This document shows, piece by piece, positions 1-64,000 of a stretch of 64,000 nucleotides of DNA. The notes below the pieces were generated by a model. That model made no database searches and had not been told where the DNA came from. It saw nothing but the letters and a program-made list of their open reading frames with translations. The position numbers and the translations under genes are program-made. Source of the DNA: Halobacillus mangrovi (GTDB lineage: Bacteria; Bacillota; Bacilli; Bacillales; Halobacillaceae); NCBI RefSeq assembly GCF_002097535.1, contig NZ_CP020772.1, positions 1,178,001 through 1,242,000 on the forward strand. Direction: 5' to 3'. Each line of letters begins with the position of its first letter. Positions within the stretch are counted from its first letter, which is position 1.

Positions 1-2
1 TA

Positions 3-122
3 TGGAGACCGGTGGAATCTCCAGGAATCAAGGTGGATAAGGAAGCAGAAGACACCTTTCTTGTTACCCTGATCAGGTCCCTGGAAAAAGAAGCGACCAT
101 AGATTTTAAGAAGTTTGGTTAA
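3..122 (+). CDS. C-terminal fragment of an unidentified protein
   Basis: An open frame enters from the left edge and ends in TAA at 120-122, giving about 39 residues that end in FKKFG. The residues are charged and soluble, with no membrane segment. I do not recognise the family. The position just before a sugar ABC transporter makes a regulator or a related sugar gene plausible, but this is only context. The start lies outside the window. Confidence 0.5.
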   Translation, partial: WRPVESPGIKVDKEAEDTFLVTLIRSLEKEATIDFKKFG

Positions 123-141
123 GCTCGTTGATCAACTTGCA

Positions 142-172
142 GATTGAAAAGAATGCTGCTTTCTTTTCAATC
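142..172 (+). other. AT-rich 12-bp hairpin between the partial gene and the first binding-protein gene
   Basis: GATTGAAAAGAA (142-153) and TTCTTTTCAATC (161-172) are perfect inverted repeats around a 7-nt loop. The hairpin lies just downstream of the stop at 122 and about 30 nt before the start at 202. No clean T-run follows it, so it may be a weak terminator or an mRNA-stabilising or attenuating structure. Confidence 0.45.
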
Positions 173-201
173 CAAGTAAAAAAATAAAAGAGGTGTATGG
201 A

Positions 202-1575
202 ATGAAAAAATGGTTTTCTATCGTATCTTTATTAACTGTTTTGGTCTTATTTTTGGCTGCCTGCTCCGATGAATCATCATCCGAAGGTGAAGGAGATTCT
301 GAAGAGAGTAACGGGGATCAAGTGACCTTGACGATTGCCAGCTGGTCCTTCGGTACGGAAGGAGAAAAGAACCTTAATCGTATGATGCTTGACGCTTTTA
401 TGGAAGAGAATCCGAATATCAAGGTGGAAATTGATGAATCGATTGCTGATCCTTGGGCAGAATCGTTGGCATCTGCTGCGAGTGCAGGGGAAATGCCGGA
501 TGTATTTTCATTGACAAATGTTCCAACAGCCGTTGCGAACGACTGGACATTGGATATCACAGAATATGTGAACGAAGATGAAGAATACCAAAAGCTCCCT
601 GAAAGTGTGAGAAAAGCGATCACTTATAACGACAGCGTCTATTCTGTTCCTTCCTCTCAACATATTATGGGATATTTTGTAAACAAAGACTTGTACAATC
701 AAGCGAACTTGGACGCTCCTTATCTTGGCATGAGCTTAGAGGAGTTTGAGACCGCCGTAAGTGATGTAACAAATGTGAATCAAGGGGTTGTCGGTCTGAA
801 TGAAGCGAATGCGATTCCGGAGTGGTATCCAGCTGCGGCAAGCGAAGATTTGGGCTGGTACACGTTTAATGATGGGTTTTCTTTAGACAGTAAAGAATTC
901 ATCAACGGAATTAAGCTAGCGAATAACATCAATACAAACGGTTATGCTTATGCAACGTTAACGGAAGACCAAAAAGCGAATTTCAACGGAAAAGATGTAA
1001 CAGAAGCTTGGTTCAATAACGGAATCGGCATGATGTGGGGCGGCACATGGGCCCTTGCTGGATATGAACAAAATGCAGACTTTGACTGGGATTTCATCGG
1101 AGTCCCTGGCGAACGTCCTGTAATTACTCATGACTTCTACGGAATCTCAAGCTCTACAGAACATCCGGAAGCTGCTTACAAGCTTTCTAAATGGATGGGC
1201 TTTGGTAAAGAAGGCTTCATGAAGCGTATCGAAATTACAGACCAGGAGGAAGAGCTTGGATTATCCAGTGTACCACTGATCAACGACCAAGAAGTCTTAG
1301 ATGCTTATTTCAAAAGAGTGGACGTAGAAGGAGTAGAGAAGGCTTATGAAAACATCGAAAATGCTGTAGTCGAGCCATTCAAGACAACTCCAGGATATGG
1401 ACAAGCTCGTTGGGAAGCACCGACAGGAGTAGAAATTGGCGATCAGGCCAATGCGCCGATTGGAGCGCTTATTGACGCAAGTGTTTCTGGAAAGATCAAA
1501 ATTGAAAACTATGCGAGTCAAATTAACGAATTAGCGAACAAGAAATACGAAGAAGCGAAGGAAGCTCTTAAGTAA
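202..1575 (+). CDS. Sugar ABC transporter substrate-binding lipoprotein (family 1)
   Basis: This is an extracellular solute-binding lipoprotein of the maltose/multiple-sugar type, about 457 residues, that would deliver an oligosaccharide to the downstream permeases. A hydrophobic signal ends in the lipobox L-A-A-C with the lipidated Cys at residue 21, followed by an acidic Ser/Glu/Asp linker typical of halophile lipoproteins. I chose the ATG at 202 over an in-frame GTG at 193 because AGAGGTG lies at the right distance before it and the signal peptide then begins with MKKW. It heads an apparently continuous gene series to 12494. The ligand cannot be read from the sequence; a beta-1,2-linked glucooligosaccharide is inferred from the phosphorylase at 13039. 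Confidence 0.88.
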   Translation: MKKWFSIVSLLTVLVLFLAACSDESSSEGEGDSEESNGDQVTLTIASWSFGTEGEKNLNRMMLDAFMEENPNIKVEIDESIADPWAESLASAASAGEMPDVFSLTNVPTAVANDWTLDITEYVNEDEEYQKLPESVRKAITYNDSVYSVPSSQHIMGYFVNKDLYNQANLDAPYLGMSLEEFETAVSDVTNVNQGVVGLNEANAIPEWYPAAASEDLGWYTFNDGFSLDSKEFINGIKLANNINTNGYAYATLTEDQKANFNGKDVTEAWFNNGIGMMWGGTWALAGYEQNADFDWDFIGVPGERPVITHDFYGISSSTEHPEAAYKLSKWMGFGKEGFMKRIEITDQEEELGLSSVPLINDQEVLDAYFKRVDVEGVEKAYENIENAVVEPFKTTPGYGQARWEAPTGVEIGDQANAPIGALIDASVSGKIKIENYASQINELANKKYEEAKEALK

Positions 1576-1607
1576 GAACGAACGAGAAAGGTTGAGGAGG
1601 TAATAGC

Positions 1608-4541
1608 ATGAAGTCTAACGTGCTTTTGTGGTCACTTATAATTCTGTTCTTCATCCCGCAGACAGTCGTTCTAGCAAACGGTGAAAAAGACGGCGAGGAG
1701 GCTGTGAAGCAAATTGCAGAACAGAGTTATCACCTCGAACTCAACGAATGGAAGAAACAAGGTTTGGATAGCGTCGCTCAATTTGAGCGGGCTATCCCGC
1801 CTTCTTCATTTACAAATGTTGACGATGAAGACTTACTCCCATCATCAGAAAGCCATGGATATGGGGATCGCGTATTCTATTGGCGTAATCAAAAGTCATT
1901 GACGGTTGAAGTCGAGGTTGATAAAGAAGGATTATACGAAATTGGATTCGATTATTTCCCGCAAGGTGATTTGATCATGCCAATAGAGGGTGCAATCCAG
2001 GTGAATGGGAACTTTCCTTTCTCTGAAAGCAGACAGATCGTTTTCCCTGCCAAATGGAAAAATGGAACAGAAGACTTTAAAACGGATCGTTCTGGAAATG
2101 AAATCATTCCGAAACAGGAACCGATCCAAGAGTGGATGCAGGTAAAAGCGGAAGATTCTACATATCAATACAAACGACCACTTACATTTCATTTAAACGA
2201 AGGAAAAAACACGATAACCCTGCAGAATTTAAGAGGGGAAATGTTAGTCGGGGATGTTCATGTGACTGCACCAGCTCAAATCCCTGATTATGCAAGCTAT
2301 GTGAAAGAACATCCAGATGCAGCAAAACCGAAAAAACGGACTACGTATGAAGCGGAACACCCGCTCGAAAAGAACAGCTCGTATATTCGTCCGATGGCGG
2401 AAGAAGATCCATCGGTCCATCCATACGATCAGGATCACCTCCTCTTAAATACGTTAGGAGGAGATTCCTGGAAGAAACCGGGACAGACCGTGACGTGGGA
2501 AGTGGAGGCAGAAGAAGCAGGTTATTATCAGTTATCTTTTAAAGCGATTCAAAATAAAGAATCCCAGTCTCCTGTGTATCGGACGATCAAGGTTAATGAT
2601 CGCGTACCTTTTAAGGAAGTTGAGCAGTACGCCTTCCAATACAGTAAAGAGTGGTACAACGAGACAATCAGGGATGAAAAAGGCGACCCTTATCTCTTTT
2701 ATCTCGAGAAGGGCAAAAACACAGTCAGTCTGAAAGCCGATCCGTCTCCAAATGCACGGGTATTGTTTACCATCGATAAAGTGATGCGGGGCATTGATGA
2801 GCTTTCCTTATCGATTAGAAAATTAATCGGAAACGGACAAGGAAACCGTGATTGGGATATTGAAGAATACCTTCCTGACATACAGGATCAATTAAATGGC
2901 TGGGCGGACCAGTTGAAAGAAGAGACCGATTATCTGCTTTCCTTGAGTGGAGGGGAAGAGACGACGGAGATCGCTTCGTTGCAAATTGCCATTGAAAGAC
3001 TGGAAATGCTGGCGGAAACACCGGATGAAATTCCAAATCAGCTGACCCAATTATCCACGGGTTCCAATTCAGCTGCTCAGCTTCTGGGGGACATTTCTAC
3101 AGATTTGACTGCTCAGCCGCTGCTTTTGGACCGGTTCTATGTCCATGGGGATACCTCTCTACCAAATCCACAGGCTGGTTTCTTTAAAAAAGCAAAAGAT
3201 TCTATCGTCAGCTTTTTCCAATCGTTTACAGAAGATAACTTAGCGACAGCAGAAGTGAGTGACGATACGTTGGAGGTTTGGGTGAATCGTCCAAGGCAGT
3301 ATGTAGAGCTCTTGCAAAACATGACGGATCAAAACTTCACCCCGGAAACAGGGATCAAAGTGAAATATTCCTTAATGCCAGATGAGCAGAAGCTTGTCTT
3401 AGCGAGCGCAGCTGACACCCAGCCGGATTTGGCTTTGGGGATTAGTAACTGGGTTCCTTATGAACTTGCCATCCGTGGAGCTGCTGTTGATTTAAGACAG
3501 TTCGAGGATTTCGGTGAAGTTGGAAAACAGTTTTCCCCAGGTGCATTTTTGCCACTCGTCGTGGATGAAGGGGTGTATGCCCTGCCTGAGACTCAGGACT
3601 TTTTCGTCCAGTTTTACCGTAAAGACATTATGCAGGAACTTGATATTCCTGTCCCTGACACATGGGAAGATGTGACAGAGATTCTTCCTGAATTACAGCG
3701 GTACGGAATGAATTATTATACGCCGTTGGCTCAGGAATCCGCGTTTAAGGCTTTTCAAACCACAGCACCGTTCATCTATCAATTTGGAGGCAGTCTTTAT
3801 AAAGAAAACGGCATTGGCACAACGATTGATGAAGAAGATGCTTTAGAAGGCATTCAGTTCATGGCTGATCTTACTACCATTTACAGTATGCCGCTTCAAG
3901 TACCGAGATTCTACAACCATTTTCGTTACTCTACGCTTCCCATTGGAGTCGCTCCATTTGGAACGTATGTCGAGCTGACAACAGCTGCCCCTGAAATCTC
4001 TGGGTGGTGGGACATTACTCCACAGCCGGGGGTCAAGCAAGAGGATGGCAGTGTAGAGAGATGGGCGCCAGGATCCGGTCAAGCTTCGATGATTTTTGAT
4101 GGAAGCGGGAAAAAAGAGGATGCCTGGGAGCTGTTGAAATGGTGGATGTCTTCAGAAACTCAAACCGAATTCGCTGTCACACTGCAGACGTTATTCGGGC
4201 CTGAATATATGTGGAACACAGCGAATCTTGATTCTTTTGCTCAATTGCCGCTGCCTGATGAGCACAAACAAGTCATCCTTGAGCAGTGGGAGTATTTAAG
4301 AGAAGTACCTAAGACGCCGTACGCTTACATGGTGGAACGTGAAATCAGCAATGTATGGAACAAAGTCGTCTTTGAAGGGGAAAATGCCCGGGCGGCTGTT
4401 GATGACAGCGTCATCTTAATCAACCGTGAGATGAGGCGGAAGCTTGAGGAATTCGGATATATGGAAAATGGAAAAGTGGTAAAAGACTATACGATTCCGA
4501 CGATTGAAACGATAGAAAGGTGGCTGGAGACAAATGAATAG
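1608..4541 (+). CDS. Large secreted protein: two CBM-like domains fused to a family 1 solute-binding domain
   Basis: The 977-residue product has a signal peptide (residues 1-23, ending around VLANG) without a lipobox Cys. Two beta-rich carbohydrate-binding-like modules follow, roughly at 50-210 and 245-395; the second starts with a YEAEHP motif. A helical charged linker (about 400-540) comes next, then a family 1 sugar-binding domain from about 555 to 940. Ordinary binding proteins of this family are 400-550 residues, so the N-terminal half is an addition. A GAGGAGG ribosome site precedes the ATG. The gene overlaps the permease at 4534 by 8 nt, so the two are translationally coupled. With no lipid anchor it must be held by an uncleaved signal, by the permeases or by glycan contact, or be released. 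The ligand is unknown. Confidence 0.82.
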
Positions 4542-5421
4542 TAAAGGTTACTTGAGTACATCCGTCTTTCTGGCACCTTACTTGCTGCTATTTACAACAT
4601 TCATCATCATTCCGGTAGCCATTGCCATCAGTTTGTCTTTCACCTATTTCAATACGATTGAATTCCCATCGTTTATTGGATTATCCAATTATGTCAACAT
4701 CATTACCCAGGACAATACGTTTATGCAGTATGTCCTGCCCAATACGTTGATCTTCTCCCTTATCGTGGGACCGGGCGGCTACATCCTCGCCTTTTTACTG
4801 GCATGGATGCTCGCTCAAATCTCTAAAGGCCCGCGCACCGTCTTAGCCTTGATCCTCTACTCGCCGTCTATGACGGCGGGGGTCGCCATGGCTGTTGTGT
4901 GGAAGATCATATTCAGTGGAGATCAGACCGGGTATTTGAACAATTTATTAATCTCGATGGGCTTCATCAACGAACCCGTTCAATTTCTGCAATCCCCTGA
5001 ATACTTAATGACCATTATGATCGTCGTCACCCTGTGGGGATCGATGGGGGTAGGATTCCTGGCCATGCTTTCCGGTGTATTAAATATTGACCGGGAAATA
5101 TACGAAGCTGCTTATATTGATGGCATCCGGAACCGATTCCAGGAGATCATTTATATTACGATTCCCTCCATGAAGCCGCAAATGTTATTTGGCGCAGTCA
5201 TGGCTGTCGTAACGACTTTCCAGGCAGGAGCGATCGGGGTCGAACTTTCTGGACAGAACCCGACACCGCAATATGCGGGACAGCTGATCGTCAATCACTT
5301 GGAAGACTTCGGATTTATCCGTTATGAAATGGGATATGCAGCGGCTTTGTCCGTATTGTTGCTGTTATTCATCTATGCATTCTCTAGAGTGGCTATGAAA
5401 TTATTCGGAGAAAAAGATTAA
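4534..5421 (+). CDS. Sugar ABC transporter permease, MalF/UgpA type (first pair)
   Basis: An inner-membrane permease of 295 residues with six predicted membrane segments, within the usual size for the family. The cytoplasmic EAA loop reads [12 protein letters not shown]...IPSMKP and would dock the ATPase subunit. It overlaps the fused binding protein upstream and is followed 27 nt later by its MalG-type partner, so the two should form one heterodimeric channel. No ATP-binding subunit is encoded in the locus. As with many Bacilli sugar importers, a shared MsmX/MalK-type ATPase encoded elsewhere is expected. Confidence 0.9.
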
Positions 5422-5448
5422 TAGACAATTTTAAGAGGGGTGGGACAC

Positions 5449-6327
5449 ATGGCATCTTTCCATGGGACGAAAATCAATCCAGACCGGTTTCATAAAAGTC
5501 AGCTTAAGTTTTATTTCATACTGATTCCGATTGCGATTTTAATGATCATTCCGATCGTTTATATTTTTTCACATGCCTTCAAGCCAATTGATGAGCTTTT
5601 CGCTTATCCACCGAGATTCTTTGTACAAAAGCCAACGCTTCAGAACTTCCAGGATCTCGCCAGCAATACCAATGCAACGGGCGTACCGATGTCCCGCTAT
5701 CTGTTTAACAGTATCGTCGTTACACTCATTGTCGTTTTCCTTACGGTTTTGATCAGTACAATGGCAGGCTACGTCTTTTCAAAGAAAAACTTCAAGTTCA
5801 AGAATACTATTTTTGAAATTAATACCATTGCTTTGATGTTCGTTCCAGCTGCCGTCGTGATTCCGCGTTATTTATTGATTGATGAAGTAGGGTTGTTAGA
5901 TACATTCTTCGCCCATATCTTTCCGCTTTTAGCTATGCCGGTCGGATTGTTTCTCGTCAAACAGTTCATTGATCAAATTCCGGATGAATTGCTCGAAGCA
6001 GCCAGAATCGATGGGGCCAATGATTTTCATATATTCTTTAAAATTATCATTCCATTAGTTAAACCAGCGATCGCAACGATTGCCATACTGGCTTTCCAGG
6101 CTGTATGGAACAATGCTGAAACCTCTACGCTGTTTGTCGATGATGAAAACTTGAAAACGTTCGCTTTCTTCATGTCGACGCTAGCATCAGATACGGGAGG
6201 CAACTCTGTTGCGGGGCAGGGAATGGCAGCAGCAGCGTCGCTGATTATGTTCGTGCCGAATTTGATCATCTTCATTTTCTTGCAAAGCAAGGTCATGAAC
6301 ACAATGGCACACTCTGGTATCAAGTAA
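5449..6327 (+). CDS. Sugar ABC transporter permease, MalG/UgpE type (first pair)
   Basis: The second permease of the first pair, about 292 residues, with six membrane segments and an EAA loop reading [14 protein letters not shown]...IPLVKPA. The ATG at 5449 is preferred to the GTG at 5440 because AAGAGGGG sits 8 nt upstream of it. It partners the MalF-type subunit encoded at 4534-5421. A strong GGAGGAAGG site follows for the next gene only 18 nt downstream, so transcription is likely continuous. Confidence 0.9.
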
Positions 6328-6345
6328 CGAGAAGGAGGAAGGGAA

Positions 6346-8367
6346 ATGAGGGGATTTTTCATTGCATTGCTTAGCTTATGGTTACTCATTTTGTTTCCCA
6401 CCGTTTCCTCTGCTTCCGTTTCTGTCCCCTATAAAACAGAAACATTAACAGCTGATGGAGAGCAAATCGAAACACAAACCGCTTATGCTCCCATTGGTCT
6501 ATTTGCAAAAGGAGCAGATATCGTCAATCCGGAAGACATCTATGTCGATGATCAAAACCAGATCTATATCGCAGATTCCGGGACCAAAACCGTAACCAAA
6601 TTTGACGATGAAGGAAACCCACTGCAGGTCTATGGCAAAGACCAATTGCAGCAGCCGTTAGGCGTTTATACCGATCAACAGGACAACGTGTATGTGGCGG
6701 ATTATGGGAGCCAAAAAGTATTGAAATTCAAGGAAGATGGAGAACTAATTCAGGAGTACACCAGGCCGGAATCTCCGTTATTCGGAAAAAATGCCCCCTT
6801 CAAACCGGAAAAGGTTTCGGTGGATAAGCGGGGAAACATCTACATAATCGGAGAAAGTGCGAACAACGGGATCATCCAACTGAGTCAGGATGGAACCTTT
6901 CTCGGTTATTATGGCGCGAATACGTTACGACCCTCTGTCAAAACGTTTATTCAAGAGATGATCACAACCCAGCGTCAGGAAGCCAGCCTGTTCATGAAAG
7001 AACCTCCAGCACCGACGAATATATCGATCGATGATCAAGGGTTAGTCTACACCGTCACTTCAGGTACGACCTGGGAATCGATTCGTAAATTGAACATCGC
7101 AGGAGGAAATATTCTGCCTTCCGAAATGACAGAAAAGACGAATCTCGTGGATGTGGCGGTCGGATCGATCGGAAATATTTACACAGTAGGAAATGATGGG
7201 GTCATTTCTGAATATGACAGCGCCGGGAATGTGCTTTTTTCCTTTGGCGGAAAAACAAGTGAAACGAACCGGCTGGGATTGACCATGCAGCCGTCCGGCA
7301 TCGAAGTCGATGATTTAGGCAGGCTTTACGTGACAGACCGGGAGCAAGGGACAATCCAAGTCTATGAACCTACGGAATTTACGACAACTCTTCACCAGGG
7401 ATTGGCGCTCTTTGAAGAAGGGTTCTATGTAGAAAGTGAACAATACTGGAACGAGATTCTGCGTTTGAATTCCTCATTCGGGCTCGCACACACAGCTAAA
7501 GGAGAAGCCCTTTATAAACAACAGCAATACGACGACGCATTGGAAGAATTTCGTTTAGCCAACGATAAAGAAGGCTACTCGAATGCGTTCTGGGAACTAC
7601 GCTACCGCTGGATGGAGGAGAATTTAGCAGGAGCCTTCATGCTTCTCTTTGCTGTATTTGTGACAAGGGTGACGGTCAAGGTTACAGATAAGAGAAAAAA
7701 TATTCTACAGCCTGCACGGGATATGGGCAGGAAAATGAAGCGAAAAAGTCTAGTAAACCAGCTGGCCTTTTTGCCACGTTTCATTAAGCATCCGATCGAT
7801 AGTGTCTATTATTTGAAAAACGGCGAACGCGTATCGATATTGTCTGCGACGATTCTCTACCTTTTCTTAGTCGTAGAGTACCTGTTGACGATTTACTGGA
7901 CAGGGTTCCTTTTCACCAACAGGGTGCTTGAGAATGTGAATGTCTTTTTTGAAGTAGGAACGGTCTTACTTCCGCTTCTCTTGTTCGTCGGCGTTAACTA
8001 TTTAGTCAGTACGATCACTGACGGGGCAGGAAGATTCAGGGATGTCTATATCGGAACGATCTATTCACTTGCTCCAACGATCTTATTCCTGCTGCCGATT
8101 ACGCTCGTTTCCAATGTGCTGACTTACAACGAAGCGTTCGTCTATAACTTCTCTATGCAGATCATGGTTGTCTGGTCGGTCGTTTTGTTGTTTACGACGA
8201 TGAAGGAAATCCATGACTATTCCTTCTGGGGCACGGTCAGGAACTTCCTCGTGACGATCTTCGGCATGTTCCTTACAGTTTTAATCTTTTTTGTGCTTTA
8301 CGTACTGTTCGATCAAGTCATTGACTTTGTCATCTCAATCATTGAGGAGGTGATTCTTCGTGTCTAA
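6346..8367 (+). CDS. Secreted/membrane NHL-repeat, TPR and YIP1-domain protein
   Basis: A 673-residue composite protein. An N-terminal signal peptide (about 1-24) is followed by five or six NHL-type beta-propeller repeats (about 55-350; recurring I.VDDQ..IYIAD...  and V.KF..DG patterns). A short TPR-like helical pair follows (about 350-410: ALFEEGFYVESEQYW and ALYKQQQYDDALEEF), then a membrane segment near 425-445 and a C-terminal YIP1-like region with about five more segments (490-665). The topology puts the propeller outside the cell. The stop overlaps the next start by 8 nt. Its position between two permease pairs suggests a scaffold, sensor or assembly factor for the importer; that role is inferred and I know no experimental assignment. 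Confidence 0.75.
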   Translation: MRGFFIALLSLWLLILFPTVSSASVSVPYKTETLTADGEQIETQTAYAPIGLFAKGADIVNPEDIYVDDQNQIYIADSGTKTVTKFDDEGNPLQVYGKDQLQQPLGVYTDQQDNVYVADYGSQKVLKFKEDGELIQEYTRPESPLFGKNAPFKPEKVSVDKRGNIYIIGESANNGIIQLSQDGTFLGYYGANTLRPSVKTFIQEMITTQRQEASLFMKEPPAPTNISIDDQGLVYTVTSGTTWESIRKLNIAGGNILPSEMTEKTNLVDVAVGSIGNIYTVGNDGVISEYDSAGNVLFSFGGKTSETNRLGLTMQPSGIEVDDLGRLYVTDREQGTIQVYEPTEFTTTLHQGLALFEEGFYVESEQYWNEILRLNSSFGLAHTAKGEALYKQQQYDDALEEFRLANDKEGYSNAFWELRYRWMEENLAGAFMLLFAVFVTRVTVKVTDKRKNILQPARDMGRKMKRKSLVNQLAFLPRFIKHPIDSVYYLKNGERVSILSATILYLFLVVEYLLTIYWTGFLFTNRVLENVNVFFEVGTVLLPLLLFVGVNYLVSTITDGAGRFRDVYIGTIYSLAPTILFLLPITLVSNVLTYNEAFVYNFSMQIMVVWSVVLLFTTMKEIHDYSFWGTVRNFLVTIFGMFLTVLIFFVLYVLFDQVIDFVISIIEEVILRV

Positions 8368-10630
8368 TAAATGGAAGTGGATGGTTCTTATCGTCATTTT
8401 ACTTTTTCCTGTTCAAGTCATTGCCACGACACTGACGGACGATGAACCTAAAACGGATATTTCTGAAGAAGAAAAGCAACGTTCAACGAAGATGCTTCGC
8501 TATAAATCCAATCAATACACACAGCCAGAAGATGAGGAGAGTTCTTTTGAAAAGGACAACAGCCTTGATGGGTATGATCGTGTCGCAGAGAACGACCACC
8601 TTGTTTTATATGTGGAAGAATCGTCTCTCGCGTTGAAGATTGAAAACAAACAAACCGGCTTCATCTGGAATTCCGGTCTTATCAAAGGTAAGGAGTACAA
8701 CTTGAACACCATGTGGTCCAATATGGCCCATTCAGCCGTAACCATCGATTATATTGACGGAGATAAAACATCTTCGGAAAGCATCCTTGCTAATGAATCA
8801 GAGGTATCTCTGAAGAAAAAGGAAAATGGTTTTTCCGCGACGATTGCTTTTGAAGAATCAGAAATCACACTGCAGCTCGATGTTCTTCTTGATGAAGGGG
8901 CTATTGAGGTAAGTGTTCCTCATGACAAAATCGTCGAAGGAGAGAATAAGCTCGCTACTCTAAGAGTCTATCCGTTCTTAGGTGCTGTAGAAGGAACAGA
9001 TCAGGATGGATACATGTTCATCCCGGATGGAAGTGGTGCACTGATGCGTTTTGAAGAAAAGCAATTAGCATCCATGTCTCCTTATCGAGCATCTATCTAT
9101 GGGGAGGACCGAGGGTTTAAGAGGAAGAAAACCGAAACAGAGGAGGTCGTTCGGGTTACTCCGGCTCATAAAGTAACGTTGCCTGTATACGGCGTTACAA
9201 ATGGAGTCGATGAGAACGCGTATGTCAATGTTATTGCAGAAGGGAAAAACTTCGCGGACATCCTGGCTTACCCTTCTGGCGTATCGACCGATTTTCATTG
9301 GATCACAGCGCAGTATAATTACCGGTACCAGTATTATCAGCCAACGAGTCAAAACATGAGCGGCTTTAATGTTTTCCAGAAAGATATGAATGTGTTCGAT
9401 ATTAAAGAACGAATTACTTTTTTGAATGATGAAGCAGCCAACTATGTCGGAATGGCTCAGACCTACCAACAGTATTTGTTAGAAAATAACATGCTCAATG
9501 AAGGGGAAGATCAAGTAGATATCCGCCTGGAGTTTCTTGGAGGAGAAATGAAAGAAGGCCTTCTTTGGAATTCTGTTCAGCCGATGACCCCAGTCAAGGA
9601 CCTGCCAGACTACGTTAAACGGTTGCAGCAGCAAGGGGTTGAAGATATGCATGTCACCTACCGCGGCTGGTCAGAAGGCGGATTGACAGGGACGCTTCCT
9701 GAGAAGTTTCCATTAGAAAGTAAGTTAGGAAGTAACGAAGAATTCAAGCAAGTGAATGACTTTTTCAAGAATGAGAATGTCCCGTTGTATTACTACACGG
9801 ATTATACAAAAGCGTATGAGGGTGCGAACGGATTTTCTGGACGAACAGATGTCGCAAGGAAAATCAATTCAGAGACCATCGCAAGTCAGGGCGAGGAAGA
9901 AGCTTACTTCTATCTAAGTCCGAAAAAATCGCTTGAAATAGCAAAAAAGGATATCACCAAGTACGAAGAAAATGAGATGAGAAACCTTGCCGTTGATACG
10001 AGCGCAAATGCGTTGTTCTCTGATTTTAACCACCAGATGAAGAGACCGGAAGTGATGTCGGTTTACAAGACTATGTTCGAGGAACTGAGCGCGAATATGG
10101 AGTCTCTAGCGTTATATCAACCGAACGACTACCTGTTGTCAGAGACCGATCGTTATCTGGAAATTCCGATGTACTCATCCAATTATAACTTCGTGACCGA
10201 TACGGTGCCGTTTATGCAAATCGTATTAAAAGGATACGTTCCTTATTACGCTTCCTTTTCCAATTTCCATTACAATCCTGTAGACGAAGTGCTTCGCATG
10301 ATTGAATACGGTGCTTATCCTTCGTTCTACCTGACGACAGAACCCTCTCATGAGTTGATGCACACGCCATCCGAAGATCTCTACACTTCTGAATTTAAAG
10401 GATGGGAAAAAGAAATCGTCGACCAATACAAAAAGGTTAAGCAAAGTTTGGGACAAGTAGAAGGAGCTAAGATCACGAACCGGAAAGTCCATCAAACGGG
10501 AGTGGTGGAAGTCGGTTATTCGAATGGAAAAGCGATCGTCGTCAACTACACAAGTGAGAACGTGAAGGCAGCAGGAATTGAAGTGGAAGCCAAAGGATAT
10601 CAGGTGATCGACCGGGGGAATGAGTCATGA
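8360..10630 (+). CDS. Secreted DUF5696-type protein, possible glycoside hydrolase fold
   Basis: A 756-residue exported protein with a signal peptide (about 1-23) and an acidic N-terminal segment. A beta-rich region follows (about 70-260, including LVLYVEESSLALKI and GFIWNSG), then a long middle and C-terminal part (about 380-720) whose alternating short beta strands and helices resemble a TIM barrel. I assign it to the DUF5696 family from overall pattern. The start is GTG at 8360, supported by AGGAGGTG seven nt upstream, inside the end of the NHL/YIP1 gene. It overlaps the next permease by 4 nt (ATGA). The function is not established; the neighbourhood suggests extracellular glycan binding or cleavage. 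Confidence 0.68.
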   Translation: MSNKWKWMVLIVILLFPVQVIATTLTDDEPKTDISEEEKQRSTKMLRYKSNQYTQPEDEESSFEKDNSLDGYDRVAENDHLVLYVEESSLALKIENKQTGFIWNSGLIKGKEYNLNTMWSNMAHSAVTIDYIDGDKTSSESILANESEVSLKKKENGFSATIAFEESEITLQLDVLLDEGAIEVSVPHDKIVEGENKLATLRVYPFLGAVEGTDQDGYMFIPDGSGALMRFEEKQLASMSPYRASIYGEDRGFKRKKTETEEVVRVTPAHKVTLPVYGVTNGVDENAYVNVIAEGKNFADILAYPSGVSTDFHWITAQYNYRYQYYQPTSQNMSGFNVFQKDMNVFDIKERITFLNDEAANYVGMAQTYQQYLLENNMLNEGEDQVDIRLEFLGGEMKEGLLWNSVQPMTPVKDLPDYVKRLQQQGVEDMHVTYRGWSEGGLTGTLPEKFPLESKLGSNEEFKQVNDFFKNENVPLYYYTDYTKAYEGANGFSGRTDVARKINSETIASQGEEEAYFYLSPKKSLEIAKKDITKYEENEMRNLAVDTSANALFSDFNHQMKRPEVMSVYKTMFEELSANMESLALYQPNDYLLSETDRYLEIPMYSSNYNFVTDTVPFMQIVLKGYVPYYASFSNFHYNPVDEVLRMIEYGAYPSFYLTTEPSHELMHTPSEDLYTSEFKGWEKEIVDQYKKVKQSLGQVEGAKITNRKVHQTGVVEVGYSNGKAIVVNYTSENVKAAGIEVEAKGYQVIDRGNES

Positions 10631-11493
10631 AGCAACTGTCATTGAAAAAGAAAAAAAGCTTGCTGGGATTATCGTTCTTGTCGCCATGGATCATTGGATT
10701 CCTTGTCTTCACAGCATTTCCATTGCTCTACTCGCTGTTCTTAAGTTTTCAAAAGGTGAAAATTACGCCTAGCGGAATTAAGACGGAATTCATCAAGTTC
10801 GAAAACTACACCTACGCCTTTACCGTTGATGCTGAATTTACACAGATCTTGCTCAAATTTTTACGTGAACTCGTCATTTCGACACCAATTATCATTGTGT
10901 TTTCTTTAATCATTGCATTGTTATTGAACCAGCCGATTCGTATGAAAGGGTTTTTCCGAACGATCTTCTTCCTGCCCGTGATCATTGCCAGTGGTCCTGT
11001 TATTACGGACTTAATGGAGCAGGATGTGACGTCAATTCCGTCGATTGAAAACTATGCAATCTTCGCTATGTTTCTATCGAATACCGATGGGTTTTTGAAT
11101 ACTATACTCACATACCTGATGGACAACTTGATCATCATTTTGTGGTACTCAGGCGTTCAGATCTTAATTTTCTTAGCGGCTCTTCAAAAAACAGACCGGC
11201 AAATCTATGAAGCTGCCAAAATCGACGGAGCTTCCAATTGGGAGTGCTTCTGGAAGGTCACGCTGCCGACACTATTTCCGATGATTATTGTGAATTTGAT
11301 TTATACGATCGTCACGTATTCGGTGTTCGCCCTGAATCCTGTCGTTGATCATATCCAAAGCAGTATGTTCGATATCTCCACCGGCTTCGGCTATGCTTCT
11401 GCTCTCTCATGGGTTTACTTCGTCGTCATCACCATTGTGTTGGCGATCGGTGTCGGAACCGTGGCGATCAGAGGAAACAAAAAGTACACATAA
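10627..11493 (+). CDS. Sugar ABC transporter permease, MalF type (second pair)
   Basis: A 288-residue permease with six membrane segments and an EAA loop reading EAAKIDGASNWECFWKV. It has an extended periplasmic segment between the early membrane helices (residues about 40-75). Translation is coupled to the DUF5696 gene through an ATGA overlap. With the 11511 gene it forms a second permease pair, distinct in sequence from the 4534/5449 pair. Two pairs and two binding proteins therefore sit in one transcriptional direction, probably giving two importers or one importer with alternative subunits. Confidence 0.9.
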   Translation: MKQLSLKKKKSLLGLSFLSPWIIGFLVFTAFPLLYSLFLSFQKVKITPSGIKTEFIKFENYTYAFTVDAEFTQILLKFLRELVISTPIIIVFSLIIALLLNQPIRMKGFFRTIFFLPVIIASGPVITDLMEQDVTSIPSIENYAIFAMFLSNTDGFLNTILTYLMDNLIIILWYSGVQILIFLAALQKTDRQIYEAAKIDGASNWECFWKVTLPTLFPMIIVNLIYTIVTYSVFALNPVVDHIQSSMFDISTGFGYASALSWVYFVVITIVLAIGVGTVAIRGNKKYT

Positions 11494-11510
11494 AGGAAGG
11501 AGGATGAAGA

Positions 11511-12494
11511 ATGGAGACGAAGTTAGCACGCGTCCAGAAAAAACGGATGAAGGAATACGCTGCGAAAGTAGGGATGAATGACTTCTCGACAAAAATGAAG
11601 AGCTTTCTATTAGGAGTGCAAGGGAACAACGGATTTTTGTTCAAGGTCTGTGTGTACAGCCTTCTGATCGGAATTGGATTCGTCTATTTATTCCCGATCA
11701 TCTACATGGGATCCTATAGTTTCAAATCCTTGGAAGACCTGTTGAACCCACTGGTCAGCTGGATTCCCTCCACTTTCTATTTAGATAACTATGAGGTGGC
11801 CTACAGGGTACTGGACATGCTGCCGACCTTGATGGAAACGTTGTACGTCACTGTGATTCCATCGGTTGCCCAGACCGCGGTTGCTGCGATCATCGGATAT
11901 GGGTTTGCCAGATTTGAATTTCCGATGAAAAAAGTGTTATTTGCCCTGGTACTGATCACATTCATCATACCGCCCCAGGTGCTTATGATTCCGCGGTATG
12001 TGTTCTTCAATGAACTTGAATTAGTCGGAAGTATTTTCGCCTTCTTGTTACCAGCTGCTTTCGGTCAGGGGCTGAACAGCGCGATATTCATCTTGATTTT
12101 CTATCAGTTCTTCCGGATGATGCCTAAATCCCTGGAAGAAGCCGCCCATTTAGATGGTGCCGGACATTTCCGGATTTTCTTACGGATCGCCCTTCCAATG
12201 GCTGTTCCAGCGATCATCATTTCCTTTTTATTTTCGTTTGTGTGGTACTGGAATGAAACGGCACTTGCGAGTCTGTATTTTGGTAATGAGCTGACGACTT
12301 TACCGATTCAGTTAGAAAAGTTCAATGCGACGTTCGATAAGTTGTACACGGGAGATGCGGAAACTCAAAATATTAATGAAGGGATCAGTATGGCGGGGAC
12401 GATGTTGTCCATCTTGCCTTTGCTCATCGTCTATTTCTTTACGCAGCGCTGGTTCGTCGAAGGCGTGGACCGCTCAGGTATTACCGGGGAGTAA
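11511..12494 (+). CDS. Sugar ABC transporter permease, MalG type (second pair)
   Basis: A 327-residue permease, longer than usual because of a charged N-terminal cytoplasmic extension of about 45 residues before the first membrane helix. The EAA loop reads EAAHLDGAGHFRIF...ALPMAVPA. GGAAGGAGG lies seven nt before the ATG. It is the last gene of the transporter block; two long palindromic elements follow before the phosphorylase gene. Confidence 0.9.
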   Translation: METKLARVQKKRMKEYAAKVGMNDFSTKMKSFLLGVQGNNGFLFKVCVYSLLIGIGFVYLFPIIYMGSYSFKSLEDLLNPLVSWIPSTFYLDNYEVAYRVLDMLPTLMETLYVTVIPSVAQTAVAAIIGYGFARFEFPMKKVLFALVLITFIIPPQVLMIPRYVFFNELELVGSIFAFLLPAAFGQGLNSAIFILIFYQFFRMMPKSLEEAAHLDGAGHFRIFLRIALPMAVPAIIISFLFSFVWYWNETALASLYFGNELTTLPIQLEKFNATFDKLYTGDAETQNINEGISMAGTMLSILPLLIVYFFTQRWFVEGVDRSGITGE

Positions 12495-12512
12495 GCCATC
12501 ATTGGGAAAATT

Positions 12513-12688
12513 AGGTTCGTTGCATATGAAGAGGTGTGGAGTGGCTGGGAAACGACTCGCTTTCCTGCGGGGGAACTGTCAAGCCTCCTCGTTCGCTGCG
12601 CTCTCTGTGGGGTCTTGACTAGCTCCTTCTCCCGCGGGAGTCTCGCCGTTTCCCAGCCACTCCCGTTTTCCTTGAGTTTAACGAACCT
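12513..12688. repeat. Long palindromic intergenic element A
   Basis: Outer arms AGGTTCGTT (12513-12521) and AACGAACCT (12680-12688) enclose inner arms GAGTGGCTGGGAAACG (from about 12539) and CGTTTCCCAGCCACTC (to about 12662). The interior is GC-rich and partly self-complementary. The element is much richer in G+C than its surroundings and codes for nothing convincing. It resembles the dispersed hairpin-forming repeats of Bacillaceae genomes and could also end transcription of the transporter operon. Confidence 0.75.
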
Positions 12689-12747
12689 TTTCAATATTGG
12701 TTGGTTCACACCATAATAGCGTTTCTGTAATTCCCAATCAAAAGTAA

Positions 12748-12866
12748 GGAGGTCCAGGAAATTGCGAGACTCCTGTGGGAATAGAGTTCATGGTGAGATC
12801 CCGGAAGGCGAAGCCTGAGGAAGCTCACCGGACTCCCACGGAAAGCGAGTAATTTCCTGGACCTCC
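12748..12866. repeat. Long palindromic intergenic element B
   Basis: GGAGGTCCAGGAAATT (12748-12763) and AATTTCCTGGACCTCC (12851-12866) are a perfect 16-bp inverted repeat. The interior carries the phrases GCGAGACTCCTGTGGGA and ACTCCCACGGAAAGCGAG, which I recall as typical of a repeat family spread through Bacillaceae intergenic regions. It is about 60 bp from element A but is not the same sequence; the two share the alternation of GCGAGACTCC-like and CGGGAGTC-like segments. Confidence 0.78.
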
Positions 12867-12987
12867 CCCACCGTTTTAAGTAAACAGAAACATCCATGCG
12901 ATAAGTCTCGAAGCAGAGTCGCCAACTTAATAAGTTTGCAATGAATAGGCTCCCAGCACTAACAAATAATATTTTTTTATTAACCAA

Positions 12988-13001
12988 TTGAAACGTTTCA
13001 A
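12988..13001. promoter_or_regulatory. LacI-family type operator before the oligoglucan phosphorylase gene
   Basis: TTGAAACGTTTCAA is a perfect 14-bp palindrome with the central CG typical of LacI/CcpA-family operators. It lies 38 nt before the ATG at 13039. The spacing of the arms is two bases shorter than a classical CcpA cre site, so a dedicated LacI-type sugar regulator is more likely than CcpA. No LacI gene is seen in the window. Confidence 0.55.
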
Positions 13002-13038
13002 TAAAAGTAGAAGTTGATTAATGAATAGGAGATGAGAA

Positions 13039-16000
13039 ATGATGTTAACGAAAGATACGACGATTAAACAGACAGCAGGCGAGTATAGCTTCACGTTTTT
13101 AAACAGCGGGGACATAGCAGAGATTTCATACCAGTCATTGATGCTCAACCAGCTGATCTCCAATCCCGTTGATGGATCACTGAACAACCTTTACTTACGT
13201 GTACACCAGGAGGATGGTATTCATGCTTATCCCCTGCTTGGAGTGAACTCAACAAGTGAAGTGGCTTTCGGTCAAAGACAGATGACGTGGACAGGAAAGA
13301 TAGAAAACCTTTCCTATCAAGTCGTTTTCCATCTAACCGATCAAGGGATCTGGTTCTGGGAAGTCAACGTGGAAGGAAATGACCAGGAAGTTGACGTCAT
13401 TTATGGGCAAGACCTTGGACTGGCTGAAAAAGGAGCCCTCCGAAACAATGAAGCGTACATATCGCAATACATCGATCACCGCATTTTCAAGGATGATGCT
13501 AAAGGTTATGTCGTCTGTTCCCGCCAGAATCAGGGCCAATCCACTGGTTTTCCATATTTGCAACAAGGGGCATTGACACGTTCTATTGGCTATTCCACAG
13601 ACGGGTTTCAATTCTTCGGCAAGTCTTATAAAGAAACGAACCAACCGGAAGTCCTGGTAGAACCTACGCTTGCGAATGAAATTTATCAATATGAATTTGC
13701 CTACACCGCCCTGCAATCAGAGAAAGTGAAATTATCTGGTAAGCAACAATTTGTGTTCTACGGATTGTTTGAGGAAAATCATGAGTCGGCGGTCACCGAG
13801 CTTGAATTTGAGGACCGGATTGCGGAAGCGTGGAACGAGGTGCAAGCAAAGGAACTTACGGAATTGGAGCCGGTCGAAAAAGTTGCAAAAGCTGATGGAG
13901 TCGGAGATGTGTTATGCGGGGAGGAGCTTTCCAGTGATGAAATTAACCAGCTTTATCCTCATCGCCACCAGGAAGAGTGGAATGGAAACACCTTGCTTTC
14001 TTTCTTCACAGATACGCATGAACACGTCGTACTGAAAGAGAAAGAAAACCTTGTAGAGCGCCCGCACGGTCACATTTTGATGTCCGGACAGAATGATCGT
14101 CTTAAAGAAAATACGGTCACCTCCACTTCCTGGATGTATGGAATCTTCAATGCGCAGACCGTTGTCGGGAATACGAATTTCAACAAGCTTTTGACGAATG
14201 CCCGTAATCCCTTGAATGTCTTGAAAACATCAGGCCAGCGGATTTACGTGAAGGTCGATGGGGCCTATCGCTTGTTAACGATGCCGTCAGCGTATGAATT
14301 AGGCTTCAATTATGCACGCTGGTACTACAAAACGGCGGACGAAACGTTCGTGATCACCACCTATACGACCCTTGATACACCAGAAGTGCGGATCAGTGTC
14401 CAAGCTAAGAGTGGAAACTCCTATCGTTATCTCGTGACGAATCAAGTGGTTATGCATCCGAATGAATATGAAGTGCCGTATCAGGTCGAACGAAATGGAC
14501 AAGTCATTACTATTACAGCTGACTCAGCTTCTATGAATGCCCGTGTTCATCCCAATCTCACGTATAAACTCCATGTGGAAGGAGCTGATTTTGAGCTAGC
14601 TGATGAGCAAAAGCTTGTCACGAATGTGCAGCCAGATTCCGCGTCACTCGTTGTATGTGAAATTGAAGCAGCGAGTGAGTGGGGAATAACGATGCAGGGG
14701 CTCCTTCACGGGGAAGAGCTTCCGCTTGAGAAGCGGATGGCCATTGCCGAAATCGACCGCTATCGTAACTATTACCGAGAAGTGATGAATGGATTCCATC
14801 TATCTCATGAAGGTAAGGATACCGAAGAGTACAACAAAGTGAATGCCCTTGCCTGGTGGTACACCCACAATATGCTCGTTCACTTTTCCGTACCGCATGG
14901 CCTAGAGCAATACAGCGGGGCGGCCTGGGGAACGCGTGATGTATGTCAGGGACCAACCGAGTTCTTTATGGCTACTCAGAACTTTGATTCTGTGAAAGAG
15001 ATCATCAAAACCGTCTACACCCATCAGTTTGAAGAGGATGGCAGCTGGCCGCAATGGTTTATGTTCGATCAATACGCGCATATCCAGGCGGGAGAAAGTC
15101 ATGGGGATGTCATCGTCTGGCCTTTGAAAGCCTTAGGTGATTATTTAGAAGCGACAAAAGATTATGAGCTTCTAAAGGAGAAGGTGCCTTTCTCGAAACG
15201 AGATGATGGATTCGCGCTGACGGAGGAGACGGCGACGATTTTTGACCATGCGAGAAAACAGATTGACTATATCAAAGATCATTTCTTACATGATACACAT
15301 TTATCCTCTTACGGAGATGGTGATTGGGACGATACCCTTCAGCCAGCTAACGCTCAATTGAAGCAGTATATGGTCAGCAGCTGGACAGTCGCCTTAACTT
15401 ATCAGGTGATTGAAAAGTTATCAGCGGTTCTTGAGGATGTTGAACACGAAGCTTCAGCTGAACTGGCTCTGCTTGCCGCTGGGATTGAACGTGACTTTAA
15501 GACATTTATGCTAGAGACCGATATTTTGCCTGGATTTGTTTATTTAGAAGATAAAGAGCAAGCGGAACTGATGCTTCACCCACAAGATACGAAAACGGGC
15601 ATAGACTACAGATTGCTGCCGATGCAGCGAAGCATTATAAGTGAATTACTTACGGCCGAACAGGCAGAAAAGCATTATCAAATCATTAAGGAAAACCTTT
15701 ATTGCCCGGATGGGGTACGATTGATGAATCGTCCGGCGAATTACGTAGGCGGCGTCAGCACCCATTTCCAACGCGCAGAGCAAGCAGCGAATTTTGGCCG
15801 GGAAATAGGACTGCAGTATGTTCATGCTCACATCCGTTTCGTTGAAGCTATGGCGAAGCTAGGAAAAGAGGATGAGGTATGGCAAGGATTGCAAAAAATC
15901 AATCCGATTGGAATTCAGAGGGTCGTGCCGAATGCGGAAACGAGACAGAGCAATGCGTATTTCAGCAGCTCGGACGGGAAATTCAACACGCGTTATGAAG

Positions 16001-16383
16001 CTGCTGAACATTTCGATCAGCTGCGCGATGGTTCCGTCGCCGTGAAAGGCGGATGGCGCATTTATTCAAGCGGTCCAGGAATCTATATGAATCAATTGAT
16101 TTCCAATTGCCTGGGCATCCGACAGGAAGGAGATGACATGGTCATTGATCCGGTTCTTCCTGAAAGCTTTGACGGATTAACCTTCGATTTTCAAATCAAT
16201 AACAAACCGGTTACGTTCGTTTACCATCTCGGAAATAAAGAGGAGCGTGTAACGATCAATACTCAACCGGTAGAAGCAACGTTTCTGAAGAACACTTACC
16301 GGGAAGGGGGGCTTCGCATCAACCGTAAAGATGCGGAGGGTCTCTTTAACGAAGAAAACAATGTGATTGACATTTATCTTTAA
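13039..16383 (+). CDS. 1,2-beta-oligoglucan phosphorylase (GH94, SOGP type)
   Basis: A cytoplasmic phosphorylase of 1114 residues with no signal peptide. By resemblance to the characterised Listeria innocua enzyme (LNQ.I.NP near the start, YGQDLGLAE, NEAYISQYIDHR, SRQNQ) it should cleave beta-1,2-linked glucooligosaccharides with phosphate to give alpha-glucose 1-phosphate. N-terminal beta-sandwich domains span about 1-600 and the (alpha/alpha)6 barrel about 620-1010. The general-acid region is the D-W-D-D motif at 762-765 (GDGDWDDTLQPA). The size fits SOGP and is larger than cellobiose phosphorylases (about 800). AGGAGATG precedes tandem ATGs at 13039 and 13042. It has its own promoter region with a LacI-type operator and its own terminator. 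Family assignment is firm; exact chain-length preference is inferred. Confidence 0.88.
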   Translation: MMLTKDTTIKQTAGEYSFTFLNSGDIAEISYQSLMLNQLISNPVDGSLNNLYLRVHQEDGIHAYPLLGVNSTSEVAFGQRQMTWTGKIENLSYQVVFHLTDQGIWFWEVNVEGNDQEVDVIYGQDLGLAEKGALRNNEAYISQYIDHRIFKDDAKGYVVCSRQNQGQSTGFPYLQQGALTRSIGYSTDGFQFFGKSYKETNQPEVLVEPTLANEIYQYEFAYTALQSEKVKLSGKQQFVFYGLFEENHESAVTELEFEDRIAEAWNEVQAKELTELEPVEKVAKADGVGDVLCGEELSSDEINQLYPHRHQEEWNGNTLLSFFTDTHEHVVLKEKENLVERPHGHILMSGQNDRLKENTVTSTSWMYGIFNAQTVVGNTNFNKLLTNARNPLNVLKTSGQRIYVKVDGAYRLLTMPSAYELGFNYARWYYKTADETFVITTYTTLDTPEVRISVQAKSGNSYRYLVTNQVVMHPNEYEVPYQVERNGQVITITADSASMNARVHPNLTYKLHVEGADFELADEQKLVTNVQPDSASLVVCEIEAASEWGITMQGLLHGEELPLEKRMAIAEIDRYRNYYREVMNGFHLSHEGKDTEEYNKVNALAWWYTHNMLVHFSVPHGLEQYSGAAWGTRDVCQGPTEFFMATQNFDSVKEIIKTVYTHQFEEDGSWPQWFMFDQYAHIQAGESHGDVIVWPLKALGDYLEATKDYELLKEKVPFSKRDDGFALTEETATIFDHARKQIDYIKDHFLHDTHLSSYGDGDWDDTLQPANAQLKQYMVSSWTVALTYQVIEKLSAVLEDVEHEASAELALLAAGIERDFKTFMLETDILPGFVYLEDKEQAELMLHPQDTKTGIDYRLLPMQRSIISELLTAEQAEKHYQIIKENLYCPDGVRLMNRPANYVGGVSTHFQRAEQAANFGREIGLQYVHAHIRFVEAMAKLGKEDEVWQGLQKINPIGIQRVVPNAETRQSNAYFSSSDGKFNTRYEAAEHFDQLRDGSVAVKGGWRIYSSGPGIYMNQLISNCLGIRQEGDDMVIDPVLPESFDGLTFDFQINNKPVTFVYHLGNKEERVTINTQPVEATFLKNTYREGGLRINRKDAEGLFNEENNVIDIYL

Positions 16384-16401
16384 GGAATAGTGAGAAGGCT
16401 A

Positions 16402-16439
16402 AGCCTCTTGTTTCATCAAGAGCAGGAGGCTCCTTTTTT
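16402..16439 (+). terminator. Rho-independent terminator after the phosphorylase gene
   Basis: AGCCTCTTG and CAAGAGCAGGAGGCT form an imperfect hairpin followed by CCTTTTTTC. It sits 20 nt past the stop and separates the phosphorylase from the next transcription unit. Confidence 0.8.
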
Positions 16440-16492
16440 CAAACGTATGAACGTACATAATTGCTATAAAGAATCAGAGAGGAGACGGTAAA

Positions 16493-18916
16493 GTGATTGA
16501 GATTAAAAATAAACAAATCCTGATTGACGGAGAACCTCAGCTCATTATGTGTGGGGAAATCCATTACTATCGACTGGATCGATCAGAATGGCAGGATCGC
16601 ATCGATAAGTTAAAAGCGTCGGGGTGCAATGCGGTTGCTTCGTATGTACCCTGGCTTTGTCATGAAGAAGTGGAAGGAGAAATGGATTTAGAGGGCAGAA
16701 CACGTCCAGAACTAGATTTAGTCGGGTTCATTGATTTGTGTGCAGAGAATAACCTTTATTTTTTTCTTCGTCCAGGACCATTTATTATGGCGGAAATGAA
16801 AAATGAAGGTATTCCTCACTGGGTCATCGAAAAGCACCCGGAGATCGTCCCCGTCACATGGGATGGGAAGAAAACTTTAGCGAAAACGCTGGATTATATG
16901 GCACCGAATTTTTTGAAGGAAACGAAGAAATGGTACGAGGCTGTGATGGCGATTACCGCCCCAAGACTGCAAACCAATGGCGGGAATATTATCGGGGTGC
17001 AGCTGGATAACGAAGTAGGCATGCTTTCATGGGTTAGCAATTGTCCAGATTTGACCGAAAATGTCCTTACTCATTTTGTCACCTGGGTGAAGGAACGTTA
17101 CGACGAGAAAACGTTGAAGGAGCGTTATCCTTTTGACCTTGACCAGTCTGCTGCCTGCCACAGATCGATCCGCTCTCCGAAAGAATCGTATGTCAGTGAG
17201 CTCCATTTTGACCTCGGTTACTTTATGCGGCACCGGTTTGCAGAGTATATCGCAACTTTAAGAGCTTATGCTGAAGAATTCGACGTTAAGGATATCCCTT
17301 TTATAGTTAATATCCACGGTACTGGCGGAGGGAGAGGATTCACATTTCCGATCGGCATCAGTCAGCTATATGAATCTTATACCCAGGCACCAGGCTACCT
17401 TTCAGGATCGGATATATATTTTGGCGATTTGACGATGGAAAGCTTTCAAGATCTTTATTTGATCAATGGGTTCATGGATGCCGTCCACAACCCGGACCAG
17501 CCGTTGACATCTGTAGAGTTTAATTGCGGTGATGGAAATTTTGGAGATAATTTCAGCGGGAGACTCGATCCCTCAGCGGCTGATTTCAAGACACGGATGT
17601 GTGTGGCTCAAGGAAATCGTTTGATCAATTACTACTTAATGACCGGTGGCCGAAACTATCGGATGAGCCATAAGCGTGGGGATGGAAATGATCGGATTGC
17701 GTCGACAGGGGAACGGCATGGATTTGCAGCCCCGATTGGCCCGGAAGGGGAGCTGAACTACACGTTTCCTCGAATGGCTCACTCCATCCAAACGATGATG
17801 GCCGTTTCCGATAAGCTCGCCGTCATGGAGGAAGAAAAAGATGGGATCGCTTTTGGCTTTATCCCTGATTATTATATGACCGAATCCCGTTATCCCGAGA
17901 GCGAAAAAATGAGAGAAATCTATCAGAATATCGAGAGTAACCGTTCAACGGCTGCGTGGGAGAACATGGGTCGGGCGATGCTTTTGGCAGGCTATCGCTT
18001 TGGTTCAGTCGATATACAAAACAAAACCATTAACGTGGCTGAAACCCCTGTGCTGGCGCTTCCATCCGCACGCCATATGGACCGATCCATTCAAGAAAAA
18101 CTCGTCACCTATATGAATGATGGTGGCGGATTGCTCCTTTATGGAGAAGTTCCTACCCATGATATGGAAGGTCATCCGTGTACGGTTTTGTCAGAGGCGA
18201 TGGGCGTTCGGCCGTCAGGAATTAGACTCGCAGGTCCGACTTATGATTTATCTGTTTTTGCAGAAAGATGGGCGGAAGGCCGGGCTGAAATCCGCGTTCA
18301 TAAGGCGCAGGTATTTGAGCTCGAATCAGAAGTGGAGCCTTTAATCAGGGTTTATGGAACAGATGAAGTGTGCGGATTTGAAACAAATGTAGGAAAAGGG
18401 AGAGCCGTGGTGGTGGCTACGCCATATAAGTGCGATATCAGCTTGTTCCAGCAGGCGATTGAACGACTGGGGGCGAAGGTCATTTTAACAAACGACAGCA
18501 AGTATCATGGCGTCTTCATGACTACAACCGCCAATGACCAAGGGGAGAGGTTCCTTCATCTTCTCAATCTAGATGGGTTTGATAAAGAGCTATCAATTTA
18601 TGAAAGTGGCGAAAAACTGATGGATGGACGCAAGCTGGAACTGCAAGCAAAAGAAGGCGTCATGCTTCCGCTGAATGTAAGATTCAATGATATTGAAATT
18701 GTCTACGGGACAGCGGAAATTGCAAGCGTCGAAGCGGATGCGATTGCCTTCCGTCTGACTCAGTCTGAGGATTGTATTGTTTTCAAAACGAACCGGGAAA
18801 TCGTTCCAGGTGAAAACTATGATGTCCAAAAGGAAGGTGACCTCTTCTATCTTCATTCTCGGAACCATGCAAAGGTGGATGATCAGCTGACTGTCCGTTT
18901 CCAGCCCGTACGCTAA
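16493..18916 (+). CDS. Glycoside hydrolase family 35 enzyme, intracellular
   Basis: An 807-residue cytoplasmic enzyme of the GH35 beta-galactosidase family. Visible family motifs are GEIHYYRL (21-28), SYVPWLCHEE, RPGPFIMAEM and VQLDNEVG, where E174 is the expected acid/base, and SVEFNCGD, where E342 is the expected nucleophile. The start is GTG with GAGAGGAG seven nt upstream. The canonical Q-x-E-N-E-Y-G is altered to QLDNEVG. GH35 is not restricted to galactosides: I recall a bacterial GH35 beta-1,2-glucosyltransferase. Next to a SOGP-type phosphorylase, action on beta-1,2-glucosides is at least as likely as on galactosides. It starts a second unit running at least to 21811. Confidence 0.82.
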   Translation: MIEIKNKQILIDGEPQLIMCGEIHYYRLDRSEWQDRIDKLKASGCNAVASYVPWLCHEEVEGEMDLEGRTRPELDLVGFIDLCAENNLYFFLRPGPFIMAEMKNEGIPHWVIEKHPEIVPVTWDGKKTLAKTLDYMAPNFLKETKKWYEAVMAITAPRLQTNGGNIIGVQLDNEVGMLSWVSNCPDLTENVLTHFVTWVKERYDEKTLKERYPFDLDQSAACHRSIRSPKESYVSELHFDLGYFMRHRFAEYIATLRAYAEEFDVKDIPFIVNIHGTGGGRGFTFPIGISQLYESYTQAPGYLSGSDIYFGDLTMESFQDLYLINGFMDAVHNPDQPLTSVEFNCGDGNFGDNFSGRLDPSAADFKTRMCVAQGNRLINYYLMTGGRNYRMSHKRGDGNDRIASTGERHGFAAPIGPEGELNYTFPRMAHSIQTMMAVSDKLAVMEEEKDGIAFGFIPDYYMTESRYPESEKMREIYQNIESNRSTAAWENMGRAMLLAGYRFGSVDIQNKTINVAETPVLALPSARHMDRSIQEKLVTYMNDGGGLLLYGEVPTHDMEGHPCTVLSEAMGVRPSGIRLAGPTYDLSVFAERWAEGRAEIRVHKAQVFELESEVEPLIRVYGTDEVCGFETNVGKGRAVVVATPYKCDISLFQQAIERLGAKVILTNDSKYHGVFMTTTANDQGERFLHLLNLDGFDKELSIYESGEKLMDGRKLELQAKEGVMLPLNVRFNDIEIVYGTAEIASVEADAIAFRLTQSEDCIVFKTNREIVPGENYDVQKEGDLFYLHSRNHAKVDDQLTVRFQPVR

Positions 18917-19034
18917 GGTTTCTCATTAAAACTTTAAGGGGGTGGGGGATGAACGGATCTGTACCAATTGTGATCGAATCAGTAGGGACGGAAATGATAT
19001 CTCAAATCTTGTATTCACAGAAAGGGAGATTACT

Positions 19035-20498
19035 ATGAAAATCCTATACCTTGATATTGATTCTCTAAGACCAGATCATCTAGGGGTATACGGGTACCAT
19101 CGCAACACCTCACCAAATATAGATCGTATTGCAGAAAAAGGAGTTCGATTTACGAATTATTATGCCTCCGATGCTCCTTGTGCTCCTTCTAGGAATGCAC
19201 TATTCAGTTCGCGCTTCGGCATTCATACCGGATCGGTCAACCATGGAGGACTCGATGCGGACGTAAGACCGATCGGAAAAGATCGCCCATTTAACCTTCA
19301 TCATAGCCCTTATCAGGCATGGGTGGATGGCCTTCGTGTCAAAGGACATCATACGACGATGATCAGTCCATTCCCTGGACGCCATGCGAAATGGAACGTA
19401 TTAGAAGGGTTTCTAGAAGTACATGATACCAACAAACAGGCAGGGGAAACCGCTGGTGATGTATCCAAAGAAGCTATCCGTTGGATCAAAGGACGGGGAA
19501 CGGAAAAAGAGGATTGGTTTTTATATTTGAACTTCTGGGATCCTCACACGCCTTACCGTACACCTGAAGATTATGGGAATCCGTTTGAGAATGATCCAGC
19601 CCCAGACTGGCTGACTGATGACATTATTGCTCAACATAGAGAAAGTTATGGACCGATGAGTGCTACAGATCTTCCAGCAAGAGATCAATGGCCGAATCTC
19701 CCAGAAGAAATTACAAATGTAGAAGACTTCAAGCGATGGATCGATGGCTATGATACCGCGATCCGTCACGTCGATGATCATATAGGGATGCTCCTTGATG
19801 CCCTGGACGAGGAAGGAATGCTTGAAGAAACAATGATCATCATTTCGGCCGATCACGGGGAAAACCAAGGGGAGTTGAATGTGTATGGAGATCACCAGAC
19901 GGCCGATCACATTACAAGCCGTATTCCTCTGATCATGTCTGGTCCCGATCTGAAACAAGGTCATGTCGATGAAGATTTCCACTACCAGATCGATGTAGGT
20001 CCGACCTTGACGGAGTTGGTGGAAGGAGAACTGCGAGAAAAATGGGACGGAACGAGTTTTCTTCCTGCCATTACGAAAGGTGAAGAAGCAGGAAGACCGT
20101 ATCTCGTGGTAAGTCAGATGGCCTGGAGCTGTCAGCGTGGTGTTCGATTTGATAACTGGATGATGATCCGAACATATCATGATGGATTGAAAGACTTCCC
20201 AGACTTGATGCTATTTGACATTGAAAAGGATCCTCATGAAACGACCAACCTTGTAGATGAGAAACCTGAGGTTGTCGGAAAAGGAATGAGACTCCTCGAC
20301 GAATGGGTAGCGGAGCAGATGGCTTCCTCAGACTCTCCCATCGATCCGATGTGGAATGTCATTCATGAAGGCGGTCCGTTCCATACAAGAGGGGATTACG
20401 ATAAACATGTGCAAAGACTCAGAGCCCGTGATAAACATGAAGCCGCCAATCGATTAGAGTCGCGCCATCAAAAATTTATGAATTTTTACAACGAATAA
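19035..20498 (+). CDS. Cys-type sulfatase (arylsulfatase family S1)
   Basis: A 487-residue cytoplasmic sulfatase that should remove sulfate esters from a glycan or aryl substrate. The activation motif C49-A-P-S-R53 is intact, followed by NALFSSRFGIHTG; C49 would be converted to formylglycine by the FGE at 22706. Metal-binding residues are visible in the N-terminal LDIDSLRPDHLG and in IISADHGENQGE. No signal peptide is present, so desulfation would be intracellular, after import. I chose the ATG at 19035 (AAGGGAGAT upstream) and rejected an in-frame extension to 18942, which adds residues unlike the family. Confidence 0.88.
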   Translation: MKILYLDIDSLRPDHLGVYGYHRNTSPNIDRIAEKGVRFTNYYASDAPCAPSRNALFSSRFGIHTGSVNHGGLDADVRPIGKDRPFNLHHSPYQAWVDGLRVKGHHTTMISPFPGRHAKWNVLEGFLEVHDTNKQAGETAGDVSKEAIRWIKGRGTEKEDWFLYLNFWDPHTPYRTPEDYGNPFENDPAPDWLTDDIIAQHRESYGPMSATDLPARDQWPNLPEEITNVEDFKRWIDGYDTAIRHVDDHIGMLLDALDEEGMLEETMIIISADHGENQGELNVYGDHQTADHITSRIPLIMSGPDLKQGHVDEDFHYQIDVGPTLTELVEGELREKWDGTSFLPAITKGEEAGRPYLVVSQMAWSCQRGVRFDNWMMIRTYHDGLKDFPDLMLFDIEKDPHETTNLVDEKPEVVGKGMRLLDEWVAEQMASSDSPIDPMWNVIHEGGPFHTRGDYDKHVQRLRARDKHEAANRLESRHQKFMNFYNE

Positions 20499-20515
20499 GG
20501 GAGTAGTGGACTTGG

Positions 20516-21811
20516 ATGTACACGACAGAGCTTTATAAAGAATTACCAGATAATGTCAAAAGCTTTTTTGATCGACAGTATGAAGATTCTTATCGTCTAT
20601 TAGATGCGTCCCGTCATCCAGAGACAGGTTTATATGCCGATGGTTGGATGGCGTTTGAAGAAAACCCTGAGAAAAAATGCTCCATCGCGGCGACCGGCGT
20701 TGGTTTAATCGGTCTTTGTGTCGCTGATATGGAAGGCTGGGACGAGCAGGCTGCGGAAAAAGTCATCATCACCTTAAGCGCTGCCTTAGGAAAAATCGAT
20801 AACTGCCAGCCTGCTCGTGATGAGAAAACCGGATTTTTTGCTCACTTTGTAGATATGGAAACAGGAGAAAACCTGAGCTCTGAAATCTCGACCATTGATA
20901 CGTCATTATTAGTGGCTGGTGCGCTGTTTGCTGGGCAGCACTTCAAAAAGACCGTACCTCAAATCGATGTCATGGCGAATGAACTTTTGAATGAGATCGA
21001 CTGGAGCGTCGTAGTCGCTGATATCGATACAGGTTCCATCAACATGGTGGTAAAAGATGGAGAAGGAATCATGTCACTTCCAGCCTATAATGAATATGTG
21101 CTGGTCGCTCATCTAGCTATGCTGGGCCAGCCGGAAAATCCAAACATCCAGGATTTATGGAACAAGAATTTTTCTGAAGAAAAGATCAGTGAATTGCCAC
21201 AGGTTCATTATCGGGATCTTCCTGTTTTGACCGATACAAATGGAGAGAAAGGCGCAAATTCCTTTCTATCTTCTTTTGTCCATCAGTTCCCTTTTTACCT
21301 TGTACCGGAATATACAAAGAGCGAGGTTTACCGTAAGTTCTATGAAAATGCTTGTACGGCTGACCGGTTAAAGTGGAAAGAGCGTCACGATGTCCCTTCC
21401 TATGTGTGGGGGTATGGGGCCGGTCCGAACGACGGGCTGCACGGAGGATATCACGCGGATAAAATCAACAACTCACCAGGAGATGTGGCATCCGCTTATA
21501 TAGTGGCAGGATTTTTACCAGTGTATCCCGCTGGAATCTTTGATTTATATGCGTTATATCAACTCCACCTGCCTTATGATACGTATGAAAATCCAGAAGA
21601 TAAAGAGGATGAGCGTAAACTTCGAGAATCCTATCGTTACGGTCTCCATCGGTATTCCTGGTGGCATCTGAAAGGTTCAGAGAAAAAGTATCCGACCAAG
21701 GTAACCTTGATCGATTGGAGTTCCATGCTGTATGGGTTGACGGCTTTTAAACGGGGGACATCATTCTTTACGAATCGACTGACTGATAAAGTTAATCAGC
21801 AAACCACTTAA
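20516..21811 (+). CDS. GH144/glucoamylase-like (PF10091-type) protein, intracellular
   Basis: A 431-residue protein with the alpha-barrel signature of the Glycoamylase/GH144 group. Seen are DASRHPETGLYADGW, SIAATGVGLIGL, TGFFAHFVDMETG, STIDTSLLVAGALF, VWGYGAGPNDGLHGGY and WSSMLYGLTAF. GH144 contains endo-beta-1,2-glucanases of about 440-450 residues, matching this length and the SOGP neighbour. Unlike extracellular GH144 enzymes it has no signal peptide. The family fit is by motif pattern and is divergent, so an exo-type or transferase activity, or another beta-1,2-glucan-linked family, is possible. The ATG has only a distant GGGAG and no better in-frame start exists because of an upstream TAG. 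Confidence 0.72.
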   Translation: MYTTELYKELPDNVKSFFDRQYEDSYRLLDASRHPETGLYADGWMAFEENPEKKCSIAATGVGLIGLCVADMEGWDEQAAEKVIITLSAALGKIDNCQPARDEKTGFFAHFVDMETGENLSSEISTIDTSLLVAGALFAGQHFKKTVPQIDVMANELLNEIDWSVVVADIDTGSINMVVKDGEGIMSLPAYNEYVLVAHLAMLGQPENPNIQDLWNKNFSEEKISELPQVHYRDLPVLTDTNGEKGANSFLSSFVHQFPFYLVPEYTKSEVYRKFYENACTADRLKWKERHDVPSYVWGYGAGPNDGLHGGYHADKINNSPGDVASAYIVAGFLPVYPAGIFDLYALYQLHLPYDTYENPEDKEDERKLRESYRYGLHRYSWWHLKGSEKKYPTKVTLIDWSSMLYGLTAFKRGTSFFTNRLTDKVNQQTT

Positions 21812-21833
21812 TCATTTGACATTCTTAATGGAA

Positions 21834-21867
21834 AAAAGGATCAACTACTCGATTAGTTGATCCTTTT
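21834..21867 (+). terminator. Strong Rho-independent terminator after the GH144-like gene
   Basis: AAAAGGATCAACTA (21834-21847) and TAGTTGATCCTTTT (21854-21867) form a perfect 14-bp stem with a 6-nt loop and terminal T-run. It divides the glycosidase/sulfatase unit from the EEP and FGE genes, which must rely on read-through or a promoter of their own. Confidence 0.88.
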
Positions 21868-21892
21868 ATCTAATCGAAAGGAGTATCCAAAT

Positions 21893-22687
21893 ATGGATTT
21901 AAGAATAATGACTTATAATTTAAGGGTTGATCTTCCTCAAGATGGTATGAATAGCTGGACTCATCGTGCCGACAAAGTGTACAGGATGTTAAAGAAGCAT
22001 GAGCCGCTTGTTTTAGGGGCCCAGGAAGCATTGATCCACATGATAAAAGATTTAGAAAATCGCTTTTCTGACTATAGATGGATTGGAGAAGGAAGACGAG
22101 GGGGAACGAGCGATGAATTCTGCCCGATTTTCTATAATCACGAGGTACTAGAATGTGTAGATTCCGGACAGTTCTGGTTGTCGGATCAACCGGAAGTGCC
22201 GAATAGTATAAGCTGGGACAGTGATTTTCCAAGAATATGCACGTGGGGACATTTTCAATCGAGGGAAAATCCATTTGATAATTTTATTGTTTACAACACT
22301 CATCTTGACCATATCAGCCAGCCAGCAAGAGAGAACGGCATCGCATTAATTTGGGAAAGGATGCACAGTCATTACAGAGAAAAAAATATCCCCATTGTAT
22401 TGACCGGTGATCTGAACAGCCAGCCAGATGATAGGGTTATCCAGTTTTTAAGAGGCAACGCATCTATCCGAGTATTAACAAAGGATTTGCAAGATTCATA
22501 TGCAGTTTTAAACGAAACTCTAGGAAACACTTTTCATTCTTTTCAAGGCGGGTCAGAAGGAGCACCCATCGATTACATATTTTGCACGCAAGATGTTAAG
22601 GTATTAAAAACAGAGATTGATAGAAATGCTTACGATGGAAGATATCCGTCTGATCATTATCCTGTCATTTCCAAAATTGAATTCTGA
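21893..22687 (+). CDS. Endonuclease/exonuclease/phosphatase (EEP) fold hydrolase
   Basis: A 264-residue cytoplasmic member of the Mg-dependent EEP superfamily. Motifs are seen in order: MTYNLRVD, GAQEA, NTHLDH, TGDLNSQPDD, IDYIFCT and the closing SDHYPV with catalytic His/Asp. These are the features of phosphodiesterase or phosphomonoesterase enzymes, not a specific DNase. AAAGGAG sits nine nt before the ATG at 21893; an upstream in-frame TTG at 21857 lies inside the terminator and is rejected. It is followed 18 nt later by the FGE gene. In this locus it may remove a phosphodiester or phosphoester decoration from the imported glycan; that is inference. Confidence 0.82.
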   Translation: MDLRIMTYNLRVDLPQDGMNSWTHRADKVYRMLKKHEPLVLGAQEALIHMIKDLENRFSDYRWIGEGRRGGTSDEFCPIFYNHEVLECVDSGQFWLSDQPEVPNSISWDSDFPRICTWGHFQSRENPFDNFIVYNTHLDHISQPARENGIALIWERMHSHYREKNIPIVLTGDLNSQPDDRVIQFLRGNASIRVLTKDLQDSYAVLNETLGNTFHSFQGGSEGAPIDYIFCTQDVKVLKTEIDRNAYDGRYPSDHYPVISKIEF

Positions 22688-22705
22688 AAAGGAGGAGGGG
22701 AAGTA

Positions 22706-23659
22706 ATGAAACGTGCCTGTTGTTCAGCGAGCCGGACTACAGTCGAAAGTAAGCTTAGCCCAGATAAAGGTAAGATAACAACAACGGAAGGTAAAGCGGT
22801 TAAGTTTAAAGAAAAAATGGTGTATTTGCCTGGAGGAGAGTTTTTAATGGGGACTGATGATAAAGAAGGTTTTCCGTTTGATGGCGAAGGCCCTGTTAGA
22901 AAAAAACAAGTCCAGCCTTTTTACATAGATCGCCACACGGTCACGAATACAGAATTCAAACAATTTGTCGATGAAACGGGATACAAAACAGAAGCCGAAC
23001 ATTATGGATGGTCTTTCGTCTTCTATCAATTTATTCCAAAAGATTTTCCCTATCAGGTTCAGCAACTTCCAAATACACCCTGGTGGTTGGCGACAGAAGG
23101 AGCGTATTGGTTCCAGCCTGAAGGGCCGGGGTCATCGATTGAAGGTCGTATGGAGCATCCGGTCATTCATGTATCCTGGAATGATGCAGTGGCGTTCTGT
23201 GATTGGGCAGGTAAAAGATTACCAACTGAAAAAGAGTGGGAATATGCAGCGCGCGGGGGATTAGTACAAAAGAGATATCCATGGGGAGATGAACTGACTC
23301 CAAAGGGTCACCATTACTGCAACATTTGGCAGGGAGATTTCCCACGTGAGAATTCGGAAGAGGATGGATATATAGGGACTGCACCTGCTCAGACTTTTCC
23401 GACCAATGGGTACGGCCTTTTTCATATGGCGGGGAACGTCTGGGAATGGTGTTCCGATTGGTTCTCCAATCACCCAGAGAAAAGGATTGATCCGAAACGT
23501 TTGAACAACGAGTCTCCGAAAGTCATGCGAGGCGGTTCTTACCTTTGTCACTTCTCGTATTGTAATCGTTATCGTGTTGCGGCTCGCAGTTCGAATACAA
23601 TGGATAGTTCTACTGGTAATATTGGATTCAGGTGTGTGGCAGATGAGGAGAAATTCTAG
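22706..23659 (+). CDS. Formylglycine-generating enzyme (sulfatase-activating FGE)
   Basis: A 317-residue SUMF1-type enzyme that oxidises the sulfatase active-site Cys to formylglycine. Seen are LPGGEFLMGTD near residue 45, RLPTEKEWEYAARGG, GNVWEWCSDW and, decisively, GGSYLCHFSYCNRYR with C281 and C286 spaced like the two catalytic cysteines of human FGE, followed by AARSSNT and IGFRC. This marks a true aerobic FGE and not one of the many FGE-like proteins lacking cysteines. GGAGGAGGGG precedes the ATG. The N-terminus contains the sequence CCSASR, itself matching C-x-A-x-R. Its natural client is the C49 sulfatase at 19035. Confidence 0.92.
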   Translation: MKRACCSASRTTVESKLSPDKGKITTTEGKAVKFKEKMVYLPGGEFLMGTDDKEGFPFDGEGPVRKKQVQPFYIDRHTVTNTEFKQFVDETGYKTEAEHYGWSFVFYQFIPKDFPYQVQQLPNTPWWLATEGAYWFQPEGPGSSIEGRMEHPVIHVSWNDAVAFCDWAGKRLPTEKEWEYAARGGLVQKRYPWGDELTPKGHHYCNIWQGDFPRENSEEDGYIGTAPAQTFPTNGYGLFHMAGNVWEWCSDWFSNHPEKRIDPKRLNNESPKVMRGGSYLCHFSYCNRYRVAARSSNTMDSSTGNIGFRCVADEEKF

Positions 23660-23688
23660 TGGTTCTAGTAAACATGACTTTAACTGTA

Positions 23689-23737
23689 GAAGCTGTTTCC
23701 TTTACTAAAAGGAAGGCAGCTTCTTTTAATTTTTTTG
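23689..23737 (+). terminator. Terminator after the FGE gene
   Basis: GAAGCTGTTTCCTTT (23689-23703) pairs with AAAGGAAGGCAGCTTC, then TTTTAATTTTTTT. It closes the + strand locus against the convergent exporter gene. Confidence 0.82.
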
Positions 23738-23759
23738 ACCAGGAATCAGTCGGTGATAA

Positions 23760-25133
23760 TTAATTATCCTTTTTGGTTGATGGTATAAATAAACTTAGAA
23801 TCAAAGCGATGATAGAGGTAATGGTTGCAACAAAGAAGGCTGTATTTACTCCTTTTACCCCGACGAAAGAACCCCCTTGTGATGATAGAGTCATAACGAC
23901 AATGAGCAGAGCAGTCCCGATGCCAGCTCCAATCTGTCTTGTCGACGACCCAACGGCAATTCCATGGGATATGTATTTTTCTGAGAGCTCATTAAGTCCT
24001 GCTGTTCTCACTGGCATATTGATCATCGAGATTCCGAGCATGCGTGCTGTTTGTACAAACGTTAAATACCCGATTGTCGTCTGCGGGGTCAGGCGGGTAA
24101 GCATAAACGTGAAGAGGGCCAGCAGGACAGCTCCACCAATGGATAACCATCTTGCTCCTTTCCAATCAAAAAGCTGGCCGGCAAAAAAGGATACAATACC
24201 AAGAACGACAGCCCCTGGCAGCAGGACTAGTCCTGATTGGAAAGGGGTTAAGTTCATGATCGATTGCATATAGATAGGCAAAATCGTTTCCGCACTAATC
24301 ATAGAAGCAAAAGAAATCATCGCTATGACTGAAGTAATTGAATAAATGGGATTTTGGAAAACCCTCAAATCTAAAATTGGTTTTCTAATCAGGAATTGTC
24401 TGCAAACAAACCAAATGATTGCTGCTGCACCTGCTAAGACGGATCCCCAAACCTCCCAATCACTCCAGTCTCTTACTCCTGCTGTATTACATCCATATAG
24501 GAAAGCAGCCAGACCAATGGAAGAGAGTAGCACGGAAGGCAGGTCTAACCTTGTAGGCTGCTGTTTCGTAACATTTGTTAGAACAAAGTAACCAGCAGCC
24601 ATGTCCAGGGCAATGATGGGCAGTAAGACGAGAAATATCATTCGCCAATCATAAAATTCTAACAGCCAGCCAGAAAATGATGGACCTACTGCTGGAGCGA
24701 AAGCCCCTATCAGTCCAGATAACCCCATCATTTTACCGCGCTTTTTCATAGGATAAACAGCAAAAATGACGGCGCTCACTAAAGGTAGAAAAAGCCCGGC
24801 ACCGATGGCTTGAAAAACTCTGCCTAACAGGAGCACATTAAAATCGTAAGCAAGGAATCCCAACGTCGTGCCTACAGAAAAGCTTAGCATGGCCGCAAAA
24901 AAGATTTGGCGAGATGTGAAACGGTTAAGTTCATAGGCTGAAACTGGCGCAAGTAAGCCAATAATGATGACAAAGATTGAATTCAGCCACTGGGCTGTAT
25001 TTGCAGAAATCGAAAGGTCGTTCATAATTACAGGAATGGCCGTTGTCATGACAGTCATACTTAAAACAGAAAGAAAACTTCCTGTTAAAATTATGGTCAT
25101 GATCGCTTTGTTTGAATTCTTAAATTTACTCAT
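23760..25133 (-). CDS. MFS exporter, DHA2 (EmrB/QacA) family
   Basis: A 457-residue inner-membrane proton-driven exporter with about 14 membrane segments, the DHA2 topology. Motif A-like LNRFTSRQIFF and the motif C-like GLIGAFAPAVGPSFSGWL are visible. The start at 25133 (MSKFKNSN) has GAAGGGGG at the right distance; a 20-residue upstream extension is rejected. It is monocistronic between two convergent terminators. The substrate cannot be predicted; the subfamily handles drugs, cationic compounds and some metabolites. A relation to the neighbouring glycan locus is not indicated. Confidence 0.86.
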   Translation of the reverse strand: MSKFKNSNKAIMTIILTGSFLSVLSMTVMTTAIPVIMNDLSISANTAQWLNSIFVIIIGLLAPVSAYELNRFTSRQIFFAAMLSFSVGTTLGFLAYDFNVLLLGRVFQAIGAGLFLPLVSAVIFAVYPMKKRGKMMGLSGLIGAFAPAVGPSFSGWLLEFYDWRMIFLVLLPIIALDMAAGYFVLTNVTKQQPTRLDLPSVLLSSIGLAAFLYGCNTAGVRDWSDWEVWGSVLAGAAAIIWFVCRQFLIRKPILDLRVFQNPIYSITSVIAMISFASMISAETILPIYMQSIMNLTPFQSGLVLLPGAVVLGIVSFFAGQLFDWKGARWLSIGGAVLLALFTFMLTRLTPQTTIGYLTFVQTARMLGISMINMPVRTAGLNELSEKYISHGIAVGSSTRQIGAGIGTALLIVVMTLSSQGGSFVGVKGVNTAFFVATITSIIALILSLFIPSTKKDN

Positions 25134-25277
25134 TACCGTGGCCCCCTTCTCAATTGTCATCGTACAAGGGAGCAGGTAGAAATACATACGCATTTGTCAT
25201 GAGGGCAATTACAACTTTAGATGGAGAAGTTTTATTCAGCGAAAGTGAAGGGAAATCAATCAAACCGAAAGTACACC

Positions 25278-25310
25278 ATAAAAAGAAGCTGACGCCAGGC
25301 CAGCTTCTTC
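25278..25310 (-). terminator. Terminator of the M4 protease gene
   Basis: AAGAAGCTG and CAGCTTCTT flank a short loop; read on the minus strand it is followed by TTTTTAT. It lies directly after the protease stop codon. Confidence 0.8.
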
Positions 25311-25326
25311 ATTTTTCAATATCATT

Positions 25327-27012
25327 TTATTCAGTAATCCCTACCTTATTGAATCCATCCTCAGTCGCCAGAGCTTCTTCACTGCCTTCGCCATAAAGAT
25401 CCACTGCAGATTGAATCAGCACTTCTCTTGCGTAGCTGAAGTCAGACTCTGGAGCCAGATAAACGGTTAGTGCACGGTAGTAAATTTGCCCAAGTTTCTC
25501 TTTGCCGATTTGTTCGCCTGTAATATAAGCGGCATGGTTAATGATGGAAGAGTTGATGTGAACGCCGCCATTATCCAGATCAAGTGGAAGGTCATAGTAC
25601 TCGTCCATGTGGGAAGGGTACATGCCGTTTCCATCGCCATATTCTACATAGGCAGAGCCAACTGGATATTTACTTGGGTTGCTTAAGCTTCGTAGTGATT
25701 CTCTTCCTGAGGCCACGGCTTCTTCAGCCATGATGTCTTCACCGACTTCCCAATCTTCTTCGTCAACAAGCGCGCCGAAAATGTCAGAGAAGGCTTCGTT
25801 TAGCGCTCCTGATTGGAATTCATATTTCAAACCTGCCGAGTGAGTGGTGACTCCGTGTGTCATTTCGTGAGCCGCCACATCAAGACCTGCAGATAACGGA
25901 ATGAAGAATTCCCCGTCTCCATCTCCGTACGTCATTTGGCGGCCGTTCCAGAAGGCGTTGTTGTAATCTTCTCCAAAATGCACGCTTGAGATGATTGGCA
26001 TACCTTCACCATCAATAGAATTACGGTCATGCTCTTCTAAGAAATAATCATAGACTTCTTCAGAGTTGTAGTGAGCGTCTACCGCTGGACGATCATAGTC
26101 ATCAGTAAAAGCAGCGTCGTTAGATTGGAAAAGCTCACCTGGCAGCTGGTTGTATGCCCAGCTGTTCTTAAAGTCATACGTGTAAATTCCGTCTAAATTC
26201 TCATGCGTTTGATCGAGCAGGTAGAACTTTGTTCCATCTTTAAAGGATTTGTCATTCTGGTGTGAGATATGAAGCTGACGATGGTCACCGAGTACACCTA
26301 ATCCAGCTCCAGTGGAAGATTGATAGCCATCTGCATGCATGATCGCATTATATTGATCGATGACTTCACCTGAATTCGCATCAACGTAGACGAACCAGTT
26401 TCCTGGTTGCTCACCCATAAACGTAACATTGACTTTGTAAGCTAGGTGATTTTCATCATCGAATGGATAAATCACTAGCTCTGAAGAAGGTTCATATGGA
26501 AGCTCCTTAGGCGCTTTCACAGCAGCTTTGGCTTTTTTAAGACTCTCTTCTTTAGAAAGAGAAGCTTCCGTTGAAATCGAGGAGTCTTCGACCGATTCAT
26601 TGAACTGTCCGCTTACAGCCTGAACACGGTTATCACTACTATAATGGACAGTAATTGCATGCCCATCGACTGGAACGCCATTTTTCTTCTGCTGCAGCTT
26701 CACATGCGTCATGCCTAGCTGGTCCTTTTTAACCTCAGCAGCGTCTAAGCTTTCTTCGGGAGCATCAACTTTATATTTGGCATTGTTTTTCTTTAAGAAC
26801 GCTTTTGCTGAACGTTCGTCAGCTTTGTTTTGTTTCTCTGCTTGTTTTTCTTTGACAAAGAAAGGTTTATTGCCATTCGCTTTATGTACGTTTTTCTGTA
26901 CAACTTCTGTTGGGGTCTGTGTACTCACAGCTAAAGTACTGGACGGGGCCACAGTCCCCATAACTAAGGCAGACGAAAGTACGGCCATTGGAATAACATG
27001 TTTTTTCTTCAT
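25327..27012 (-). CDS. Secreted M4 metalloprotease (bacillolysin/thermolysin family)
   Basis: A 561-residue preproprotein. The signal peptide spans about 1-29, then an FTP/PepSY-type propeptide to about 220 and the mature zinc protease. Zinc ligands and catalytic residues are intact: H382-E383-M-T-H386, E406 in GALNEAFSD, and the catalytic His in GGVHINS (H485). The mature part is rich in Asp and Glu, as expected for a protease working in salt. It should digest extracellular protein and supply peptides, possibly for importers such as the one at 39816-45205. A ribosome site GGAGGT precedes the ATG. Length fits bacillolysins. Confidence 0.93.
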   Translation of the reverse strand: MKKKHVIPMAVLSSALVMGTVAPSSTLAVSTQTPTEVVQKNVHKANGNKPFFVKEKQAEKQNKADERSAKAFLKKNNAKYKVDAPEESLDAAEVKKDQLGMTHVKLQQKKNGVPVDGHAITVHYSSDNRVQAVSGQFNESVEDSSISTEASLSKEESLKKAKAAVKAPKELPYEPSSELVIYPFDDENHLAYKVNVTFMGEQPGNWFVYVDANSGEVIDQYNAIMHADGYQSSTGAGLGVLGDHRQLHISHQNDKSFKDGTKFYLLDQTHENLDGIYTYDFKNSWAYNQLPGELFQSNDAAFTDDYDRPAVDAHYNSEEVYDYFLEEHDRNSIDGEGMPIISSVHFGEDYNNAFWNGRQMTYGDGDGEFFIPLSAGLDVAAHEMTHGVTTHSAGLKYEFQSGALNEAFSDIFGALVDEEDWEVGEDIMAEEAVASGRESLRSLSNPSKYPVGSAYVEYGDGNGMYPSHMDEYYDLPLDLDNGGVHINSSIINHAAYITGEQIGKEKLGQIYYRALTVYLAPESDFSYAREVLIQSAVDLYGEGSEEALATEDGFNKVGITE

Positions 27013-27167
27013 TACATACCTCCTAGTTGGAATATAACCAATTATAGGAAAAAATGTTGAAAGTATACAGAGTATATCGAACTGTTTGAATTTTCAGATA
27101 TAGTTAACGGTAACTAGGACTAAAATCACCTTTATTAGATCAAATTCTCTCTTGTTCACGGTAGTTA

Positions 27168-27290
27168 ATCAGCGAAATTTGCTGGAAAATCGACGAAATC
27201 GTATTTGGAATCGCTCAAATGTTTGAGGGATTCAACGATTGCTAAGAGGATATCACTCAAAACGAAGAAGAAATCAACAATACGGTCAAT
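27168..27290. repeat. Degenerate tandem repeat with an exact 21-bp period
   Basis: An ATC (once TTC) triplet recurs exactly every 21 bp at 27168, 27189, 27210, 27231, 27252 and 27273, each followed by a related heptamer: AGCGAA, GACGAA, GCTCAA, AACGAT, ACTCAA, AACAAT. The units have diverged elsewhere. The tract lies between the promoter side of the protease gene and the terminator of the lipoprotein gene. It has no convincing ORF. Confidence 0.6.
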
Positions 27291-27317
27291 AAAAGAAACT
27301 CGGCTAGGCGCCGAGTT
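27291..27317 (-). terminator. Terminator of the 223-residue lipoprotein gene
   Basis: AACTCGGC (27297-27304) and GCCGAGTT (27310-27317) form a perfect 8-bp stem; on the minus strand it runs into TTCTTTTATT. It directly follows the lipoprotein stop. Confidence 0.82.
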
Positions 27318-27319
27318 CC

Positions 27320-27991
27320 TCACTCTTTTCTTATTTGAAAGTTTACATAAATTTCAGCCGCTTCTTCTGCAGTCATGTTGAATTTATCTGCTGCTTTCTC
27401 CGCAACGACCGGGTCATGGTATTGAGGATCATAACTCTTACCGGAATCCGTGAGTTTGTCGTACTGATCTTTCATGTAGCTGTAGATTTCTGAATCATCC
27501 ACCTCATCTAAAACTTTGTAAGCCGTAGCTGTCGGAGTAGGGCTGAAGTAGTGTTCATTCTTCATAATGATAAAGGATGTAGCCCGTGATACCTCAAACG
27601 TATCGGAAGGATCAGAAAGTGTGATGGAGTCCACTTCACAGGAATAATCAATATGATCTTCATCAAAAGTTTTTATAAAAGCCTTAGAATCGAATTCTTT
27701 TAAGAGCTCGTACTGTTCTCTTTCCGTCAATGACTCAAACTCCTTGTTCAACTTTCCAGTCAGCTTAAATCCAAAATGCGTGGTATCTCCTCTCAAGATA
27801 TTCTCTACATCTTCCACTTCTAATTCAGTGGAGACATACTTGGCAAGGTCGCCTTGTTTCAATTGATCCGCAACCTCATCCATAAATTGATTCTTCACTT
27901 TTTCGCTTTCATCTTTACTATCGTTTCCGTCTGCGGTCGCACAGGCTGCTAGCAAGGTGCAAACGAACCCCAGAATAAGGACCCATCTCAT
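27320..27991 (-). CDS. Uncharacterised acidic lipoprotein
   Basis: A 223-residue predicted lipoprotein whose signal ends L-A-A-C with Cys at residue 17. The mature chain is highly acidic and mainly helical, ending in EEAAEIYVNFQIRKE. I recognise no family with certainty. It is monocistronic with a good terminator, and its promoter region faces the small membrane-protein gene at 28178. Halophilic Bacilli carry many such surface lipoproteins with unknown roles. Confidence 0.75.
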   Translation of the reverse strand: MRWVLILGFVCTLLAACATADGNDSKDESEKVKNQFMDEVADQLKQGDLAKYVSTELEVEDVENILRGDTTHFGFKLTGKLNKEFESLTEREQYELLKEFDSKAFIKTFDEDHIDYSCEVDSITLSDPSDTFEVSRATSFIIMKNEHYFSPTPTATAYKVLDEVDDSEIYSYMKDQYDKLTDSGKSYDPQYHDPVVAEKAADKFNMTAEEAAEIYVNFQIRKE

Positions 27992-28177
27992 TGTAGGATT
28001 CCTCCCTTCCCTTATTTTTTATATTTAGGGAAAGGAGAATTGATTCAAAGATTTTATTTTTCGATAAAATTAGTGATGGTTTTTATTGGAAGGCTGCACT
28101 TCTATATACATAAGCTGAAAACTTAAAACATAAGATAGATTCGAATCATTCAAGGGTGAAGGAGATGAAGAGTTGTC

Positions 28178-28660
28178 ATGACCGGAAATCAGAATAAACT
28201 AGCAAATTTATTAAGTATATGTGGGATTTTATTTATTTTATTTGGAGTAGTCTCTAGTTTTGTATTTTTTGGAGATGAAGAGTTAACTGCCACTATACCT
28301 GGTCTGCCTACAGCAATGGGATGGAGTGCGTTAGCAAGTGGACTTGTTTCTGGGATTCTTTTTTTCGGTTTTGCAGAAGTTATCAAACTACTTCAAGGTA
28401 TCTATGACCGGAGCCTTGCAGGGACCACACTGAAAAATGACTCTTCTTCCATCACTGATGACGGCCTTAACGTTATGGAGTTTAACTCATCTGGGATTGA
28501 CCCTGAGGATGAACATGAAATTCGGATCTATTTTGCCGAGCGAAACCAGACGATTCATTCTATTACACCTACAAACCAAGTGGGTGTTTATATCGTAGAC
28601 GTGAATGGGGAGAAGAAGAAAGTTGAAGCGGGTGGGTTTGCGGTGAAAGTCTTACATTAA
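28178..28660 (+). CDS. Small membrane protein of unknown function
   Basis: A 160-residue protein with two membrane helices (about 8-30 and 47-70) followed by a soluble C-terminal domain of about 90 acidic residues ending in EKKKVEAGGFAVKVLH. The ATG at 28178 has GAAGGAGATG 13 nt upstream, a slightly long spacing, with no better in-frame choice. It stands alone with its own terminator. No family recognised. Confidence 0.7.
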   Translation: MTGNQNKLANLLSICGILFILFGVVSSFVFFGDEELTATIPGLPTAMGWSALASGLVSGILFFGFAEVIKLLQGIYDRSLAGTTLKNDSSSITDDGLNVMEFNSSGIDPEDEHEIRIYFAERNQTIHSITPTNQVGVYIVDVNGEKKKVEAGGFAVKVLH

Positions 28661-28697
28661 AATGTAGAGTAATAGGTATGCCCTCTTAGGCCTGTGC

Positions 28698-28733
28698 AAA
28701 AAGTAACTTCCAAATAAAGGAAGTTACTTTTTT
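28698..28733 (+). terminator. Terminator after the 160-residue membrane protein
   Basis: AAAAAGTAACTTCC and GGAAGTTACTTTTTT form a near-perfect stem around AAATAAA. Confidence 0.88.
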
Positions 28734-28965
28734 GTTATCTGAATTTCTATGTAGTATGGAGATGATCAACAACAATCGCGAACAATTTTGACAATAAAAA
28801 ATCAATTAAATCTCTTTTGACCTACTCCTCAATAATGAATCTTATGGAAATATTCAACTAACCGCTAGTTATATCTTCGTGTCTCTTCCTTTTAACTGGT
28901 AAAACCAATGAAGAATGATTTATTATTTTAATATAGATAAAATTCAGACTTTATGGAGGTATGAC
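28734..28965 (+). other. AT-rich leader before the first sodium/solute symporter
   Basis: This stretch holds a TTGACA at 28788-28793 but no well-spaced -10 box, and the ribosome site ATGGAGGT at 28953-28960. I see no gene, strong hairpin or repeat in it. Confidence 0.4.
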
Positions 28966-30405
28966 ATGGGTTGGTACATAGGATACTTTCTTGTTTATTT
29001 CGGGTTACTTTTTGCTATGGGGTTTTGGTATTTCTTTAAGGTCAAAAGTTCGGATGATTATTTAATCGCTGGCTGGAGTATGGGTTTTTGGCCAATCGTT
29101 GGTACTATCATAAGTACATTTTGTGGAGCTGCTGTTTTCATCGGATGGGTAGGGATGGGATTTACTGTAGGTATGTCTGGCTTTTTTAAGTTCGCTTTAC
29201 CAGCCTATCTATTTACTTTACTTTTAATTGTATTATTTGCTAAGCCGCTTAGGCGTCAACGTTTATATACTTTAGCTGATTTATTCAGTGAACGTTTTGG
29301 AGACAAACTGGGGATCTTCCCATCTGTACTCTCAGCTTTTATTTACTCAGTTCCCACTCTCGCTTTGCAAATTGTAGGAATGTCGACCGTCTTCACATTA
29401 GCATTTGATATGTCTTTCAATACAGGAGTGATTTTCTCATTCGCCCTAATTCTTGGGTTTACTATTTTAGGAGGACTACCTGCGACCATTATTACAGATG
29501 CCATACAATCTATCATACTTGTTATTGGAATTGTTGCTTTGTTTATTGCCAGTATTTTTTACGGAGGAGGCGTTCAAGAGATCCTGCAATCCACACCTTC
29601 TGATTACTTGACCCCATTTGGTCAGGAAGGCGTAAGCGCTGTGCTTATTTATGCCTTATCCGTCGGTCCGTTTTATTTGATATGGCAGTCCACGTGGCAA
29701 AGGATTTTTGCTTCAAAATCAGCGGAAGTCGCTCAAAAAGCTGGAATTACTGCGGTTATTATTGCTACGCTCATCTCTCTTTTACCGTATTCTATCGGAG
29801 TTATCGCTCGTCAATATGTGCCTGCAGATATTAATCCAGATCTTGTATTCTCGTATGTAACGGTTGAGCTTTTACCTCCTGCTCTTGGAGGAATCATCCT
29901 AGTTGGTTTACTGTCAGCTCTTATGACTGGAGCCGATTCGTTCATTCTCCAAGGAAGTTCGAACTTAACACAAGATCTTTATGCGCGTTTAATTAAACCT
30001 GATGCAAATGAAAAACAAATGATGGCCGTTTCCAGGTGGAGTGTAGTGATTATCTCAGTACTTGGTTTAATTGTTGCTTATAATATCACGAATATTATTT
30101 CTATGTATCAATGGGCGCTCAGACTATCGGCGGTAACGCTTGTGTTCCCTTTTTTAGCCGTGATGTTTTGGAGAGGAGTTACGGCAAAAGGAACGTTCGT
30201 TTCCATGATACTGGCAGCGACTGTCACCATTGTCTGGCCCTATTTAAAATCACCTATAGATGTCACTCTTGTGGGGTTCTCAGTCTCCTTCATTACCTTA
30301 GTGATTGTAAGTTTATTCACCTCCCACTCTCGGACAGAAAGAGTAAAAGCTGTCTATTATGAAGACTTTGAAAGGGCTCGAAAAAATCTACATGACTCAG
30401 CATGA
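28966..30405 (+). CDS. Sodium/solute symporter (SSS family)
   Basis: A 479-residue inner-membrane symporter with about 13 membrane segments and the SSS-type region SALMTGADSFILQGSSNLTQDLY in its second half. The ATG at 28966 follows ATGGAGGT by five nt; 17 extra codons in frame upstream are rejected. Its stop overlaps the region of the amidohydrolase start, so the two are co-transcribed and probably use the same compound. Family members carry sugars, amino acids, organic acids or pantothenate; the substrate is not readable here. Confidence 0.87.
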   Translation: MGWYIGYFLVYFGLLFAMGFWYFFKVKSSDDYLIAGWSMGFWPIVGTIISTFCGAAVFIGWVGMGFTVGMSGFFKFALPAYLFTLLLIVLFAKPLRRQRLYTLADLFSERFGDKLGIFPSVLSAFIYSVPTLALQIVGMSTVFTLAFDMSFNTGVIFSFALILGFTILGGLPATIITDAIQSIILVIGIVALFIASIFYGGGVQEILQSTPSDYLTPFGQEGVSAVLIYALSVGPFYLIWQSTWQRIFASKSAEVAQKAGITAVIIATLISLLPYSIGVIARQYVPADINPDLVFSYVTVELLPPALGGIILVGLLSALMTGADSFILQGSSNLTQDLYARLIKPDANEKQMMAVSRWSVVIISVLGLIVAYNITNIISMYQWALRLSAVTLVFPFLAVMFWRGVTAKGTFVSMILAATVTIVWPYLKSPIDVTLVGFSVSFITLVIVSLFTSHSRTERVKAVYYEDFERARKNLHDSA

Positions 30406-30419
30406 AAAGGAGTAATTTA

Positions 30420-32054
30420 ATGAGATATGATCAGATTATATATAATGGAAACATTATTACGCTGGAAGAAGGACTTGAAAGGCCCGTAGCAGTCGGTGTA
30501 AAAGAAGGAAGTATAAAAAAGGTTTGGAAGGAAGAAATTCGTAGTTCCATTAAAGCTGATGAATGGATTGACTTAGATGGACGTACACTCATCCCAGGAT
30601 TTATCGATACTCATAACCATTTGTTTATGTATGCGAGGCAAAAAGTTCAATTAAACTGTTCTACACCTCCTAATCTAAATATTTCTGACCTACTGGAGTT
30701 GATTCGGCTAGAAACGGAGAAGCTACCAGATGGTGAGTGGATTGTAGGATATGGGTACGATGATACGCTGCTGGAGGAAAGCCGGCATATTTTTCGTCAT
30801 GAACTAGACAAGGTTGCTCCTCATCATCCGGTCTTTATCAGACACATATCTGGTCATCTCGCCATCATCAACTCTAAAGCTTTGGAATATTGCGATATAC
30901 CTGATTCGGTTAAGGACCCTTCAGGTGGACATTTTGGACGTGGAGAAAGTGGATTCTTGAATGGGATTTTATATGAATTGCCAGTTCTCGAACGAGTTAT
31001 GAACCGGATACCGAGGCCTTCTGTAGTTGAACTTGTTACTCAATTGGAAAAAGCCGCCCATGATTATCTTAAAGAAGGGATCACGACTAGTACAGACGCA
31101 GCTGTAGGGTTAGACCTAGATTTTGATGAATATCGTGCTCATGTCGAAGCTGTTGCGAGTCGTAAAAACCCATTGCACATGCGCTATATGATCTTATATA
31201 GCCTTTTGGAAAATGGGGAATTGGAAGGGCTGAACAAATCAGAACTTCATTCTCGCATACAGAAAGACACTGAAGGCCGTGGAAAATTGGATAGTGTAAA
31301 GCTTTTTCAGGATGGATCCATTCAAGGGTACACAGCAGCCTTAAGAGGCGGATATTACAAGAATGAAAACTATAATGGAGATCTGGTTCATAAACAAGAA
31401 GATTTTAATAATTATATAGAAAAATACCATAACCAAGGCCATCGAATAGCTATACATGGGAACGGAGACTTGGCCATAGCATCTATTATTGAAGCTTATA
31501 CGAACGCCTTAGACAAGAACCCTAAAAGAGATCATAAGCATCGAATAGAACATCTTCAGACGGCGAAAGCTGAAGATCTAGACTTAATGCAAGATTATGA
31601 AATAGCCACCTCCTTGTTCATCAATCATATCTACTATTGGGGAGATCGCCACCGCGAGATTTTTCTAGGTCCAGAAAGAGCTTCCCAAATGAATCCAACG
31701 GCAAGTGTAGCTCGCCGCGGCCTTCTCTACACCTTGCATTCGGATTGCCCCATTACACCTATATCTCCGCTCTTTTCGATTTGGGCGGCAGCCAACCGAA
31801 TTACCCGTGATGGACATGTGTTAGGTGAAGAAGAGAAGGTTTCTGTTCAAGAAGCCTTGAAATCTATGACTATATATGGAGCAAGATTAAACGGGACTGA
31901 GGAAGAGAATGGTTCGATCAAGGAAGGGAAGCGGGCAGATTTTGCAGTCTTGGAAACAAATTTACTACACGTTGATCCGATAATGATTAAGGATGTGGAA
32001 GTGGACATGACGATTATTGATGGTGAGGTAGTGTACCAAAGAGAGATTTCTTAA
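30420..32054 (+). CDS. YtcJ-type amidohydrolase (amidohydrolase family 3)
   Basis: A 544-residue cytoplasmic metal-dependent hydrolase. The D-T-H-N-H metal motif follows LIPGFI near residue 60; KLFQDGSIQGYTAAL, HGNGDLA, HRIEHLQ and LHSDCPITP are the conserved blocks of the YtcJ group. AAAAGGAG seven nt before 30420 supports this start over the overlapping ATGA at 30402. Co-transcribed with the symporter, it likely opens an amide, lactam or formyl bond of the imported compound. YtcJ-like enzymes are often annotated as N-substituted formamide deformylases, but this annotation is weak evidence. Confidence 0.85.
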   Translation: MRYDQIIYNGNIITLEEGLERPVAVGVKEGSIKKVWKEEIRSSIKADEWIDLDGRTLIPGFIDTHNHLFMYARQKVQLNCSTPPNLNISDLLELIRLETEKLPDGEWIVGYGYDDTLLEESRHIFRHELDKVAPHHPVFIRHISGHLAIINSKALEYCDIPDSVKDPSGGHFGRGESGFLNGILYELPVLERVMNRIPRPSVVELVTQLEKAAHDYLKEGITTSTDAAVGLDLDFDEYRAHVEAVASRKNPLHMRYMILYSLLENGELEGLNKSELHSRIQKDTEGRGKLDSVKLFQDGSIQGYTAALRGGYYKNENYNGDLVHKQEDFNNYIEKYHNQGHRIAIHGNGDLAIASIIEAYTNALDKNPKRDHKHRIEHLQTAKAEDLDLMQDYEIATSLFINHIYYWGDRHREIFLGPERASQMNPTASVARRGLLYTLHSDCPITPISPLFSIWAAANRITRDGHVLGEEEKVSVQEALKSMTIYGARLNGTEEENGSIKEGKRADFAVLETNLLHVDPIMIKDVEVDMTIIDGEVVYQREIS

Positions 32055-32101
32055 GGTCCAATTGAGGATAAGTTTTTACTAACAAATAGATTTAAATGAT
32101 T

Positions 32102-32138
32102 AAAAACCATTCCCTATTAGAATAAGGGGATGGTTTTT
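32102..32138 (+). terminator. Terminator after the amidohydrolase gene
   Basis: AAAAACCATTCCC and GGGGATGGTTTTT form a 13-bp stem with one G-T pair and end in a T-run. Confidence 0.86.
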
Positions 32139-32147
32139 GCTTATTAT

Positions 32148-32340
32148 TTAGCTTGCATCAATGCCGCCATCGACACGATATTGGCCTCCAATGATAAGTT
32201 TACTATCATCAATCGCTAAGAACAACACAAGTTTTGCAACATCTTCACTTTCACCATAACGGGCGAGAGGGATGGTTGCTTTTTATCTGATTCGCCTCTT
32301 CAGGGTTGAAGCCTTTTTCAAGAGAACATTGGTAAACTTT
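32148..32340 (-). pseudogene. Remnant of an SDR-family dehydrogenase (C-terminus only, frameshifted)
   Basis: Read from 32340 down to the TAA at 32148-32150, the translation gives EKGFNPEEANQIK, a one-base frame jump at a run of five A residues (about 32281-32285), then IPLARYGESEDVAKLVLFLA and finally QYRVDGGIDAS. This is the conserved SDR C-terminus (IPLGRYGxPEEVA, GGxxxVDGG). Stops occur immediately upstream and the whole N-terminal two thirds is absent. It is a decayed fragment, not a working gene. Confidence 0.8.
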
Positions 32341-32423
32341 TTTTTATATTTAGTTTAGAGATACCTTCTACGCTTGGCTATTAGTAAATCTCCTGTACAA
32401 TGTGATTAACTAAGTGAGGAAAA

Positions 32424-33632
32424 ATGGAGTGTTCGTTAAGTATGCTGATACCTAAAGAAGTCGCACAATCAATCGTGCACGAAACAGAATCGATTATGAA
32501 TAAAAATATCAACTTTATGGATGAAGAAGCTAAAATCATCGCAAGTTTGGAGCCGACTCGGGTCGGGGATTTTCACGAAGGAGCGGCTGAAGTACTGCGA
32601 ACCGAACAAAAAGTAGTCATCTCATCAAAAGAAACTTACCTTGGTGCGAAGCCTGGCATCAATTTACCAGTAAGACTTCATGAGCAGGTAGTTGGTGTTA
32701 TCGGTATCACAGGTGATCCCGAAGAAGTGGATCAGTTGGGGGCTCTTTTGCAGCGAATGACAGAAATACTGATCAAAGAAGCATACTTAGATGAACAAGT
32801 AGAACTAGAAAATCAGGCGCGTGAAACGTTCGTTACAGAATGGATCAACAATCGTTTTGATGATGAAAAGCTTTTTGCGACACGAGGTTGGATGTTTGGC
32901 ATCAATATATATAAAGCTAGAGTTGCGGTTCTTTTAGAGATGAGCGGGTTTCAAGATTATTGGTATAAAAGAATCGGAACTTCAGATGTCGATGTGAAAG
33001 AGGAGGTAAACTTACAGCGATACAGACGAGCTGTAGAGCGCTTGATTTCTCGGCACTTTCCTGAGAAGAACGAGCATGTTTTAATTCCGAACGGGAGCTC
33101 TAGTTATACTTTATTATTGTCGGTTAATGAACAAACAGAGCATCAACAGCGGAAAAGATTAATTACCTCAAGGATTAATGAAATACAACAGGCACTGGAA
33201 AAAACATATCAACAAAAGAGTGTGGCAGGTATCGGCAGTGTATGTCATTCACCAAAAGAGTTGTGGAAATCAGTGGAAGAAGCGGACAGGGCGTTACGCT
33301 TCGGGGTGGACCATCAACGAGCGTTTTACTTCTTTGAGGATCTTGGCGTGGAGTCATTCATGTATGATTTATCTGAATCGATCAGGGAAGACTTTATCGA
33401 ACGGAAGCTCCAACCTTCTGAATTAACGTCAATCCCTGATTGTTTCCATACGCTGGAGACTTTTTATAAGAATGATGGATCAATAAAGGCTACAGCAGAA
33501 GCCCTTCATATTCATAAGAACACGTTACAGTACCGATTAAAAAAGGTGATGGAAGTAACGGGGTATGATCCTCGCAACATCAATGATTCAACCTTGCTTC
33601 AAATCGCTTTGGCATTCTATAAGATTACCTGA
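32424..33632 (+). CDS. cdaR: CdaR-type transcriptional regulator (sugar diacid / glycerate responsive family)
   Basis: A 402-residue regulator. The N-terminal sugar-diacid-recognition domain (about 10-135, starting IPKEVAQSIVHETESIMNKNI) is followed by a GGDEF-like middle part and the C-terminal PucR-type helix-turn-helix (about 340-398: DGSIKATAEALHIHKNTLQYRLKKV). E. coli CdaR activates glucarate, galactarate and glycerate genes. Here the gene sits directly before glucosylglycerate phosphorylase and glycerate kinase, so glycerate or a related acid is a plausible inducer. The ATG at 32424 has GTGAGGA at four nt; an alternative ATG at 32442 has poorer spacing. It is followed by its own terminator. 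Confidence 0.85.
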   Translation: MECSLSMLIPKEVAQSIVHETESIMNKNINFMDEEAKIIASLEPTRVGDFHEGAAEVLRTEQKVVISSKETYLGAKPGINLPVRLHEQVVGVIGITGDPEEVDQLGALLQRMTEILIKEAYLDEQVELENQARETFVTEWINNRFDDEKLFATRGWMFGINIYKARVAVLLEMSGFQDYWYKRIGTSDVDVKEEVNLQRYRRAVERLISRHFPEKNEHVLIPNGSSSYTLLLSVNEQTEHQQRKRLITSRINEIQQALEKTYQQKSVAGIGSVCHSPKELWKSVEEADRALRFGVDHQRAFYFFEDLGVESFMYDLSESIREDFIERKLQPSELTSIPDCFHTLETFYKNDGSIKATAEALHIHKNTLQYRLKKVMEVTGYDPRNINDSTLLQIALAFYKIT

Positions 33633-33658
33633 AAGACATCGTAATAGATGTCTTTTTT
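33632..33658 (+). terminator. Terminator after the CdaR-type gene
   Basis: AAAGACATC and GATGTCTTTTTT around GTAATA form a compact hairpin, starting on the stop codon of the regulator. Confidence 0.85.
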
Positions 33659-33739
33659 GTTTTTAATAACAAAATATAGGGAGTGAAAATCTTATATCTT
33701 TGGTTTATGTAACATAGAAAATGTTCTGAATCTTTCTTA

Positions 33740-33753
33740 TGATAGCGTTAACA
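33740..33753 (+). promoter_or_regulatory. CcpA cre-like site before the glucosylglycerate operon
   Basis: TGATAGCGTTAACA differs at one position from the cre consensus TGWAANCGNTNWCA. It lies 20 nt before the phosphorylase start, overlapping the expected initiation region, where CcpA binding would repress. Confidence 0.5.
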
Positions 33754-33772
33754 TACTTAGGAGGGAACAGAA

Positions 33773-35494
33773 ATGAGTCAAAAAACTATAGATACAATCC
33801 AACAGAACCTCTATGAAGTGTACGGTGAAGAAAAAGGTTCTCGAATTTTGAAATCGATTCATAATCTTATTGATCAATATAAACAAGCTGCTCAGCAGAA
33901 AGAATGGGTAGATGAGAAAGATATCATGCTGATTACCTACGGAGATTCAATTAAAAGTTCAGAACAGAAACCTTTGCATACTTTAAAAGCATTTTTAAAT
34001 GAGTATGTAGGAGATACGATTAACTCTGTACATATTCTGCCTTTTTATCCTTATACGTCAGATGATGGGTTTTCCGTTCAAGACTATCTGAAGGTGAATC
34101 CCGAACTCGGAAACTGGGAGCATGTTCAAAAGCTTGCAGAGGACTATGATCTCATGTTCGATGCCGTGATCAATCATATTTCAAGTAAGAGTGATTGGTT
34201 TTTAAATTATTTGAAAGGCGAGCCTGCTTATCAGGACTATTTTGTTGAGTCTGATCCTTCTCTTGATCACAGCTCGATTGTCAGGCCAAGGGCTTTGCCA
34301 CTGCTTACAAAAGTGGAGCATGTGGAGGGAACAAAGTACGTCTGGACGACATTCAGTGACGATCAAATCGATCTCAATTATGAAAGTGAAGCATTATTCT
34401 TAGAAGTACTTGAAATCCTTGCTCAATATGTTAAACACGGAGCGCGTTACTTGCGTCTTGATGCCATAGGATTTTTATGGAAACGCTTAAACACTACAAG
34501 TATTCATTTGGATGAAACCCACCTGATCGTCCAAGTGATGAGGGATGTACTTGAGGAAATTTCACCAGGCACGATCATTATTACGGAGACGAATGTTCCG
34601 CATAAAGATAACATCAGCTACTTTGGAGATGGATCGAATGAAGCTCACATGGTTTACCAGTTCCCGCTTCCACCGCTAACACTGAACGCTTTTCTATCAG
34701 GAAACGCCAAGCATCTATCTGAGTGGGCGGACTCACTGGAGCCGACAAGTGACCATACCTCCTTTTTCAATTTCCTGGCTTCCCATGATGGGGTAGGGTT
34801 ACGACCTGTTGAAGGAATCTTAGATGAAAATGAAGTTCAAAAGATGGTCGACAGAGTTAAAGAGAACGGAGGCTATGTTTCCTATAAAGATAACGGAGAT
34901 GGAACAAAGAGTCCTTATGAACTAAACATTAACTATTTGAGTGCATTGAAGAAGTCGGAAGATTCACAGCAGCGAACCGTGGAACGTTTTATTGCGGCAC
35001 AAACCATTTTGTTATCTGTAAAAGGTGTTCCTGGCATTTATATTCATAGTCTCTTAGGTTCTGAGAATGATCAGAAAGGTGTTGAGGAGACAGGACGTAA
35101 TCGTTCCATCAATCGGGAAAAATTATCTGCAGAAGACTTGGAGCAAGAATTGAAAACAGAAGGAAGCTTGCGTGAAAGAATTTTCAGCGGATGTATGGAT
35201 CGGATTGAGAAACGAAAAGCTGAAAAGGCGTTCCATCCAAATGCAGACCAAAAAGTGCTTTTCATAGACGATCGATTGTTTGCGATAACTCGAACCAATG
35301 AGGAAACGGGTGAAAAGCTGGTAGCGATCATTAATACATCCGAGCAGCAGATTGAAGTTCCGGGAGATTCTCTGCAAAAGGAATTAAGGCATAACGGATT
35401 CAAAGATGTGATTAATGAGTCCACCTATTCTTCAGAGCTAACCACCATTACCGTTGAGCCATACCAAGCGATGTGGTTGAAGGAGGCTGAATGA
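33773..35494 (+). CDS. Glucosylglycerate phosphorylase (GH13_18, YcjM-like)
   Basis: A 573-residue cytoplasmic GH13_18 enzyme, expected to phosphorolyse 2-O-alpha-D-glucosyl-D-glycerate to alpha-glucose 1-phosphate and D-glycerate. The retaining GH13 residues are present: nucleophile D230 in YLRLDAIGF, acid/base E272 in IITETNVPH, and the third Asp in ASHDGVG. LHILPFYPYTSDDGFSV-like and RPRALPLLT segments belong to the sucrose phosphorylase group. Length is longer than sucrose phosphorylase (about 490) and fits the YcjM/glucosylglycerate branch. The decisive context is the overlapping glycerate 2-kinase gene. Sucrose or glucosylglycerol specificity is less likely because of that kinase. Confidence 0.86.
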   Translation: MSQKTIDTIQQNLYEVYGEEKGSRILKSIHNLIDQYKQAAQQKEWVDEKDIMLITYGDSIKSSEQKPLHTLKAFLNEYVGDTINSVHILPFYPYTSDDGFSVQDYLKVNPELGNWEHVQKLAEDYDLMFDAVINHISSKSDWFLNYLKGEPAYQDYFVESDPSLDHSSIVRPRALPLLTKVEHVEGTKYVWTTFSDDQIDLNYESEALFLEVLEILAQYVKHGARYLRLDAIGFLWKRLNTTSIHLDETHLIVQVMRDVLEEISPGTIIITETNVPHKDNISYFGDGSNEAHMVYQFPLPPLTLNAFLSGNAKHLSEWADSLEPTSDHTSFFNFLASHDGVGLRPVEGILDENEVQKMVDRVKENGGYVSYKDNGDGTKSPYELNINYLSALKKSEDSQQRTVERFIAAQTILLSVKGVPGIYIHSLLGSENDQKGVEETGRNRSINREKLSAEDLEQELKTEGSLRERIFSGCMDRIEKRKAEKAFHPNADQKVLFIDDRLFAITRTNEETGEKLVAIINTSEQQIEVPGDSLQKELRHNGFKDVINESTYSSELTTITVEPYQAMWLKEAE

Positions 35495-36651
35495 TGAGAA
35501 TCATTGTTGCGCCTGATTCATACAAAGGCTCAATGAGCAGTGCGGAAGCATGTGCAGCTATTGAATCTGGGGTGAAAGATTACGATCCGTCCTATCATAT
35601 TGAATCTATACCGATTGCTGACGGCGGAGAAGGAACGGTAGAAGCGCTCGTCACAATTTTAGAGGGCGAAATTATATTAGAAAAAGTTTTTGATCCATTA
35701 GGAAGAGAAGTGACTGCTGAATACGGCTGGATCAATGAGACAAAAACGGCGATCGTTGAGACAGCAGCGGCATCGGGGCTGCCAAGACTAAAGGAGGAGG
35801 AGTTGAAGCCATCAGCTGCTTCGACTTATGGTACGGGCCAGCTTATTCAAGCAGCACTCGAACGAGGGGCAAAGAGAATCATCCTTGGTTTAGGAGGAAG
35901 TGCCACGGTCGATGCCGGTACCGGGTGCTTTCAGGCGCTCGGCGTGAAATTTTTAAATGATGAAGGAAAAGAATTGGAGATGAACGGTAAAGCTCTACAA
36001 CATGTGACTAAAATTGAAACCGATACCATATCTGAACTTTCGAATCAGGTCGAGTGGATAATAGCCTCTGACGTGACGAATCCGCTGTTAGGACCCGAAG
36101 GTGCGATTTCCGTTTTTGGTCCGCAAAAGGGAGTGTCAGCGGCACACTTGACTGAATTTGAATCAGGTATGGAGCGATACGCCTCTGTAGTAGAACAGCA
36201 CACTGAGAAAGTGGTGAGAAATTACGAAGGCAGTGGAGCCGCTGGAGGCTTCGGTTTCACCTTGTTCAGCCTTTTGGAAAATCTTAAAGTCGAGAGCGGT
36301 TTTGAATTGATCGCAAAACAAGGAGAGCTAGAAAAGCTTATCAGTGATGCAGATCTCGTCATCACGGGTGAGGGAAAGATAGATACTCAGACCTTATACG
36401 GGAAAGGCCCTATCGGAATCGCACGATTAGCACGCAAGGCGCGTGTTCCTTGTATCGCTTTTACAGGAAAATCGGAAGGCGATATGAGGAGGGCTAAGGA
36501 CGAGGGACTTTTATCTGTCCTTCCCATCGTAGATGAGCCGATGACACTGAAGGAAGCTATGGAATCCGGTCCTGAACTGTTGAGAAAAGCAAGCAGACGT
36601 TGTATGGAGATCTATCATTTGAAACAAGGGAAAGGAGAGATTCATAAATGA
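35491..36651 (+). CDS. glxK: Glycerate 2-kinase (GlxK/GarK family)
   Basis: A 386-residue class I glycerate kinase that makes 2-phosphoglycerate from D-glycerate and ATP. Family blocks are MRIIVAPDSYKGSMSS at the start, IADGGEGTV, GLGGSATVDAGTG, SDVTNPLLGP, and GEGKIDTQTLYGKGP. It overlaps the phosphorylase stop by four nt (ATGATGA) and the following symporter start by four nt, so the three are translationally coupled. It sends the glycerate half of glucosylglycerate straight into lower glycolysis. Confidence 0.94.
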   Translation: MMRIIVAPDSYKGSMSSAEACAAIESGVKDYDPSYHIESIPIADGGEGTVEALVTILEGEIILEKVFDPLGREVTAEYGWINETKTAIVETAAASGLPRLKEEELKPSAASTYGTGQLIQAALERGAKRIILGLGGSATVDAGTGCFQALGVKFLNDEGKELEMNGKALQHVTKIETDTISELSNQVEWIIASDVTNPLLGPEGAISVFGPQKGVSAAHLTEFESGMERYASVVEQHTEKVVRNYEGSGAAGGFGFTLFSLLENLKVESGFELIAKQGELEKLISDADLVITGEGKIDTQTLYGKGPIGIARLARKARVPCIAFTGKSEGDMRRAKDEGLLSVLPIVDEPMTLKEAMESGPELLRKASRRCMEIYHLKQGKGEIHK

Positions 36652-38273
36652 GCAGTTTTACTTTAATTGATTACGCTATCTTTGTTGTTTATATTCTTGG
36701 TACCGCTTTAGTTGGTGCAGCTTTTGGTAAAAAACAAAAATCAACGAAGGATTATTTCCTTGGAGGCCGGAGTATCCCATGGTGGGCGATCGGTTTATCC
36801 GTAATGGCGACACAAGCCAGTGCGATCACATTTATTGGTGCACCTGGATGGGGTTACGATGGTGGTCTGACGCGAATGACTACGTTCATTAACGTGCCGC
36901 TGGCGATGGCCTTCTTAATTGCAACAATCGTTCCTTTTTTCTATAAAACCGAAGTGTATACGGCTTATGAATACTTAGAGCGTCGTTTTGACGTGAAAAC
37001 GAGAATATTAACTGCTGCGCTATTCCTTATTGCGCGTGGACTTGCAACGGGGGTTGTACTCTATGCTCCGGCACTTGTTTTATCAGTTGTAACGGGTATG
37101 GACGTAAGCGTCACCATTATTTTAATGGCCGTGATTGCTGTTTCTTACACCGTACTTGGAGGAATCAGTGCGGTTATTTGGACAGACGTCATTCAAATGG
37201 TTGTGCTATGGGTCGGAGCTGGACTGAGTGTCTTCGTCATCTTCCAAGATGTCCCTGGAGGCTGGGGCGAAGTGATGACGACTGCATCTCAGACTGGAAT
37301 GCTTGAATCACTGGACTTTTCCTTTGACTTATCTGTCGAGTACAGCATTTGGGCTGGTGTCATCGGAGGTTTCTTCCTGCATGCTGCTTATTTTGGTACC
37401 GATCAGAGCCAAATCCAAAGGGTGCTTACGAGTAAATCGATCCGTGAGAGTAAGCTATCTCTAGTATTGAGCGGGGTCTTGATGATTCCTCAAATGCTTC
37501 TTTTCTTACTGATTGGTGTGCTTCTTTATATTTATTACCAATATGCAGGCGATCCAAATATCGAAAACTTGAACGAGCTGTTCCCACGTTTTGTTGTCAA
37601 TGAACTGCCTGTAGGGATTTCCGGATTGATCATGGCAGGTGTTTTTGCCGCTGCAATGTCCAGTCTGGACTCTGCGTTGAATTCTTTGTCTGCCGTGTCT
37701 GTGCGAGACTTTTACAGCAAGTTCTTTAAGAAAAATGCATCCGAAGAACACTACTTGAAAGCTTCCCGTTATGCAACCGTATTCTGGGGAATCTATGCAA
37801 CGATTTTTGCATTCTTTGCTGGTAACCTAGGACCTGTCATTGAAGCGGTAAACAAAGTCGGTTCTTATTTCTACGGAGCCCTTCTTGGTGTGTTTATCCT
37901 GGCGATCTTTACAAAGCGAGTAAATGGCACAGGTGCTTTTATTGGGGTTATTGCAGGTATGATCTCTGTTTGGGCAGTAACGGCTTTTGGAGAGATTTCC
38001 TGGTTATGGAATAACCTTGTCGGGGCAGTTGTCGCTGTTGTTGTCGGATATCTGGTAAGTAAGCTGTTCAAAGCACCATCTGCAGAAAAAGTGGATGGAC
38101 TTACAATTGATCGTAACAGCAGTGATGTTCAGAAGAACCTTGCTTCTCGTGCTGAAGCGGCAAGTTCTGTAGAAAGTGTGAAAGAGGAGAAGAGTACAAA
38201 AAAATGGCCACTTTACTTGGTTATCTACTTCTTCGTAGTTATTGCTTTCCTGCTTTACTTACAAAACCTGTAG
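36648..38273 (+). CDS. Sodium/solute symporter (SSS), probable glucosylglycerate importer
   Basis: A 541-residue symporter with about 13-14 membrane segments. SSS features include KDYFLGGRSIPWWAIGLSVMATQASAITFIG near the start and GVFAAAMSSLDSALNSLSAV. A charged cytoplasmic tail of about 60 residues precedes one last membrane helix at the C-terminus. ATGA overlap with glycerate kinase and an adjacent phosphorylase make glucosylglycerate, or a close alpha-glucoside of a hydroxy acid, the likely cargo. E. coli-type clusters use an ABC importer at this place, so the sodium-driven symporter would be an alternative fit for a salt-loving host. Confidence 0.86.
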   Translation: MSSFTLIDYAIFVVYILGTALVGAAFGKKQKSTKDYFLGGRSIPWWAIGLSVMATQASAITFIGAPGWGYDGGLTRMTTFINVPLAMAFLIATIVPFFYKTEVYTAYEYLERRFDVKTRILTAALFLIARGLATGVVLYAPALVLSVVTGMDVSVTIILMAVIAVSYTVLGGISAVIWTDVIQMVVLWVGAGLSVFVIFQDVPGGWGEVMTTASQTGMLESLDFSFDLSVEYSIWAGVIGGFFLHAAYFGTDQSQIQRVLTSKSIRESKLSLVLSGVLMIPQMLLFLLIGVLLYIYYQYAGDPNIENLNELFPRFVVNELPVGISGLIMAGVFAAAMSSLDSALNSLSAVSVRDFYSKFFKKNASEEHYLKASRYATVFWGIYATIFAFFAGNLGPVIEAVNKVGSYFYGALLGVFILAIFTKRVNGTGAFIGVIAGMISVWAVTAFGEISWLWNNLVGAVVAVVVGYLVSKLFKAPSAEKVDGLTIDRNSSDVQKNLASRAEAASSVESVKEEKSTKKWPLYLVIYFFVVIAFLLYLQNL

Positions 38274-38284
38274 GAGGCTGAATC

Positions 38285-38827
38285 ATGACGAACTATTTGA
38301 AGCCGATCATCGACCAACAGGAAGCTACAGTGAAAATGAACGATTATCTTCATTCTAACTGGTGGAAGAAGATCAGGCAGACAAAAAAGTTAACCTCGAT
38401 CGAACAGGTCTATCTTCCGTTTTGGTGCTTCAATTATGAAGCGACTACACATGCTGTTCCGGACGGTATGGAAGGACTGATTGCGATTGAACCTTTGAGC
38501 CAGATGAATGCTATATTACCAGTTGATTATGATATTGATGTCATGGAGGAAGATCTCTTTCCTGTTCAAATGTCCCTCGATAAAGACGCAGCAAAAAAAG
38601 TTATCTACTGGGAACTTTTCGCTAAGGAAAAAAGAAGAGAGAAAATCGACGTGACGATCAAGGATCAGTGGCTTGTGTATGTACCGTATTGGATCGGCTA
38701 CACCCAAGACCGAAGTTGTACGTACGATATCGTAGCGGTTGATGCTCTTAATGGTAAGGTGGATCTTCCAATGAAGGATACGGTAATCTCTTATCTGTGT
38801 GAAGCGGATGAGAGGGACTTAGGATAG
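38285..38827 (+). CDS. 180-residue protein of unknown function in the glucosylglycerate operon
   Basis: A soluble protein without signal or membrane helix. Its Trp/Tyr-rich blocks YLPFWCFNYEAT and YVPYWIGYTQD repeat a (Y-x-P-[FY]-W) pattern, and it ends with DIVAVDALNGKVDLPMKD. AGGAGG precedes the ATG, 11 nt after the symporter stop. I do not recognise a characterised family. The duplicated YxPYW motif and operon position suggest a binding or accessory protein for the symporter or pathway, which is inference only. Confidence 0.72.
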   Translation: MTNYLKPIIDQQEATVKMNDYLHSNWWKKIRQTKKLTSIEQVYLPFWCFNYEATTHAVPDGMEGLIAIEPLSQMNAILPVDYDIDVMEEDLFPVQMSLDKDAAKKVIYWELFAKEKRREKIDVTIKDQWLVYVPYWIGYTQDRSCTYDIVAVDALNGKVDLPMKDTVISYLCEADERDLG

Positions 38828-38836
38828 AAGCTATTT

Positions 38837-38870
38837 AAGGAGACAGCCAGAATTGGACTGTCTCCTTTTA
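38837..38870 (+). terminator. Terminator of the glucosylglycerate operon
   Basis: AAGGAGACAG and CTGTCTCCTT form a 10-bp stem followed by TTTAATTT. Confidence 0.85.
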
Positions 38871-38994
38871 ATTTATAGAAGAGATGGAAGATCAAACAGT
38901 AGTGTACGGTTATTTTTTTGCGAAAATGCAGTCAAATGAACTCTAAAACTCTTTAGTAAACTATTGCATTATTAACCACATTTGCTTACCTCTT

Positions 38995-39032
38995 AAAAAA
39001 GAACAAGCTTCCCAATCGGAAAACTTGTCCTT
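38995..39032 (-). terminator. Terminator of the Lrp/AsnC gene
   Basis: On the minus strand GGACAAGTTTTCC and GGGAAGCTTGTTC pair and are followed by TTTTTT. It lies directly after the regulator stop. Confidence 0.8.
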
Positions 39033-39033
39033 C

Positions 39034-39501
39034 TTACAACTTAAGACCGCTTCTGCTTTTGAACCTCCGCAGCAGGGTATGACTCTCCACCCTCGTGATG
39101 CCTTCCAGCGCATACAATTCGTTATTGATAAACGATTCCAGCTCTTTGAAGTCTTTGACTAGGACGTGCATATGTAGAGTGCTTGGTCCGGTCATTTGAT
39201 AACAGCTCGCGACATAAGGGTTGTTCGCAAGGTTTTCCGCTACTTCTACAAGCGATCTTGGCTCACAATCGACTTCGAAAAAAGCAGAGACTTGTTTACC
39301 GACTTTTTCACTGTTGACGACTGCTGTAAACTTCTCAATCACACCACACTCGATCAACTGGTTGACCCTTGAACGTACGGCTACTCTGGAAAGGTCTAAC
39401 TGCTTACCAATATCCGTATAGGATAAGCGCCCATCCTCAATCAATAATTCCAATATTTTTTTGTCTATATCATCAATTTTTAATTGTGAGTCTTCTTTCA
39501 T
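39034..39501 (-). CDS. ywrC: Lrp/AsnC-family transcriptional regulator (YwrC/ChrS-like)
   Basis: A 155-residue regulator with an N-terminal winged helix (about 10-60: DKKILELLIEDGRLSYTDIGKQLDLSRVAVRSRVNQL) and a C-terminal RAM/AsnC ligand domain. It is transcribed away from the ABC/GGT/CHR operon across a 314-nt divergent region. In B. subtilis the Lrp-type YwrC (also called ChrS) controls the ywrB-ywrA pair, and the same partners lie downstream here. It probably regulates this operon in response to an amino acid or small metabolite. The ywrC name rests on neighbourhood and family. Confidence 0.82.
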   Translation of the reverse strand: MKEDSQLKIDDIDKKILELLIEDGRLSYTDIGKQLDLSRVAVRSRVNQLIECGVIEKFTAVVNSEKVGKQVSAFFEVDCEPRSLVEVAENLANNPYVASCYQMTGPSTLHMHVLVKDFKELESFINNELYALEGITRVESHTLLRRFKSRSGLKL

Positions 39502-39694
39502 AGTTCAATCACCCGACTTTCTTCCTGCTTTCATCATTTGCGCAGGTTTCTCAAAATTTTATCACTATTACTGCCCCCTTTCAAATACGGTTTTGATCGT
39601 TGAATGAAAAATAAGAAAATTTTAACTTTTTTGACGAATAGGGGTTTTAATTTTCTGAATTATACAATATAATCATCTACAACACAAAACGTTT

Positions 39695-39722
39695 GTTAAT
39701 TAAAAATGTAATTTTGATTAAC
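39695..39722. promoter_or_regulatory. Palindromic candidate operator in the Lrp/ABC divergent region
   Basis: GTTAAT (39695-39700) and ATTAAC (39717-39722) with inner AAAAT and ATTTT form a 28-bp AT-rich inverted repeat. Lrp/AsnC proteins favour such AT-rich dyads. It lies between the regulator start (39501) and the permease start (39816). The rest of this 314-nt gap is AT-rich without a gene. Confidence 0.5.
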
Positions 39723-39815
39723 TTTCGAAATTAACTAAAGGGTTGTATCTATGTTTTCGGCTTAAATATTCATGAAAACATTATGAAGTGTTTTCGTATG
39801 TTAAGGAGGGATGAA

Positions 39816-40757
39816 ATGATTGGTTTAATCGCCAAAAGGTTTCTGCAGTTGATTTTGCTTTTGTTTGGAATATCTTTTCTCGTATTTATGAGTATGCACT
39901 TGGCTCCCGGTGATCCAGCTACCATCATTGGAGGACCGACGGCAACAGAATCGGACTTAGCGGCGATAAGGGCTGAGTTAGGATTGAACGATCCTGTGCT
40001 ACTTCAATACTTTGATTACATACGAGGGGTAGTACAAGGGGATCTTGGTTATTCGTTCCAAAATAACCAGTCCGTATCTGAAGCCATTGCTACACGTTTT
40101 CCCCAAACACTCAATCTGGCTATTGCAAGTATGGTGGTAGCTGTATTAATTGGAGTACCCGCAGGGATTATATCAGCAATTAAACAGAATTCCTGGTTTG
40201 ATGTTTCAAGTACGACCATTGCTCTTGCCGGTATTTCCATTCCAAACTTCTGGCTAGGTGCGATGTTGATCCTTATCTTTGCTGTAGAGCTTCAATGGCT
40301 GCCTGTCGGAGGACTCAGCGCTCCTTTTTGGACCATTGAAGGGATGAAACAGTTAATACTCCCTTCGATCACCCTCGGTACGGCATCGGCTGCGATGATT
40401 GCAAGAATGAGTCGGTCCGCAATGCTGGAAGTCATACGCGCTGATTACATCAGAACGGCAAGGGCTAAAGGAGTGAAGAGGAATGCCGTGGTTTGGATTC
40501 ATGCTTTAAGAAACGCAATGATTCCTGTCATTACTGTAATTGGATTAAACTTTGGTTTTCTTCTGGGAGGCACAATCATCACTGAGCAAGTTTTTGCGAT
40601 TAACGGAGTGGGGCGACTGATGATTGATGCGATTGCAGCAAGAGATTTTCCGATTGTACAAGGTACCGTGTTACTAGTGGCCACCCTGTTTGTTGTTGTT
40701 AATTTATTGGTTGATATTATTTACGCCTTTGTTGATCCGAGAATTAGTTATGACTAA
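39816..40757 (+). CDS. Dipeptide/oligopeptide-type ABC permease, DppB/GsiC family
   Basis: A 313-residue permease with six membrane helices. It has the family's N-terminal MSMHLAPGDPA region and an EAA-type loop near RADYIRTARAKGVKRNAVVWIHALRNAMIPV. I chose the ATG at 39816, five nt after AAGGAGGG, rejecting an 11-residue extension. It is the first gene of a seven-gene operon. The family carries peptides, nickel, glutathione and some sugars; the GGT-family enzyme downstream favours a peptide or gamma-glutamyl compound. Confidence 0.9.
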   Translation: MIGLIAKRFLQLILLLFGISFLVFMSMHLAPGDPATIIGGPTATESDLAAIRAELGLNDPVLLQYFDYIRGVVQGDLGYSFQNNQSVSEAIATRFPQTLNLAIASMVVAVLIGVPAGIISAIKQNSWFDVSSTTIALAGISIPNFWLGAMLILIFAVELQWLPVGGLSAPFWTIEGMKQLILPSITLGTASAAMIARMSRSAMLEVIRADYIRTARAKGVKRNAVVWIHALRNAMIPVITVIGLNFGFLLGGTIITEQVFAINGVGRLMIDAIAARDFPIVQGTVLLVATLFVVVNLLVDIIYAFVDPRISYD

Positions 40758-40776
40758 ATAGAAAGGAGGGAATCAA

Positions 40777-41685
40777 TTGGCAGGTTCAAGTACTTTAGCT
40801 CATCAACAAGTCAATGCTGACAAGAATAAAAGGAAAAAAGAAAAGATGCTCGTCAAAACGACGAAGCGTCTACTAAAAAATAAACTAGCGGTGTTTGGTT
40901 TAGCCATTATTTTCGTACAAATTATCCTCGCTGTATTCGCACCATGGTTTGCGACTTACGATCCGATAAAGCAAGACTTAATAAACGCTGAACTTGGCAT
41001 AGGAGCGGAAGGTCACTGGTTAGGGACTGATAATTATGGACGGGATGTTTGGTCGAGGCTTGTGTTTGGAGCACGAATCTCGTTGTTAGTCGGGATTGGA
41101 TCTGTTGGTTTAGGACTGGTTGGCGGCATAACGCTTGGCTTAATTTCAGGATACTTTAAAAAGCTGGATGGAATCATTATGCGATTCGTTGATTTGCTTT
41201 TTGCTTTTCCTGGAATCTTACTGGCTATGCTGATCATTGCAATGTTAGGAACAAGCTTGATCAATGTCGTTATTGCCATCAGTATTTGGTCGATACCAAC
41301 GTGTGCAAGAATCGTTCGTGGAAGCGTGTTATCGATTAAGAAACAGGAGTACATCATGGCGATGAGGTCACTCGGTGCAGGGAATTTCAGGATCCTAGTC
41401 AAACACGTCCTGCCGAATTGTACAGCACCAATTATTGTTTTTGCCACCATGAGGATGGCCACGGCTATCCTGTCTACTGCTGCTTTAAGCTTTTTGGGCT
41501 TAGGTGCCCAGCCGCCGACGGCAGAGTGGGGGGCCATGATTGCAGCTGGACAGGATTATATGTTCACCTCTCCTCACTTAACTATTGTTCCCGGCATTGC
41601 TATTATGCTTGTCGTGTTTGCTTTTAACGTAGTCGGAGATGGATTGAGAGACGCACTTGATCCAAACATGGAGTTAGATTATTAA
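40777..41685 (+). CDS. Dipeptide/oligopeptide-type ABC permease, DppC/GsiD family
   Basis: A 302-residue permease that pairs with the DppB-type subunit. It shows the DppC N-terminal pattern (NKLAVFGL, then HWLGTDNYGRDVWSRLVFGAR) and the loop REYIMAMRSLGAGNFRILVKHVLPN-like. The start is TTG at 40777, six nt after GAAAGGAGGG; no closer ATG exists. Five to six membrane segments. Confidence 0.9.
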   Translation: MAGSSTLAHQQVNADKNKRKKEKMLVKTTKRLLKNKLAVFGLAIIFVQIILAVFAPWFATYDPIKQDLINAELGIGAEGHWLGTDNYGRDVWSRLVFGARISLLVGIGSVGLGLVGGITLGLISGYFKKLDGIIMRFVDLLFAFPGILLAMLIIAMLGTSLINVVIAISIWSIPTCARIVRGSVLSIKKQEYIMAMRSLGAGNFRILVKHVLPNCTAPIIVFATMRMATAILSTAALSFLGLGAQPPTAEWGAMIAAGQDYMFTSPHLTIVPGIAIMLVVFAFNVVGDGLRDALDPNMELDY

Positions 41686-41701
41686 ATTAGGAGGAATGAC
41701 A

Positions 41702-43249
41702 TTGAAAAAATTTCGTTTGCTCGGTCTTTCGTTGTTAGTATTGATTTTAGTCGCTTTAGCAGGATGCAGTGATGAATCTGGTGCTAACTCAGATAGTGGT
41801 GGAAATGATTCAAATGTTCCTCAAGAGCTGACTTATGCTACAACCTCTGATGTAGTTGGACTTTCCCCTATTGATACGAACGATTCAGTTTCCTCTGCGA
41901 TGATAGAACAAGTCTATGAAACTCTTTTTGTACGCGATCCTAAGACTATGGAAATTAAACCCCATTTAGCAGAATCCTACGATAATCCTGATGATCGTAC
42001 ATGGATTATTAAGTTGAAAGAAGATGTGAAGTTTCATGATGGGACTCCTTTTAACGCTGAAGCGGTGAAGTATACGTTTGAACAATTCATGGATGAAGAA
42101 CGTGCTGCTCCTCGTGCCTCTCTGTTAGAACCTGTCGAATCGATTGAAGTAAAAGATGAGTACACAGTTGTAATAAAAACCAAAGAACCTTATGGGCCAT
42201 TGTTAGCGGCGTTGTCTCATACGAATGCTTCTATTGTAAGTCCGGAAGCCGATAAAGCCGGTGATTTAAACCAAAATCCAGTGGGTACGGGTCCATTTGT
42301 TTTTGAAGAATGGGTACAAGGAGATCATGTCTCCCTTAAGAAAAACGAGGAATATTGGCAAGAGGCACCTGATTTAGAGAGCGTCACCATGAAAGTTGTG
42401 CCAGAATATTCAACGGCTGTCTCAATGCTTCAAACTGGGGAAGTGCAGTTTATTGATGCCATCCCTACTGAACAACTTCCACGTTTAGAATCTATGAATA
42501 GTGTAGAGATTCAGAAGAAAGAAGGAACTCCCGTTTATTACTTGGGCTTTAATATGAACAAGGAACCTTTCAATGATATTAATTTCCGTAAAGCTGTCTC
42601 TTATGCGATTGATCGGGAAGCTTACGTCAATCAATTAAACGGACTCGGAGTTAAGAACAACAGTATTATCGGACCAAAAGTGTTTGGATATGATGAATCA
42701 GCTTCTGAAGAAGGGTACTCTTACGATCCTGAAAAAGCGAAGCAGCTGATTGAGGAGAATGGATTTGAAGGACAAGAAATCACATTACTTGCTGCCAATC
42801 GTGAAAGTTATATGAAGATGGCAGAAATCGTTCAAGCTCAGCTTACAGAAGCAGGGTTTACTGTCGAGATTGAAACAATGGAATGGGGAACATTCCTTGA
42901 TACGACAGCGGAAGGCAACTTCCAAATGACATTCCTTGGTTGGTCAAATAGTACAGCGGACGGTAGTGAGTTGTTGTATCCGAACCTGCATTCTGACAAT
43001 ATTGGTTCCTCTAACCGGATGGCTTACGACAATCCTGAGTTCGATAAATTGGTCAATGAATCCCGTGTCACCGTCGACCAGGAAGTTCGTAAACAGAAGC
43101 TGAATGAAGCGAACATCATGGCTGTGAATGATGCCGTTTGGATTCCGATGCACCACGGTATTGTTACAGCAGCATTTGATCAATCCGTTAAAGGATTGGA
43201 GCTTGATCCAACTGGCCAATGGTCTCTTTACAACGTAAGCAGAGAGTAG
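41702..43249 (+). CDS. ABC transporter substrate-binding lipoprotein, family 5 (DppA/OppA)
   Basis: A binding lipoprotein of about 515 residues, with the lipobox L-A-G-C at residue 22 and the family 5 pattern (LAESYDNPDDRTWIIKLKEDVKFHDGTPFNAE; NPVGTGPF; FNDINFRKAVSYAIDRE). The TTG at 41702 is favoured over the ATG at 41696 because the AGGAGG at 41689-41694 is only one to two nt before the ATG but seven before the TTG. It determines the ligand of the importer; glutathione- or gamma-glutamyl-type peptides are inferred from the neighbouring GGT. Confidence 0.88.
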   Translation: MKKFRLLGLSLLVLILVALAGCSDESGANSDSGGNDSNVPQELTYATTSDVVGLSPIDTNDSVSSAMIEQVYETLFVRDPKTMEIKPHLAESYDNPDDRTWIIKLKEDVKFHDGTPFNAEAVKYTFEQFMDEERAAPRASLLEPVESIEVKDEYTVVIKTKEPYGPLLAALSHTNASIVSPEADKAGDLNQNPVGTGPFVFEEWVQGDHVSLKKNEEYWQEAPDLESVTMKVVPEYSTAVSMLQTGEVQFIDAIPTEQLPRLESMNSVEIQKKEGTPVYYLGFNMNKEPFNDINFRKAVSYAIDREAYVNQLNGLGVKNNSIIGPKVFGYDESASEEGYSYDPEKAKQLIEENGFEGQEITLLAANRESYMKMAEIVQAQLTEAGFTVEIETMEWGTFLDTTAEGNFQMTFLGWSNSTADGSELLYPNLHSDNIGSSNRMAYDNPEFDKLVNESRVTVDQEVRKQKLNEANIMAVNDAVWIPMHHGIVTAAFDQSVKGLELDPTGQWSLYNVSRE

Positions 43250-43257
43250 GGTAATCT

Positions 43258-44259
43258 ATGGAAACACTATTGAACGTCAACAACTTAGTCACTTCTTTCC
43301 GCACAGCTGAGGGGAAACTCCAGGCTGTGCGGGGGGTTTCTTTTTCCGTGGATGAAGGAGAGACGTTATGTATCGTTGGGGAATCCGGTTGTGGTAAAAG
43401 CATCACCACCTTATCCGTTATGGGATTGCTTCCGGATAATGGCGAAATTTCTGAAGGAACGATTACCTTCCAGGGTCAAGAACTGACCAAGAAAAAAGAA
43501 GAAGAGATGAGAAAGCATCGCGGAAATGACATTTCCATGATCTTTCAAGAGCCGATGACAGCTCTAAATCCCGTGTTTACCGTAGGCTATCAAATTATGG
43601 AGCCTTTACATCTTCATACGAAGCTAGCAAAAAATGAAAAAAGAAAGCGCGCCATTGAACTGCTTACTCAAGTCGGATTATCCAATCCAGAAAAAACATT
43701 GAAAAAATATCCCCACGAATTGAGTGGCGGAATGAGACAGCGGGTGATGATCGCAATTGCGCTTGCCTGCAATCCTTCTTTATTAATTGCCGATGAGCCG
43801 ACAACTGCGCTTGATGTCACAATCCAGGCGCAAATCTTAGATTTAATCGATGATTTGAAGGAAGAAATGGGCATGGGAGTGGTCATGGTGACACACGATA
43901 TGGGCGTTGTTGCAGAAGTCGCTGACCGTGTGATGGTCATGTACGCGGGGAATGTTGTGGAGACAGGTACCGTGGAAGAAATTTTTCAAAATCCTAAACA
44001 TCCGTACACAAAAGGGCTGCTCGCTTCGGTTCCCAATGTTGATGAAGAAGATCATAGTCTTGAAGCCATTCCTGGATCACTTCCAAATTTGAGTGAGAAA
44101 ATTACCGGCTGCCGTTTTCACCCAAGGTGTCCGTATGCGATGGATAAATGCAAGGAGGAAGACCCTCCGCATTTCCAAATCACGGACCAACATCAATCGA
44201 AATGCTGGCTGCATGAGGAGGTGCCATCAAATGAGTCCCGTCACAAAGCCTATTCTTGA
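43258..44259 (+). CDS. Oligopeptide-type ABC ATPase, DppD/OppD family
   Basis: A 333-residue ATPase with Walker A GESGCGKS, Q-loop FQEPMTALNP, signature LSGGMRQR, Walker B LLIADEPT and the C-terminal oligopeptide/dipeptide Cys-rich extension (GCRFHPRCPYAMDKC). It works with the DppF-type ATPase encoded next, whose start lies 29 nt inside this gene. Confidence 0.93.
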   Translation: METLLNVNNLVTSFRTAEGKLQAVRGVSFSVDEGETLCIVGESGCGKSITTLSVMGLLPDNGEISEGTITFQGQELTKKKEEEMRKHRGNDISMIFQEPMTALNPVFTVGYQIMEPLHLHTKLAKNEKRKRAIELLTQVGLSNPEKTLKKYPHELSGGMRQRVMIAIALACNPSLLIADEPTTALDVTIQAQILDLIDDLKEEMGMGVVMVTHDMGVVAEVADRVMVMYAGNVVETGTVEEIFQNPKHPYTKGLLASVPNVDEEDHSLEAIPGSLPNLSEKITGCRFHPRCPYAMDKCKEEDPPHFQITDQHQSKCWLHEEVPSNESRHKAYS

Positions 44260-45205
44260 AGTAGATCAAGTAAAAAAATATTTTCCGATTAAGAGTGGTT
44301 TTCTAAAACGAACGGTTGCTAACGTACAGGCTGTAGAGAGTGTCTCTGTGGATGTGATGGAAGGCGAAACGTTGGGCGTCGTTGGGGAGTCTGGCTGTGG
44401 GAAGTCTACGTTTGGACGGACTATTCTAGGCCTGGAGAGCCTGACTGATGGCTCGATTAAATTCAGAGGTGAAGAGATAGGCGGTTTATCTGAACGCCAA
44501 CTGAAAAAATATAAAAAAGAAATGCAAATGATTTTCCAGGATCCTTACGCCTCATTGAATCCCAGACAGCGGATCGGAGACGCTTTAGAAGAAGCTTTCA
44601 TTATTCATACAAAATTAAGTAAGGCCGAACGCAGACAGAAAGTAAAAGAACTTCTCGTTGAAGTCGGGTTAAAAGAGGAGCACGCCGAGCGTTATCCGCA
44701 CGAATTCAGCGGCGGACAACGACAAAGGATTGGAATTGCCCGAGCTGTTTCTTTAAATCCTTCATTAATTGTTTGTGATGAGGCCGTATCAGCATTGGAT
44801 GTATCTGTACAGGCGCAGATTATTCAGTTATTGAAAGAACTGCAGCAGTCCCATCAACTTACCTATTTGTTCATTTCTCATGACCTTGGAGTTGTGAAAC
44901 ATATATCAGACCGAGTATTAGTCATGTACTTAGGGGCAACCGCTGAACTTGCTCCGGCCGATCAGCTATTCGCTAAACCTCTGCATCCCTATACACAAGC
45001 TCTCTTGTCTGCCATTCCCAGACCTGTGGTGGGAAGGAAAAAGGAACGCATTCGTTTGAAAGGTGAGCTGCCTAACGCAGCTGACTACCCGAGTGGTTGT
45101 CCTTTTCATACCCGCTGTCCGCTTGCTCATGAGCGCTGCCGACAGGAGCGACCTGAATGGAGAGAAGTCGAAGAAGGGCATTTTGTCGCTTGTCATGAAG
45201 TTTAA
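44231..45205 (+). CDS. Oligopeptide-type ABC ATPase, DppF/OppF family
   Basis: A 324-residue ATPase with Walker A GESGCGKS, signature FSGGQRQR, Walker B LIVCDEAVSALDVS and a Cys-rich C-terminal motif (GCPFHTRCPLAHERC). The correct start is the ATG at 44231 preceded by GGAGGTG; a longer frame opening at 44093 lies inside the DppD gene in another frame and its first 46 residues are not part of the protein. Completes a five-subunit importer (B, C, A, D, F). Confidence 0.93.
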   Translation: MSPVTKPILEVDQVKKYFPIKSGFLKRTVANVQAVESVSVDVMEGETLGVVGESGCGKSTFGRTILGLESLTDGSIKFRGEEIGGLSERQLKKYKKEMQMIFQDPYASLNPRQRIGDALEEAFIIHTKLSKAERRQKVKELLVEVGLKEEHAERYPHEFSGGQRQRIGIARAVSLNPSLIVCDEAVSALDVSVQAQIIQLLKELQQSHQLTYLFISHDLGVVKHISDRVLVMYLGATAELAPADQLFAKPLHPYTQALLSAIPRPVVGRKKERIRLKGELPNAADYPSGCPFHTRCPLAHERCRQERPEWREVEEGHFVACHEV

Positions 45206-45355
45206 AAAAAGCAATTGGTCTTGGCACTCTCATGTCTAAACCAACCAGTTCAATGAAGCAGTTTCCTTCATGAAGCTGATCGACGTAAGACCTCGAGGGT
45301 GTAGGCGCTGGAATAAAAACTCAATCGATTGATCATATAAGAAAGGAGTACGTCA

Positions 45356-46969
45356 ATGAAGCACTTAGACAATCTCTATAATCCATACGAAACGCCGAGA
45401 CATACGACGGTTGCCAACAACGGCATGGTTGCGACCTCTCAGCCGTTAGCCGCTCAAGCAGGAATGACGATTTTACAGAAGGGAGGCAATGCCATTGATG
45501 CGGCTATTGCTACCGCAGCGACCTTAACAGTTGTAGAACCAACCTCAAATGGGATTGGAAGTGACGCTTTTGCTCTCGTATGGGTGAAAGACAAATTGTA
45601 CGGTTTGAACGGGAGCGGTCATTCCCCCGCATCAATTTCTATCGATGAACTAAAAAGTCGTGGTTATGATGAAATTCCTAAATACGGGTTCGTCCCTGTG
45701 ACTGTACCGGGTGCGCCTGGAGCGTGGGTGGAGTTATCCAACCGATTTGGGAAGCTTCCATTTGAAGAAGTTTTAGCTCCTGCGATCCAATACGCGGAAG
45801 AAGGCTATCCCGTCTCACCTGTTCTCGGTAAGTATTGGTCTATGGCTGCTGAAAAGTTCAAAGAAACGCTTGAGGGTGACGAATTTTCCCATTGGTTTGA
45901 TACATTCGCACCGACTGGGAAGGCTCCTCGTATCGGAGAGGTGTGGAAGTCAGCAGGCCATGCGGATACACTGAGAAAGATTGCGGAAACGAAGGGAGAA
46001 GCTTTTTACAAAGGAGAGTTGGCAGAACAAATCGATCAGTTCTCGAAACAGTATGGTGGTTACATAACGAAAGAAGATCTAGCAAACTACCAGCCGGAAT
46101 GGGTAGAGCCAATTTCTGTTGATTACAAAGGCTATCAGGTTTGGGAAATTCCTCCGAACGGTCAGGGCATCGTAGCCTTATCTGCTCTCAACATTTTAAA
46201 AGGGTTTGTTATTCAGGAAAAAGAATCAGTTGATACGTACCACAAGCAAATAGAGGCGATGAAGCTTGCCTTTGCTGATGGAGAAAAATTCGTAGCGGAC
46301 GAATCGTATATGAATGTAAGCAGTAAGGATTTGCTTAACGAAGAGTATGCAGGGGAAAGAAGAGAGTTAATCGAGGATACCGCACGTATGCCAGTGTCTG
46401 GAACACCACCTAGAGGAGGTACGGTGTATCTCGCCGCAGCTGATAACGAAGGAAACATGGTTTCTTTTATTCAAAGTAACTACATGGGCTTCGGATCAGG
46501 TTTGGTTGTACCAGGTACTGGTATCGCCTTACAGAATCGAGGTCATAATTTCTCATTGGATCCAGAGCATGCCAACTCCTTACAAGGAAACAAAAGGTCG
46601 TATCATACGATTATCCCTGGATTCCTCACAAAAGGAAGCGAGGCGGTAGGACCATTCGGAGTTATGGGTGGATTTATGCAGCCTCAAGGTCATGTCCAAG
46701 TAGCCATGAATACGATTGATTTTCACTTGAATCCTCAAGCTGCGTTAGATTCCCCAAGGTGGCAATGGATGAAAGATCGCACCGTCTGGGTAGAGCCGAA
46801 TTTTCCTAAACATGTGGCCGAAGCTTTGACGAGAAAAGGACATAAAATTGAAGTTCAATTAGAATCAGGAGCATTTGGAAGAGGTCAAGTCATTTGGCGT
46901 GACCCCCAGACGGGGACGTTATTTGGAGGGACAGAATCTCGAACAGATGGAGCCATCGCCGCTTATTAG
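45356..46969 (+). CDS. ywrD: Gamma-glutamyltransferase-family enzyme, cytoplasmic (YwrD-like)
   Basis: A 537-residue Ntn-hydrolase of the GGT family without signal peptide, as in B. subtilis YwrD. The self-processing site is expected at T356 in PPRGGTVYLAAAD, which would become the N-terminal nucleophile of the small subunit; PTSNGIGSD and GGFMQPQGHVQV are family blocks. GAAAGGAG precedes the ATG, 150 nt after the last ABC gene without a visible terminator. It may hydrolyse an imported gamma-glutamyl compound, or act as an acylase as some family members do. Confidence 0.88.
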   Translation: MKHLDNLYNPYETPRHTTVANNGMVATSQPLAAQAGMTILQKGGNAIDAAIATAATLTVVEPTSNGIGSDAFALVWVKDKLYGLNGSGHSPASISIDELKSRGYDEIPKYGFVPVTVPGAPGAWVELSNRFGKLPFEEVLAPAIQYAEEGYPVSPVLGKYWSMAAEKFKETLEGDEFSHWFDTFAPTGKAPRIGEVWKSAGHADTLRKIAETKGEAFYKGELAEQIDQFSKQYGGYITKEDLANYQPEWVEPISVDYKGYQVWEIPPNGQGIVALSALNILKGFVIQEKESVDTYHKQIEAMKLAFADGEKFVADESYMNVSSKDLLNEEYAGERRELIEDTARMPVSGTPPRGGTVYLAAADNEGNMVSFIQSNYMGFGSGLVVPGTGIALQNRGHNFSLDPEHANSLQGNKRSYHTIIPGFLTKGSEAVGPFGVMGGFMQPQGHVQVAMNTIDFHLNPQAALDSPRWQWMKDRTVWVEPNFPKHVAEALTRKGHKIEVQLESGAFGRGQVIWRDPQTGTLFGGTESRTDGAIAAY

Positions 46970-47006
46970 GTTATAAAGAGATGGTCTCTAGAAAGGAGAT
47001 GAGGGA

Positions 47007-47579
47007 ATGCAGCAATGGAATCTCTTTATAGCTTTCTTTCGCGTTGGAATGCTTGGTTATGGAGGAGGGCCATCTTCCATTCCACTCGTCCACAAAGAGG
47101 TGGTGGAAAAATACAAATGGTTGTCAGACGATGATTTTGGCGATGTTCTTGCACTCGGTAACTCGCTTCCGGGACCCATCGCAACAAAAATGGCCGGCTA
47201 TATTGGATACCGGGTTTCCGGCATTATTGGCATGTTGAATGCGGTCATGGCAACCATTCTTCCGACAATAGTTATTATGATTGTATTGATTACGTCGCTC
47301 AACAGCTTTCGAAATCAACCATGGGTGAACGGGATGACCAATGCTGTTATCCCTGTCGTGGGCGTGATGCTGGCAAAGCTAACCTATGACTTTTTTAAGA
47401 AGGCACAGGTGAACATGGGATGGACCGCTTCTATCATTTTAGGATTAGGATCCCTGGCATTAATTGAATGGGCAGGGATTCACCCTGGTATCATTATTTT
47501 CGCTTTGCTTCTGTATGCACTTTTGCGTCCGAAGAAAAAGAAAGATGTCACCTTTAATAGACAGGAGCAATCATCATGA
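47007..47579 (+). CDS. ywrB: Half-size CHR (chromate) transporter subunit, YwrB-like
   Basis: A 190-residue single-domain CHR protein with about six membrane segments. The hallmark blocks FRVGMLGYGGGPSSIPLV and ALGNSLPGPIATKMAGYIGY are intact. It overlaps the second half by four nt (ATGA). Half-size CHR proteins act as heterodimers with opposite topology; the B. subtilis pair YwrB/YwrA gives chromate resistance when expressed together. Chromate is unlikely to be the natural substrate in this operon. Confidence 0.87.
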   Translation: MQQWNLFIAFFRVGMLGYGGGPSSIPLVHKEVVEKYKWLSDDDFGDVLALGNSLPGPIATKMAGYIGYRVSGIIGMLNAVMATILPTIVIMIVLITSLNSFRNQPWVNGMTNAVIPVVGVMLAKLTYDFFKKAQVNMGWTASIILGLGSLALIEWAGIHPGIIIFALLLYALLRPKKKKDVTFNRQEQSS

Positions 47580-48112
47580 AGCTGTGGAATATATTTGTAG
47601 CTTTTTTTATACCCGGAATCGTTGGTTATGGGGGCGGCCCTGCTTCTATTCCACTGGTTGAAAATGAAGTGGTCGATCGGTTTGGCTGGATGAACGTCAC
47701 GGAGTTCAGTGAAATGCTGGCGATGGCGAATGCTTTACCCGGACCGATTGCAACAAAAATGGCTGGCTTTATCGGATACCAGCAGGCCGGTATTTTAGGA
47801 GCTGTCGTTGGTGTGTTTGCCACTGTCGCTCCTTCGTTAATATTAATGATCTTACTATTAAGTCTTCTGGCTAAGTTTAAGAATTCCCCACGGGTAAAAA
47901 CGATGACGAACTTAATTCGTCCCGCAATCGCTGTGCTGCTTGGAATCATGGCTTTTCAATTTTTCAATACGTCCTATGAGGCAAGTGGACTGTTTCAGAC
48001 CGCTTTTTTAATTGTAGCCAGTTTTATTTTACTGGAAAAAATGAAGGTGCACCCGGCATTTGTTATCTTGGGATCGCTTGTATATGGTGCCATTTTTTTA
48101 GGTAATATTTAA
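47576..48112 (+). CDS. ywrA: Half-size CHR (chromate) transporter subunit, YwrA-like
   Basis: A 178-residue partner with the same blocks (IPGIVGYGGGPASIPLV, ALPGPIATKMAGFIGY) and about six membrane segments. Its length equals that of B. subtilis YwrA as I remember it. It is the last gene of the operon and is followed by a terminator. Confidence 0.87.
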   Translation: MKLWNIFVAFFIPGIVGYGGGPASIPLVENEVVDRFGWMNVTEFSEMLAMANALPGPIATKMAGFIGYQQAGILGAVVGVFATVAPSLILMILLLSLLAKFKNSPRVKTMTNLIRPAIAVLLGIMAFQFFNTSYEASGLFQTAFLIVASFILLEKMKVHPAFVILGSLVYGAIFLGNI

Positions 48113-48146
48113 AGAGTTGTTCACAGGAAATTTAAGAGTTTTTGCA

Positions 48147-48180
48147 AAAGGCAGCTTATTGAAGAGTTGCCTTTTTGTTT
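48147..48180 (+). terminator. Terminator after the CHR pair
   Basis: AAAAGGCA (48147-48154) and TGCCTTTT with partial pairing of the inner bases, then TTGTTTTCT. Confidence 0.78.
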
Positions 48181-48220
48181 TCTCTATAATGCTATACAAC
48201 AAAAATTCCAGGGTAAAATT

Positions 48221-48253
48221 AAAACGGTCACAATTCGACTGAACTGTGACCGT
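48221..48253 (-). terminator. Terminator for the alpha/beta hydrolase gene
   Basis: ACGGTCACA (48224-48232) and TGTGACCGT (48245-48253) form a stem that, on the minus strand, runs into TTTTAATTTTA. It is about 115 nt past the hydrolase stop. Confidence 0.72.
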
Positions 48254-48369
48254 CTATTGGTTTCCATGCTTAATGAATTACATCATCTACTCTCCTATTA
48301 AAATCAACTTTCTCTCTTCTAAATTTCTACCATTCATAGTTGCATTTAGAACATTTACATATCTAGCCA

Positions 48370-49668
48370 CTAGTTTCTATTCCTTAAGGGATCATAACCT
48401 CTTAAAGGAGAAGTGAATTCACTACCAAAGTCTTCATTGTTAACAATATCAGGATCTAAGATTTGATCACCTTGAGGTCTTTCACCGCCTTCAGCCCATT
48501 CGACTAGGGCAGTGAATGCGTTAGTCTCTTCAGCAGGTGTAAATTCACAGTGTCCAATCGCTCTTACAGCCCGACTGACAAGCAGATCTGACTTTCCGTT
48601 TTCTGCAACTCTTTGCGCGTAAAGCTGCTCCATTGAGAAAGGCACAAATAAGTCTCCAATCGTATGCAATGTTATGACTGGTACATTGATATCGCCAGAG
48701 AGGTGGGGAATTTTAGCTAGCCCATTTTCATTTCTTGCCTGTGGGTCTGCTGTAATATCAGGAATCAAACGAGCAAGCTCTCGTTCTTCTTCGGATAGCT
48801 CTGGAAGAGAATCCAATTGGTAGATAGAGTCCGTATTATCAATTAGATTTCCCTGGGTTCCATATGAGGGATCCTCACGGTAGAGGGTGAAAAGGAAATC
48901 CTTCCAACTAGCAAACGCTGTCCCAAAAAGCGGCCGTTCCCCTCCAGATAAATACATCGTAAGGTCACGAAGTTTTTTCCCTTCACTTGTCAACATTCCA
49001 GAGTTCAGTCCGAGCGTTTCTTTTATTTGAGGAACGAACGTTGTTTGGTAATCAGCAGGAGCAGGGAACTGGGTGGAAACTCCAGCCAGTGCTTGCGCAG
49101 CAAGGTTATAATCTGTAAAAAAGTCAAATAACTCATTATCACCCATGACCCCGCACATAGGCATCGCCCCATCATAGGTATTCTTAAATTGTTCAGCCAA
49201 TACTCCGGTAATATGGCCACCCATGGAATGCCCCACAATATAGGTATTGTCTGCTTTCCCTACTTTTCCATTGAAGAATTCACCAAGTGCGTGAGTGTCT
49301 TTTACCCCTTGCTTAACCTCGTAACCATTCTTACTATAACTAGATGCTGCCCAGGCATATCCATTTTCAAGAATAGATCTGCGTAAGTTAGAAGGGGTAT
49401 CTACGGTTAATTCTTTAATTTCTTCATTACGGTATCCATGAGAATAGAGGACTAAATCACCGTTCCAGTTTTCTGGAACCTCTATTCGATAGCCTGCTCC
49501 ATTATGTACTCCCCACAACCGTTCAGTTTCCATACCATCAAGAGCTTTAAACGGAAGCTTCGCCTCATTTACAAAGTAGTCGTTTTTCTTGTCTGCAGCT
49601 ATTGTTCCAGTCCCCATCATAACCATTAGAAGACAGGCCACCACACTTACAAAAATTCGTTGACGCAC
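48370..49668 (-). CDS. Secreted alpha/beta hydrolase
   Basis: A 432-residue exported hydrolase. The signal peptide covers about 1-25 (ending GTIAA). The nucleophile elbow G-H-S-M-G-G-H follows TYIVGHS; a candidate acid is the Asp in HTIGDLFVPFS and the His is in AIGHCEFTPAEE. An early LVLYSHGYRN forms the oxyanion region. It could be an esterase, lipase or PHB-depolymerase-like enzyme acting outside the cell. Monocistronic. Substrate unknown. Confidence 0.84.
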   Translation of the reverse strand: MRQRIFVSVVACLLMVMMGTGTIAADKKNDYFVNEAKLPFKALDGMETERLWGVHNGAGYRIEVPENWNGDLVLYSHGYRNEEIKELTVDTPSNLRRSILENGYAWAASSYSKNGYEVKQGVKDTHALGEFFNGKVGKADNTYIVGHSMGGHITGVLAEQFKNTYDGAMPMCGVMGDNELFDFFTDYNLAAQALAGVSTQFPAPADYQTTFVPQIKETLGLNSGMLTSEGKKLRDLTMYLSGGERPLFGTAFASWKDFLFTLYREDPSYGTQGNLIDNTDSIYQLDSLPELSEEERELARLIPDITADPQARNENGLAKIPHLSGDINVPVITLHTIGDLFVPFSMEQLYAQRVAENGKSDLLVSRAVRAIGHCEFTPAEETNAFTALVEWAEGGERPQGDQILDPDIVNNEDFGSEFTSPLRGYDPLRNRN

Positions 49669-49872
49669 CTCAACATCCCCCTTTAATTTATTAAGAAACT
49701 AAAATAAAATGACAGAATTTTCTTTCTTATTCACAAACATACACCAAAAATCAAAAATATTCCAAACATTATCGTCTTAAAATAGACAAATTTATGCTCT
49801 TAGGAAAATGATTTTCTTACTATGTATGTTCTTAACGCCAGAAGGTTGTGGGTGAGGATACGAATAAAGGTA

Positions 49873-50076
49873 TTGACAGAAAATTTTAAAAGTTATAACA
49901 TGAGTTTTAGAAAGCAACCCTTTAGAAAGGATTCCCCTTTCAAAATCCGGTTGTACATCCACTTTTATGTGAAAAATCAATATCTTAACTGTAAAGCTGT
50001 CCTGTTTCTGAGCGCCAGAAACTCTCAACACAGCTTAAAGCCAGTTTTCCCATTAAGGGGGAAGACTGGCTTTTTT
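49873..50076 (+). ncRNA. Structured leader or small RNA ending in a terminator before glaH
   Basis: TTGACA at 49873 suggests a promoter (the -10 candidate TATAAC is 15 nt away, shorter than ideal). Three hairpins follow: GAAAGG/CCTTTC (49925-49941); a two-part stem AAGCTGT (49994-50000)/ACAGCTT (50030-50036) enclosing GTTTCTG/CAGAAAC (50004-50022); and a strong terminator AAGCCAGTTTTCCC/GGGGAAGACTGGCTT with six T residues (50038-50076). The ORFs across it are not convincing. I recognise no known riboswitch class. It may be a regulatory leader of glaH or an independent small RNA. The rest of the 466-nt gap (49669-49872) is AT-rich and shows nothing else. Confidence 0.5.
50037..50076 (+). terminator. 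Intrinsic terminator upstream of glaH
   Basis: Stem AAGCCAGTTTTCCC/GGGGAAGACTGGCTT with loop ATTAAG and T-run. It lies 59 nt before the glaH start, so transcription started further upstream must stop or be antiterminated here. Confidence 0.85.
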
Positions 50077-50134
50077 GATTTCTATGGGCCCATAAGAAAA
50101 TGTAAACAATACTTTATTATGGAGGATAATCATT

Positions 50135-51070
50135 ATGAGTACAGTTGAAATGAAGAAAGAAAAGCTATCATCATACGAAGGAAAAGGATATAAGGTTCAG
50201 CCCCATCCCGAGCACGACAGACTTTATCATATTGAATTAGAGGAACAAGTCATTGATCAATTTCTCGAAGAAGTGAAAGGAATTAGTGATGAACAGCTGG
50301 AATATATCCCGTACCAACGTCTAATGACAGCGGATACGTTACTAAGACTATTAGATGATAAGTTCGGCGAAACGCTGCGTCATATTCTTCATGATCGAAA
50401 CTCTGGAGGTTTTACGGTCGGGTTAAGAGGTCGAACGACGGATGATCAGGATTACGTCAAGTTTTCAACGGCACTAACTCATATCGCAGGAATTCCGAAC
50501 TTTGATGCAATGTCCAAAAAATATTACGCACGTTTTTCCGTTAAGCACACAGACGACAGTGACTCTTATCTGCGACAAGCCTATAGAAGGTTTACGCTTC
50601 ATACGGACGGGACCTATGTGGATGAACCCACCGATTGGCTGCTGATGATGAAAATGGAAGAAAGCAATGCCGTAGGAGGAAGTTCTCGACTCCTACACCT
50701 TGATGAGTGGGAAGAATTTGATCAATTCTATCAGCACCCTATGGCTTCTTACCCTTTCACTTACAAGGCTCCGGCGAGCAAAAATGTATCCGAGGATGTT
50801 CAGCGGAAAACGTTTTATGAATGGAATAACCAGCCATGCATTTGCTTTATTGATCAATTTGTTTATCCTGAGACAATTGCGCAAGCTCAGTATTTGAAGG
50901 ACCTATCTCACTCAATGGAAAACTCTTCAGGCTTGATTGAATTAGAGCTTCCAGTAGGAGATCTTGTTATGTTGAATAATCGTTTCTGGTTACATGGAAG
51001 AGCAGGGTTTGAAAAAAATACAGAGCTGCATAGAGAATTACTTCGTCAAAGAGGACGTTTCGTTCAGTAG
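50135..51070 (+). CDS. glaH: Glutarate 2-hydroxylase (CsiD/GlaH, Fe(II)/2-oxoglutarate dioxygenase)
   Basis: A 311-residue dioxygenase of the CsiD family that converts glutarate to L-2-hydroxyglutarate with 2-oxoglutarate and oxygen. The iron triad is visible: H156-T-D158 in FTLHTDGT and H287 in RFWLHGRA. Length matches E. coli GlaH (about 325). GGAGG lies ten nt before the ATG. The L-2-hydroxyglutarate oxidase gene follows 15 nt downstream, as in glutarate (lysine breakdown) pathways. No transporter or lysine-to-glutarate genes are adjacent. Confidence 0.93.
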   Translation: MSTVEMKKEKLSSYEGKGYKVQPHPEHDRLYHIELEEQVIDQFLEEVKGISDEQLEYIPYQRLMTADTLLRLLDDKFGETLRHILHDRNSGGFTVGLRGRTTDDQDYVKFSTALTHIAGIPNFDAMSKKYYARFSVKHTDDSDSYLRQAYRRFTLHTDGTYVDEPTDWLLMMKMEESNAVGGSSRLLHLDEWEEFDQFYQHPMASYPFTYKAPASKNVSEDVQRKTFYEWNNQPCICFIDQFVYPETIAQAQYLKDLSHSMENSSGLIELELPVGDLVMLNNRFWLHGRAGFEKNTELHRELLRQRGRFVQ

Positions 51071-51085
51071 CAGGAGGTTGATGGA

Positions 51086-52297
51086 ATGTATGATTATGTG
51101 ATTATCGGAGGCGGCATCGTAGGACTGTCTACCGCGTATGCTCTTATACAAAAAAATTCAGGAGCTAAAATGGTCGTGGTTGAAAAAGAACAGGAGCTTT
51201 CTGCGCACCAGACAGGTCGAAATAGTGGAGTCATCCATTCTGGTGTGTACTATAAACCAGGAAGTCTGAAAGCACGGATGGCTATACAGGGGCGAGATTC
51301 CATGGTGGAGTTTTGTCAGATTCACGATGTCCCTCATGAAGTCTGCGGAAAAGTTCTTGTCGCCACAGAACCAGAAGAACTGCCCCGTATGGAAGCTCTT
51401 TACGAACGGGTTCAGCAAAATCGGTTAAACGTACAGAAAATTAACAAAGAAGAACTAAAAGAAATTGAACCACATGCAGCAGGGCTTGCTGGTCTCAGGG
51501 TTCCTCAAACGGGGATCGTGAACTACAAAGCAGTCAGTGAGAAACTTGCCGAGCTGCTTACAGAAGCGGGAGTTGAAATCTTATTGGGTTCCCCAGTGGT
51601 AGATATCAATGAAAACAAAGGGGAAGTAGCCGTTGATACAGGAGAGCAGACCTTGCATTCGCGTTATTTAATCAATTGCGCTGGTCTTCATAGTGATCGC
51701 CTTGTGCGCATGACTGGAATTCATACTGAGTTACAAATCGTACCCTTTCGGGGAGAGTATTTTGAGCTGAAAGAAGAAAAGAAACATCTAGTAAAAGGGT
51801 TGATTTATCCGATTCCTAATCCTGCGTTTCCTTTCTTAGGGGTTCATTTGACGAAAATGATGGATGGAGGCGTACATGCAGGACCGAATGCTGTGTTAAG
51901 TCTGAAGCGGGAGGGATATAGGAAAACAGATATCCACCTAAGGGATCTGGCAGAGGTTCTCTCCTTTCAAGGTTTTTGGAGAATGGCTGGTGCCAATATG
52001 AAAGAGGGAATGAAGGAAATGGTTCGCTCGTTTCATAAGCAAAGCTTTGTAAAGAGTCTTCAGAGGCTCGTACCTGAAATTGAAGCCGATGATATTATCC
52101 CAACAGAGGCCGGGGTGAGGGCTCAGGCTATGCTGAAAGATGGTCGTTTAGTCGATGACTTTCACTTGATCCGCGGGAAGCGTTCTATACACGTGTGCAA
52201 CGCACCTTCTCCTGCGGCAACAGCCTCACTTGAGATAGGAAAGGAAATTGCCCGACAAATTCCTGACACACTGGTTACTGAAATTAAAGTAGGGTAG
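51086..52297 (+). CDS. lhgO: L-2-hydroxyglutarate oxidase/dehydrogenase
   Basis: A 403-residue FAD enzyme of the DAO/LhgO family that oxidises L-2-hydroxyglutarate to 2-oxoglutarate, recovering the co-substrate used by GlaH. The N-terminal dinucleotide motif is VIIGGGIVGLSTAYAL; HQTGRNSGVIHSGVYYKPGSLKA is characteristic of LhgO. AGGAGG precedes the ATG at 51086. Electrons probably pass to the quinone pool as in E. coli LhgO. Confidence 0.93.
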   Translation: MYDYVIIGGGIVGLSTAYALIQKNSGAKMVVVEKEQELSAHQTGRNSGVIHSGVYYKPGSLKARMAIQGRDSMVEFCQIHDVPHEVCGKVLVATEPEELPRMEALYERVQQNRLNVQKINKEELKEIEPHAAGLAGLRVPQTGIVNYKAVSEKLAELLTEAGVEILLGSPVVDINENKGEVAVDTGEQTLHSRYLINCAGLHSDRLVRMTGIHTELQIVPFRGEYFELKEEKKHLVKGLIYPIPNPAFPFLGVHLTKMMDGGVHAGPNAVLSLKREGYRKTDIHLRDLAEVLSFQGFWRMAGANMKEGMKEMVRSFHKQSFVKSLQRLVPEIEADDIIPTEAGVRAQAMLKDGRLVDDFHLIRGKRSIHVCNAPSPAATASLEIGKEIARQIPDTLVTEIKVG

Positions 52298-52330
52298 ACC
52301 AAAGGGTTGGGAAAAGTTCTTAACCATTCT

Positions 52331-52390
52331 AAAATCCGAAAGATGGTGAAAATCTTATGATAAGATTTCACACCATCTTTCGGATTTTTT
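52331..52390 (+). terminator. Long-stem terminator after lhgO
   Basis: AAAATCCGAAAGATGGTG and CACCATCTTTCGGATTTT pair almost perfectly with an inner AAATCTTA/TAAGATTT stem, then T-run. Its length suggests a bidirectional barrier toward the minus-strand genes. Confidence 0.88.
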
Positions 52391-52549
52391 AGGGTAGACT
52401 AGCGCAACATGTGCATTTTAAACCACCAGCGGAGTGTATTTCCGAAGCGGTCATTCGGAGCAATCGATTACTTCTAATTTTCCTTCTCCTTAGTTGTTCT
52501 TTAGGTTGATGCTTTAAGATAAGTCCCAGCCTCTTTTGCATAACACCTT

Positions 52550-52855
52550 TTATTGATAGAGCTGGTATTGCTTGTACGAATCTTTCAATGCAGCTTCTAA
52601 GGCATTACCTGCTTTCCCTAAATAACCCTCTTTGAGCCTTGCGATCGGCTCCTCCGTACCATCTTTTAAACTATAGCCTTTAAGTAACGACTTAACGAAT
52701 TTCCTTCCATGCTCTGTCGCTAGTGTACAAGAAGCATCCACAATGACACCGTATTTTTTATCGACTTCTAAAGTGAGAGTTAGAGATTCGGAGATATGGT
52801 TGGCTGCCATTCCAGATGGTAGCTTTGAGTGTCCTGCAACAAAAACTGTTTTCAT
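52550..52855 (-). CDS. DUF3870-type small protein
   Basis: A 101-residue soluble protein starting MKTVFVAGHSKLPSGMAA and containing EVDKKYGVIVDASCTLAT and LLKGYSL, the pattern I associate with DUF3870. Such proteins are often found beside TRAP-type or tripartite transporters and organic acid genes. It lies 21 nt before the end of the TRAP binding-protein gene on the same strand and is probably co-transcribed with it. Biochemical role unknown. Confidence 0.78.
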   Translation of the reverse strand: MKTVFVAGHSKLPSGMAANHISESLTLTLEVDKKYGVIVDASCTLATEHGRKFVKSLLKGYSLKDGTEEPIARLKEGYLGKAGNALEAALKDSYKQYQLYQ

Positions 52856-52876
52856 AGTTCGTTTCCTCCAGATTTC

Positions 52877-53932
52877 TTATTGATAGCTTTCTTGGATTCT
52901 TTCTACTTCATTGATTAAGGATTTTCCGATAACGGGTTCTGCTTTATTATAAACGGTTTCTAATTTTTGTTTCCATAGCTCTTTTTGTTTGTTGCTTAAA
53001 TAGTGAACTTCAATGGCTTCATTACGTTTCAATCGACGAAGGTGCGCATCATTCATTTCAATGGAATGTCTTCGAATCCAATCGGTTGTTTCTTGAAGGG
53101 CTTTACGGATCACTTCCTGATTTTCTTCTGAGAGCTCTTCCCAAAATTGTTCATTCATAAGGACTACATACCCTAAATACCCATGTTTGCTGATTGTCAT
53201 ATGGTCTTGCTCCTCGTAGAGCTTTTTGGAGTAAATGTTTGAGACGGTGTTTTCTTGTCCATTGATAAAATCTACAGCCAGATTTTTGTACGTCTTATTA
53301 AAAGGAAGTTCGCTCGTACTTGCCCCTAAAGCTTTAAATTGTGATTGAATGACTGGGCTCGGCATAATGCGGAAGTGTGTCCGGTTGAAGTCCGAAGGGT
53401 TTAAAAGAGGTTCTTCACTGCTGGTCACTTGTTTATATCCACTGTACCAAAAGGTCATTCCTTTTAAGTGATCTTCTTCTAATTCTTCAAGTAGGGTTTG
53501 TCCTATTTTTCCTTCGTAGGCATCCTTTACAGCATCATATGTAGGAAAAGCAAAAGGTAAATCGAGAACTTGCCATTTAGGGAAATAATCTGTCAGTTTT
53601 GAAGTAGCGGGAGCGATCATTTGAATATGACCTTCTTTTAATGCCGTATATTCATTTTGATCATTATAAAGGGTAGCATTCGAGTAGATTTCAACTTTCA
53701 CTTCTCCTTCTGTCCGTTCTTTCACAAGAGAAGCGAATCTTCTGGCTGCAATTCCTTTAGGAGTGTTTTCTGCCACGACATGGCTGAATTTAATAACTAC
53801 CTCCTGTTGAATGCCTTCCTGTTCATCATCATACTCAACGGAATCTTTAGCTTCACTCCAGTCGAATCCAATGAATAGAGCTGTGAATATTCCAGTGAAA
53901 ATAAATAGACTGATAGCTGCGACGGTTTTCAA
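52877..53932 (-). CDS. TRAP-type (DctP family) solute-binding protein, probable sensor accessory
   Basis: A DctP-family binding protein of about 350 residues, with an N-terminal membrane helix (AAISLFIFTGIFTALFIGF) and no lipobox. Family blocks are KFSHVVAENTPKGIAARRFA, GHIQMIAPATS, LDLPFAFP and INGQENTVSN. I favour the TTG at 53932 (AAGGGG eight nt before) over the ATG at 53971, which lacks a ribosome site; a still longer frame to 54280 runs through the divergent kinase gene and is rejected. No DctQ/DctM genes accompany it; it faces a CitA/DcuS-type kinase, the arrangement of B. subtilis dctB-dctS-dctR, where the binding protein assists sensing. Confidence 0.82.
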   Translation of the reverse strand: MKTVAAISLFIFTGIFTALFIGFDWSEAKDSVEYDDEQEGIQQEVVIKFSHVVAENTPKGIAARRFASLVKERTEGEVKVEIYSNATLYNDQNEYTALKEGHIQMIAPATSKLTDYFPKWQVLDLPFAFPTYDAVKDAYEGKIGQTLLEELEEDHLKGMTFWYSGYKQVTSSEEPLLNPSDFNRTHFRIMPSPVIQSQFKALGASTSELPFNKTYKNLAVDFINGQENTVSNIYSKKLYEEQDHMTISKHGYLGYVVLMNEQFWEELSEENQEVIRKALQETTDWIRRHSIEMNDAHLRRLKRNEAIEVHYLSNKQKELWKQKLETVYNKAEPVIGKSLINEVERIQESYQ

Positions 53933-54026
53933 CGGAACAACCCCTTGCAATCGTTTCCAACAGTGTAACATAGGATTCGTTTTAAGTGATACACTAGAGA
54001 TAGCAGAGTAGGAAGGAAGGTCAGTC

Positions 54027-55664
54027 ATGTCACTGAAGCAAATGCCGATTCGCTGGAAAATTACAATTCTATCATTTGGGATTGTCCTGTTTTCTGTGGT
54101 GATTGGCGGCATTATTATCATAGGAAAAACCATAGAATCTAAAGAAGAATCTCTAGGAGACCACGCATTGATCACAGGCAGGACGGTTGCAAACTTACCG
54201 GCTTTAAAAGAGAACCTTACAGAATCGGAAGGTTGGAAACAGATTAATCCTATGGTTGAGAGGATACGGACGATCAACAATTCGGACTACATCGTAGTGT
54301 TGAATATGAACCGCGTGCGTTTCTCTCACCCGATTGATGATAAGTTAGGGACTCTATCTTCTGGGAAAGATGAAGGACCTGCTTTTGCTGAACATAGCTA
54401 TACTTCCAAAGCTGAGGGTGAAATGGGGGTTGCTGTAAGAGCTTTTGTGCCTGTTATGAATGAAGAACATGAGCAAATTGGTGTCGTCATTGTTGGTAAT
54501 CTTCTTCCTTCCTTTTTAGACGTGTTGAATGACATGAAAAACGAAATTCTTATTGTTCTTTTTTTAACTCTATTGTTTGGCGTGACCGGATCCTGGCTGC
54601 TTGCAAGACACATAAAAGAACAAACGTATCGATTGGAGCCTCATGAAATCGTACAGCTTCTTGTGGAAAGAACCGCAACCTTTCAAGCTATGAATGAAGG
54701 AGTTGTGGCCATTAATAATGAAGGCAGAATTACGATTATGAATGATAAAGCTAGTAAGATACTGGGAATAGCAGGAGATCAGACGGGACAACAGATTGAA
54801 AAAGTGATCCCTGATATAAAATTAGGCGGAGTTCTCAACTCTGGAAAAGCTGTCTACAATAAAGAATTACGGTTAGGAAGTACGCTGGTGATGAGCACTC
54901 AAATCCCGGTACGTGTGAACAATGATACAATCGGAGCGGTTGTTATTTTTCAAGATCGGACAGATGTGACTAAACTTGCTGAGGAATTAACTGGAGTTAA
55001 AGCTTTTGTAGATGCTTTAAGAGTTCAAAATCATGAACACCTTAACAAATTACATACCATAGCTGGACTGATTCAACTGGATAAAAAGGAGCAAGCCCTA
55101 AACTTCGTATTTGAAACCTCTGAAAAGCAGGAGCAGCTATCAAATTTTCTTGTGAAAAACTTGCGAGATTATAGCTTATCCGGCTTATTACTGAGTAAAG
55201 TGAGTCGCGGGAAAGAGTTAGGGATAGAAGTCAATATTGACGAACAGAGTGAACTTAAACATTATCCACCCTTAATGGACCACCATGATTTCGTTCTTAT
55301 CCTGGGAAACTTGATCGAGAATGCCTTTCACTCATTCGAAGATATAGAACGAGATCAAAAATGGATTGATATCTTTCTTGTACAGGATGAAGCCGCTTGC
55401 CAGATCTGTGTCGAAGATAATGGAAAAGGAATTCAGGAAGAGAAACAATCCAAAATTTTCGACAGAGGTTTCACGACTAAAGGTGATAATGGCTCAGGGA
55501 TTGGACTATATTTGGTGAAGAAAATTGTAGATAAAGGGTTAGGAGAGATTGAACTCATTTCTCAACAGAATGAAGGAACTAGTGTTGTTATAACCATTCC
55601 TATGATGATCGAGGAGGATAGATATGAGCAACCAACAACCGGTAATTCAAGTACTATTAATTGA
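54027..55664 (+). CDS. Sensor histidine kinase, CitA/DcuS (DctS-like) family
   Basis: A 545-residue membrane kinase. The first membrane helix is about 13-33, followed by an extracytoplasmic CitA-type PAS sensor domain (to about 170), a second helix (about 175-195), a cytoplasmic PAS domain (about 215-320) and a SPOB-type kinase core. The H-box is LRVQNHEHLNKLHTIAG; ATP-site motifs are LGNLIENAF, DNGKGI and GSGIGLYLVKKI. It probably senses a di- or tricarboxylate with the help of the divergent DctP-type protein. It overlaps the response regulator by 41 nt. Confidence 0.9.
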   Translation: MSLKQMPIRWKITILSFGIVLFSVVIGGIIIIGKTIESKEESLGDHALITGRTVANLPALKENLTESEGWKQINPMVERIRTINNSDYIVVLNMNRVRFSHPIDDKLGTLSSGKDEGPAFAEHSYTSKAEGEMGVAVRAFVPVMNEEHEQIGVVIVGNLLPSFLDVLNDMKNEILIVLFLTLLFGVTGSWLLARHIKEQTYRLEPHEIVQLLVERTATFQAMNEGVVAINNEGRITIMNDKASKILGIAGDQTGQQIEKVIPDIKLGGVLNSGKAVYNKELRLGSTLVMSTQIPVRVNNDTIGAVVIFQDRTDVTKLAEELTGVKAFVDALRVQNHEHLNKLHTIAGLIQLDKKEQALNFVFETSEKQEQLSNFLVKNLRDYSLSGLLLSKVSRGKELGIEVNIDEQSELKHYPPLMDHHDFVLILGNLIENAFHSFEDIERDQKWIDIFLVQDEAACQICVEDNGKGIQEEKQSKIFDRGFTTKGDNGSGIGLYLVKKIVDKGLGEIELISQQNEGTSVVITIPMMIEEDRYEQPTTGNSSTIN

Positions 55665-56316
55665 AGATGATCCAATGGTTCAAGAAGTAAATCGTCAATT
55701 CATAGAAAGAGTTCCAAATTTTCAGGTTGTGGATACGGCCTCTGATGGCAAAGAGGGAGTAAAACTTGCTAACCAGCTTGCTCCAGACTTGATTGTCCTG
55801 GATATTTATATGCCTGGCCAAGATGGCATTCATACATTAAAAGAAATTCGCAGCCATGCTTTTGATATTGATGTCATCGTCATAACTGCTGCCAACGATA
55901 AAGAAACAATTCGTTCCATGTTTCAGCATGGAGCTAAAGACTATATCATTAAGCCTTTTAAGTTTGAACGACTACAGCAATCCTTGATGAACTATCGTTC
56001 TTATCGGTTAAAAATGAGTGGAAGCGGGGAGATGAAACAGCAGCATATTGATCATTTAATAACAAATCAGTTAGAAAGTGGCGGGGTAAAGGAATTACCT
56101 AAAGGATTGAACCAGCAAACGTTGGAACAAATCACTACCTTCCTCAACCAACAATCTGATGCTTTATCAGCTGAGCAAGTAGCTGATGGGATTGGAATTG
56201 CACGAGTGACAGCGCGAAGATATTTGGATTATCTCCAGAAAAATGGTGAAGTAGATATAGACATTCAATATGGTGGGGTAGGCCGCCCTGTGAACCGTTA
56301 CTTAATGAGAATTTGA
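55624..56316 (+). CDS. Response regulator, CitB/DcuR (DctR-like) family
   Basis: A 230-residue regulator with a receiver domain (about 8-125; acidic pair E14-D15-D16, phosphoacceptor D60 in LIVLDIYMPG, Lys in YIIKPFKF) and a C-terminal helix-turn-helix (ALSAEQVADGIGIARVTARRYLDYL). GAGGAGG before the ATG at 55624 sits inside the kinase gene, coupling the two. The likely target is the TAXI-TRAP operon starting at 56452. Confidence 0.91.
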   Translation: MSNQQPVIQVLLIEDDPMVQEVNRQFIERVPNFQVVDTASDGKEGVKLANQLAPDLIVLDIYMPGQDGIHTLKEIRSHAFDIDVIVITAANDKETIRSMFQHGAKDYIIKPFKFERLQQSLMNYRSYRLKMSGSGEMKQQHIDHLITNQLESGGVKELPKGLNQQTLEQITTFLNQQSDALSAEQVADGIGIARVTARRYLDYLQKNGEVDIDIQYGGVGRPVNRYLMRI

Positions 56317-56350
56317 GACTTTTCCTGTGTCAATGGAAAGTCTCTTTTTT
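56315..56350 (+). terminator. Terminator after the first two-component system
   Basis: GAGACTTTTCC and GGAAAGTCTC, then TTTTTT. Confidence 0.86.
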
Positions 56351-56403
56351 ATGACCAAAAAGACCAAAATGTCCATTATGTTCATAATATTCTAAAAACA
56401 TTG

Positions 56404-56417
56404 TGTAAGCGTTACCA
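56404..56417 (+). promoter_or_regulatory. CcpA cre-like site before the TAXI-TRAP genes
   Basis: TGTAAGCGTTACCA matches the cre consensus TGWAANCGNTNWCA except at one position. It lies 35 nt before the binding-protein start, suggesting carbon catabolite repression of this importer. Confidence 0.55.
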
Positions 56418-56451
56418 TGATTATAGAATTTATAATCTTGGGGGTTATTAC

Positions 56452-57447
56452 ATGATAAAACGTTTATCGTTTGTACTTACTTTAGTGCTAGTTATGATCT
56501 TAGCTGCTTGCGGCAGTGATGGTGGTTCAGAAGAAGCTTCAGGTTCAGGAGGCTCTGGTTCTGAGTCTATCGTATTTGGTACTGGTGGGACGTCAGGTAC
56601 ATACTATCCGATCGGTGGGGCTTTGAAGCCAGTGTTTGAAGAAAGTGACAGTATCGACAACGTTACAGTTGAATCAACGGGTGCTTCTGTAGCTAACATT
56701 CAAAACATAAAAGATAGCTTAAATCAGATGGCGATCATTATGAGTGATGTTGGATACGATGCACTAGAAGGAAAAGGGCAATTTGAAGGAAGCGCTGTAG
56801 ATATCCAGGCTATGGCTGGAATGTATCAAAACGTTGTCCAAGTTGTAGCTCTGAAAGATAGTGGAATCAAATCCATCGCAGATTTAAAAGGCAAGAAAGT
56901 CGGAGTCGGAAAAGTAGGTTCAGGTGTAGAACAAAGTGCTAAGAAAGTATTGGAAGCCGTGGATTTGACTTATGATGATCTAGGAAAAGTAACTCACACG
57001 GGTTATGCAGATAGTGTACAGGAGATGAAAAACGGAAACTTGGATGCGGCGTTCTTTACTTCCGGCGTACCGAACAGCAATATTACGGACTTGATGCAGC
57101 AAACTGATATCAATTTTGTAGAGATCAATGGAGAAACAGCTGAGAAACTAATGGAAAAATATCCGTTCTACAAAGCTAATACGATCGAAGCTGGTGATGA
57201 AGCTCGCTATAACCTGGAAGAGCCAGTAGAAACAGTAGGAATCCAGAATATGATTATCGTTTCTCCAGACTTAAGTGAAGACGTCGTCTATGATATGACG
57301 AAACGCTACTACGAATATCTTGGAACAGAAGAAGTATCTGTAGGAGCTTTGAAGCAGCTTGGACGCGATGAAATTGCCAAAGGACTGATCGCACCTCTTC
57401 ACCCTGGTGCTAAGAAATTTTATGAAGAAAAAGGCATTTTAGAGTAA
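56452..57447 (+). CDS. TAXI-family TRAP transporter solute-binding lipoprotein
   Basis: A 331-residue TAXI-type binding protein anchored by lipobox L-A-A-C at residue 20 with a Gly/Ser-rich linker. The family start FGTGGTSGTYYPIGGAL is clear, as are LKGKKVGVGKVGSGVEQSA and GVPNSNITDL. The ATG at 56452 (GGGGGTT upstream) is preferred; 17 codons in frame before it overlap the cre-like site. It delivers an organic acid or amino acid to the fused permease at 57987. Confidence 0.93.
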   Translation: MIKRLSFVLTLVLVMILAACGSDGGSEEASGSGGSGSESIVFGTGGTSGTYYPIGGALKPVFEESDSIDNVTVESTGASVANIQNIKDSLNQMAIIMSDVGYDALEGKGQFEGSAVDIQAMAGMYQNVVQVVALKDSGIKSIADLKGKKVGVGKVGSGVEQSAKKVLEAVDLTYDDLGKVTHTGYADSVQEMKNGNLDAAFFTSGVPNSNITDLMQQTDINFVEINGETAEKLMEKYPFYKANTIEAGDEARYNLEEPVETVGIQNMIIVSPDLSEDVVYDMTKRYYEYLGTEEVSVGALKQLGRDEIAKGLIAPLHPGAKKFYEEKGILE

Positions 57448-57455
57448 GGGAAATA

Positions 57456-57480
57456 GGGCATCGAATCGGTGCCCTTTTTT
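57456..57480 (+). terminator. Intra-operon terminator between binding protein and DUF1850/permease genes
   Basis: GGGCATCG and CGGTGCCC form a short hairpin followed by TTTTTTT. It is directly before the DUF1850 start, and would make the binding protein more abundant than the permease through partial read-through. Confidence 0.78.
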
Positions 57481-57485
57481 ATTCG

Positions 57486-57980
57486 ATGAAGTTGAAAATA
57501 ATCGGAGCGCTGACAAGCATGCTTACCATTGGATTTCTATTATTAGTAGTGATTGAAGTTCCTGCCTTAACGGTTACATCAGAGGGGGAAACACAAGCTT
57601 TCTTTCCGTATAAAGACGGAGCCGAATTTTCTATTAGGTGGCAGCATTCGGTTGAAAAAGAGGATTGGGAAGAGATGTTTGTCCTGAAAAACAAGGAAAT
57701 TGAACTGAGCGGGACCCGGTTCAAGACATTTGGAGCAGGCGTCCCAAATGATACAGGTGAGGACACCTATATTAAAGACGGCTGGGTTTATATGACCGAA
57801 ATTAATCGAGTGATAGGAAAACAGCTGTCCATTAGAAGCGGCAAGAGTACAAATCATCGGTTTATCTATGAGAAGGATACCACCCTTCCACTAAAAGCAA
57901 ATCGTTCCTATCAACTAACTGTTAAGAATTATTCTTTACTGTATTCGTTAAAAGAGTACATAACTGCAAAGATGAGGTGA
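57486..57980 (+). CDS. DUF1850 protein associated with TAXI-TRAP permease
   Basis: A protein of about 164 residues with one N-terminal membrane helix or signal and a DUF1850 domain (FSIRWQHSVEKEDWEEMF, RFKTFGAGVPNDTGEDTY). DUF1850 genes commonly sit between TAXI binding proteins and fused TRAP permeases. The ATG at 57486 lies just past the T-run of a terminator and has no ribosome binding site; an in-frame ATG at 57519 has a GGAG 11 nt upstream and is an alternative start. Function unknown, presumably transporter assembly or gating. Confidence 0.78.
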   Translation: MKLKIIGALTSMLTIGFLLLVVIEVPALTVTSEGETQAFFPYKDGAEFSIRWQHSVEKEDWEEMFVLKNKEIELSGTRFKTFGAGVPNDTGEDTYIKDGWVYMTEINRVIGKQLSIRSGKSTNHRFIYEKDTTLPLKANRSYQLTVKNYSLLYSLKEYITAKMR

Positions 57981-57986
57981 TCAACC

Positions 57987-60140
57987 ATGAAGAAGAAAGT
58001 GAAAGACCCGGAAAGTTATGATCGTGAAAGTACAACTAGAACAGGGTTAGCAAAACCAGTTGCCCTAACCGTTTCCGTATTAGCGATTGCGTTATCCTTA
58101 TTTCATTTGTACACATCCTACGCAGGTTCCTTAGTTGATATAAAACAGAGAAGTATTCACCTGTACACCTTAATGACGTTGGGTTTTCTTCTTTATCCAT
58201 TTATGAAGAAGAAAGGGAATAAAGGTGTCCCGATTTTTGACTACATAACGGCTGGGTTATCTTTATTCGTGGCTGTCTATATGCTAATGACTGCGGAGCG
58301 GATTATCCAATCGGGCGGCCAAATCAATGATACGGATTTTTATGTAGGGATTTTAATCATTGTTCTTTTGTTTGACATCACCCGAAGAGTGACAGGATGG
58401 GGGCTGTCCCTACTAGGACTTGGTTTTTTAATCTATGGATTCTACGTAAAGTTGTCGATCTATCCTGAAATGAATGTAGCAACTGTTACAAGTGTTGCTA
58501 AACAAATTATTTCCCAACTTGTTTTCATTACAGAAGGTGTTTTAGGAACAGCTGTTGGGGTATCTGCCAGTTATATTATCCTGTTCATTTTATTCGGGGC
58601 TTTTCTCGGTAAATCAGGGATGGGGCAGCTTTTCAATGACCTGGCTTTGGCGGTTGCCGGCCATACAAAAGGCGGACCTGCAAAAGTAGCGGTCATTGCC
58701 AGTGGCTTTTTAGGTTCAATCAATGGTTCAGCTATTGCAAACGTTGTAACTACGGGAACATTTACCATTCCTCTAATGAAAAAGATCGGTTACAACAAGA
58801 ACTTTGCTGGGGCTGTTGAATCTGCCGCTAGTGTAGGAGGACAAATTCTCCCACCGATCATGGGTGCGGCCGCTTTTATTATGGCTGAAAATTTGAATGT
58901 GGCCTATACAAAAATTATTTTGGCTGGAATTATTCCGGCGCTCTTATTTTACATCGGGATTCTTTTGCAAGTGCACTTTCGTGCGGCAAAACGTGGACTT
59001 CGGGGGCTTCCGAAGAGTGAGCTGCCTTCCTTGAGAGAAGTAATTGCTGAACGAGGCCACTTGATCATTCCTATGCTTACGTTACTTTACTTGCTTTTCT
59101 CTGGAAAAACACCTTTTTACGCAGCGTTCTGGTCTATTATAGCTACCATCGTTATTGCGGGTTCAAAGCGCATGCTGCCTGTCATTGTAGCGATTTCTCT
59201 GTATTTGATCTTCCAACCTCAACTATCAGCATTGCTGACAGGAGCTAGTCTTCCAAAAGTAAGAAGTGACTGGTGGGAGCTTTTAATTATATTAGCCATT
59301 CCCCTTGTGATTAATGTATGGAGAAAATGGCTGAACATCAAGGGTGATGAAGTCGGAATCATGGACTGCCTCAAAGCTCTTGAAGACGGCGCCAAAACTA
59401 CGGTTCCGGTCGCGATTGCTTGTGGAGCTGTTGGAATCGTTGTCGGAATCGCATCTTTGACTGGTGTGGCCCTGGAGATTGCAAACAGTATCGTCAATAT
59501 CGGAAGTGCCGTTAACAGCCCGCTGATTCAGTTGCTGATCACTTTAGTCCTTACCATGATCACTTCGATTATCTTAGGTATGGGATTACCGAGTATCCCT
59601 ACCTATATCATTACAAGTACCATGGCAGCACCCATTTTATTACAGCTTCCTTTGTATAGGGAAATCGCTGGTTCTACAGAGACAGCAACCTTCGTTGCGC
59701 ATATGTTTGTCTTTTACTTCGGTATTTTTGCGAACATCACTCCACCTGTAGCTTTGGCAGCTTTTGCTGGAGCAGGGGTCGCTGGCGGGAATCCGAACAA
59801 GACAGGTTTCCAGGCGATGAAACTTGCGATTGCCGGGTTTATTGTCCCGTTCATGTTCGTATTTTCCCACGAAATGTTAATGGTCGATGCCACTTTTATA
59901 AATATTGTATCGATTACAGTCACCTCCCTTATTGGAGTTCTCCTGCTTTCGATCATGGCTGAGGGATACTTCAAGCAGGGTGTACCAGGATGGTTACGAG
60001 TGCTTGCAGGTATCGGTGCCCTGTTGCTTATCTACCCAGGTATTGTCACTGATTTAATTGGACTTGGTGTGTTTGCGCTTGTACTTTTTACGAATTTAAA
60101 AAATACAAAAGGGTTTCAGCAGGAACGTTCCGCACTTTAA
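57987..60140 (+). CDS. Fused TRAP transporter permease (DctQM-type, TAXI class)
   Basis: A 717-residue fused permease with about 17-19 membrane segments: a DctQ-like N-terminal part (about 25-155) joined to a DctM-like part. Signature stretches include ASGFLGSINGSAIANVVTTGTFTIP-type residues around 235-260 and GMGLPSIPTYIITSTMAAP in the second half. TAXI-type systems use a sodium or proton gradient. GAGGTGA precedes the ATG, six nt after the DUF1850 stop. It is followed 19 nt later by the FAH enzyme gene, so the imported compound and the FAH/SDR enzymes probably belong to one pathway. Confidence 0.92.
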   Translation: MKKKVKDPESYDRESTTRTGLAKPVALTVSVLAIALSLFHLYTSYAGSLVDIKQRSIHLYTLMTLGFLLYPFMKKKGNKGVPIFDYITAGLSLFVAVYMLMTAERIIQSGGQINDTDFYVGILIIVLLFDITRRVTGWGLSLLGLGFLIYGFYVKLSIYPEMNVATVTSVAKQIISQLVFITEGVLGTAVGVSASYIILFILFGAFLGKSGMGQLFNDLALAVAGHTKGGPAKVAVIASGFLGSINGSAIANVVTTGTFTIPLMKKIGYNKNFAGAVESAASVGGQILPPIMGAAAFIMAENLNVAYTKIILAGIIPALLFYIGILLQVHFRAAKRGLRGLPKSELPSLREVIAERGHLIIPMLTLLYLLFSGKTPFYAAFWSIIATIVIAGSKRMLPVIVAISLYLIFQPQLSALLTGASLPKVRSDWWELLIILAIPLVINVWRKWLNIKGDEVGIMDCLKALEDGAKTTVPVAIACGAVGIVVGIASLTGVALEIANSIVNIGSAVNSPLIQLLITLVLTMITSIILGMGLPSIPTYIITSTMAAPILLQLPLYREIAGSTETATFVAHMFVFYFGIFANITPPVALAAFAGAGVAGGNPNKTGFQAMKLAIAGFIVPFMFVFSHEMLMVDATFINIVSITVTSLIGVLLLSIMAEGYFKQGVPGWLRVLAGIGALLLIYPGIVTDLIGLGVFALVLFTNLKNTKGFQQERSAL

Positions 60141-60159
60141 TAGAAAGAGGTGAAGAGGG

Positions 60160-61017
60160 ATGCGTTTGGCAAATGTAAAATATGATGGGAAAGAGCAAGC
60201 AGCTGTAGTGGCTGATAGAGGCATGGTTTTTCCAATGCGTTCGATCAATCAACAATGTGGAGAATCATGGCCAGACCAATTTTTTGATCTCATCCAACCA
60301 GAGAGTTTTAAGCCGTTCCAAACATGGTGGGAGCAACAGGACCAGGCGCAGGTTGAAATAGTGAAGCCTAAGAAGTATCTCCCGTTATACCGGCATCCAA
60401 GAAAGATTTGGGGAATTGGGCTGAACTACGTGGATCATGCGTCTGATCTCGACGAAAAAGCACCCGAGGGTGAACCCGCCAGCTTTATGAAGCCGGACAC
60501 GTCGATCATCGGTTATGAAGATACGATTTGTATTCCAGAACAATCGATGAGGACGACTGCAGAAGCAGAATTAGGGGTTATTATTGGTCAAAAGTGTAAG
60601 AACGTCTCTGAAGATGAGGCGAGTGATGTGATTGCGGGCTATACGACTATTATCGATATGACAGCCGAAGACATCTTAAGACGAAATCCAAGATATCTTA
60701 CACGTTCGAAAAGCTTTGATACGTTTTTCAGCTTCGGTCCTCAGCTTTTGACACCCGATGAGATTACAGACGTTATGGAGTTGAAGGTCACGACTAAGAT
60801 CAATGGACAAGCTCATCGGACCAATACGGTTAAAAAAATGACCTTCGACCCTTATTATCTAGTTGCCTTTCATTCAAAAGTGATGACGTTACTCCCGGGG
60901 GACATCATTTCCACAGGAACTCCAGGTGCAGTCGTAATCAGGGATGGAGATCTTATAGAATGCGAGATTGATGGGTTTGTTCCCTTACGTAATCCTGTTA
61001 AAGATCTAAAAGATTAA
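60160..61017 (+). CDS. Fumarylacetoacetate hydrolase (FAH) family enzyme
   Basis: A 285-residue cytoplasmic FAH-superfamily enzyme. Seen are IWGIGLNYVDHASDL, the metal-binding E-x-E in AEAELGVIIG, the Asp of YTTIIDMTAEDI, and LPGDIISTGTPG. Family members cleave C-C bonds of 2,4-dioxo acids, decarboxylate or isomerise. GAGGTGAAGAGG precedes the ATG. With the SDR next door it resembles pathways where a keto-deoxy or hydroxy acid is oxidised to a diketo acid and then split; the substrate is not known. Confidence 0.88.
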   Translation: MRLANVKYDGKEQAAVVADRGMVFPMRSINQQCGESWPDQFFDLIQPESFKPFQTWWEQQDQAQVEIVKPKKYLPLYRHPRKIWGIGLNYVDHASDLDEKAPEGEPASFMKPDTSIIGYEDTICIPEQSMRTTAEAELGVIIGQKCKNVSEDEASDVIAGYTTIIDMTAEDILRRNPRYLTRSKSFDTFFSFGPQLLTPDEITDVMELKVTTKINGQAHRTNTVKKMTFDPYYLVAFHSKVMTLLPGDIISTGTPGAVVIRDGDLIECEIDGFVPLRNPVKDLKD

Positions 61018-61036
61018 TAGAAAGGAATGAAATGAG

Positions 61037-61828
61037 ATGGACCTACAGTTACAAGATAAGTCCGTAATCGTACTTGCTTCAAGTAAAGGACTTGGAAAAG
61101 CAATCAGTACTGAATTTGCTAAAGAAGGAGCCAAGGTGCTGATCTCCAGCAGAAGTGAAGAAGAATTGGAAAAAGCGAAAGCTGAAATTCAGGAAGTGAG
61201 CGGAAACAAATATGTCGAGTATCAAGTCTGTGATGTAACGAAAAAAGATGACCTCGTTCAACTAGTTCAGAAAGCGATCGAGCTTCATGGAACCGTTGAT
61301 GTTCTAATCAATAATGCAGGAGGTCCAAAAGCGGGTACGTTTGATGATTTTTCTGATCAAGATTGGCAGAATGCGTTCGAACTGAATCTATTAAGCTTTA
61401 CGAGAGCGATTCGGGAAGTTCTGCCGTCGATGCGAGCTAAGCAGAGCGGCAGAATTGTAAATATCGCTTCTTCATCTATTAAGCAAACGTTAGACAATTT
61501 AATTTTGTCGAACACATTTCGTTCAGGAATCGTGGGACTTTCGAAGAGTCTCTCACAGGAGCTTGCGAGTGATAATATCTTAATCAACACTGTTGGACCA
61601 GGGCGTATTGCCACAGACCGCGTCGCAAGTCTTGATGAGAAGCGGGCGGCTCAGTTGGGTCTGTCTCCGGTTGAGTTGAGGGAGAAAACAGAGCAGTCGA
61701 TTCCGTTGGGAAGGTACGGAGAGCCTGAAGAGTTTGCCAAAGCGGTTGTTTTTCTAGCGTCTGGTGCGAATACGTACATGACTGGCCAAGCGCTTGTAGT
61801 TGATGGGGGACTGGTGAAGGCGCTATAA
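61037..61828 (+). CDS. SDR-family oxidoreductase with altered catalytic motif
   Basis: A 263-residue Rossmann-fold protein. The cofactor motif is VLASSKGLGKAI (a Ser-Ser-Lys variant of the usual TGxxxGxG), NNAGG is intact at 92-96, and VGPGRIATDRV and VVDGG follow. The expected Tyr-x-x-x-Lys is absent: the aligned residues are S158 and R162 in LILSNTFRSGI, although the upstream Ser (S145/S146) is present. This belongs to a divergent SDR group; classical dehydrogenase activity should not be assumed. It lies 19 nt after the FAH gene and ends the operon. Confidence 0.85.
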   Translation: MDLQLQDKSVIVLASSKGLGKAISTEFAKEGAKVLISSRSEEELEKAKAEIQEVSGNKYVEYQVCDVTKKDDLVQLVQKAIELHGTVDVLINNAGGPKAGTFDDFSDQDWQNAFELNLLSFTRAIREVLPSMRAKQSGRIVNIASSSIKQTLDNLILSNTFRSGIVGLSKSLSQELASDNILINTVGPGRIATDRVASLDEKRAAQLGLSPVELREKTEQSIPLGRYGEPEEFAKAVVFLASGANTYMTGQALVVDGGLVKAL

Positions 61829-61842
61829 GTTTGGGAAGCGGT

Positions 61843-61942
61843 TATCGGCGAATTTTTGGCTGGTATCGGCGAACGCTGATTTATATCGTCAAACGCTGAT
61901 TTATACCAGCGAAAAATCACATATATCGGCGAACATTGAAAA
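61843..61942. repeat. Degenerate tandem repeat with a 20-bp period
   Basis: Five units start at 61843, 61864, 61884, 61904 and 61924 with consensus TATCGGCGAACGCTGATTTA. The units read TATCGGCGAA, TATCGGCGAA, TATCGTCAAA, TACCAGCGAA, TATCGGCGAA in their first half. It lies between the SDR stop and a terminator and resembles the 21-bp-period tract at 27168. Confidence 0.72.
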
Positions 61943-61952
61943 CTCTGCAATG

Positions 61953-61979
61953 AAAACCCGGCCGTGGCCGGGTTTTTTA
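61953..61979 (+). terminator. Terminator after the SDR gene and repeat tract
   Basis: AAAACCCGGCC and GGCCGGGTTTTTT form an 11-bp GC-rich stem with a two-base loop and T-run. Confidence 0.88.
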
Positions 61980-62013
61980 TATATAACCAATCTAGTATGT
62001 TATGATATTTGGA

Positions 62014-62027
62014 AGATAACGTTTACA
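62014..62027 (+). promoter_or_regulatory. Weak cre-like sequence before the second kinase gene
   Basis: AGATAACGTTTACA has the central CG and right arm of a cre site but two mismatches in the left arm. It is 17 nt before the start at 62045. Low support. Confidence 0.25.
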
Positions 62028-62044
62028 TAAAAGGAGCTCTCACC

Positions 62045-63643
62045 ATGTCAAAAGGCTTCCGTGTATCCTTGCAAACTAAAATACTAGGCTTGGTTTTCAT
62101 TATTATTGTCTCTGTTACGATCTTACTTGCCGGAATCTTCGCTTATTGGCAAAAGGAAGAGACGGAGGAAAAGATGGGGCAGCTCGCTTTGCAAGCGGCG
62201 ACGACCGTTTCCTTTATGCCGACGATTAAAGAAGCGTTTGAGCGCGAAAATCCTTCTAAAATCATTCAGCCGATCGCCCTTCATATTCAAGAAGAAGTAG
62301 GCGCGGAATTTGTTGTCGTCGGTAATAATAACAGCATCCGTTATGCTCATCCGGATTCGTGGAAAATAGGCAAGCGCATGGTCGGGGGCGATAATGAAAA
62401 AGCCCTTAAAGGTGGGGAGTATTACATATCCAAAGCGAAAGGGTCTCTTGGTCCTTCCTTAAGAGGTAAGGCTCCTATATTTAACGATGACGGAGAGATC
62501 ATTGGGATTGTGTCTGTCGGCTTTTTAATTGAAGATATCAATTCGGCGTTTGTTTCTAAGCTAGCGGATATAGCGGGAGTTGCAGTAGCCGTCATGATGC
62601 TCGGTGCGTTAGGGAGCTTTATGTTAGCCAGAAGCATACAAAAAGATACCTTAGGCTTGGAACCTTTTGAAATTTCCTCGTTATATCGCGATCGCGAAGC
62701 CATTCTTTCCTCAGTCAAAGAGGGGATCATTTCGATCGATCAAAACGGGCTTGTAACGATGATGAACCCATCTGCCATGACAATGCTTGATATTGAGTTT
62801 GACACAAAAGGAAAGTCGGTAGAGGAGGTATTTCCGAACACCCATATGCTTCGAGTACTGGAATCGGGGCTCCCGGAAAGTGATCAGGAGATGACGCTGA
62901 ATAAACGGGTGGTCATCGTTAACAGAAAGCCGATTTTCGAGGATGGAGAAGTTGTCGGAGTTGTAGCAAGTTTCAGAGATAAGACGGAAGTCCGTGAAAT
63001 GGTGAATGCTTTGTCTGAGGTGAAAAGGTATTCCGAGGATCTTAGAGCGCAAACGCATGAGTATACGAATAAAATGTATGTGATCTTAGGGCTGCTGCAG
63101 CTCGGTAACTATGACGAAGCGACCGAAATGATTCAGAGTGAATTCGAAACTTCCCAGGACCAGAACAGGATTTTATTCGACCAGATTAAAGACGATACGG
63201 TACAAGCTATTTTGTTAGGGAAAATCAGCAAAGCATCGGAGCAAAAAATCAATTTTACCATTGATGAAGAATCTTTCCTGGACGTTATTCCTGCTCATAT
63301 CAACCGTTCCAAACTGGTGACGATCCTCGGAAATATTATAGATAATGCATTTGAAGCGGTCATGGACCAAGAGGAGAAGAAAGTAACGTTCTTTGCGACC
63401 GATGTTGGCAGGGAGATCGTATTTGAAGTTTCGGACACAGGACCAGGCATTCGTGAAAGCATGATGCCGTATTTGTTTATGAGAGGATTTTCAACGAAAG
63501 AAGGGGATCAGCGTGGCTTTGGGCTTTCTAACGTAGACGATATTGTGAGCGAATTAGGTGGATCCTTAGAAGTTGGAAAGTCAGAAAGTGGAGGAACGGT
63601 ATTTTCAATATTTATCCCTAAGGAGAAAGGAGGATCTTCATGA
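62045..63643 (+). CDS. Second sensor histidine kinase, CitA/DcuS family
   Basis: A 532-residue membrane kinase, same architecture as the 54027 kinase: first helix about 10-32, an extracytoplasmic CitA-type sensor (to about 165; VVGNNNSIRYAHPDSWKIGKRM is typical), a second helix, a PAS domain and a SPOB-type core with H-box LRAQTHEYTNKMYVILG, then LGNIIDNAFEAV, DTGPGI and GFGLSNVDDIV. The ATG at 62045 has AAGGAG eight nt upstream; a 12-residue in-frame extension is rejected. It overlaps the next regulator by four nt. The ligand is probably a carboxylate such as citrate, malate or fumarate. Confidence 0.91.
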   Translation: MSKGFRVSLQTKILGLVFIIIVSVTILLAGIFAYWQKEETEEKMGQLALQAATTVSFMPTIKEAFERENPSKIIQPIALHIQEEVGAEFVVVGNNNSIRYAHPDSWKIGKRMVGGDNEKALKGGEYYISKAKGSLGPSLRGKAPIFNDDGEIIGIVSVGFLIEDINSAFVSKLADIAGVAVAVMMLGALGSFMLARSIQKDTLGLEPFEISSLYRDREAILSSVKEGIISIDQNGLVTMMNPSAMTMLDIEFDTKGKSVEEVFPNTHMLRVLESGLPESDQEMTLNKRVVIVNRKPIFEDGEVVGVVASFRDKTEVREMVNALSEVKRYSEDLRAQTHEYTNKMYVILGLLQLGNYDEATEMIQSEFETSQDQNRILFDQIKDDTVQAILLGKISKASEQKINFTIDEESFLDVIPAHINRSKLVTILGNIIDNAFEAVMDQEEKKVTFFATDVGREIVFEVSDTGPGIRESMMPYLFMRGFSTKEGDQRGFGLSNVDDIVSELGGSLEVGKSESGGTVFSIFIPKEKGGSS

Positions 63644-64000
63644 TCCGTGTCGTCATTGCTGAAGATGATTTTCGTGTGGCTCAGCTACATGAAAAATTTT
63701 TAGCGAGTGTTGATGAAGTACAAGTGGTCGGCAAAGCCTTGAATGCGAAAGAGACTCTAGCCCTTCTTAAGGAGGAAAATCCTGATTTATTGCTGTTGGA
63801 CGTGTACATGCCTGATTGCCTTGGAACGGACTTGCTACATGAAATAAGAGAACATCATCCACGTGTAGATATCATTATGATTACCGCCGCCAATGATAAA
63901 GCGATGATTGAAAAATCCCTAAATTATGGTGTGATCGACTATATCATCAAGCCGATCACCATTGAGCGTTTCCATAAGACGATTGAGGAATACAAGCAAA
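63640..64000 (+). CDS. Response regulator, CitB/DcuR family (cut by window end)
   Basis: The first 120 residues are present: a complete receiver domain with the acidic pair E8-D9-D10, phosphoacceptor D54 in LLLLDVYMPD, ITAANDK and the conserved Lys in YIIKPIT. The DNA-binding part lies beyond the window. AAAGGAGG precedes the ATG, which overlaps the kinase stop (ATGA). It pairs with the kinase encoded at 62045-63643; its target is likely just downstream, outside the window. Confidence 0.92.
   Translation, partial: MIRVVIAEDDFRVAQLHEKFLASVDEVQVVGKALNAKETLALLKEENPDLLLLDVYMPDCLGTDLLHEIREHHPRVDIIMITAANDKAMIEKSLNYGVIDYIIKPITIERFHKTIEEYKQ

Follow-up and report, generated by a model that had tools for sequence, protein, structure and literature searches.

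The S1 sulfatase described here, from the salt-tolerant Bacillus relative Halobacillus mangrovi, is part of a beta-1,2-glucan utilization regulon, because it co-occurs with glucan genes in relatives, its clade lies in glucan context, it is paired with a maturase, and its locus carries a palindrome of local distribution. Positions below refer to the window, by which we mean the whole stretch of 64,000 nucleotides that was analyzed (contig NZ_CP020772.1, positions 1,178,001 to 1,242,000; Table 1). On balance, we favor the reading that the interval 19,035 to 23,659 is the desulfation arm of this regulon, in which sulfated beta-1,2-gluco-oligosaccharides, once imported, lose their sulfate in the cytoplasm and then undergo phosphorolysis. 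The oligosaccharides would enter through the ABC importer. The formylglycine-generating enzyme (FGE) would convert C49 of the sulfatase to formylglycine, as both motifs and the exchange of maturases between genomes suggest, and the sulfatase would then take O-sulfate off the imported oligosaccharides. Judging from conserved residues, the bare chains would be cut by the GH194-like glucanase, the oligoglucan phosphorylase (SOGP) would yield glucose 1-phosphate, and GH35 would act on short chains; the EEP enzyme would probably strip a phosphate decoration.

Table 1. Features of the glucan locus, in window coordinates
Feature	Position	Strand	Basis or remark
Second GH35 (GH35b), 3' end only	1..119	+	Reading upstream of the window (L064)
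Solute-binding protein SBP1 of ABC importer	193..1575	+	PF01547
Solute-binding protein SBP2, 977 aa; long N-terminal part without Pfam match	1608..4541	+	PF01547 at residues 570-852
ABC permeases, two	4534..6327	+	PF00528
NHL-repeat protein and DUF5696 protein, kept beside permeases in related loci	6346..10630	+	Pfam, locus comparison
ABC permeases, two more	10627..12494	+	PF00528
Operator palindrome TTGAAACGTTTCAA, proposed LacI-family site	12988..13001	.	~50 bp before SOGP
SOGP, GH94 1,2-beta-oligoglucan phosphorylase	13039..16383	+	PF21250, PF21958, PF21270 over cut-off
Terminator-like hairpin (possible attenuator) in the SOGP-GH35 gap	16402..16431	+	12-pair stem, T-run
GH35, IaSGT (beta-1,2-glucosyltransferase) type	16493..18916	+	Best PDB match 7vkw
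S1 sulfatase, formylglycine-type, without visible signal peptide	19035..20498	+	Pfam Sulfatase, CAPSR motif, alignments, tree
GH194-like endo-beta-1,2-glucanase, between sulfatase and EEP	20516..21811	+	Best PDB match 8xuk PgSGL3
EEP-fold hydrolase, closest to mannosyl-6-phosphatase BT3783	21857..22687	+	PF03372
Formylglycine-generating enzyme (FGE)	22706..23659	+	PF03781, PDB matches, two catalytic Cys

The sulfatase gene starts at an ATG preceded by AGGGAG, which resembles a ribosome-binding site. In a profile search, its product scored 129 bits with Pfam Sulfatase (PF00884; cut-off 25), and the nucleophile motif C/S-x-P-x-R is present as CAPSR with C49 as its cysteine, confirming the intact motif claimed in an earlier note on this DNA. 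Across 120 listed homologues, the motif position holds Cys in 114 (113 by script, plus P0052, CLPAR, by eye) and Ser in 5, and one (P0046) is without that region. The metal ligands D9, D273, and H274 and the catalytic H171, placed by alignment with 4upi and by motif, are invariant in 64 alignment rows. The CxPxR motif, the metal Asp/Asp/His, and the conserved catalytic His are common to choline sulfatase, PehA, and other class I sulfatases; however, identity as choline sulfatase (TIGR03417, 120 bits versus a model cut-off of 433) or as a PehA phosphoric/sulfuric ester hydrolase (NF045661, 119.9 bits versus 900) was rejected, both scores lying far under the cut-offs. For the leaving-group Lys of class I sulfatases, given as K309 for SmCS in PMC5870055, no counterpart could be placed: judged by motif only, no Lys is seen at the expected site here, which instead shows an invariant D286-H287. 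The enzyme is predicted to hydrolyze a sulfate ester.

FGE matched PF03781 at 280 bits (cut-off 23.3) and 6s07 at 397 bits with phmmer, and both of its catalytic cysteines, C281 and C286, are present within GGSYLCHFSYCNRYR, as expected of the true FGE that had been claimed. The top solved chain, 5nxl, has a kinase name given by its depositors; the chains after it (6s07, 8aru, and 1y1e) are formylglycine-generating enzymes. The earlier description of sulfatase and FGE as dedicated to each other holds in part: the 4.14 Mb genome has no PF03781 match other than FGE, but among the genome's seven PF00884 matches, one besides the C49 enzyme (L003, CSPSR) has a CxPxR motif, so FGE may serve two sulfatases. 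No signal peptide was visible by eye on the sulfatase, the EEP hydrolase, or FGE, in line with the cytoplasmic location proposed for the sulfatase and FGE.

Beta-1,2-glucan enzymes had been claimed as neighbors, and their residues agree. SOGP scored 1036 bits against LpSOGP (5h3z) and conserves the donor-site motifs R630/D631, W758/D760, E917, Y922, and H924, with S1005 falling outside the compared part of the alignment. GH35 keeps all seven subsite -1/catalytic residues of IaSGT (Y52, E102, N175, E176, N275, E343, and Y378) and differs from it at R349 and L100, as do many homologues. A beta-galactosidase identity for GH35 was ruled out by its nearest solved relatives, a beta-1,2-glucosyltransferase and a glucosaminidase, and by the glucose-marking Asn. 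Because a GH194-like endo-glucanase sits between the sulfatase and EEP genes, the beta-1,2-glucan assignment is firmer than the earlier note knew. This glucanase matches PgSGL3 (8xuk) at E 5e-28 and the GH144 enzyme XcSGL at E 2e-7, and its D128 and E193, both invariant in 12 alignment rows, align with the reported catalytic residues D148 and E214 of PgSGL3. It belongs to the beta-1,2-glucanase clan and could form a group separate from GH194. A search of the H. mangrovi genome found no GH144-like glucanase, matching the GH194-like gene only. The gene lies inside the interval on which the earlier note focused and was overlooked there.

The substrate might not be a beta-1,2-glucan homopolymer but a heteroglycan or a glycoside that bears sulfate and includes some beta-1,2-glucosyl linkages, as in sulfated sophorosides or an exopolysaccharide of mixed composition. 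Such a substrate would suit the additional genes of some loci (GH3, DUF2961, esterase, xylose-isomerase-like, and, by eye, Gfo/Idh-type), the other sugar contexts seen by eye around deeper sulfatase relatives, and the acceptance of many glucosides by IaSGT reported in parts of PMC8861115. We nevertheless regard it as rather unlikely, given that SOGP acts on chains of at least three beta-1,2-glucoses (PMC5309861) and that these loci also encode GH194-like proteins and PF10091 proteins (SGL-type by eye).

The EEP-fold hydrolase that had been noted between the sulfatase and FGE corresponds to an open reading frame with a PF03372 match. It has the fold and the EEP catalytic residues of a BT3783-type sugar phosphatase, and a sugar phosphatase is its nearest characterized relative, which hints that it may remove a phosphate group. 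It differs from the mannosyl-6-phosphatase BT3783 in its beta-1,2-glucan context, where it occurs without a visible signal peptide. Within the flank, EEP genes occur in 8 of 9 sulfatase-holding GH194 loci versus 0 of 9 sulfatase-less GH35+GH194 loci, two of which (L018 and L019) have sulfatase and EEP together beyond the flank.

This distribution and the phosphatase kinship of EEP also speak for a reading of the S1 enzyme as a formylglycine-dependent phosphodiesterase that cuts the phosphoglycerol of cyclic beta-1,2-glucans, leaving a sugar phosphate for the EEP phosphatase to hydrolyze. Cyclic beta-1,2-glucan is reported to carry glycerophosphoryl and succinyl groups (PMC7569799), and the class I sulfatase SmCS weakly hydrolyzes phosphodiesters according to PMC5870055. 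Furthermore, the best PDB matches of the sulfatase include S1 phosphonate monoester hydrolases, and Pfam Phosphodiest scores above threshold on it (37 bits versus a cut-off of 23). That score is well below the one for Pfam Sulfatase, however, and the PehA score is low. In addition, some loci (L174, L176, and L141) hold two or three sulfatases each, which is easier to reconcile with sulfate at several positions than with a single known diester. We therefore consider a phosphodiesterase unlikely, though deserving of attention, and retain desulfation as the preferred reading.

Co-occurrence in relatives, which the earlier note had proposed as a check, proved strong. At an identity of at least 70%, the sulfatase is present in 11 of 299 genomes of the order; 10 of these 11 have SOGP (9 within 30 kb), 10 have FGE, and 9 have GH194. 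All four counts were taken as one 299-genome sample from identical genome labels, and Fisher tests that ignore relatedness gave 3e-7 for SOGP, 5e-9 for FGE, and 1e-11 for GH194. The same sample contains 12 sulfatase loci at this identity, 10 of them in glucan context, versus 1 of 8 loci of cousins at 47-49%. We also built a tree from 50 matches, which gave 48 rows after two identical ones were dropped; matches of <85% length or <38% identity were excluded, hence the broken L154 copy is absent. The sulfatase falls in a clade of 23 (support 100/100) of which 21 are in glucan context, while cousins at 45-50% identity are mostly without it. Twelve of the 23 rows came via genomes found through GH194 and are context-biased; among the other 11, 10 are in context. 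Gene order around the sulfatase is conserved in related loci. At L142, L144, and L146, the glucan context within 10 kb consists of importer proteins only, with SOGP 23-29 kb off on the same contig. Of the 49 GH194 loci, some of them on short contigs, 40 are without a sulfatase of at least 78% identity within ~10 kb; the sulfatase is therefore accessory. At L022, a 26% sulfatase-like match was found close to GH194.

Many homologues are named choline-sulfatase by JGI, and the clade members L139 and L143, as well as L154, lie outside glucan context, L143 adjoining apparent hexuronate genes (by eye). One might accordingly view the sulfatase as a general scavenger of aryl, alkyl, or choline sulfate placed here by chance. 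This is very improbable given the low choline-sulfatase score, the conserved gene order, the common palindrome, and the predominance of glucan context in the clade. Chance insertion of the gene was ruled out by linkage, the tree, and the palindrome.

The palindrome probably places the regulon under the control of a LacI-type regulator, whose gene precedes GH35b outside the window (G000:C1:1174800-1175765). Perfect copies number three in the whole 4.14 Mb genome, every one in the glucan locus. We also scanned 14 genomes chosen among sulfatase carriers (at least G401, G404, G406, G412, G413, G414, and G591 were left out), counting only perfect copies, and found 41, all within 27.7 kb of a sulfatase. 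The palindrome lies 84 bp before the sulfatase in G403 and 162 bp before it in G411. We set aside a CcpA site: a catabolite site of that general kind would be expected genome-wide, whereas perfect copies are only local. Terminator-like hairpins in the region are not above chance (7 observed versus 9.4 expected).

Sulfated-glycan utilization loci with S1 sulfatases, such as those of the carrageenan, ulvan, and fucoidan types, cluster sulfatases with glycoside hydrolases. The present locus likewise combines the two, and includes a maturase; unlike those loci, its backbone enzymes are for beta-1,2-glucan, and its sulfatase is apparently cytoplasmic and served by a Gram-positive importer system. 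With the SOGP/SGL clusters of Listeria innocua and Ignavibacterium album it has in common SOGP, an SGL-clan endo-beta-1,2-glucanase, an IaSGT-type GH35, an ABC importer, and, in relatives, GH3. In contrast to those clusters, no signal peptide is visible on its GH194-like enzyme, and the accessible sections of PMC8861115 name no sulfatase, FGE, anSME, or EEP enzyme for them.

From the conserved catabolic regulon one can predict a natural polymer, or at the least a decoration of beta-1,2-glucan, that has yet to be described; in the open-license literature searched, we found no description of a sulfated beta-1,2-glucan. We tentatively suggest, at somewhat less than even confidence, that natural sulfated beta-1,2-glucans from unknown makers are common enough to sustain a regulon in Bacilli of several families, in which sulfatases of two paralogous types can adjoin (for different sulfate positions) and FGE and anSME are interchangeable. 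The sulfatase clade, the maturase, EEP, and the operator are direct handles for testing the predicted decoration.

Among 20 genomes examined, 14 have the sulfatase at an identity of at least 70%, and FGE is present in 11 of those 14. The three without FGE (G410, G411, and G413) all carry anSME over the cut-off, in a search that covered 13 genomes, of which 5 were over the cut-off, and that gave anSME-family signals below the cut-off in most control genomes. In G410 and G411, anSME lies near the sulfatase, an example from nature of the two maturases replacing each other near the same sulfatase.

The window (G000:C1:1178001-1242000, within a 4.14-Mb genome) contains the sulfatase and FGE genes that the earlier note had reported, both intact, with an EEP-fold hydrolase gene between them as claimed and a GH194-like gene as well. 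From sulfatase through FGE, these genes lie on a single strand, with intergenic gaps of 17, 45, and 18 bases, the second counted up to the TTG that opens the EEP frame. On the same strand, 5' of the sulfatase, are genes for a GH35 protein, the phosphorylase SOGP, four permeases, two binding proteins, an NHL-repeat protein, and a DUF5696 protein; Pfam detected no importer ATPase among the 10 upstream proteins scanned. A second GH35 gene and a LacI-type regulator gene lie directly beyond the window edge. The named relatives nearest to the window's proteins are Halobacillus and Thalassobacillus. The 977-aa solute-binding protein, whose N-terminal ~560 residues have no Pfam match, is retained in related loci at 42 to 59% identity. 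In the own genome (L064), by eye, an esterase, an isomerase-like protein, and two Gfo/Idh-like proteins are encoded 5' of the LacI-type gene; some of these genes recur in relatives' sulfatase loci, and they could be an oxidized-sugar branch.

Positions of features in the window, the own genome, and related loci
Feature	Position	Remark
Solute-binding protein	window 1608-4541	977 aa
Gap before SOGP	window 12533-12872	two hairpin elements with a common motif
Hairpin element 1	arms 12538-12554/12647-12663	17 bp, perfect
Hairpin element 2	arms 12748-12780/12834-12866	33 bp, 79%
Sulfatase	window 19035-20498	
GH194-like protein	window 20516-21811	
FGE	window 22706-23659	
Palindrome copy, own genome	57 bp before LacI-type gene	
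Palindrome copy, own genome	inside second GH35	
Palindrome copy, own genome	before SOGP	
Sulfatase and FGE, G268	L154:9404-11444	
Sulfatase-like match, Paenibacillus cisolokensis	L022:11352	26%
Sulfatase paralogue and its neighbors, Sutcliffiella halmapala	L143:1-10743	paralogue at 71%
Sulfatase relative and the genes after it, outside the order	L161:11213-18937	relative at 47%
Esterase to Gfo/Idh-like genes	L064:4575-8626	

Judged from the protein sequences, the backbone handled by this locus is beta-1,2-glucan. All three SOGP domains are present (Pfam), and alignment shows that the donor-site motifs of LpSOGP, as given in the available text of PMC5309861, are retained. The closest match of the GH35 protein is IaSGT, a beta-1,2-glucosyltransferase; its seven subsite -1/catalytic residues (PMC8861115) are kept, among them the Asn that discriminates between glucose and glucosamine. 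The GH194-like protein has no Pfam match; it matches PgSGL3 (8xuk; E 5e-28), the endo-beta-1,2-glucanase that founded GH194, and in the alignment D128 and E193 occupy the positions of that enzyme's catalytic D148 and E214 (PMC12102758). A PF10091 protein and GH3 occur in equivalent loci of some relatives; the PF10091 protein of locus L012 has 442 aa and an apparent membrane anchor.

A check proposed for a sulfated beta-1,2-glucan pathway was co-occurrence of the genes across genomes, and relatives do show such co-occurrence. Among 49 GH194-anchored loci taken from named records, nine carry a sulfatase at 78 to 86% identity within the flank, accompanied there by GH35 (9/9), SOGP (8/9), EEP (8/9), and FGE (5/9); a true FGE is encoded somewhere in all 10 genomes of these loci and of locus L054. 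Such a sulfatase and EEP are absent within the flank of nine GH35- and GH194-bearing loci (L016 to L022, L038, and L039); in L018 and L019, both lie farther along the same contig. In L022, a distant sulfatase-like match immediately 3' of a GH194-like gene is possibly an independent recruitment.

We searched 299 genomes of the order, drawn without GH194 anchoring bias, with each part. The sulfatase was detected at E<=1e-60 in 20 genomes, at identities of at least 70% in 11 of them, and SOGP, FGE, and GH194 were found in 57, 39, and 16 genomes. SOGP is present in 10 of the 11 (in nine it shares the sulfatase's contig and lies within 30 kb of it), FGE in 10 (all except G610), and GH194 in nine (all except G591 and G268), six of these within 3 kb of the sulfatase. 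Genome G578 is without SOGP, yet its sulfatase is surrounded by GH35, GH194, EEP, and FGE (L145). In G268, the sulfatase adjoins FGE, both matched in two pieces, and the pair has apparently decayed together. Of 398 genomes drawn across the phylum, six have a sulfatase relative at E<=1e-100; besides the own genome and G268, these are four genomes with relatives at 47 to 57%. A sulfatase (E<=1e-60) lies within 30 kb of SOGP in 11/57 SOGP genomes, including G473 (48%) and G586 (42%). Most SOGP genomes are thus without a close sulfatase nearby, which makes this enzyme an accessory that only some of them carry.

In a tree of 48 sequences, the window's sulfatase falls inside a fully supported clade of 23, 21 of which (all except L139 and L143) are in context, defined as SOGP, GH35, GH194, or the importer binding protein within 10 kb. 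Only four of the 19 rows in the neighboring group (45 to 50% identity) are in context: three second sulfatases of the same loci and one (L164) close to SOGP. In the order sample, 10/12 loci of the group at 70% or above, counting the broken L154, are in context versus 1/8 of the 47 to 49% group (Fisher, 0.003). For L142, L144, and L146, the context consists of the importer's proteins, with SOGP 23 to 29 kb distant. The clade divides into two parts, one with good support (98/87) and the other weakly supported (88/59); in Bacillus sp. CH30_1T (L174), each part is represented by one sulfatase, and these two and a third at 48% all lie within 7 kb. The Sutcliffiella paralogue lies beside a TRAP-type transporter and, by eye, apparent KDPG/hexuronate genes, which points to a possible second role for the clade. 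By eye, an AraC-type-looking regulator lies near or adjoins the sulfatase in several genomes (L012, L015, L042, and L139), and in L139 it is still there though the glucan genes are absent. The L161 relative, followed by large GH106- and GH127-like proteins, appears by eye to have a different sugar context.

A sulfatase at 70% identity or above is present in 14 of 20 genomes examined, and 11 of these 14 encode a true FGE. The other three (G410, G411, and G413) lack any match to PF03781, and in all of them the maturase anSME (TIGR03942) scores above cut-off, positioned between two sulfatases (G411), ~1 kb away (G410), or ~36 kb away (G413). Both maturases occur in two of 13 genomes searched (G449 and G495). 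The three genomes without FGE suggest a need for formylglycine formation, no matter which maturase brings it about.

The most likely order of steps would be import, predicted desulfation, endo-cleavage, and phosphorolysis. Alternatively, the S1 enzyme might cut a phosphodiester, such as a glycerophosphoryl decoration, rather than a sulfate ester. Cyclic beta-1,2-glucan has been described as bearing glycerophosphoryl and succinyl groups (PMC7569799), the class I sulfatase SmCS weakly cuts diesters (PMC5870055), Pfam Phosphodiest also scores above its cut-off on the S1 enzyme, and the EEP partner resembles a sugar phosphatase; given these points, we consider diester cleavage worth weighing, though unlikely. 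Our favored reading is that the interval from sulfatase to FGE is the desulfation arm of a beta-1,2-glucan regulon. In the family alignment, no clear leaving-group lysine is seen and D286-H287, W364, C366, Q367, and R368 are invariant, so the pocket may be unusual. The SOGP and SGL clusters described in the literature portions available are without a sulfatase, and no sulfated beta-1,2-glucan is among the papers listed by a search of open-licence literature. We rate the locus as a glycan utilization locus of known enzyme families in a new combination, which predicts an undescribed substrate.

The palindrome TTGAAACGTTTCAA begins ~50 bp 5' of SOGP and has three perfect copies in the own 4.14-Mb genome. 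Across 14 genomes, all picked for having the sulfatase, every one of the 41 perfect copies lies within 27.7 kb of it, and the reversed pattern has no copies. One copy stands 84 bp (G403) and one 162 bp (G411) before the sulfatase. We infer that the LacI-type protein binds it. A terminator-like hairpin lies between SOGP and GH35 in the own genome, and the SOGP promoter may or may not read beyond it. Both hairpin elements in the gap 5' of SOGP appear to belong to a family of repeated intergenic elements.
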